DNA from: a bacterium
GTDB lineage: Bacteria > UBP6 > JAFGXH01
Assembly (NCBI GenBank): GCA_027064085.1
Contig: JAMOQH010000159.1
Location: 1 to 30,508, forward strand
Length of the DNA stretch: 30,508 nt
Reading direction: 5' to 3'
This document shows, piece after piece, positions 1 to 30,508 of this stretch. The position numbers and the translations under genes are program-made. Each line of letters begins with the position of its first letter. The stretch's first letter is position 1. Under the pieces are notes generated by a model. It was not told the origin of the DNA, ran no database searches, and worked only from the letters and a program-made list of their open reading frames with translations.

Positions 1-482
1 TTTCTTTCATCTGTTTGATAACCATTTAAATAATCTTCTAATGGCAAAAATTTATCTTCTGTAAAAATTGAATGATATTGATTTGTTCCTTTTAATTGTA
101 AAAAGTGTGAAATTCTTAAATTATTTTTTTGTTCTCCACTAATTGCAATTGATAAAACATCAAATTCTTTAGATAAAAATGAAGAATAAAGTAAAACCCC
201 ATCAACAGCATAATCTTTATATTTATTTCTATTTTTCGACTCATGAAATTTAATGTCTGCTTTACATTCAACAACTATAATAAGATCAGGATTTTCTTTG
301 AATTGAATAATAAATTCAGGATAGCCTTTACCACCTCCACTTTTTGAAGCATTTTTTAAAAGTTTATCAATTTTTATATCTTTTGATGATTGCTCTTCAA
401 AAATAATCTTATCATTTTTATAAGATTCATCTTGAAGTACAAATTTTCTAAAAAAATTTTCTGTTATTCTTTCGTTTGCCAT
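1..482 (-). CDS. Restriction-modification type protein, N-terminal nuclease domain (partial, runs off window)
   Basis: This frame is open from an ATG at 482 to the window edge, giving the first 160 residues. It begins MANERITENFFRKF. Residues 54-76 show a PD-(D/E)xK nuclease core: PEF at 55-57, PD at 65-66, then E72-C-K74 at the end of a hydrophobic strand, followed by a conserved-looking basic stretch (HESKNRNKYKDYAVDG, 80-95). Domains of this appearance are found at the N-terminus of large restriction-methylase proteins, where the nuclease part cuts DNA and a downstream N6-adenine methylase part modifies it. The methylase part would lie outside the window, so the assignment is by N-terminal resemblance only. 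The ribosome site is a modest AGGA six bases before the ATG. The gene follows the recombinase on the same strand, as is common for defence genes in mobile regions. Confidence 0.6.
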   Translation of the reverse strand, partial: MANERITENFFRKFVLQDESYKNDKIIFEEQSSKDIKIDKLLKNASKSGGGKGYPEFIIQFKENPDLIIVVECKADIKFHESKNRNKYKDYAVDGVLLYSSFLSKEFDVLSIAISGEQKNNLRISHFLQLKGTNQYHSIFTEDKFLPLEDYLNGYQTDER

Positions 483-489
483 AGTTGTC

Positions 490-541
490 CTTTATTAAAT
501 AAAGTTATTTATAGTATATAAAACTTTTTCCTTTTTTCCAA
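490..541 (-). promoter_or_regulatory. Promoter of the restriction-modification type gene, with palindrome
   Basis: On the minus strand, TTGGAA (536-541) and TATACT (513-518) are 17 bases apart, about 30 bases upstream of the ATG at 482. Between the -10 and the start lies a palindrome CTTTATT-A-AATAAAG (490-504), which could bind a repressor. The sequence is so AT-rich that the palindrome may be chance. Confidence 0.5.
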
Positions 542-617
542 TTAAAATTCATTCTCGGAACGAAGTGGAGAGAATACCTTATTTTCCCTCTTTTAAATTA
601 AAAAAATCAAAAATTCC

Positions 618-761
618 TTATTCTTTTAAAGCCCAACAACAAAAATCTTTAAATTCAAATTTTTTCAAAAATATGTCGCCTAACGATGGAGTAAACACAA
701 TTGTGTTTATACCACTCATTTGGCTGTGCAAGCACAATTGTGTATATATTTCTTTTATCAT
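618..761 (-). pseudogene. 47-codon ORF after the recombinase, probable gene fragment
   Basis: A GGAGG ribosome site and ATG (759-761) lie directly after the recombinase stop codon, and the frame runs 47 codons (MIKEIYTQLCLHSQMSG...) to a stop at 618-620. The same ribosome site, start and first codons recur next to the collapsed recombinase copy at 4160-4190, where the frame diverges after MIKEIY and soon stops. This suggests that the recombinase was once followed by a co-translated gene now cut short at both places. The body of the ORF is largely a palindromic stretch (678-725), so it may not encode a functional peptide. Confidence 0.35.
678..742. repeat. Palindromic, attC-like structure beside the recombinase
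   Basis: A perfect 16-bp palindrome AAACACAATTGTGTTT sits at 693-708. It is flanked by ATGGAGT (685-691) and ACTCAT (about 714-719), which pair with one bulged G, and outside those by GCC (678-680) and GGC. GCCTAAC at 678-684 fits the RYYYAAC/GTTRRRY integron core consensus on one side only. A second copy of the palindrome core, CACAATTGTG, lies at 733-742. The stretch could fold into a long imperfect hairpin. Its location within 100 bases of a tyrosine recombinase gene makes a recombination site possible, but no function is shown. Confidence 0.45.
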
Positions 762-770
762 TAATTCCTC

Positions 771-1607
771 CTAATTAAAAAAATCATCAACTGGATTTTT
801 TATTTTATCAATAGCTTTCTTTGATACATGTGTATAAATTTCAGTAGTTTTTGAACTTTTATGACCTAACAATTCTTGAATATATCTTAAATCAGTTCCT
901 TGTTCCAATAAATGTGTTGCAAAACTATGTCTTAGCATATGTGGAGTAACATTTTTATTTATATTAGCTTTTTTAGATGCCTTCTTTAAAATATTTGCAA
1001 TGCTAGTTGGAGAATATTTTCCTCCGTTCATACCTTCAAATAAATATTCTTTTGGTTTATATTTTTTATAATATTCTCTTAATAATTTTAAAAAATTTTC
1101 AGAAAGCAATGAAATTCTATCTTTATTTCCTTTTGCTCCTAAAATATTTATAACCATTCTTTTTGAATCAATATCTAAAATTTTTAAATTAATCAATTCA
1201 CTTCTTCTAAGTCCTGCTGAATATATTAACATTAAAATAGATTTATGCTTTATATTACTCGTAGAATCCAAAATAGATTTTACTTCTGATTTGCTTAGAA
1301 CTTTTGGAAGTTTATATTCCTTTCTTGGACGATATATATTATAATACTGCTTTTCTCTACCAAGAACTTTCTCATAATAAAATTTTATAGAATTTATTCT
1401 TTGATTTTGCTGACTAATTGAAATATTCTTAGTTTTAATTAATTCTAGTATATAATTATTTATTTGAGTAATTGTTAATTTTTCTATATTTAAGTTTTTA
1501 AAATATTTAATGAAATCACCAAAATAGTTTATATATGTTTTTCTTGTATTTTGACTATAACTCTTTTGAATTAATAAATTATTATAATTTTCTAAGAAAA
1601 AATTCAC
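771..1607 (-). CDS. XerC/XerD-like tyrosine recombinase (site-specific integrase)
   Basis: This 278-residue protein has the two-domain layout of Xer-type recombinases: a SAM-like N-terminal core-binding domain (about 1-90) and a C-terminal catalytic domain. The catalytic set is complete: R134 in SAGLRRSEL, K159 in GAKGNKDR, H223 and R226 in TPHMLRHSFATHLL, H249 in LLGH, and the nucleophile Y258 in IYTHV. The R-to-H spacing of 89 residues leaves no room for the extra helix of integron IntI enzymes. The tail, KIKNPVDDFFN, resembles integrases common in accessory regions of Bacteroidota and others. Translation starts at GTG after AAGGAG. It probably acts in mobility or inversion rather than chromosome dimer resolution, because a collapsed second copy lies at 4161-4366. 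Its DNA target is unknown. Confidence 0.9.
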   Translation of the reverse strand: MNFFLENYNNLLIQKSYSQNTRKTYINYFGDFIKYFKNLNIEKLTITQINNYILELIKTKNISISQQNQRINSIKFYYEKVLGREKQYYNIYRPRKEYKLPKVLSKSEVKSILDSTSNIKHKSILMLIYSAGLRRSELINLKILDIDSKRMVINILGAKGNKDRISLLSENFLKLLREYYKKYKPKEYLFEGMNGGKYSPTSIANILKKASKKANINKNVTPHMLRHSFATHLLEQGTDLRYIQELLGHKSSKTTEIYTHVSKKAIDKIKNPVDDFFN

Positions 1608-1722
1608 CTAACTCCTTTAAACACATAATTATGATACAATCTTTACTTAAATAAATCAATGATTTTTTCTTTCTTTACAATTATTACTTCTTTTCAGCAA
1701 TAATAATATATTCACTAGTATA

Positions 1723-1751
1723 AGTATAACTTGTAAGTTTAGAATGTGCAA
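1723..1751 (-). promoter_or_regulatory. Promoter of the recombinase gene
   Basis: On the minus strand, TTGCAC (1746-1751) and TATACT (1723-1728) are separated by exactly 17 bases, about 115 bases upstream of the GTG start. A second TATACT overlaps downstream (1717-1722). The same box pair with the same spacing precedes the Rpn-family gene at 30471-30499. In the collapsed copy the -10 (4352-4357) survives but no -35 is found at the matching place. Confidence 0.65.
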
Positions 1752-1812
1752 GAATTTATTTTGTTTTTTTGGGGTCGTTTCAAAATCCTGAGATAATTGC
1801 TGCATATAAATT

Positions 1813-2478
1813 CTAAAATAAGGAATTTTCATTACCTTCTAAAATATCTTTAATAATTAAAGGAAACTCCTCTTCTATATCTTTCAAGAAGTTCTCATCA
1901 ATAATTTTAATATTTTTAAGAAAATAAAATGGAAATGTTTCTAATCTATAAATTAATTCATCTTTTTGAAAAATCATTTTATTTTTTGCATTTTTTATAA
2001 TTTCATGCCAATTAAATTTCATATTTTTAGAAATTAAATATATATCAAAAATATCTTTGGGATTATCTCTACCAAGAATTGCAGTTATTTTATTAGATAA
2101 TATATTTAAAGGGTTATCAAGTTTATAATTATTAATAAAAATAAATTCACCATGTCTATTTACACTGTCATTAATAAAATCAATTTGTAAAATTGTATTA
2201 TTTTCAATAACATTAACTCTAACAAACAATTTGGAATCAACAATTTTCTTGAAATATATATTTTTATCTTTAAATATCTTCATGATATCAGCTATAGAAT
2301 GAAAAAATGTTGAGGAATTGAATGTAAAAAAATCTAAATCATCACTATATCTTTTTTCAAATAAAAAACGATTTAAACAAGTTCCTCCAGTAAGGTAAAA
2401 TTCTGTATTTATTGAAAAAATAAGCGTTAAAATTTTATCTTGTAACTCATAAAGTTTGATATAATTTACTTTGTCCAA
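1813..2478 (-). CDS. AbiEii/AbiGii-type nucleotidyltransferase, probable toxin
   Basis: The 221-residue product has the nucleotidyltransferase core of the AbiEii family: G31-G32 in YLTGGTCLNR, then the metal-binding pair D47 and D49 in SDDLDFF, and a third acidic residue D101 in LQIDFIND. A further family motif, a lysine at 131 followed by DIFDIY (143-148), is also present. Family members transfer nucleotides to RNA targets such as tRNA and act as toxins in type IV-like toxin-antitoxin or abortive-infection systems. The start overlaps the end of the upstream 104-codon gene by 13 bases, so the two are translationally coupled. All core residues are intact, so it should be active. The exact target cannot be read from sequence. 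Confidence 0.8.
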   Translation of the reverse strand: MDKVNYIKLYELQDKILTLIFSINTEFYLTGGTCLNRFLFEKRYSDDLDFFTFNSSTFFHSIADIMKIFKDKNIYFKKIVDSKLFVRVNVIENNTILQIDFINDSVNRHGEFIFINNYKLDNPLNILSNKITAILGRDNPKDIFDIYLISKNMKFNWHEIIKNAKNKMIFQKDELIYRLETFPFYFLKNIKIIDENFLKDIEEEFPLIIKDILEGNENSLF

Positions 2479-2780
2479 CTTAACTCCCAGATATCAACTT
2501 CTTCTTTTAAAATTAATCTTTTTAGTATCTTAAATCTTCTATTAATAAAATCATAGTTAAATTTAGAGGGGCTGAAATCTTTTAGAAGCTTGATTTTATC
2601 ACTATCTGAAAAAACTGTAAGGTCATTTAAAACATCAGTACTATTTTTTAGTATTTTATTAAAAATAAATTTTTTATTGTTATAATCATTGCCTTCGCAA
2701 ATACTTATCAGCTCATTTACTGAAAAATTATAATCCCAAAAAGATTCTTTAATAATTCTCTTGTACTTTTCCTTATTCAT
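2466..2780 (-). CDS. Probable antitoxin partner of the AbiEii-type protein
   Basis: This 104-residue soluble, Lys-rich protein begins MNKEKYKRIIKESFWDYNFS and has no catalytic motif that I can see. Small proteins of this size with a similar start (a short helix, then an xxWDYN-like motif) commonly sit directly before AbiEii-type nucleotidyltransferase genes, so the antitoxin role is inferred from position and coupling. The gene comes first in the operon, overlaps the toxin gene by 13 bases, has a good GGAGG site, and starts 10 bases from a palindrome that covers its own promoter -10. This is the usual arrangement for autoregulated antitoxins. No classic helix-turn-helix was recognised, so DNA binding is unproven. 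Confidence 0.6.
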   Translation of the reverse strand: MNKEKYKRIIKESFWDYNFSVNELISICEGNDYNNKKFIFNKILKNSTDVLNDLTVFSDSDKIKLLKDFSPSKFNYDFINRRFKILKRLILKEEVDIWELSWTK

Positions 2781-2790
2781 AAAGCCTCCA

Positions 2791-2826
2791 TAAATAAAGT
2801 ATAGCTTTATTTATAAAGTTTCGCAA
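2791..2826 (-). promoter_or_regulatory. Toxin-antitoxin promoter with palindromic operator
   Basis: On the minus strand, TTGCGA (2821-2826) and TATACT (2798-2803) are 17 bases apart. The -10 sits inside a perfect 9-bp inverted repeat, TAAATAAAG (2791-2799), a 5-base spacer, and CTTTATTTA (2805-2813). A protein bound to the repeat would block the -10, which fits autorepression by the antitoxin or the complex. Confidence 0.6.
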
Positions 2827-2883
2827 GCAAATAAATCAAATTACAAATAGAGTAAAAAAAATTATAAAAGTGAAAACTTGTAA

Positions 2884-2991
2884 GGGCAAGGTTTCCTTGC
2901 CCGAAAGGTTGAACGCCAAAAATAAGACTCAAGGCTTATTTTTCTTGTAATAGATATGTATAGTTTCATATAGCTATGGAAAGACTATTAT
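2884..2991. repeat. Hairpin pair and dispersed repeat, copy 1; likely terminator
   Basis: GGGCAAGG-TTT-CCTTGCCC (2884-2902) is a perfect 8-bp hairpin. It is followed by a 9-bp hairpin, AAAAATAAG (2918-2926) with CTTATTTTT (2935-2943). On the minus strand the latter ends in a T-run about 55-80 bases past the stop of the ornithine synthase-like gene and could terminate it in both directions. From 2903 on (AAAGGTTGAA..GC..AAAA.TAAGACT) the stretch matches 28201-28252, including GCTATGGAAAGAC at its end, so it is one copy of a dispersed element. Confidence 0.55.
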
Positions 2992-2998
2992 AACAAGA

Positions 2999-4144
2999 TT
3001 AAAGTAATTTATATGGATATTCTTCTTCGCGTTTTTGAAATGAAAGGATTTTTTGATTTTGAATTATTCCATTACTTATCTCTATTGCTTTCGATATGGT
3101 TTTATTGCTTTCCCATGCTTTTCGTCCATTCATAATAATAGGGAGAAGAGGCAATATGGCTTCGGAAATATCCCATGAAGCAGAATCCCAATAATAACTT
3201 GGACTGTGGTCAACTGAATAATAAAATTTACCATCAATATTAATCATTGGATCTTCAAATGTGGTAGGTTTTGCACACCAAAAACCCATTCCTTCATCAC
3301 AACTTATATCAATAATAAGAGTCCCTTCCATCAATTTATTAGCCTTATCTTTTGGAACAAACATTAATGGATGCTCAATATCCTGAAGAGTCCCATTAAC
3401 AATTATTTGCACATCTAATAATACTTCTGAAAATGGGCGAGTACTTCCATCAGATTCTACCGAAAGTAAATTTCCAAAATCATCATTTTTCATTTGTTTA
3501 AATAATACGCCAGGTAATTGTTCTGATACATCTGTTGGCAATCGACGGGTATATACAGTAATGCTTGTCGCCCCTTGACCTTGCAATGCATATACTGCTC
3601 CACGACTCACAGAACCAAAGCTAAGGATTACAGCTTTTCGTGGTTTTCCATAATTCCCAATTATCCCTATGAGACTTAGTGCATGATTTACACCTGCATA
3701 GCCTGCAATTTCATTGTTTTTATAAAATATATGCATGTTTTTATCACCTGTTTTACTCCATTTGAACATTTCTTCCCATGCAATAAGTGTTAATTTTCTA
3801 TCAATGGATATTTGAGTAATCTTTTTTTGTTGTACGCAGTGTGGCCATCCCCAAATAATTGCTCCTTTATGTACTTGAGATAAATCTTCTTCTAAAGGTT
3901 TAGGTATAATTACACAATCAAAATCATTTAATATTTCTTCTCTAGAAGCAACTCGTCCTGATGTATACTTGGCTATTGTGCTATCATCAATTCCAAATTT
4001 TAATCCGTATCCTTCTTCAAATGTAATTTGTTCTCTAAACATCAAAGGAATAAATTTTATTTGTTCAGGATGAATGGCTACTCTGTTTTCATTTTCTTTT
4101 AGTGATTTTCCAATCACGCCAACCGTTAATAATTTTTGTGTCAT
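2999..4144 (-). CDS. N5-(carboxyethyl)ornithine synthase / alanine dehydrogenase family oxidoreductase
   Basis: The 381-residue protein resembles the alanine dehydrogenase/transhydrogenase fold: an N-terminal substrate domain with ENENRVAIHP (about 17-26) and a Rossmann domain with AVILSFGSVSRGAVYAL (about 172-188) that would bind NAD(P). Features typical of the N5-(carboxyethyl)ornithine synthase branch are IAWEEMF, the FYKNNEIAGYA segment, IIDISCDEGMG, and the VDHSPSYYWDSAS segment near the C-terminus. That enzyme reductively joins pyruvate to the side-chain amine of ornithine or lysine. It could instead act on another opine-like pair. The G+C is visibly higher in parts (28 of 60 bases at 3541-3600) than in neighbours. 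No strong ribosome site precedes the ATG, and the collapsed recombinase remnant ends 17 bases upstream, so it looks like a later arrival. Confidence 0.65.
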   Translation of the reverse strand: MTQKLLTVGVIGKSLKENENRVAIHPEQIKFIPLMFREQITFEEGYGLKFGIDDSTIAKYTSGRVASREEILNDFDCVIIPKPLEEDLSQVHKGAIIWGWPHCVQQKKITQISIDRKLTLIAWEEMFKWSKTGDKNMHIFYKNNEIAGYAGVNHALSLIGIIGNYGKPRKAVILSFGSVSRGAVYALQGQGATSITVYTRRLPTDVSEQLPGVLFKQMKNDDFGNLLSVESDGSTRPFSEVLLDVQIIVNGTLQDIEHPLMFVPKDKANKLMEGTLIIDISCDEGMGFWCAKPTTFEDPMINIDGKFYYSVDHSPSYYWDSASWDISEAILPLLPIIMNGRKAWESNKTISKAIEISNGIIQNQKILSFQKREEEYPYKLL

Positions 4145-4160
4145 ATAATCATCTCAGGTT

Positions 4161-4366
4161 GTATATATATTTCTTTTATCATTAATTCCTCCTAATTAAA
4201 AAAATCATCAACTGGATTTTTTATTTTAATATTCACTTAACAAACTATCTTTTAAACACTTGATGACAATACTACTTTATCTTAAACAAATCAATGCTTT
4301 CTTATTTCTTTATAAAAATTACTTCTTTTCAGTGGTAATAATGTATTCACTAGTATAACTATAATT
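4161..4366 (-). pseudogene. Collapsed second copy of the tyrosine recombinase locus
   Basis: On the minus strand, 4366-4236 aligns with the leader upstream of the intact recombinase (about 1735-1605), including the TATACT -10. The stretch 4228-4161 aligns with the last 11 codons of that gene, its stop, and the following GGAGG-ATG (about 807-741). Everything between is gone. The deletion is in frame: GTG at 4234-4236 now opens a 14-codon ORF, MNIKIKNPVDDFFN, ending at the original stop (4192-4194). The leader has drifted, with several substitutions and small indels, so the duplication is not recent. Confidence 0.8.
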
Positions 4367-4376
4367 TATTTTTTTT

Positions 4377-4423
4377 CCGTTTCAACCTACCTTTGAGACG
4401 AGGCCATGCCTTCGTCTTTACGG
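4377..4423. repeat. GC-richer hairpin between the remnant and the ferredoxin promoter
   Basis: AGACGAGGC (4396-4404), a CAT loop and GCCTTCGTCT (4408-4417) form a stem with one bulge, enclosed by CCGT (4377-4380) and ACGG (4420-4423). It is markedly richer in G+C than its surroundings and has no T-run. The rest of 4424-4520 holds no gene; I see only two ACCTACC words (near 4386 and 4477). Confidence 0.4.
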
Positions 4424-4524
4424 CAGTTTTACACGGATAAAAAAGCCCAAGGTGCGATATCTATTTCTAATGCACCTACCTAGTGTCTAAAAAATGAAAA
4501 AATATAGAAAATAATAAGAAAAGT

Positions 4525-4551
4525 TTGACATTTAAATTTAAATATTATAAT
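4525..4551 (+). promoter_or_regulatory. Promoter of the ferredoxin gene
   Basis: A consensus TTGACA (4525-4530) and consensus TATAAT (4546-4551) are separated by 15 bases, slightly short, about 40 bases before the ferredoxin start. This is among the strongest-looking promoters in the window, as expected for an abundant electron carrier. Confidence 0.7.
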
Positions 4552-4593
4552 AAAAGGATATATTTTAATTTTGCTTTTTATTTGGAGGAAATT

Positions 4594-4827
4594 ATGGCAG
4601 ATTTAGAAAACAAAGCAACAGAAAATGTAGCAGGAAAATTTTATGTAGATATGGAAGAATGTATTGCATGTGATGCTTGTATTGCAGAAGCTGAAGATTA
4701 TTTCGTAATGAGTGACGAAGGTTACGCTTATGTTAAAATTCAACCAACTGATGACGAAGGTGTTGAACTTTGTGAAAGTGCAATGGATGCTTGTCCTGTT
4801 GATGCTATTGGTGATGATGGCGAATAA
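4594..4827 (+). CDS. Single-cluster [4Fe-4S] ferredoxin
   Basis: The 77-residue acidic protein carries CIACDAC (CxxCxxC) at about 23-29 and a distal CPVDAI near the C-terminus, the four ligands of one [4Fe-4S] cluster. It is a soluble cytoplasmic one-electron carrier. An extra cysteine lies in LCESAMDAC, eight residues before the last ligand, where some single-cluster ferredoxins keep a disulfide partner. The ATG at 4594 is chosen because GGAGG lies five bases upstream; a longer frame from 4525 would start inside the promoter. The gene stands alone between its own promoter and terminator, so its redox partner cannot be inferred. Confidence 0.9.
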   Translation: MADLENKATENVAGKFYVDMEECIACDACIAEAEDYFVMSDEGYAYVKIQPTDDEGVELCESAMDACPVDAIGDDGE

Positions 4828-4856
4828 TAGAATATTTCTATATATTTAAGAATAAT

Positions 4857-4886
4857 AAAAAAGCTCCTTTTTAGGGGCTTTTTTTA
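4857..4886 (+). terminator. Rho-independent terminator after ferredoxin
   Basis: AAAAAAGCTCC, a short loop and GGGGCTTTTTTT form an A-tract/GC stem (one G-U pair) with a T-run, about 30 bases past the ferredoxin stop. Confidence 0.85.
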
Positions 4887-4912
4887 TTTATATGCAAGAA
4901 TAATTGGTAAAA

Positions 4913-6460
4913 ATGACTAAAATTAAAGAGTTTATAAAATCACCTTTTGTTTGGATAGGTACAACTTATTTTGCAGAGGGATTTCCTTACACCGTAATAA
5001 GGATTATTTCATCAATATTTTTTAGAGATAAGGGTGTTTCTCTTGAAAATGTAGGTTTAACATCTTTATATGGACTACCTTGGACAATAAAGTTTTTATG
5101 GGGACCTTATGTTGATAAATATTCAACAAGAAGAAATTGGCTTTTATCAACAGAAATATTATTTTCTATAATACTTTTATTAACAACTCTATTAGCTCCA
5201 ATAGATGGCGGGCTTTTTATTATTGGGGTATTATTTTTTATAGCTGCTTTTATTGCTGCTACTCATGATATAGCAATTGATGGTTTTTATATGGAAGCAT
5301 TAAGCAATGCTGAACAAGAAAAATTTATTGGTTACAGAATTCTTGCATATAGATTATCTATGATGTTTGGGCAAGGTGTTATTGTTACAATCGGAGCCGT
5401 TTATAGCTGGACTCTTGCATTTATGGCTTCTGCAGTATTATTTATACTGTTTTTCTTTTATCATTTATGGGTTTTACCGAAAAATGAAGAAACTAAGTAT
5501 GAAATCAAAGAATTATTACCTTATTTAAAAGATTTATTAATCTTTCCTATTTTTATTGATAGATTTAAGAAAAAACAAAAAAGAGAGCTTACGACAATAT
5601 TTATTATTTATACTACTATAGGTTTTATAATATGGTTTAAATATTTTTTAAAATCTCCATTTTATAGTGGTTTAGCAAAAGAATTTTTTATTTTTAAAAA
5701 ACTTAGTTATGCAAGGTGGATAGGGCTATTTATATTATTATCTTTAGTTGTTTTAATATTGCTTAAGGGCAAGATAAAGAAAAAATTGATTAAAAATAAA
5801 GATAGTTTTTATGCAAAATCGTTTTTAGCATTTATTGATAGAAAAAAAATAGCTTATGCAATTGCATTTATAATTTTTATCCGTACTGGTGAATTTATGC
5901 TTCATTCTATGACGGGAACTTTTTTTGTTGATTTAGGTATTAAAACCCATATAGGCTGGATTACATCTGGAGTAGGTTTACCAGCATCAATTTTTGGAGC
6001 GTTACTAGGTGGGTGGATAATTTCAAAATATGGGTTCAAAAAAACAGCATTCCCATTATTATTACTTCAGAATATTACAAATTTGGGGTATATGTGGCTT
6101 GCTTGGAGTTTAAGTGATTTTGTTATAAAAAATACGGGTAATAAAGAACCTATTGCAATTGGTGTTAAAAATCTAGTTGCAGTTGCATCAATTAATGGCT
6201 TTGAGCAGTTTTCAGCAGGGCTTGGAACTGCAGTCTTAACTACTTACTTACTAAGGTTATGTGTTAAAGAGTTTAAAACAGCACACTTTGCACTTGGAAC
6301 AGGTTTAATGAGTGTAAGTGGAGTTGTTGCAGGAATTGCAGGTGGTATTATTACAACAGAAATTGGCTATGAGATGTTTTTTTTAATTAGTTTTATTTCT
6401 GCAATTCCAGGAATGGTGTTATTATATTTTATCCCTCAATTTACAATGGGAGAAAAATAA
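4913..6460 (+). CDS. AmpG/PAT-type major facilitator superfamily transporter
   Basis: The roughly 515-residue protein is almost wholly hydrophobic segments. The N-terminal signature FAEGFPYTVIR ... LPWTIKFLWGPYVDKYSTRR (near 20-75) matches the PAT group of MFS carriers (AmpG muropeptide permease, acetyl-CoA transporters), including the DKY-RR loop between helices 2 and 3. The centre (about 185-310) carries extra hydrophobic segments and basic loops, so about 14 membrane helices are likely. Muropeptide recycling is the best-known substrate class, but the substrate here is not determined. The ATG at 4913 is chosen; a TTG at 4904 is in frame and neither has a strong ribosome site. It follows the ferredoxin terminator by 27 bases and shows no promoter of its own, so readthrough may drive it. 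Confidence 0.75.
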   Translation: MTKIKEFIKSPFVWIGTTYFAEGFPYTVIRIISSIFFRDKGVSLENVGLTSLYGLPWTIKFLWGPYVDKYSTRRNWLLSTEILFSIILLLTTLLAPIDGGLFIIGVLFFIAAFIAATHDIAIDGFYMEALSNAEQEKFIGYRILAYRLSMMFGQGVIVTIGAVYSWTLAFMASAVLFILFFFYHLWVLPKNEETKYEIKELLPYLKDLLIFPIFIDRFKKKQKRELTTIFIIYTTIGFIIWFKYFLKSPFYSGLAKEFFIFKKLSYARWIGLFILLSLVVLILLKGKIKKKLIKNKDSFYAKSFLAFIDRKKIAYAIAFIIFIRTGEFMLHSMTGTFFVDLGIKTHIGWITSGVGLPASIFGALLGGWIISKYGFKKTAFPLLLLQNITNLGYMWLAWSLSDFVIKNTGNKEPIAIGVKNLVAVASINGFEQFSAGLGTAVLTTYLLRLCVKEFKTAHFALGTGLMSVSGVVAGIAGGIITTEIGYEMFFLISFISAIPGMVLLYFIPQFTMGEK

Positions 6461-6487
6461 ATTTATAAAATGAACTTTTTATTTACT

Positions 6488-7192
6488 TTATTTAGGCAAA
6501 TTGATTCTAAAAATATTTTTATCATTTTCATGTAAATAAATTAACTCTCCATTTAAACTATTTATAACATATTTCGCTAATGGTAAACCTATCCCAAAAT
6601 GTTCTCTTTTGTATCTATCATTGATAGGCCTATTATTTTTATTTGTATAGCCAAGATTGAATATTTCTTCTGAATTTTTAATTTCATTACCAATACTTAT
6701 TGTATCAAGAATTAAATTACCATCATTGAGATATGCTTTTAGCTCTATATCGCTCTTTAATGTTTCATCTTGAGCATTTAATATTAACTGCACTATAGCT
6801 TTTACAACAATTGCATTTATTTTTACATCTTTTGCATAATTATCAATATTAATAATAATATTTGTATTATTAGATTTAAGCTCTTTTTCTAGGCTATTTT
6901 TAATGACATCAAAAAATTTAGTTATAGTTAATTTTTTAGTGTTTTTATCGAGTATGTAGGTTGATACAAATCTATTAAAGGATACTGCTTTTTCCACATA
7001 CTTCTGAATGTTTTGGAATCCTTCAATCATAGAATCCTTATCATCTTCATATTCTATCATTAATTGTGTAGTACTAATTATTGCCGTAAAAATATTATTA
7101 AACTCATGTATTATACTTGGTGAAAGTTGGTATAACATATAAGTATTAGATGTTATATCTAAAATATCTTTGTCTTTCATGGTAGCCTCCAT
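6488..7192 (-). CDS. Sensorless histidine kinase
   Basis: The 234-residue protein has a dimerisation/phosphoacceptor helix with H29 in SPSIIHEFNNIFTAI and an ATP-binding domain with an N-box (QLILNAQDE, N139) and a G2-box (HFGIGLPLAKYV, about 198-209). There is no signal peptide, membrane segment or sensor domain, so it is a cytoplasmic orphan kinase that may take its input from a partner. The G1 box is degenerate (DTISIGNEI), so ATP binding may be weak. An internal ATG at 7180 has a better-spaced GGAGG and may be the true start. It follows the TPR lipoprotein gene by about 36 bases on the same strand. No response regulator is nearby. Confidence 0.75.
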   Translation of the reverse strand: MEATMKDKDILDITSNTYMLYQLSPSIIHEFNNIFTAIISTTQLMIEYEDDKDSMIEGFQNIQKYVEKAVSFNRFVSTYILDKNTKKLTITKFFDVIKNSLEKELKSNNTNIIINIDNYAKDVKINAIVVKAIVQLILNAQDETLKSDIELKAYLNDGNLILDTISIGNEIKNSEEIFNLGYTNKNNRPINDRYKREHFGIGLPLAKYVINSLNGELIYLHENDKNIFRINLPK

Positions 7193-7228
7193 ATTCTCCT
7201 AAAACTATATTCGGAATAAAATAAAATT

Positions 7229-8314
7229 TTATTTAGATATTTTACTAAGATAAACTTTTAATTTTCTGATTTCAGTGATAGAAGCACCTTTTCTTTCATA
7301 ATTTTTAATTGCTATTTTCATTTTTTGAGGGTTTTTCATTTTAAGATAACATATAGCAATATTGTATAGTAATTCTTTATTATTTGGAGTTATTTTTAAA
7401 GCATTAAGGTATGTCCTTTCTGCATTTGTATATTTTCCTTCTAAAAGATATGCTGATGCTAAACCATTAAAGTCATCTATGCTGTTTGTTTTTTTAGATA
7501 TTTCAGTATAAATTATTTCAGCCTTATTATATCTTTTTTGATTTAAATACTCTTTTGCTAATATTCTTTTTATTTTTATAGATTTACCTATTTTTACAGC
7601 TTTCTCTAAATAATTTATAAAATTTTTGTTGTCTCTTAATTTTTTTGCGAGTAAAGCCAAAGAATAATATCCCTCTTCACTTTTATTTAAACGAATTGCT
7701 TTTTTGTAATACTCAAATGCTTTTTTAAATTTTTTTAGTTTTTCATATAATACACCGATATTATGATATAAAATATAATTAGGTGAGATTTTAATTAGTT
7801 TTTTATATGCTTTAATTGCCTTATCTGTTTGATCGTTTTTCGCATAAACGCTAGCTATTGTTGTTAAGGCAAATATATTTTTATCATCAAGTTTAAGTAT
7901 TCTTTCTGCATATATATTTGATTGTTTAAAATTATTTAAAGAGGCAAATAGTTCAGAAATATTTTCTAAAATACTAATATTTTTAGGCTCATCTTTCAAT
8001 AAATCAAGAAGGATATTTAATGCTCTTTCATATTCTCCTTTTTTTTTAAATTTCATTGCTTTTTTAATTAGTATTTTATTTACAGTAATAGTTTTAATAT
8101 CTGAAACACGATTACTAGTATCTACTTGATTTATTATTTCAGAGTTATCTTTTTTTTCATTATTTATTTTATTTAAAAGATTATCTGTTTCTTTTAAGGT
8201 TTCTGTAAGGTAATCTCCACTAGGTTTATATGTTGTTTTAGGTGTAAATGTTTTTTTTTCACACCCAATAAAGAAACTAGAGAAAAGTAATAAAATTAAT
8301 ATATAAATTTTCAT
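7229..8314 (-). CDS. TPR-repeat lipoprotein
   Basis: The 361-residue protein starts MKIYILILLLFSSFFIGCEKK, a lipoprotein signal with lipobox FIGC. An unstructured Lys/Asn-rich linker follows, then about seven to eight tetratricopeptide repeats (for example AIKAYKKLIKISPNYILYHN and AFEYYKKAIRLNKSEEGYYS) to the C-terminus. TPR lipoproteins act as envelope assembly or scaffold factors. The start at 8314 is preferred to an upstream frame extension because it begins the signal peptide and follows AGAGGG. It is transcribed divergently from the large envelope operon and leads the histidine kinase gene, so it may be linked in function to that operon. Confidence 0.8.
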   Translation of the reverse strand: MKIYILILLLFSSFFIGCEKKTFTPKTTYKPSGDYLTETLKETDNLLNKINNEKKDNSEIINQVDTSNRVSDIKTITVNKILIKKAMKFKKKGEYERALNILLDLLKDEPKNISILENISELFASLNNFKQSNIYAERILKLDDKNIFALTTIASVYAKNDQTDKAIKAYKKLIKISPNYILYHNIGVLYEKLKKFKKAFEYYKKAIRLNKSEEGYYSLALLAKKLRDNKNFINYLEKAVKIGKSIKIKRILAKEYLNQKRYNKAEIIYTEISKKTNSIDDFNGLASAYLLEGKYTNAERTYLNALKITPNNKELLYNIAICYLKMKNPQKMKIAIKNYERKGASITEIRKLKVYLSKISK

Positions 8315-8337
8315 AAGCCCTCTTAAAAACAATATAT

Positions 8338-8367
8338 AATTTAACACTAAAAAGTAATATATGTCAA
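8338..8367 (-). promoter_or_regulatory. Promoter of the TPR lipoprotein-histidine kinase pair
   Basis: On the minus strand, TTGACA (8362-8367) and TAAATT (8338-8343) are 18 bases apart, about 25 bases before the lipoprotein start. It diverges from the envelope-operon promoter; the two -35 boxes are 28 bases apart. Confidence 0.5.
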
Positions 8368-8395
8368 TAAAGTTAATAAATTACTAGTGAAATAC

Positions 8396-8425
8396 TTGAC
8401 AAATTGAAAAATTCAATGTTAGATA
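8396..8425 (+). promoter_or_regulatory. Promoter of the 13-gene envelope operon, with inverted repeat
   Basis: TTGACA (8396-8401) and TAGATA (8420-8425) are 18 bases apart, 45 bases before the first GTG. The spacer contains ATTGAA-AAA-TTCAAT (8403-8417), a perfect 6-bp inverted repeat well placed for a repressor or activator. No other promoter of similar quality was noticed before 23172. Confidence 0.6.
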
Positions 8426-8469
8426 GAATAGGAGCTTTTTCTAGATAAAGGTTTAAGTGATGGGGGTGC

Positions 8470-9324
8470 GTGAAAGTAATATTGATTTTGTTTATAAGTT
8501 TTTTTATTTCTTGCAGTAAAGAAGAGTTAAAAACATTAGATTGGGAAGTTATTCCTGATTATAGAAAAATTAATATTTCTATAAAAGATTATTGTATTAA
8601 AAATGAAAAAGAATATGTTGATTTATACGCTTCTAATTATTCAGCCAAATTAGACCAAGATAAACTTTTAGTTGATTTTGACAGAGATGGTCTTCCAAAT
8701 TCTTATGATAGTGATGAAACTTATGCTATTTCACCATTAAAATATGATACAAATAAAGATGGCTATAGGGATTTATTGGTTTATTTATCCGGAATTGATA
8801 TAAAAAATCAAGAATATTTAAAAGTTTGTGATGACTTTGAGCAGGATACAGATAAAGATGGACTCTCTGATTGTGAAGAAAATAATTTTATTCGCTCTAA
8901 TCCAAATAGCTTTGACACAGACGAAGATTCCATACCCGATGAGCTCGAGATAATTTATGGCTTAAATCCTAATGATGGTAATGATGCTTATCAGGATTTA
9001 GATGATGACGGTATTATAAATTCTGAGGAGATTAGATTACACACTCCAATTGATATATCTAACAATAAAAACTTAAAAAAATTAGAGTACCAATATCATA
9101 TAACATTAAGTAAACTAAAACCAAGTTCAAGATGCTATAATATTGATATTGATAATATTTCTATTGTTGATGTTAAAAATGGAAACCTAATAAAGATTAA
9201 TATTATAGAAAAGCTAGTAGAGCAAAAAAATATGAGAACTTTTAGAGTTATTGTGGAATATGATAAAGTTAAAAATAACGAAACTCTTGTTTTTGATTTT
9301 AAAGACTTAATAGAAGGAGTTTAA
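8470..9324 (+). CDS. Lipoprotein with thrombospondin type 3-like calcium-binding repeats
   Basis: The 284-residue protein has a lipoprotein signal (MKVILILFISFFISC, lipid-anchor C15). It then carries about five Asp-rich loops of the thrombospondin type 3 kind: DFDRDGLPNSYDSD, DTNKDGYRD, DTDKDGLSDCEE, DTDEDSIPDELE and DLDDDGIINSEE. These bind calcium and stiffen surface proteins. The C-terminal 90 residues look like a beta-rich domain also seen at the end of the next protein (both end in a segment with MRTF or MRTA followed by a hydrophobic strand). The start is GTG after GGGGG. It is the first gene of the operon and probably faces the outside or the periplasm. The ligand is unknown. Confidence 0.75.
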   Translation: MKVILILFISFFISCSKEELKTLDWEVIPDYRKINISIKDYCIKNEKEYVDLYASNYSAKLDQDKLLVDFDRDGLPNSYDSDETYAISPLKYDTNKDGYRDLLVYLSGIDIKNQEYLKVCDDFEQDTDKDGLSDCEENNFIRSNPNSFDTDEDSIPDELEIIYGLNPNDGNDAYQDLDDDGIINSEEIRLHTPIDISNNKNLKKLEYQYHITLSKLKPSSRCYNIDIDNISIVDVKNGNLIKINIIEKLVEQKNMRTFRVIVEYDKVKNNETLVFDFKDLIEGV

Positions 9325-11085
9325 ATGGCTTATAAAGTATTACTTTTAAGCATTACTTTAATGTTTATAGCTATTGGTTGTGAAAAAGAACCTTTAAAAA
9401 AACTAGATAGATATCAAATATTAGATCATAAAACAATTAATGCAAATGTTGATTTTTGTACAATTGAAGCAAATAAAATTAAATCTAATTTAAAATATAT
9501 TTTTATTATTGATAAATCAGGAAGTAATCAAGATTTATCAAATTCTATTGGTACTGACCCTAATGGTGAAAGAAGATATGCTTCTTTGCAATTATACTTA
9601 GAGGATGCTCCTCAAGATGAAACAATTTTTTATTCTTTAATTAATTTATCAACAAATGCAAATTTAGTTTCAGGATTTAATAATGATAAAGTTGCTTTTC
9701 AAGAAGTTGTAGAAAATGAAGCAAATCCAAATGACAGGATTCCTCCGGTACCATCTGATGGAGGGTGGACTAATTTTTCTGCATCTTTAAATATGGCAAG
9801 AGATTTAATATCTGATGATATTCAAAAGGCAAAAGAGGCTAAAGAAGTAGTTAGTTCCTATTATGTTATAATTTTTATTAGTGATGGTGCTCCTTGGGTT
9901 GGAACAACTGATTTGCAGAGTAAATCAGAAATACTCGACCAAGTTGATTCTCTATTGGCTTTTGAAGAAGGCAATAAAGAATATGTTGATTCTGTACAAT
10001 TACATACAGCATATTACTATAATTTGAATGGATTTGATAATGATGCCCAAACATATATGAAAAATATGGCTGAAAATGGAAATGGTAGTTTCTTTGAATT
10101 TGGAGCAGGGCAAGTAATTGATTTCAATAAGTTTTCAGTTCCTGAAAGAAATGTAAAGCATAGTTTAAGAGATGTACTTGTTACAAATATAAATACTAAA
10201 TGGTATAAAGATAGGTTATATGTTGATAGTGACGGTGATGGATTAGTTGACATATTAGAAAATGAATACAGTTCTGACATCATGAATAAAGATAGTGATG
10301 GAAATGGAATATCTGATGGAGTTGAATACTTCACAACTGGTAAACCATGTAAAGCCCTAAAATGTATAGTTCAAGGGCAGGATCCCTGCGAAGAATATAC
10401 TTGTGATTTCACAAAAGCAGAGCCTTACGAGGCTTGTAATAGTTGGCTTGTTACAGGTAATGAAGAATGTGAGCAAAAAAGGGAAGAAAATTATCTAAAA
10501 TGTATGAAAGAGTGTGAATTTACTGAAGATGTCTGTAATGAAAACTGTAAACAAGAAGCATGTCCAGTTTTGCCAACTGAAACAGAAACCGGAGTGCCAA
10601 TTAAAAGGATTGCTGATTTAGATAAAGATTTTTTAAATGATTGTGAAGAACGAGTTGTTTTAAAAAGTAAATCAGATAATTTTGATTCAAATGATGATTG
10701 GATTCCTGATAATCTTGCATTTAAAACTTCTTTAGCATTTGTTGAAGGAACAAGGGGTGATGCTTCTTTAGACCCAGATTGGGATGATGAAAAAAATTAT
10801 GATGAAGTAAAGAAAAATACGCCATTAAGATATGATAATAATAAGATATATGGATTAAAACCGTATAAATATAATCTTACTGTTACAAGCGATAATAATA
10901 TACAGACATGCTTTAATCTAGAAGTAAAAGGAATTTCAGTTGGAACGCCAAATGATATGATTAGGGTTTATATTCTAGAAAATACTTCAATTATTAAAAA
11001 TAAAAGATTTATGAGAACGGCACAGAAAAAGATAAATTTAGATAATCCTGTCCTTAATTTTAAAGATAGTGATTTTAACTTTTAA
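9325..11085 (+). CDS. VWA-domain lipoprotein with thrombospondin type 3-like repeats
   Basis: The 586-residue protein has a lipobox ending at C19 (AIGC). A von Willebrand factor A domain follows (about 55-290) with a full metal-ion-dependent adhesion site: D63-K-S65-G-S67, T149 in GGWTNFSA, and D187 in FISDGAP. DSDGDGLVD and DSDGNGISDG loops at about 301-333 are calcium-binding repeats. Next comes a region with more than ten cysteines (about 342-420), then a C-terminal beta domain like that of the preceding protein. Such proteins bind ligands or surfaces. The ATG directly follows the previous stop after AAGGAG, so the two lipoproteins are probably co-translated partners. Confidence 0.8.
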   Translation: MAYKVLLLSITLMFIAIGCEKEPLKKLDRYQILDHKTINANVDFCTIEANKIKSNLKYIFIIDKSGSNQDLSNSIGTDPNGERRYASLQLYLEDAPQDETIFYSLINLSTNANLVSGFNNDKVAFQEVVENEANPNDRIPPVPSDGGWTNFSASLNMARDLISDDIQKAKEAKEVVSSYYVIIFISDGAPWVGTTDLQSKSEILDQVDSLLAFEEGNKEYVDSVQLHTAYYYNLNGFDNDAQTYMKNMAENGNGSFFEFGAGQVIDFNKFSVPERNVKHSLRDVLVTNINTKWYKDRLYVDSDGDGLVDILENEYSSDIMNKDSDGNGISDGVEYFTTGKPCKALKCIVQGQDPCEEYTCDFTKAEPYEACNSWLVTGNEECEQKREENYLKCMKECEFTEDVCNENCKQEACPVLPTETETGVPIKRIADLDKDFLNDCEERVVLKSKSDNFDSNDDWIPDNLAFKTSLAFVEGTRGDASLDPDWDDEKNYDEVKKNTPLRYDNNKIYGLKPYKYNLTVTSDNNIQTCFNLEVKGISVGTPNDMIRVYILENTSIIKNKRFMRTAQKKINLDNPVLNFKDSDFNF

Positions 11086-11100
11086 CATTAGGGGGTATAT

Positions 11101-12750
11101 ATGTTAAAGCTAGCAACGAGTATACTTATGATTCTTTTTTCAACTCTATTATTTTTTTCATGTAGTGAGTCAGAAGTAAAAAATGATTTTTCCATAGTAA
11201 TATCTAATAATTCAAAAATAGGGGAAAATTTGGAGTTAACGGTTAATGAGAAAGATAAACTTATTAATTATGAATGGTATTTGGAGTATGAGCTTGGCAA
11301 TAAAGTGACATCATGTAATTCACTAAATACTCCTAAAATTGATTGTATCCTTGAAGAGAGTGGAGAGGTAAGAGTTAAACTAGTAGCTAAAACAAGAAAT
11401 GGAGACGATGTTACTTTATACAAAGTTTTTAATGTTTTAGATATGGATTTACCCTTGAATCAAGCACCCGTAATCGTTTTATCTTTAAAGTCAGAAAATA
11501 GCGATGAAGCGATAGTTTCAACTAATCATTCTAAAGAAAAAGGAATTATTAATTTTCCTGTTAACGAAGAAGTAACATTTGATTTTGCAGAAACAACAGA
11601 TGATGTTGATTCTGTAAACGAATTAATATATGAAATGAAAATAGAAGATGGAAATTATGAAACAGTTATTTCTCCATTTAAATACACTTTTACAAAAACA
11701 GGATACTTTACAATAGAATTGAAGGTTACAGATAAAAATGAAAATACTGCTACAAAAAAATTCATTGCTTTTGTTAGTTGTGCAGACAATACAATTGATT
11801 TAGTAATTGATCCTTCTAAAGTAAAAATAACAGCAGATTCTATTCACAATTTCTTTACCTATGATGCATCAACTGCTGTTTCAGGTGGGGATTCATCAAA
11901 ATATAGATATAGATGGGATTATAATGGTGATGGAATTTATGATAGTGATTGGTTAGAAGATGCAAGCATAAGAGAATATACTATATTTGAAGGAATTAGA
12001 AATGTAAAATTAAAAGTTTGGGAACAAGCTTGTAACAATGTAAAAGAAGTTCACTTAACTGAAATTGACCCAAGTTTGTATAATTTTATTATTCCTCTTG
12101 CTGATGCTGTTCCAGGAACATTGCAAGGGCCTCAAATTCCAGGTTATTTCTTTCTTCAAGGATATCCCGTAGGAAAAGATGGTTTTAAATCAACAATTAC
12201 AGATGTTGATTTTATTGCGACAAAAGCTGATTCCTCTCCACCAGAAGAACAATGGAGAGTGTTGTGTGATTATAGGCCAAATGATGGTAAAGCAACTATT
12301 TCAATAAAGGGTTTGAATAAATACGATAGAGTAAAAGAAGACGGTGAGTTACATGGAGCTCTACTAAAATTAGATAATATTGATGTTAGTGGATTCAGTA
12401 ATCAATCTACGACTACTTTGAGTAATTTAAATGCAAATGTTGATAAATTAAACTATTATTCTGATGAAGAATATGATAAGCTAAGTAGAGTTGTTTATCG
12501 CAAGGATGGTAATTGTGTATCTCAACTTACTTTAACTGTTACAAGAGCACAGGGAAGTTGTGTAAGTGGAGCTTCAACCTTTTCAGATGTTATTACCATA
12601 GATGGAACTTATTCTTGTGATAACTTGAAAGGCTCAAATGGAGAGAATATATCTTTTGAAAAAGGAGCTTTTTATTGTGAAGTTGGAAAAGCTGATGCCT
12701 GTATTGGCGGTGGCGGTGGCGGTGGCGGTGTTCCACCAGAAGAATTTTAA
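11101..12750 (+). CDS. Large lipoprotein with PKD-like domains and a polyglycine tail
   Basis: The 549-residue protein has a lipobox at C21 (FFSC). Two or more immunoglobulin/PKD-like beta domains follow. One shows a FDFAETTDD segment near 160 and ends in FTKTGYFTIELKVTD (about 200-214), a typical PKD strand. Another has YRYRWDYNGDGIYDSDW (about 268-284) and VKLKVWEQA. The C-terminal part (about 330-535) is unfamiliar and contains paired cysteines. The protein ends in eight glycines and VPPEEF, encoded by four exact GGCGGT units. PKD domains mediate protein-protein or carbohydrate contacts outside the cytoplasm. It is the third lipoprotein in a row and directly precedes the proton channel genes. 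I infer a surface or periplasmic structural role. Confidence 0.7.
   Translation: MLKLATSILMILFSTLLFFSCSESEVKNDFSIVISNNSKIGENLELTVNEKDKLINYEWYLEYELGNKVTSCNSLNTPKIDCILEESGEVRVKLVAKTRNGDDVTLYKVFNVLDMDLPLNQAPVIVLSLKSENSDEAIVSTNHSKEKGIINFPVNEEVTFDFAETTDDVDSVNELIYEMKIEDGNYETVISPFKYTFTKTGYFTIELKVTDKNENTATKKFIAFVSCADNTIDLVIDPSKVKITADSIHNFFTYDASTAVSGGDSSKYRYRWDYNGDGIYDSDWLEDASIREYTIFEGIRNVKLKVWEQACNNVKEVHLTEIDPSLYNFIIPLADAVPGTLQGPQIPGYFFLQGYPVGKDGFKSTITDVDFIATKADSSPPEEQWRVLCDYRPNDGKATISIKGLNKYDRVKEDGELHGALLKLDNIDVSGFSNQSTTTLSNLNANVDKLNYYSDEEYDKLSRVVYRKDGNCVSQLTLTVTRAQGSCVSGASTFSDVITIDGTYSCDNLKGSNGENISFEKGAFYCEVGKADACIGGGGGGGGVPPEEF
12706..12729 (+). repeat. (GGCGGT)4 in-frame microsatellite
   Basis: Four exact hexamers encode eight glycines near the C-terminus of the PKD-like lipoprotein. 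The block is 100% G+C apart from one T per unit, in an otherwise very AT-rich sequence. Unit gain or loss would keep the frame and alter only the linker length. Confidence 0.9.
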
Positions 12751-12776
12751 TTAATAGGGTATAGGGAGGATAATTA

Positions 12777-13400
12777 ATGCTAAAGTTTTTAAATAGTGGT
12801 GGCCCTTTTATGTGGGTAATCATGAGTGTGTCTATTTTTGCGATTGCAATTATGATTGAAAAAATTTATTTTTTATTTTTTTACTATAAACCAAGTATTA
12901 CTTTTTATAAAGATGTTATTAAGCATATTAGAAAAAATGATTTACCTGCAGCTAAATTATTATGTAGTGGGACAAGTCATCCTTTAGCAAAAGTTATTTT
13001 AGTAATATTAAATAATTTCAACACTTCAAAAGATGCTATGGAATCTGAAATTAACAAGGAGATTCAAAAACTAGTTCCTAAAGTTCAAAAGCACACATCC
13101 TACTTACAGATGATTGGTAATGTATCTACATTACTAGGTCTTATTGGTACAATTCAAGGTTTGATTATTTCATTTTCTAGTATTAGCGGAAAAGGTGCTG
13201 CAAATAAATCAGAAGCTCTTGCAAGAGGTATTTCAACCGCGATGAATACAACTGCTTTAGGATTAATTATTGCTATTCCTTGTATTGTTGCATTTACTAT
13301 TTTTGTAAATAATGAAACTAGTATTATGCAAAAATATAATGAAATAATAACAGAAATCGTTCATATTTTTGAATTTGAAACTAAAAAACAAAAAGGTTAG
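12777..13400 (+). CDS. MotA/TolQ/ExbB proton channel family protein
   Basis: The 207-residue inner-membrane protein has three membrane segments (about 12-35, 114-135 and 157-178). The two family hallmarks are present: GNVSTLLGLIGTIQGLI in segment 2 and GISTAMNTTALGLIIAIP in segment 3. A cytoplasmic loop separates segments 1 and 2, as in TolQ and ExbB. With ExbD partners it forms a channel that turns proton flow into mechanical work on a TonB- or TolA-like protein. The ribosome site is GGGAGG. The next two genes encode the ExbD-type partners and a TonB-like protein follows, the same order of parts as in Myxococcus AglR-AglQ-AglS with AgmX-type proteins. Confidence 0.9.
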   Translation: MLKFLNSGGPFMWVIMSVSIFAIAIMIEKIYFLFFYYKPSITFYKDVIKHIRKNDLPAAKLLCSGTSHPLAKVILVILNNFNTSKDAMESEINKEIQKLVPKVQKHTSYLQMIGNVSTLLGLIGTIQGLIISFSSISGKGAANKSEALARGISTAMNTTALGLIIAIPCIVAFTIFVNNETSIMQKYNEIITEIVHIFEFETKKQKG

Positions 13401-13406
13401 ATCAAA

Positions 13407-13907
13407 ATGGCAATAAAGTTAGATATTCCAGAAAGAGAAGGACAAGAGGTTGATGCACTATTGCCTATTATGAGTCTTTTATTAATTTTGATCCCTGTTC
13501 TTGTAGGAAACATGGCCTTTTATCAGTTACATTCTGTAAGTGTTAATACTCCGGGTGTAAGCAAAGAAGAAAAGATTGACCCCAATACATTAGATAAAGC
13601 AAAAGTAAAGGTAATGCTGAAACTAAAAATAGAAAAGGAGTCTTTTGATGTAGAGCTGTTAGATGAAAATTCAGGAAATCAGATTATTCAAAAAAACATA
13701 GAAAGAGATAGAACAGGAATAGTTTATCTAAAAAGAGAACTTACTAAACTAGCTGATGAATATAAAAAGTTAGATGTAGTACTACTTTATTCATATAGAG
13801 AGCTTAAATATGGAGAACTGCTACCAATTCTAGATGAAGGAGTTAAAACTGTTACTAAAAAGAATGGAAAACCTGTTTTTAAAATAGTAATTGTTCCTGA
13901 GGGTTAA
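13407..13907 (+). CDS. ExbD/TolR-like protein, divergent paralogue 1
   Basis: The 166-residue protein has a short cytoplasmic N-terminus, one membrane segment (about 17-38, DALLPIMSLLLILIP) and a periplasmic domain, the ExbD/TolR layout. D16, at the cytoplasmic edge of the membrane segment, is the best candidate for the proton-carrying aspartate, although the usual sequence around it (xxPLxD) is changed and two prolines lie within the segment. The periplasmic domain (about 60-166) includes a strand-helix pattern ending KPVFKIVIVPEG. It lies seven bases after the channel gene and six before the second ExbD gene. Two unequal ExbD-type subunits beside one TolQ is the stoichiometry known from the AglRQS motor. 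Confidence 0.75.
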   Translation: MAIKLDIPEREGQEVDALLPIMSLLLILIPVLVGNMAFYQLHSVSVNTPGVSKEEKIDPNTLDKAKVKVMLKLKIEKESFDVELLDENSGNQIIQKNIERDRTGIVYLKRELTKLADEYKKLDVVLLYSYRELKYGELLPILDEGVKTVTKKNGKPVFKIVIVPEG

Positions 13908-13912
13908 TAAAA

Positions 13913-14407
13913 ATGAGTAAAAATTATTTTAGTACAGCAACAGCAAAAAGAAGTAGTCAAGCATCTGTTAATATAACATCTTTAATGGATGTTCTTACGA
14001 TAATATTAATATTTCTATTAACTAATTATTCAGATAATCCACCAGAACAAAACCCTCCAAAAGGAATAACCATTCCAATTATAGCCGCAAAATCTAATAA
14101 AAAGTTTTCAGAAAAATTTACTAAAGAAATAAAAATAGTTTTTTATAAAACAAAAATTGAAATTAAAGATGAAATTATTCCATTTGATAATTTTGAAGAA
14201 CAAAGTGACCAAATATTAGAGTTGGTTTCTAAAAAATTGTCTAAAATAATAACTCCTCTATCAGAAAAAGAAAAGAAAAATTCAGCAATTATTTTATTAG
14301 CAGATAAAGATATTAGATATAATATGATTAGTAGCTTAATTCAAGCAGCATCTATTACTGGAGTTACACATATTGAGATGCTTGGAACATTTGAAGCAAA
14401 GGAGTAA
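13913..14407 (+). CDS. ExbD/TolR-like protein, canonical paralogue 2
   Basis: The 164-residue protein has an N-terminal cytoplasmic stretch, the motif SVNITSLMDVLTIILIFLL (18-36), and a periplasmic domain. D26 matches the conserved proton-binding aspartate of ExbD/TolR. The periplasmic part (ADKDIRYNMISSLIQAA... THIEMLG, about 130-160) resembles the end of TolR-like domains. It pairs with the preceding divergent paralogue and the upstream channel to make a proton-driven motor in the inner membrane. The next gene begins three bases after its stop. Confidence 0.85.
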   Translation: MSKNYFSTATAKRSSQASVNITSLMDVLTIILIFLLTNYSDNPPEQNPPKGITIPIIAAKSNKKFSEKFTKEIKIVFYKTKIEIKDEIIPFDNFEEQSDQILELVSKKLSKIITPLSEKEKKNSAIILLADKDIRYNMISSLIQAASITGVTHIEMLGTFEAKE

Positions 14408-14410
14408 AAT

Positions 14411-14638
14411 ATGAATAAAATAATTATATTTGCCTTATTATTTTCTATACACCTTTATGCTAAAGATGTAAAAGAAGCTAATAACTCTAAAAAAGAAGAG
14501 TCAACAGATGTAATAGAAGTAAAAGGTCAAAGTCGTAATTTTAATATGAAGCTTGTATTAAGAACTAAAAAAGATAAAATTTCATTTGTAAAAACTAGAA
14601 AAAATTATAGAGAAGAAATTTTATCAACAGAACCATGA
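14411..14638 (+). CDS. Small exported protein of the motor operon
   Basis: This 75-residue protein has an N-terminal signal peptide with likely cleavage after LYA (about residue 17), then a charged, mostly polar mature part of about 58 residues with VIEVKGQSRNFNMKLVLRT in its centre. It has no cysteine and no membrane anchor. I do not recognise a named family. Its place between the ExbD and TonB-like genes, with AAGGAG in the preceding stop region, suggests a periplasmic accessory subunit. Coding status is well supported by the signal peptide and tight packing. Confidence 0.7.
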   Translation: MNKIIIFALLFSIHLYAKDVKEANNSKKEESTDVIEVKGQSRNFNMKLVLRTKKDKISFVKTRKNYREEILSTEP

Positions 14639-14666
14639 TTTAAAGTATTGCATAGGAAATTAAAGT

Positions 14667-15986
14667 ATGTTAAATAGAGTTTTTAAAAATTATCAACTTT
14701 TCATAAATCATAAAAATAATATATCTAATATTGAGAGATATTATCCTGTTATTAATTTAAAAAAAAGAATGCAAGAAGAAATAGAATTAGACTTATTTAA
14801 ATTTAAGATTGTTTCTACTAAATCGGTAAAAAAAGGGGTAAATATTGTTTTTGAAGGCGATATTCATAATCTAAAATATGGAGAATTAATTACAATTAAC
14901 ACAGAATATGGAGAACTATCATTTAGGATTATAAATGATTGGACATTTAATACAAATTTTAGTTTTAATAAATTTTTTTATTATTCAATAATTGCTCATT
15001 TGTTACTTATTGGAGCATTAGCATTTCCTCAATTATTAAAAGCAAAAGACGATAAACCTAAAAACAATAAAAAAATAGAAAAAAGAGTTGCTGAAATGCT
15101 TGAGAAAATAGAAGCAAAAGAACCTAAAAAAGAGAAGATAGAAAAACCTAAAAAAGAAGTAAAAAAGATTGTTGTGCAGAAAAAAGAAAAGAAAAAAGGT
15201 TTTTGGCCTTCCAAAAATCCAATCAAAAAAAATGTATCTAGAAAAGTTACTAGAAGACCAAGGCGAACAACTCGTAATAATAAAAATTCTGGCCCTGTAA
15301 CTAATAAAAAAGTATCAAAATCTTTAGATTTTCTTGGTGGAGGTTTTTCGGGGAAAGTGGCCGTTAATACTAGTCCAACTGCAAGAGGAAAAGCGTCTGG
15401 AGTAAGAGGAGTAAGAGGCTTTGGTAGTAAAGGAATTGCGGTAAAAGGAATTAGCTCTGATAGCTCTGCTTTAAAAGGTGGGGGAAATTATTCTGGAGCG
15501 ATTGAAACAAAAGGTGTAAGAGGGGTAAAGTCTACAAAATATAAAGGTGATGGAGGTCGTGGTACTGGGTATCGTAAGTCATTAAATTCAATTGAAGGCA
15601 AGGTTTCTGCAAGAACGCTTGGTGGCTCAAATAAAGGTGGAAAAGTTGGAGGCTCTTTAAGTCGTGCTGGTGGATTAAGATTAACAGGAAAAGGTAGAAT
15701 TAGTCAAAAGAAAATACAAAAGGCTATTAATAAAAAATTATATAGGTTAACTTACTGTTATGAAAAAGCTTTGTTGCGTAAACCTAATTTATCAGGAATA
15801 ATAAAAATACAATGGACAATTAAAAAGAATAGAAAGGTTAGAGGTACTAAAATTGTAAGTTCACAAATGAAGGATAATAAGCTTCATAAGTGTTTAATGA
15901 AAGAGATTAGAAAGATAAGGTTTCCTGCTCCTAAAGGAGGGGATGCAACAGTTATATACCCATTTAAATTTAAACCAACTTTATAG
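14667..15986 (+). CDS. TonB-like energy transducer with AgmX/PglI C-terminal domain
   Basis: The 439-residue protein has a cytoplasmic N-terminal domain of about 100 residues, one membrane helix (about 103-124), a Lys/Glu/Pro-rich spacer (126-190), an Arg-rich patch, a Gly-rich low-complexity stretch (about 222-345) with repeated GVRG and KG words, and a C-terminal domain (about 346-436). That domain reads YRLTYCYEKALLRKPNLSG ... KCLMKEIRKIRFPAPKGG and matches the AgmX/PglI family, with the Cys pair near 365 and 410. S107 and H111 in the helix reproduce the S-x3-H motif of E. coli TonB that couples to ExbB/ExbD. It probably reaches across the periplasm to pull on an outer-membrane partner. 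Myxococcus homologues of this architecture belong to the gliding apparatus. Confidence 0.8.
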   Translation: MLNRVFKNYQLFINHKNNISNIERYYPVINLKKRMQEEIELDLFKFKIVSTKSVKKGVNIVFEGDIHNLKYGELITINTEYGELSFRIINDWTFNTNFSFNKFFYYSIIAHLLLIGALAFPQLLKAKDDKPKNNKKIEKRVAEMLEKIEAKEPKKEKIEKPKKEVKKIVVQKKEKKKGFWPSKNPIKKNVSRKVTRRPRRTTRNNKNSGPVTNKKVSKSLDFLGGGFSGKVAVNTSPTARGKASGVRGVRGFGSKGIAVKGISSDSSALKGGGNYSGAIETKGVRGVKSTKYKGDGGRGTGYRKSLNSIEGKVSARTLGGSNKGGKVGGSLSRAGGLRLTGKGRISQKKIQKAINKKLYRLTYCYEKALLRKPNLSGIIKIQWTIKKNRKVRGTKIVSSQMKDNKLHKCLMKEIRKIRFPAPKGGDATVIYPFKFKPTL

Positions 15987-16006
15987 TCTAAAGGAGAGTT
16001 AATTTT

Positions 16007-16645
16007 ATGAAGTTACTTGATAAAACATACATAGTATTGATTAGTTGTTTATTACTATTCACATATTCACTTAAAGCAACAGATAAAATTTTAGGAGAAC
16101 TTGATGGTGCAAAAATTTCATCATTAGAAACATCTCTACCGTCTGACAATAGTGCAATTAATATGGGTACTGATTTTTTTCCTTTTAATCCATACTATAA
16201 CGGAATTGGAGCTTTCTTAGGATACCAATACTATATCACCAAAAATTCTTCTTGGGAAGTTATAAGGCTTACCTACATCTACTCTATTCAAACTGATTTA
16301 ACAAATCAACTTGCTGAAAAGTATGGTGTAGCTCCAAAAGAAATAGAAAGATTGTTTTTTGTATTAAAGTCTAGTTATAAATATTATCTTAGTTATGGAA
16401 AGTCATTATTGTTTGATGATTATATTAATATTTTTAGATTTGGTTTAATTATTGGGCCTGGTTTGGCATTTACTAAAAAAGCTAGCTTATCTAATACTAA
16501 GTTTCTCGCAAATATAGGTGTTTCATTAGAAATATATATTAGTAAAAGCTTACTTTGGTATTTTGAGTTCCAGGATTCCGTAACAATAGAAAGCAATTGG
16601 GTTACATACCCATCATTTACACTCGGCCTTAAGAAGATGTTTTAA
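16007..16645 (+). CDS. Outer-membrane beta-barrel protein 1
   Basis: The 212-residue protein has a signal peptide (cleavage probably after SLKA, about residue 24). Its amphipathic strands alternate with short turns, and it ends in an aromatic LGLKKMF, typical of outer-membrane barrels. Segments such as GIGAFLGYQYYITKNSSWEV and SSYKYYLSYGKSLLFDDYIN resemble the barrel domain found beside motility-type genes in myxobacteria. Its length suits eight strands. It follows the TonB-like gene and is a candidate for the outer-membrane end of the machine. It lacks a plug domain, so it is not a TonB-dependent receptor. Confidence 0.65.
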   Translation: MKLLDKTYIVLISCLLLFTYSLKATDKILGELDGAKISSLETSLPSDNSAINMGTDFFPFNPYYNGIGAFLGYQYYITKNSSWEVIRLTYIYSIQTDLTNQLAEKYGVAPKEIERLFFVLKSSYKYYLSYGKSLLFDDYINIFRFGLIIGPGLAFTKKASLSNTKFLANIGVSLEIYISKSLLWYFEFQDSVTIESNWVTYPSFTLGLKKMF

Positions 16646-16646
16646 T

Positions 16647-18014
16647 ATGAAAAATTTAACTAGCTTAAAAAAAATAATTTTAATTTTTTTAATTATAATA
16701 ATGTTCCCTCTTAAGCTCAATGCTACTACAAGATGGGTTGGTGAAATTCCTGAAAAATGGAAGGACAGTAAAAAATGGGAAACATTATTAAATGATTTGC
16801 TAAAAGAAAAAAAGTATTATAGTGCAATGATTGCAGCAAATAGAATGTTGCTTTTATTTAATGAATTAGAAGTAAAAGAGATTGCATATAAGACTATTAT
16901 AAAAATTACAGATGAAGGATATCCGTTTCAAGTAAGAAAAATTTATATTTATGGCAATATTGAACCTAAAATAGGCTATGATTTTATAAATAATTATAAT
17001 TTTTATAAAGCATATATAAATGAAAAGAAAGGTTTGCATAAATGGGCAGAACATTACTTTGCAAAAATAGATAAAGACAATTTTCATAAATATTTATTCT
17101 ATAAAGCAATTAAGCTATATGAATCCAATAAGTTATATGATGCTTTACAGATTTTAAAAAGAGTACTGAAGCTAAATTTGGATGAGAGCCATGCTGCATT
17201 TGTAAAAAAAACAGCAAGAACAATGGCTAGGATATATTTTGAATTAGAAGAATATCAAATGGCATTAGATATATATAAAAACTTTTTGCTTAAGACAAAT
17301 CCTGTAAGATCAACAGATTGGTTAGAGACAGCTTGGACTTTGTATCACTTAAAATACTATAATAGAGCACTGGGAATGTTATATAATCTCGAATCTAAAA
17401 CTTTTGGAGAAGTTGTTCATTTAGAAAAATTTATTATTAGGGCATTAATTTATAGAAAATTATGTCAAACTGATTTAATGGAAGGGCTTTTAGATAGTTT
17501 TATTAAAAAATTTGGTTATATTATTAATGGGGTAAAAGAGGGTAAATCCATTACAAACTTCAAAGGATTGGATATTTTATCAAGTGAACAAAATAAAGAA
17601 TATTTTAAATATCGTTACTTATATAAAAAACTTTCAGATGAATATAAAGATATTGCTCGTAGGAGTAAAGATGATGATATTGATATTGATATAAAGTTAT
17701 ATAAGTATTTAATTTCAACAGAAAAAAGTATTTTAAATAAAAATGCTCAGATGTTTGAAGATAAAAGTAAACATCAAGCAGTTAAATATTTAGTTTTATT
17801 ATATGAAAATCTTAGGTTTTTAAAATATGATGTTATTTTAGAAAAATTTAATCCAAATACAATATTTATAAAGCCTGAAAAAATAAATTTAGATTCAACA
17901 TCAACAGAAAAACGAATATTTTCATTTTATTGGCCTCAAAAAGGAGCTTATTGGGCAGATGAAAGACTTTATTATAAAACTTGGCTAAGGAACTTATGCC
18001 AAAATGAAGAATAG
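16647..18014 (+). CDS. Exported TPR-like protein
   Basis: The 455-residue protein has a signal peptide (hydrophobic core about 10-22, cleavage near LNA). It is mainly alpha-helical with tetratricopeptide-type pairs, for example KLYDALQILKRVLKLNLDES (about 163-182) and EYQMALDIYKNFLLKT (about 203-218). It ends in a distinct aromatic C-terminal tail with WADERLYYKTWLRNLC. No catalytic motif is seen. Its start overlaps the previous stop region (one base between stop and ATG), so translation is coupled. Such periplasmic scaffolds form assembly platforms in envelope machines. I cannot tie it to a named family. Confidence 0.65.
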   Translation: MKNLTSLKKIILIFLIIIMFPLKLNATTRWVGEIPEKWKDSKKWETLLNDLLKEKKYYSAMIAANRMLLLFNELEVKEIAYKTIIKITDEGYPFQVRKIYIYGNIEPKIGYDFINNYNFYKAYINEKKGLHKWAEHYFAKIDKDNFHKYLFYKAIKLYESNKLYDALQILKRVLKLNLDESHAAFVKKTARTMARIYFELEEYQMALDIYKNFLLKTNPVRSTDWLETAWTLYHLKYYNRALGMLYNLESKTFGEVVHLEKFIIRALIYRKLCQTDLMEGLLDSFIKKFGYIINGVKEGKSITNFKGLDILSSEQNKEYFKYRYLYKKLSDEYKDIARRSKDDDIDIDIKLYKYLISTEKSILNKNAQMFEDKSKHQAVKYLVLLYENLRFLKYDVILEKFNPNTIFIKPEKINLDSTSTEKRIFSFYWPQKGAYWADERLYYKTWLRNLCQNEE

Positions 18015-18028
18015 AATTGGAGAATAAA

Positions 18029-21000
18029 ATGAAAACTTTTTTTACACTATTATTAATATTATTTTATACAACAGTATTCTCTCAAAATATTATTATTAAT
18101 AAAAAATATGATTATACTAAAATATCTTACAAAAAAAAGAAAAAAAGATCTAAAAAGTATAAAAGATCTAAAAGATATAAAAGAAAAAATAAAAAGAAAA
18201 CTAAAAAAAACAAAACAACTAAATCAACCAAGCCTTACTCTAAAGATAAAGTTATAGAAAAGTCATCAGCTAAGAAAGATACAAAAGAAGTTAAGGATAA
18301 TAAAAAAACGATACAACCAAAAGAAAAGCTAAAAATAAAAATAAAAAAGAAAAATATAAATTATAAAAAGGTTATAAGAAATAAAAAAGCTACGGATTTT
18401 AAATCAAAATTAGCATTAATGCTTGATTACATTAATAAATCTATTGATGTATTAAAACAACAGATAACGGATAATCCTAATGCTCCATTTTTAGCTGATT
18501 TATATTTGGAATTAGGTAATTTGTATAGCCAGAAGTCAAATACTCTATATTATATTCAAATGGAAAGAATGGAAAGTGATAATGATTCAGGAAATCAAAA
18601 AAAGTTTTCTATTGTTGTGGAAGCGTCTAAGGAGGCTATTGCAATTTACGAGTTACTTGTGAAAGATTTTCCTGAATATCATAGAATACCAGAGGTTTTA
18701 TATTTGCTAGCATTAATAAATAGTTCAATAGACAATGAAGCTAAATTTTTAATAACTGCCGAAAAGCTGGTGAAAACATATCCTAAATCTAAAGAGGCAA
18801 TGCAAGCAAGGATGTTATTAGGACAGTTTAATTTTCATAAAGGAGATTATAAAGAAGCATTAAAGTTTTTCACTCCTGTTGCTAAATCTAAATTTAACTT
18901 TGTAAAGAATCAGGCTAAATATAATATGGGACAAGCCTACATGCGTTTAGATAAACCTAGAAAAGCATTAAAATATTATAAAGAAGTCGTTTTAGATAGT
19001 GAACTTGAAAAACATGGTCGAACTGATGAAATATCTATTAAAAATAAATCTGTGAATACTTCATTAAAAAAAGATGCACTTATTGATTCAATAAGACCTT
19101 TTACTATTATATATCCTAATTATAAAAATCCAGAAATTTATTATGCTAAATTAGCTCCTAGTGAAATATTATATCAAGAAGTTATTGAAAAGTTAGCATT
19201 TAGGTATATTAATTTAAAAAAATATCAATCAGCAATAAAACTTTTAAGAGTTTTAAGTGAAAGAACTATAGACCCCGAAAAAGTTATAAATATTTATCAA
19301 GAAGTTTTAACAATAATTCCTTTAGATAAAAGAATTAATATAAAAGTTAAAGAAATTAGATTTGTATTAGAAAAATTTTATATGTGGTTTTCTTTTTATA
19401 AGATTAATCCGAAACTTAAAAGAGTTGCAACAAGATTTATTGAAATACAAATTAGAGAATTAGGTACCAGAAATCATGATATTGCTAAAAGACTTTCGGC
19501 TAGTAAGAGAGAAAAATATTTGAAAAAGGCTGAAAAATTCTATCTATTGTATTTAGGCTTTTTTAAAAAAAATAGAAATGCTCCTAAAATTGCAATAAAT
19601 TTAGCAGATGTATATTATCGCTTAAAGATGTATCCTGAAAGTGGAGATTACTATCTTAGAATTGTTAGTCAAGAATTTGGAAAATCTAAAAAAACAAATA
19701 AAGAACTAATTGAAAATGCTTTAAATTCATTACAAAAAGAAAAAACATATACCTTTTATGAGAATACATGGAGGAGAGGTTTACTTTTAACTGCAGTAAA
19801 AACCTATTTTAAACTTGATAAAAGAAAACGAAAAAATGATCAATTAAATTTTATATTAGCTAAAACTAAATTTGAACAAGGAATGTATGAAGAGGCTTTA
19901 AATGATTTATATTTATTTGTAAAAAGATTTCCTAATAGTAAATATGTTATTGATTCAGGTGAATTAATATTAAATTATTTTAATACGAGTGGAGATTACC
20001 AAGGTTTAGAAAGATGGAGTAGTAAATTATTATCATTAAATTTTAAAGATAAGAATTTTAAAGCAAAATTAGAAAAAATCAGAAAGCAAGCTAAATTAAA
20101 AACTCTTGATAGCGATATTCAAAATGATAGTGATTATAATGCTTTTTATCAAAGTAGATCTTATTATAAATTTGCAATAAATACAAAAGATAAAGAATTA
20201 AAAAATATTGCACTTGAAAGAGCATTGTTAAAGAGTAGAGAAGAAAAAGATATTAAATTATTTTTTAAAACAGCAAATTATTTAAAATCAAAAGAAAAAG
20301 ATAAAAAGAAAAAACTAGCAATATATAATTCTATTGCAAACGAGTATGTTTATTTAGGAAGATATCCTTCTGCTCTAAATACATTTATGGAAATATATAA
20401 GTATAAAGGGTTTTCAGAAAAAACAAAGAAGGATGCTTTTATAAAAAGTTTTAGTATTACTCTTGCTATGAAAGATTTCAAAAACTTTAAGCAATTTATT
20501 AAGGATCCATATTTTAAATATATAAATGAAGATTTAAAAGAGCAACTTTTACAATATCTTGTTTCTGCAGTAAGTTCTAGTGTAAAAATTGATTCATATT
20601 TGATAGAATACTTAGGGAGACGAATAAGTGAACCCTCTCAAATAGTTGCATTGTATAGAGTGAAAAATAAATTAAATAAAAATCTTTTGCAAAAAATAAA
20701 TTCAAAAATAAATTCAATTTGTAGAGAGGATAATGAAGAAGCTGTTTGTTTATGGAGATATGCTGAAAAATTAGAAAAAAAGAAATTAGTATATTTGGCA
20801 AGTTTAAAAAAAGCATCTACTTCTGCTAATGATATAGGCAAATATGGAGAAGGTTTTGTCAGTTTAATTAATCCATATTCAGAAATAATAAAATCTGATG
20901 ATTCATTACTTAGGGTGTATATTATTACTCAGTATATGGAGTTATATACAGAATTTGCAGTTTATTTAAATAAAGTAGCTAAAAAAAATAAAAATCTGAA

Positions 21001-21499
21001 AGATGCTTTATCTCAAAAAGTAACTGAAAGCCTTAAAACAAAAGATGAATATTCAAAAGCATGCAAAGAAATTGCTAAAAATTCAGAAGTATTTATCCCT
21101 ATTGCAAAGTATTGTGATGGTAAAAAAAGTTTGCAAATAGATAAAATTTTTAATTATGAAAATAAAATAAAATCAGAAAATGATTTTACTGAATATAACA
21201 AAAAAGAAGTATTATCATTTCAAAAGCAAATGCTTGTTGATAAAAATGGAGATACATATCTTGATTTGGCAGATGCTTACTTAGCAGCTAAAAAATATAA
21301 TATGGCTAATGCTGTGGCAATATATGGGATGTCGTTGTTTAATGAAAAATCTGATAGTTTCTCTGCAATTTTAGGTTGTAGTTCATTAAGTTTGGGCTTT
21401 TTAAATGAAGCAAAATATTATTTGCTAGATGCAAATGATTATCAAGGCTTAAAAACTAAATGTCTAGAAGACTTGAAAATAATTGAGGAGGGAAATTAA
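18029..21499 (+). CDS. Giant exported TPR protein with Lys-rich head
   Basis: The product has about 1156 residues. A signal peptide (MKTFFTLLLILFYTTVFSQ) precedes a strongly basic, Lys/Arg-dominated stretch of about 90 residues (about 35-125), then TPR-like helical repeats through most of the chain (for example YPKSKEAMQARMLLGQFNFH and KPRKALKYYKEVVLD near 250-320). The ATG at 18029 is chosen for its GGAG and because it opens the signal peptide; an in-frame TTG lies 12 bases upstream. The layout resembles large TPR scaffolds (for example GltD/AgmU-type in Myxococcus), but that is an analogy. The basic head could hold the protein to acidic cell wall or LPS. Coding extends to within one base of the next start. 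Confidence 0.7.
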   Translation: MKTFFTLLLILFYTTVFSQNIIINKKYDYTKISYKKKKKRSKKYKRSKRYKRKNKKKTKKNKTTKSTKPYSKDKVIEKSSAKKDTKEVKDNKKTIQPKEKLKIKIKKKNINYKKVIRNKKATDFKSKLALMLDYINKSIDVLKQQITDNPNAPFLADLYLELGNLYSQKSNTLYYIQMERMESDNDSGNQKKFSIVVEASKEAIAIYELLVKDFPEYHRIPEVLYLLALINSSIDNEAKFLITAEKLVKTYPKSKEAMQARMLLGQFNFHKGDYKEALKFFTPVAKSKFNFVKNQAKYNMGQAYMRLDKPRKALKYYKEVVLDSELEKHGRTDEISIKNKSVNTSLKKDALIDSIRPFTIIYPNYKNPEIYYAKLAPSEILYQEVIEKLAFRYINLKKYQSAIKLLRVLSERTIDPEKVINIYQEVLTIIPLDKRINIKVKEIRFVLEKFYMWFSFYKINPKLKRVATRFIEIQIRELGTRNHDIAKRLSASKREKYLKKAEKFYLLYLGFFKKNRNAPKIAINLADVYYRLKMYPESGDYYLRIVSQEFGKSKKTNKELIENALNSLQKEKTYTFYENTWRRGLLLTAVKTYFKLDKRKRKNDQLNFILAKTKFEQGMYEEALNDLYLFVKRFPNSKYVIDSGELILNYFNTSGDYQGLERWSSKLLSLNFKDKNFKAKLEKIRKQAKLKTLDSDIQNDSDYNAFYQSRSYYKFAINTKDKELKNIALERALLKSREEKDIKLFFKTANYLKSKEKDKKKKLAIYNSIANEYVYLGRYPSALNTFMEIYKYKGFSEKTKKDAFIKSFSITLAMKDFKNFKQFIKDPYFKYINEDLKEQLLQYLVSAVSSSVKIDSYLIEYLGRRISEPSQIVALYRVKNKLNKNLLQKINSKINSICREDNEEAVCLWRYAEKLEKKKLVYLASLKKASTSANDIGKYGEGFVSLINPYSEIIKSDDSLLRVYIITQYMELYTEFAVYLNKVAKKNKNLKDALSQKVTESLKTKDEYSKACKEIAKNSEVFIPIAKYCDGKKSLQIDKIFNYENKIKSENDFTEYNKKEVLSFQKQMLVDKNGDTYLDLADAYLAAKKYNMANAVAIYGMSLFNEKSDSFSAILGCSSLSLGFLNEAKYYLLDANDYQGLKTKCLEDLKIIEEGN

Positions 21500-22200
21500 T
21501 GTATAAAAAAATAATATTTAATATTTTATTTATAATTAGTTTAGCTTTCTTTAGTAGTTCTAATATTTATGGTTCAAGTAAAGATTTTGATTATATAGAA
21601 AGTGACTTTTTAAAAGAATATCCTAATTTAAATAAATTTATTTATAAAAAGCCACATTCTAATATATATTTAGGAATTGGAGTAACTCCTTTAGCGATGA
21701 CAGATAATAGATTTATATTATCAGGAAGTTTATTTCAACTTCATTATATAAATAAAACATGGGATATAGAGCTTTTTAATATTTCTTTAGGAGTAAATCA
21801 GGCAGAGAACTCAAATTATTCATCATATCATTTTATAATTAGAACAGCTCCTAAAATAAAAATATATAAAAATTTAAGCTTAGGAGGAATTGTTGGCTGG
21901 GAATTTGTTAGTTTTCCTAAAGTAATGAAAAAAGAATACAAAAATCAATATTTTACTCCAATGGAACCATTTTCTGCAACAGGATTAGTACTAGGTGTTA
22001 TATTTTCTCAAGAATTTAAATATTATGATAAATTTACAATTAAAATTAGTGAATTTATTTATAGAGAATTTTATTCGGTTAAAGAGGCTAAATATTCTTG
22101 GAAATATTGGTTTGAAGATGAGGAGATAGAACAAGATCCTGACAAAAAGGCTATTGCTCCAAGTTTTGTTGGGGGATTAGAAATTTCTATTCTTTTTTAG
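21499..22200 (+). CDS. Outer-membrane beta-barrel protein 2
   Basis: The 233-residue protein has a signal peptide (cleavage near IYG-S, about residue 25), then a short helical stretch and a series of amphipathic strands (IYLGIGVTPL, HFIIRTAPKIKIY, LSLGGIVGWEF, ATGLVLGVIFSQEF), ending in GGLEISILF, a barrel-type terminus. It is a second probable outer-membrane barrel of the operon. An acidic loop (WFEDEEIEQDPDKK, about 206-219) lies before the last strand. The ATG overlaps the preceding stop (TAATG) after GAGGAGG, so it is coupled with the giant TPR protein. Confidence 0.6.
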   Translation: MYKKIIFNILFIISLAFFSSSNIYGSSKDFDYIESDFLKEYPNLNKFIYKKPHSNIYLGIGVTPLAMTDNRFILSGSLFQLHYINKTWDIELFNISLGVNQAENSNYSSYHFIIRTAPKIKIYKNLSLGGIVGWEFVSFPKVMKKEYKNQYFTPMEPFSATGLVLGVIFSQEFKYYDKFTIKISEFIYREFYSVKEAKYSWKYWFEDEEIEQDPDKKAIAPSFVGGLEISILF

Positions 22201-22209
22201 GAGTATACA

Positions 22210-23172
22210 TTGAAAATATTTATTTCTATTATTTTAATAATTCTTACTTTTTATTCTTGTGAAGAAGATAAAAAAGATGTAGGAAAAGAGGATCAAGGTT
22301 GTAAATCTGATAATAGTTGTGATAAAAATTTATATTGTAACTTAGAAAATAAAAAATGTGAACCATGTTCTGTAAATCAAAATATTCTTTCATTATGTGA
22401 AGATAATCAATGTCTTGTTTCTAGTGGTGATTTTTGTATGGGTTGTCAAGATTTGGAAGGTGTTTCGTGTAATGAAGATGAATTACCTTATCATAAAATA
22501 TATTTAAAGGCATATAAAATAGACCAATATGAAGTTACTGTTGCTGAGTTTAAAGAATGTGTTCAAAAAGGTAAATGTGATATTAAAAATGTGTATTTAA
22601 AAGAATCAGATAAATGTAATTATGAAATTGCTGGCAGAGACAAGTACCCAATGAATTGTGTTAATTGGTATGGAGCTAAAGAGTATTGCAAATGGAAGCA
22701 TAAGAGACTACCAACAGAAGCAGAATGGGAAAAGGCTGCAAGAGGTAATGACGGAAGAATATATCCCTGGAATAACAATAAATTTGGGTGTGACTATTCT
22801 ATTGTAGACATAGATGAAGAGCTAAATAATGGTAACGAAGGCTGTGAAAAAAATAGTAGCTCAGAAGTAGGCTTTTTGGCAGGGGTTAGCCCTTACGGCC
22901 TTAATGACATGTGTGGAAATGTTATGGAGTGGGTAAATGATAATTATGATAGTAGATACTATTCCGAGATAGGGCAGAATGATACAGATGAATTTAAAGA
23001 AAGAGAAAATCCACAAGGGCCTAAAACAGGTAATTCTAAAGTGTTAAGAGGTGGAAGTTGGAGAACCTATGGAAAAGTTGCATATACTTTTAGACGAGAA
23101 AGATATGTGCCTTCTTTTGGACATGATGATTATGGTTTTCGTTGTGCTGAAGATATTCCTGATGCCGAATAA
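22210..23172 (+). CDS. Formylglycine-generating-enzyme-like lipoprotein, catalytic cysteines absent
   Basis: The 320-residue protein starts at TTG after AGGAG and has a lipobox at C17. A Cys-rich module (31-79) precedes an FGE-sulfatase domain: YKIDQYEVTVAEF (102-114), RLPTEAEWEKAARG (166-179), PYGLNDMCGNVMEWV (228-242), LRGGSW (279-284) and GFRCAED at the end. In the active enzyme two copper-binding cysteines follow GGSY at +2 and +7. Here those places are T286 and A291, so sulfatase activation is unlikely. Non-catalytic FGE lipoproteins such as GldK and GldJ are structural parts of the Bacteroidota gliding/type IX machinery, and a similar role is inferred here. It is the last gene of the operon. 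Confidence 0.8.
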   Translation: MKIFISIILIILTFYSCEEDKKDVGKEDQGCKSDNSCDKNLYCNLENKKCEPCSVNQNILSLCEDNQCLVSSGDFCMGCQDLEGVSCNEDELPYHKIYLKAYKIDQYEVTVAEFKECVQKGKCDIKNVYLKESDKCNYEIAGRDKYPMNCVNWYGAKEYCKWKHKRLPTEAEWEKAARGNDGRIYPWNNNKFGCDYSIVDIDEELNNGNEGCEKNSSSEVGFLAGVSPYGLNDMCGNVMEWVNDNYDSRYYSEIGQNDTDEFKERENPQGPKTGNSKVLRGGSWRTYGKVAYTFRRERYVPSFGHDDYGFRCAEDIPDAE

Positions 23173-23586
23173 TTATTTTCCCATTGCTTTAAATGCCATT
23201 GCGTACATTTTCATTTGTTTTACAACTTGAGCAACTCCATTACTCCTTGTCATTGATAAATTAGCTATTAATCCAGAACTAGTTAAGAAATTCTCATCTA
23301 TAGATAATATTTCTGAACTTGTAGAATTAGAGTATATTTGATTAATAATAACTAAAATTCCTTTTATTATTGCTGCTTCACCATCTAAACTAAAAAATAG
23401 TTTTCCATCTTTGTATTCTGGGTACACCCATACTTCTGATTGACAGCCATTTATTTTATATTTGTCAATTTTTAGATTTTGAGGCATTTCAGGTAAAGTT
23501 CTTCCTAGGTTTATTAAGTATTTATACTTCACTTCATCATCTGTATTTACAAATTCTTTTATTGCTTCATTTATTTTGTCTAACAT
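23173..23586 (-). CDS. sufE: SufE-like sulfur acceptor protein
   Basis: The 137-residue protein matches SufE in length and motif order. The active cysteine C48 lies in INGCQSEVWVYPE, and the C-terminal GLIANLSMTRSNGVAQVV segment (about 104-121) is the family SxxRxNG region. SufE takes persulfide sulfur from the cysteine desulfurase SufS and passes it to the SufBCD scaffold for Fe-S assembly. It lies 21 bases after the methyltransferase gene with a strong GGAGGAAAT start region, so the two form an operon. Its stop abuts the stop of the convergent FGE-like gene with no base between. The other suf genes are not in the window. Confidence 0.9.
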   Translation of the reverse strand: MLDKINEAIKEFVNTDDEVKYKYLINLGRTLPEMPQNLKIDKYKINGCQSEVWVYPEYKDGKLFFSLDGEAAIIKGILVIINQIYSNSTSSEILSIDENFLTSSGLIANLSMTRSNGVAQVVKQMKMYAMAFKAMGK

Positions 23587-23607
23587 ATTTCCTCCAAATT
23601 AACTGTA

Positions 23608-24786
23608 CTAATATTTATAAATTACATAAAATTTTAAGTAAATTCCCTCTGGAAAGAAGGGATTCATTGGGTGGTCTGTTGAGTTAAATCTCTTTTCTAA
23701 AATAGAAATTTGACAATTTTCTCTTAATGCTGCTTGATATATGGCGAATTCATAATCTTCTTGTTTTACTACAGATGTACAAGAAGCGGAGAATAATAAT
23801 CCCCCACTTTTTAAGTTTCTTAAAGCAAATTTATTCAAGTTAATATATTGACTAACTGCTCTTTTTTTATTTTTAACATTTTTAGCTAAAGCTGGGGGGT
23901 CTAAAACAATAGCATCAAATTTATCTTCGAATTGATAGTTATCTGCAACCATTTTAAATATATCAGCTTTTAAAAAGCTATGATTTTCTTCATTCATTTT
24001 ATTTAATTTAAGGTTTTTTTGATATTGGAGCAACGCCTTTTCAGAAACATCTAAATTAATTGATTTACAATTTTCACAATCTTTAAGGTATAAGTTAAAT
24101 CCTCCATTATATCCAAACATATTAAGTAATTTTCCATTTTTAAAGTATTTTTGAACTATTAATCTATTTTCTCTTTGGTCTAGAAATGTTCCTGTTTTTT
24201 GAGAATTTTCAAAATCTATTTCGAATAAAATATTATTTTCTTTTATAATTTTACTATTGCTAATTTCTCCATATAATACTTCTTCATAAGGTTTTAAACC
24301 TTCTATTTTTCTAGCTTGAATATTTGATTTATTTATTATTGCTTTAGGAGAAAAAAGTTCAACTATTGCATCTTTTATAACTGATTTAAGATTTTCCATG
24401 CCTGCAGTATGAAGTTGAATTACAAAATAATCATCATATCTATCAATTATAAGACCAGGAAGATAAGAGTTTTCTCCAAAAACTAGCCTATAAGCATTGG
24501 TTTTAGAGCTATTTACAACTTTCTTAATTAATTCTTGAGATTTCTTAAGCTTTTGTATAAAAAATTCTTTATTTATTTCTTCATTTTCATTATAGGTCAG
24601 TACTCTATATGCAATGCTTGTTTTATTATTATAATATCCTCTTGAGATAAACTTTTCTTTGTAATATAAATCTACAATCGCCCCTATACCTAGATTATCA
24701 TAAGATTTAGTTAATGCCCCACTAAAAAACCACGGGTGAGGAGAGTTTTTTAATTTTTCTTTTTTTAAAAATATTTTTTCATACAT
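23608..24786 (-). CDS. rlmI: RlmI-like 23S rRNA (cytosine-C5) methyltransferase
   Basis: The 392-residue protein has an N-terminal PUA RNA-binding domain (about 1-75), the FGE-YLPGLIIDRYDD segment (about 102-118) and a Rossmann methyltransferase domain. Motifs include FLDQRENR (about 216-223), MFGYNGGF (AdoMet loop, about 238-245), NLDVSEKAL and LDPPALAK (motif IV, about 297-304), with a Cys in SCTS (motif VI). These fit the RlmI/RlmK family, which makes m5C in 23S rRNA; E. coli RlmI modifies C1962. Length is normal for the family. It leads the operon with sufE from a clear promoter at 24812-24840. Assignment to the exact target base is by family only. Confidence 0.8.
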   Translation of the reverse strand: MYEKIFLKKEKLKNSPHPWFFSGALTKSYDNLGIGAIVDLYYKEKFISRGYYNNKTSIAYRVLTYNENEEINKEFFIQKLKKSQELIKKVVNSSKTNAYRLVFGENSYLPGLIIDRYDDYFVIQLHTAGMENLKSVIKDAIVELFSPKAIINKSNIQARKIEGLKPYEEVLYGEISNSKIIKENNILFEIDFENSQKTGTFLDQRENRLIVQKYFKNGKLLNMFGYNGGFNLYLKDCENCKSINLDVSEKALLQYQKNLKLNKMNEENHSFLKADIFKMVADNYQFEDKFDAIVLDPPALAKNVKNKKRAVSQYINLNKFALRNLKSGGLLFSASCTSVVKQEDYEFAIYQAALRENCQISILEKRFNSTDHPMNPFFPEGIYLKFYVIYKY

Positions 24787-24811
24787 AGTTAAACCTAAAT
24801 AAAGAATTGCA

Positions 24812-24840
24812 TTATATTTTAAAATGCTTTTAATTGCAAT
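24812..24840 (-). promoter_or_regulatory. Promoter of the rlmI-sufE operon
   Basis: On the minus strand, TTGCAA (24835-24840) and a consensus TATAAT (24812-24817) are 17 bases apart, about 26 bases upstream of the ATG at 24786. Confidence 0.7.
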
Positions 24841-24898
24841 TAGAATTATTTTATCTTAGTAAAGATATTGATTTATTAAATAATGTAAAATAATGGGA

Positions 24899-27800
24899 CT
24901 ATTTTACAACAATATTGAAGCCAATTAGTTTTAGTTGAGATTTGTTCTCGTAAAAATCTTTATCTTTATAAAAACCACTATAAACAAAAGGATAAAAGAA
25001 AATTTTATTTTTTTGAACAACCATAATAGTTTTATCATCTTTAAATATTACATCTTTTAAATTTGTTAATTTAAAATTCAACAAATAGGAATCTTTGTTA
25101 ATAGTCCAAAATTTTAATGTATTATCATCCGATATAGTCACAAAGTCTTTATGATTAACAGAAGACTTAATTATATCAGTCCAATCCTTATTTCCTTTAA
25201 AAATCTTTTCTATTTTTAATTTATCAAAATCCCATAGTTTTATATTTTTATCTTTTCCTGAAATTAATAACTTTTTATTATCAAGAAAAGATATACAGTT
25301 TTCTAAGTCCTTATTCTCTATTGTTTTAAAAAAACTCATAGTCTCTAAATTCCAAATATCGATATTTTTATTAAAACCAGCTGCAACTAAATATTTTTTA
25401 TCAAAACTTAATGTTAAACTATATATTCTATTTTTAATATTTTTAGATTTTAGTTTACTTAATATTCTATCATTTATTAAATCTAAGATATAAATATTTC
25501 CTGAAGTTGTTCCTAGTGCTAGTTTATTACTCTCTATAAATAATAATGAAGAAATAAACTCTTTATTGTTTTTAAAATATAATTTCTGAGAAAATTTATC
25601 GCCAATGGTATATATTACTATATTACTATTAACAACAGTAGCAAGTTTTTTGCTATCATCAGAAAAAATAGAGCGAAAAGTCCCTATTACATTATTTATT
25701 AATTTTCTATTTTTGAAGTCATATAAAAAAATTCTATTATTATCTCTCAAAACAGATAAATACTTTTTATCTTTAGAAAGTGCAATATTGTGTATAGAAA
25801 TTTTATTATCTATATCATATTTGTATTTATCATTTACATTAACAGTCCATATTTTAATATCTTTATTGAAAGAAGATGTAAAAATATATTTTTTGCTTAT
25901 TGCTAACGAGCTAAGAGATGTTAATTTATTTAGTTTCATTCTTGATAAAACTTCCCCCGTCTTATAATTCCATATAGTTAAATATTCTCTTATTCCTACT
26001 AAGTATTTCTCATTTAAAAAACCCATAGATACTTTAAAATTTTCATAATTTTTTAAGTTTTTAATAAATTTACCAGTTGATATATTTAATACTTTTATTT
26101 CTCCATTTTCTAAAGAAATTATAAGAAAATGACCATCTTTAGAAATAGCAAAACTCCTAATTAAGCTTACTATATTCTTAAAATGCTTTAATATTTTTCT
26201 AGTATCAAAATTCCATATAATCAAATTATTTTTATAATCATGAGTAATAAGTATATTTTTATTTTTATTTTTTAGCATAAAAATATTCATCACTATATTT
26301 TTATGGGCGAGCAATCTTCTTTTCTCCACAAGAGTATTAGCATCTCTAATAACAATATCACCTGATTTTCCAGAACTAATTATAAATTTATTATCTAAAG
26401 AATATTTTGCAATAAACTCTTGTTTATCGAAGGGAATAAATATTTTTTTAATTTCCTTATTATTAACAATATCCCAAAGGTGAATATGTGAATTTCTCTC
26501 TACAATAACTATCTTTTTATTATCATTGTTAATATCTATAGATGTAACATAACTATTAAATCTTTTTTTGAAAATTTTTTTATAATCTTTTATTGTCCAA
26601 ATATTTACCCACCCATCTCTTCCTATTGCTATTAAATATTTCCCATCTCTACTTGTTTGTAATTTATATATGTCAGAGTTATTTCGAATAAAGCCCTTAA
26701 ATTCAAAATTTGTCTTAATATTTGTCTGATACAATATTGATTTAGCTTTTTTAAATATATTAAAATTTTTACTATCTTGTTTAACTAATTTATTCTTTTT
26801 TATATAAGTTATAGCCCCTGATGCATAAATTTCAGACTCATTTATTCTATATTCTTTTATTAATGAGATTGCCTTTTCTAATAAAGACACAGAAAAATTA
26901 TAATTTGCTTCTTGATTTGCTAGCTTTTCTTCAATTAAAGATTTCTTAAATTTTTTTATTGCAATTTTTTCCTTGTTGTATGAATTATATACAAGTATAA
27001 AAGAAATTATTAAAGTAAAAAAGATTATTAAGATAGAGGAAAATGCAACTATATTATTTTTAGCTGTTTTTTTTATTATTTCCCCAAAAGAATAATCATA
27101 AACTTTTACTTTCTTATTTGATAAATATCTTTTTATATCTTCTATTAATTCTATACTGCTATTGTATCTTTGCTCTTTATCTTTTGCCATAGATTTTTCT
27201 ACAATAGCTATTAAGTCCTTAGGAATCTCACTATTTTTTATAGGAAGGGGTTTACTATTTTTTACTTTATCTAACCTTTCCGCAACAGTTTTTCCTTTGA
27301 ATGGAGGATGGGCAGCTAAAATATAATATAAAACAGCTCCTAATGAATAGATATCAGCTCTGTTATCTAGTATTTCCCCTCTTGCTTGTTCAGGTGACAT
27401 ATAAGATGGTGTTCCTACTACTTTACCATTAATTGTTTTATTTCCATTATCAAGTAATTCATACCTATCCGTAACATTTTTCATAAATGATTCATTGGTA
27501 TCTATATGCTTTGCTAGTCCCCAATCAAGTAAAGTAGTTTCACCAAATTTATCTATCATTATATTTGCAGGTTTTATATCTCTATGAATTATATTTTTTT
27601 CATGTGCATAAGCCACAGCATAGCATATATTTAAAAAATCAGGAATCAAATTTAGGCGTCCTTCTATGCTATTCTGTTTTTGAACTAATCTGGATAAAGT
27701 TTCTCCATTTATTTTCTTCATTGTGTAATATAAATTACCACTTTTTTTCTTTCCTATTTCGTAAATTGGTATAATCGAGGGATGTTCTAACTCGGCGGTA

Positions 27801-28090
27801 AGCAATGCTTCTCTTATGAATCCTAGTTCTTTTCTTTCCGTATTTATTCCATCTTTATAGTAAGAAAGTTCTTTTATTGCTATCTTTCTATTCATAAAAG
27901 TATCTAAAACAAAAAATATTTCTCCCATTCCTCCTTTTATAGATTTATTACTATAAATATAACGACCTCTGATTTCTTTTAAAACTTTATCTCGTTTAAA
28001 GGTTAGTTCATCATCTAAATCATCAAAAATATTGTTATCATTTAAACTTCTATTTTTTATAGTAATATCCATGCTGTCATCACTGTTCAA
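24899..28090 (-). CDS. Transmembrane Ser/Thr protein kinase with C-terminal WD40 repeats
   Basis: The 1063-residue protein has a Hanks-type kinase domain (about 43-325): glycine loop KGGMGEIFFV (52-61), ATP lysine K73, catalytic loop HRDIKPANIM (169-178), DWG in place of DFG (189-191), and GTPSYMSPEQARG (226-238). A membrane helix follows (about 347-369), then a coiled linker and roughly a dozen WD40-type repeats filling 450-1060 (LWDIV, IWNFD, IWNLETM, LWDFDKL). The kinase faces the cytoplasm, so the propellers are extracytoplasmic and may sense ligands or dock partners. All key kinase residues are present. Translation begins at TTG after AGGAG; no other start has a site. It has its own promoter and no neighbouring phosphatase, so its substrates are unknown. 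Confidence 0.9.
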   Translation of the reverse strand: MNSDDSMDITIKNRSLNDNNIFDDLDDELTFKRDKVLKEIRGRYIYSNKSIKGGMGEIFFVLDTFMNRKIAIKELSYYKDGINTERKELGFIREALLTAELEHPSIIPIYEIGKKKSGNLYYTMKKINGETLSRLVQKQNSIEGRLNLIPDFLNICYAVAYAHEKNIIHRDIKPANIMIDKFGETTLLDWGLAKHIDTNESFMKNVTDRYELLDNGNKTINGKVVGTPSYMSPEQARGEILDNRADIYSLGAVLYYILAAHPPFKGKTVAERLDKVKNSKPLPIKNSEIPKDLIAIVEKSMAKDKEQRYNSSIELIEDIKRYLSNKKVKVYDYSFGEIIKKTAKNNIVAFSSILIIFFTLIISFILVYNSYNKEKIAIKKFKKSLIEEKLANQEANYNFSVSLLEKAISLIKEYRINESEIYASGAITYIKKNKLVKQDSKNFNIFKKAKSILYQTNIKTNFEFKGFIRNNSDIYKLQTSRDGKYLIAIGRDGWVNIWTIKDYKKIFKKRFNSYVTSIDINNDNKKIVIVERNSHIHLWDIVNNKEIKKIFIPFDKQEFIAKYSLDNKFIISSGKSGDIVIRDANTLVEKRRLLAHKNIVMNIFMLKNKNKNILITHDYKNNLIIWNFDTRKILKHFKNIVSLIRSFAISKDGHFLIISLENGEIKVLNISTGKFIKNLKNYENFKVSMGFLNEKYLVGIREYLTIWNYKTGEVLSRMKLNKLTSLSSLAISKKYIFTSSFNKDIKIWTVNVNDKYKYDIDNKISIHNIALSKDKKYLSVLRDNNRIFLYDFKNRKLINNVIGTFRSIFSDDSKKLATVVNSNIVIYTIGDKFSQKLYFKNNKEFISSLLFIESNKLALGTTSGNIYILDLINDRILSKLKSKNIKNRIYSLTLSFDKKYLVAAGFNKNIDIWNLETMSFFKTIENKDLENCISFLDNKKLLISGKDKNIKLWDFDKLKIEKIFKGNKDWTDIIKSSVNHKDFVTISDDNTLKFWTINKDSYLLNFKLTNLKDVIFKDDKTIMVVQKNKIFFYPFVYSGFYKDKDFYENKSQLKLIGFNIVVK

Positions 28091-28110
28091 TTAAGCTCCT
28101 ATATAGCTAA

Positions 28111-28140
28111 ATTATACAACAATAAGTTATAAGTTTTCAA
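28111..28140 (-). promoter_or_regulatory. Promoter of the kinase gene, between inverted repeats
   Basis: On the minus strand, TTGAAA (28135-28140) and TATAAT (28111-28116) are 18 bases apart, about 20 bases before the TTG start. ACAATAAG (28119-28126) and CTTATTGT (28160-28167) form an inverted repeat spanning the -35. Confidence 0.6.
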
Positions 28141-28198
28141 CATTTTTTAAATTTTAGCACTTATTGTATAGATAAAAATGATGATTTTATGTTCAAAT

Positions 28199-28256
28199 CT
28201 AAAGGTTGAATGCTAAAATTAAGACTTTATAGGCTTAATTTTCTATGGAAAAGACG
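28199..28256. repeat. Dispersed hairpin repeat, copy 2; likely terminator
   Basis: AAAGGTTGAATGCTAAAATTAAG begins a stretch matching 2905-2945 and, after a shorter middle, CTATGGAAAAGAC matches the end of copy 1. AAAATTAAG (28215-28223) and CTTAATTTT (28234-28242) form a 9-bp hairpin with a T-run on either strand, which may end transcription of the chemoreceptor gene about 115 bases past its stop. The gene-free interval 28091-28358 otherwise holds only the kinase promoter. Confidence 0.55.
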
Positions 28257-28358
28257 TAAGGCTTTGAAATAGCCAAAATAAACTACTTTTCAATTTTAAG
28301 ATAAAATAACTGGCTTAATGAGGTTTGTTACCATCAATAAAATAATACTTAATAAGTT

Positions 28359-29900
28359 TTATGCAGATAGTTTTTTAATGGCATCTTCTAAGTTATCATT
28401 AGCAGTGTTCAATTTGCCTAAATCTTCCTCTAGAGTTGTAGCATTATTATTTATATCTTGAATTGCTCCATCTATACTAGAAATATTTTCAGATATATCA
28501 TTTGTTGCCTTTGCTGCTTCTGTTACTTTTTGTGTCATTTCTTGCATTACTGATGTTGTTTGAGTTAGGCTCACTGTTATTTCATTGGTTGTTGCGGATT
28601 GTTCTTCTATGCTGGAAGAAATAGTTAAAACCATATTATTCATATCATCTATTTGAGATGCTATAGCATTAATATCTTCAATAGTTTTATTTGTTGTATC
28701 AGAAAAGTTTGTGATTTTATTTTTAATATCAACAGTTGATTCATTGGTTTGAGAAGCAAGTACTTTTATTTCATTTGCAACAACAGCAAATCCTTTACCT
28801 GCTTCTCCTGCACTTGCAGCTTCTATTGTGGCATTTAAAGCTAATAGATTTGTTTGTGAAGCAATTTCATTAATAACATCTAAAACAGTTTTTATATCTT
28901 TTGATGCCTTTGATAAATTATCCAATTCGTTTTTGATGTTTTTTACTTGAATATTAACATCATCTGTTAATGTTTTTGCTCCTTCTGTATTTTTAGCGAT
29001 TTCAGAAATAGTAGAGTTCATTTCTTCGGTTGCTGTTGCTACAGAATCTAGGGTTACTTTTGTTTCTTCTATGCCCGTTGCTACATCATTCATATTCATA
29101 CTCATTTGCTCTGTTGCGGCTGCAACTCCACCCATATTTTCAGATGAAACAGCTATTTTTGTTTTCATTTCTTTTGTTAATGTGCTAGCTCCGGATAATA
29201 TTTCACTAACAATTTTACTACTTTTACTAACTTTATCTTGTGCATCATTAATCTTTGTAATATTCTGTACCTCTTCTATGGCTCCAATAATATTTCCATT
29301 TTTATCTTTAATTGGTATTCCTGTATAAATAATAGGGATTTCAGTGTTTGAATTTGGTCTTGCAATTGTTTTCATGGTTGTAACTTCTCCATGTTTCATA
29401 GCTCTTTCTGTGGCACAATCTTTTTTGCAATCCTCTGCGTTGTAATGATCATAACATTTAGTTTTGCCTATTAATTCTTCTGGCTTTTTATTATTAATGG
29501 AAGCTCCTGCTGGATTTATATAAGTAATATTGAAGTCTTTATCAATAGCCATAATCGGAAATTTAGAATGCTCTATTATATCAGCCTTCGTCAATAAGTC
29601 AGCTTTAACATATAGTCTTAGATTTTCCATGTAATTTAATATACTAGAAAACTTTTTATTTAAATCAATAGTAAAATCAAAGTCTTTTCTACTCATTCTT
29701 TCTAATGTTTCTGAAAGGTATGATAATTCAATAATAAATTTATTTAATAAAATATAAGAGATTATTGCAGTTAATACAAATACAGATATTATGATTGCCA
29801 AATTTAAACCTATTGATAATTTAAATACTAGCAAAACAAGAAACGGTACTGCAAGACTTACTGTTAATACAGTTAATAATGTTTTTTTAATGGCTTCCAT
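28359..29900 (-). CDS. Methyl-accepting chemotaxis protein with Cys-containing PAS domain
   Basis: The 513-residue protein has two closely spaced membrane helices (about 8-28 and 32-54) with almost no periplasmic loop, a short HAMP-like segment, a cytoplasmic PAS domain (about 105-218) and a long signalling coiled coil. The tip (about 344-385) shows the conserved [20 protein letters not shown], which contacts CheA and CheW, so it is a genuine chemoreceptor. The PAS domain has C149, C158 and C162 in [15 protein letters not shown], a spacing seen in PAS domains suspected of binding metal, heme or Fe-S. With no periplasmic domain it should sense the cytoplasm or energy state. The start follows GGGAGG. 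No che genes lie in the window, but the cell should have a Che array. Confidence 0.9.
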
Positions 29901-29914
29901 ACTTTACCTCCCAA

Positions 29915-29933
29915 AAAATAAAGCTCTTATTTT
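29915..29933 (-). terminator. Weak AT hairpin between the Rpn-family and chemoreceptor genes
   Basis: On the minus strand, AAAATAA-GAGCT-TTATTTT is a 7-bp hairpin followed by a T-run, just before the chemoreceptor ribosome site. Termination is possible but the stem is all A-T. Confidence 0.35.
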
Positions 29934-29958
29934 ACATCGGTATGGTAAATAGAAAATA

Positions 29959-30453
29959 TTAATTACTTTCTATATTTAACTCTTTTTGTAAATCTTTAAC
30001 CTTTTTAATAGGTAATTTAGTATATTTTTGTACAAATGCAATTTCAGCACCATCTTTTAATATTTCAATAGCTGTTTCTATTTTACCCTTTTCTATACCT
30101 TTCTCTATTCCTTTTTTTTCTCCTCTTTCTTCAATTTCATTAAGTAATCTCATCATTCCACCCATTTTATCCTCCTTATTTAATGTTTGTAATGCATCTT
30201 CAACATTTATTTTATCACTTGATATTAATTTGATGAATTTATTGATTTTATCAAGCATTATTAATTCTTTTAAGTCTTCTGATAAAAAATCTGTTTTTTC
30301 TTTTTTTAAAGTTTTAAAATCTATATTTTTAACCCAATCTTCGTTAATAAAGCCTGTAATTAATTGTTTCATTAGTATTTTATTATCTAAAAGCTCTTTT
30401 AAGATTTTATCATAACGGTTTTCTATTTTATTTTTATCCTTATTTTTTACCAT
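29959..30453 (-). pseudogene. Rpn-family recombination-promoting nuclease, internally deleted
   Basis: The 164-codon frame begins like an Rpn/PD-(D/E)xK transposase-like protein (RYDKILKELLDNKILMKQLI ... WVKNIDFKTLKKEKTDFLSED, about 13-59). It then jumps directly to the C-terminal part of that family (ELIMLDKINKFIKLISS, then EERGEKKGIEKGIEKGKIETA and a final helical pair, about 63-164). Full members are near 300 residues, and the missing middle carries the nuclease residues. The join is in frame and the promoter (TTGCAC-N17-TATACT) and ribosome site GGAGG are intact, so a protein without nuclease activity could still be made. It may be a remnant or a domesticated regulator. Nuclease-free products of rpn genes are known to counter the full-length toxin. 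Confidence 0.7.
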
Positions 30454-30470
30454 TTAAACCTCCTAATAAT

Positions 30471-30499
30471 AGTATAACTTCTTTTATTTAAATGTGCAA
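30471..30499 (-). promoter_or_regulatory. Promoter of the Rpn-family gene
   Basis: On the minus strand, TTGCAC (30494-30499) and TATACT (30471-30476) are exactly 17 bases apart, about 20 bases before the ATG. Both boxes and the spacing equal those of the recombinase promoter at 1723-1751. Confidence 0.7.
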
Positions 30500-30508
30500 G
30501 TTGAGAAA

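Follow-up and report, generated by a model that had tools for sequence, protein, structure and literature searches.

A thirteen-gene operon of the Agl-Glt/Nfs class in a UBP6 bacterium, related to Myxococcota clusters linked to MtsD-family adhesins

Thirteen co-directional open reading frames occupy positions 8470-23172 on the forward strand of the window, the whole stretch of DNA that was analysed, which is one complete contig (C159; 30,508 bases) from a draft assembly of 3.65 Mb and 95% completeness. Calculated from the coordinates, the intergenic gaps are, in order, 0, 15, 26, 6, 5, 3, 28, 20, 1, 2, -1 and 9 bases; the largest is 28, in agreement with the preliminary description, which had reported gaps of about 30 bases or less. 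Genes on the reverse strand delimit the operon on both sides. Neither promoter-like (86 versus 96.8) nor terminator-like sites (4 versus 3.6) were enriched relative to shuffled sequences. The operon and its two immediate neighbors comprise the following genes:

7229-8347, reverse strand: TPR lipoprotein flanking the operon
8470-9324, forward strand: TSP3 (calcium-repeat) lipoprotein, MtsD/CglD-like (NCBIfam MtsD 8.6e-16, CglD 3.9e-5; lipobox FISC-S)
9325-11085, forward strand: VWA and TSP3 lipoprotein, MtsD-like adhesin (MtsD 8.6e-15; lipobox AIGC-E)
11101-12750, forward strand: PKD-domain lipoprotein (PKD 5.2e-5, PKD_4 2.9e-5; lipobox FFSC-S)
12777-13400, forward strand: TolQ/AglR-type proton-channel subunit (MotA_ExbB 8.5e-26)
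13407-13907, forward strand: ExbD1, transmembrane Asp replaced by Ser (ExbD 0.0025; column alignment)
13913-14407, forward strand: ExbD2, transmembrane Asp present, SLMDVL (ExbD 4.1e-9; column alignment)
14411-14638, forward strand: small exported GltF/CglF-like protein (conserved place before GltG)
14667-15986, forward strand: GltG/AgmX-type TonB-like transducer without FHA domain (NF033768; GltG 3.3e-22; alignments)
16007-16645, forward strand: outer-membrane barrel, OMP_myx_plus, GltA/B-like (TIGR04565 1.4e-12, below cut-off)
16647-18014, forward strand: GltC-like exported TPR protein of the Mts-type branch (NF033756 3.3e-8; GltC tree)
18017-21499, forward strand: GltD-like large exported TPR protein, 1160 aa (TPR 3e-11)
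21499-22200, forward strand: second small outer-membrane barrel (AlphaFold2; Foldseek)
22210-23172, forward strand: FGE-like lipoprotein without the catalytic Cys pair (PF03781 6.4e-49; lipobox FYSC-E)
23173-23586, reverse strand: SufE, abutting the operon end

Gene order, for which the preliminary description had proposed a check in other genomes, was kept in two genomes of the same family. G001 (JAFGXH01) has 13 of 13 genes in order, as does G002 (DYRY01), where a contig break leaves the first genes on a separate contig. The flanking genes differ among the window and these two genomes, and a shared order of 13 genes within different flanks rules out chance. Other sampled members of the phylum gave weak matches to the 1160-aa protein only, which restricts the operon to one family of the phylum as sampled. 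A scan of viral_contigs found no relatives.

Four proteins (TSP3, VWA, PKD, and FGE-like) carry a lipobox, none with Asp at the +2 position. The preliminary description had named three lipoproteins (calcium repeats, VWA, PKD) along with an FGE-like lipoprotein; with the last included, the count is four. The TSP3 lipoprotein has an ortholog in G001 and the PKD lipoprotein has orthologs in both G001 and G002. The VWA lipoprotein contains a DxSxS...T...SDG (MIDAS) motif and aligned over nearly its full length with myxobacterial MtsD and MtsD-like proteins (28% identity), such that the lipobox, this motif, the TSP3 repeats, and the C-terminal domain all correspond to those of MtsD. The VWA and TSP3 domains scored below the Pfam cut-offs (0.0085, 0.0069), and the AlphaFold2 model of the VWA lipoprotein had a pLDDT of 46. 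The two MtsD-like lipoproteins reached 57.2 and 53.9 bits against an equivalog cut-off of 800 and, judged by these scores, are homologs and not orthologs by the equivalog rule. When aligned to solved FGEs (PDB), the FGE-like protein had no Cys at the CYRYRC site, and a role as an active enzyme was rejected on account of the missing catalytic pair.

The TolQ homolog falls within an AglR-type clade of 13 rows (bootstrap 98, SH-aLRT 94), made up of the window protein, cluster-linked motors of other phyla, and myxobacterial motors. Two ExbD/TolR proteins are encoded beside it, although the match of ExbD1 (0.0025) falls short of the Pfam cut-off and the protein lacks the membrane Asp. In other UBP6-type motors the corresponding ExbD1 position is occupied by Asn (column alignment). 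This, along with Ser in ExbD1 and the membrane Asp in ExbD2, predicts an asymmetric ExbD1-ExbD2 pair.

The small exported protein had no database matches, and shares a weak motif with CglF-like peptides. The GltG homolog carries an AgmX/PglI tail (NF033768, 92.5 bits versus a cut-off of 40), matches the GltG model across residues 75-437, and contains an SxxxH pattern inside its transmembrane helix (alignments). Unlike the genome's canonical GltG, it has no FHA domain. In the curated equivalog comparison, the window GltG scored 78.8 of 650 bits and the window GltC 32.7 of 450. The 1160-aa GltD-like protein is 57-58% identical to its G001 and G002 counterparts. The second barrel is predicted to have 8 long strands (AlphaFold2, pLDDT 60) and resembles OmpA/OmpX/OprF-type barrels by Foldseek with modest confidence (best 7.4e-5); it had no detectable relatedness to the first (hhalign probability 0.3). 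Profile searches thus returned MotA_ExbB, ExbD, AgmX/PglI, GltG, GltC, and OMP_myx_plus matches, and the domain calls made earlier for TolQ, two ExbD proteins, an AgmX-type TonB protein, barrels, TPR proteins, and an FGE-like protein all held.

The operon almost certainly encodes an envelope machine of the Agl-Glt/Nfs class. The core of this class was given as seven genes, AglRQS with GltC, GltD, GltE, and GltG, often at a single locus, and such single-locus cores were thus on record by 2011 (Luciano et al. 2011; PMC3169522). The operon contains the AglR-type TolQ, GltG with its AgmX/PglI tail, and GltC and GltD homologs, and family searches found no GltE-like gene in it; its core is incomplete, with every gene of the 2011 core except GltE. 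The earlier proposal of a single-locus Agl-Glt relative with motor, transducer, scaffold, barrels, and adhesin-like lipoproteins encoded together is supported by protein families, trees, and synteny. Family searches of the window revealed neither Pal nor TolB nor a TonB-dependent receptor, and Tol-Pal or TonB import was rejected on that ground.

Comparison with known systems places the operon more closely. With the Agl-Glt gliding machine of Myxococcus xanthus it shares an AglR-type TolQ, two ExbD proteins, GltG, GltC, GltD, an OMP_myx_plus barrel, and a small exported protein, but it lacks GltE, GltI, GltJ, GltK, and the FHA domain, has GltC of another branch, and holds its genes in one operon with adhesins co-encoded. 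The Agl-Nfs spore coat machine has the core set in common and is likewise compact (nfsA-H), whereas the window operon has no polysaccharide link and includes its own motor and adhesin lipoproteins. It shares a single-locus motor plus Glt core with the AglRQS+GltCDEG core complex of Gammaproteobacteria and Geobacter, adding barrels and adhesin lipoproteins and lacking GltE. An FGE-like lipoprotein beside a proton-driven motor is also a feature of GldK/PorK of the type IX secretion system; the window protein, however, scored 85.6 bits, far under the GldK equivalog cut-off of 350, and GldL, GldM, and GldN are absent from the operon. The closest likeness is to an Mts-linked Glt-like cluster in Myxococcota, with GltG-barrel-GltC-GltD, nearby MtsD-family VWA/TSP3 lipoproteins, and GltC of the same clade. 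Relative to that cluster the operon also includes the motor, the GltF-like peptide, the second barrel, and the FGE-like lipoprotein, while it lacks the FHA domain and its sequences are much diverged.

In a tree of 56 GltC homologs, 24 window-type proteins were split from 32 of the GltC/NfsC type (SH-aLRT 99), and the window GltC lies outside the clade that holds the gliding and Nfs proteins. Its family sits on a long branch close to the split, and its depth inside the window-type branch is unsure. The kinship to Glt seen in the preliminary description stands at the level of class; the closest relatives, however, lie not among the Glt genes of gliding but in a separate branch linked to MtsD-family adhesins. 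A single cluster (C35) of the myxobacterium G055 holds the nearest relatives of the window GltG, barrel, GltC, and GltD; its GltD-like protein matched the 1160-aa protein at 3.7e-36, with canonical GltD matches being weaker. The gene for a genuine MtsD (1328 bits against a cut-off of 800) lies 9.5 kb from this cluster, and two further TSP3/VWA lipoproteins are also encoded nearby. The TSP3/PKD-like protein adjoining this MtsD was unrelated to the window PKD lipoprotein by hhalign.

The order GltG-barrel-GltC-GltD is that of window-type clusters in Myxococcota, and an MtsD-family VWA and TSP3 lipoprotein accompanies it in the window. In a whole-genome search of Myxococcota, every one of the 43 genomes encoding a window-type GltC carried MtsD-family genes, compared with 1 of 17 lacking it; the p value of 1e-13 overstates the evidence because the genomes are related, although 16 family codes occur among the 43. 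Where both were on the same contig, the MtsD-family gene was within 25 kb of the cluster in 31 of 33 pairs. In 20-kb pulls, MtsD-family genes were found at 7 of 19 window-type clusters and at none of the 21 canonical ones (Fisher p 0.003), with one of the 20 loci first chosen as window-type (L246) counted among the controls as canonical by GltC score. TolQ was present in 3 of the 19 myxobacterial window-type clusters, and the motor is mostly not beside the Glt genes. As in the window, it is inside the cluster at two Myxococcota loci (L245, L254) and in a genome of another phylum (G060).

NCBIfam names MtsD a cell-cell cohesion protein. A role for MtsD in cohesion is taken from that name, the one functional statement at hand, and no primary paper on the protein was found in the literature searched. 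We propose, with a probability of roughly 55%, that the operon encodes a proton-driven machine by which VWA/TSP3 adhesins are presented or put under tension, serving adhesion between cells or to surfaces. Based on family membership, TolQ with ExbD1 and ExbD2 would convert proton flow through the ExbD2 Asp into movement at the inner membrane. The GltG-like TonB protein, with its AgmX tail and SxxxH helix, may relay this movement across the periplasm, where by homology the GltF-like peptide and the GltC-like and GltD-like TPR proteins would form a scaffold to the two barrels, and the TPR proteins would pass force on to the outer membrane. There the barrels would hold the VWA, TSP3, and PKD lipoproteins, the adhesins being exposed, moved, or tensioned at the surface. 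This last step is modelled on the Glt complex, which reportedly recruits the VWA adhesin CglB and unmasks it (PMC13104615, PMC12288465). Counting against the adhesion reading are the lack of Asp in ExbD1, the long GltC branch, and MtsD scores far below the cut-off, as well as an MtsD role known by name and a TolQ in so few of the myxobacterial clusters.

Alternatively, the operon could encode a gliding machine, Agl-Glt proper, that drives surface movement with the VWA lipoprotein in the role of CglB. The parts are of the same class, the VWA adhesin resembles CglB, and the genome encodes MglA (C126:90367-90942; 63% identity to myxobacterial MglA) at a site unlinked to the operon, so that the earlier statement that MglA is missing holds for the locus and not for the genome. 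An MreB-like gene, judged by eye from its N-terminus, is also present. However, a canonical glt cluster is found elsewhere in this genome (C22), with a barrel, GltC (1e-82), a GltD-like protein, GltE, CglF, GltG (1e-64), and CglE; together with MglA, it makes gliding less likely for the window operon. A second Agl-type motor (C40) belongs to a TolQ subclade that leaves out the window motor. The position of the window GltC outside the GltC/NfsC clade and the absence of GltE, GltI, GltJ, and an FHA domain from the operon also argue against gliding.

Evidence from M. xanthus may point the same way. The G5 cluster (MXAN_1327 region) reportedly had no known function in 2011. In complete 9.0-9.3-Mb genomes the window-type cluster lies at 1.56-1.57 Mb, about where tag 1327 would be expected, and from map position G5 is probably the Myxococcus counterpart. 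Under that assignment, it argues against gliding that no motility defect was reported for the G5 gltD homolog, MXAN_1327 (Luciano et al. 2011; PMC3169522). We consider gliding unlikely, and adhesion or cohesion would be the more probable output.

Transport of surface polysaccharide, in the manner of Nfs during assembly of the spore coat, is less likely again; the lipoproteins would then bind the glycan. The paralogous Nfs complex does move glycan around the spore (PMC3858216), but family searches of the window turned up no gene for glycan synthesis or export, and Wza-like and Wzz/Wzc-like genes adjoin the C40 motor instead. Least probable is a role in secretion or localisation, in which the machine would carry the four lipoproteins out to the cell surface and adhesion would be secondary. 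This would fit the co-encoded lipoproteins, the barrels, and the commonly extracellular action of VWA and TSP3 proteins, but both barrels are small (one with 8 predicted strands), unlike known lipoprotein exporters, and relatives of GltC, GltD, and GltG are not secretins.

Earlier work covers the class itself, its single-locus form, and the connection between gliding and VWA adhesins. The MtsD-linked branch and a complete one-operon form outside Myxococcota are new in that no description of either was found in the literature searched. Returning to adhesin presentation, we tentatively suggest, at somewhat short of even odds, that these clusters constitute a third functional branch of Glt/Nfs, a machine dedicated to cohesion and driven by protons, in which VWA/TSP3 adhesins are presented mechanically. 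The window operon would be its complete single-operon form, with a proton-binding Asp in only one of its two ExbD proteins. This branch would occur in most sampled Myxococcota families, in one family of a UBP6-related phylum (that of the window genome), and in a third phylum. Clusters of the Agl-Glt class without known output (G4, G5, and M2 in M. xanthus) have reportedly been on record since 2011. From the linkage described here, adhesin display is the predicted output of one branch, with MtsD-family lipoproteins as its cargo, a prediction that is directly testable in a tractable myxobacterium. If true, adhesion would join movement and coat assembly among the processes served by proton-driven transfer of force to the cell surface.

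The membrane Asp is missing from the first ExbD and kept in the second in several Agl-type motors, namely those of the window (first ExbD at 13407-13907) and of the comparison loci L045, L059, L067, L153, L203 and L254. It is replaced by Ser in the window's family and by Asn in others. Outside the operon, the window also encodes:

7229-8347, reverse strand: TPR lipoprotein, divergent from the operon, 122 bases before its start
24899-28090, reverse strand: protein of 1063 aa, with a Ser/Thr kinase domain at the N-terminus and a long array of WD40 repeats at the C-terminus
28359-29900, reverse strand: chemoreceptor (MCP) with a PAS domain

Elsewhere in the same genome (G000), two MglA-like GTPases are encoded, both unlinked to the window operon:

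C126, 90367-90942: 63% identity to a myxobacterial MglA
C52, 311-850: 45% identity to a myxobacterial MglA

A further protein gene of the myxobacterium G055 lies in the interval from MtsD to the next TSP3 lipoprotein:

C35, 635.5-637.2 kb: protein that has TSP3 repeats, a PKD-like segment and an end resembling MYXO-CTERM

The record L083 (DYRY01000045.1), with a GC content of about 28%, belongs to the window's family, and its title, Anaeromyxobacter dehalogenans, looks wrong.

Another Agl-type motor is encoded with a GltG-like protein on contig C40 of G000 (L045:8205-19868), where its neighbors are a lipoprotein of the Wza-like Poly_export/SLBB kind and a protein resembling Wzz/Wzc. A similar Glt/motor layout is found in the rumen UBP6 relatives L067 and L068. 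The C40 cluster is possibly an Nfs-like polysaccharide machine.
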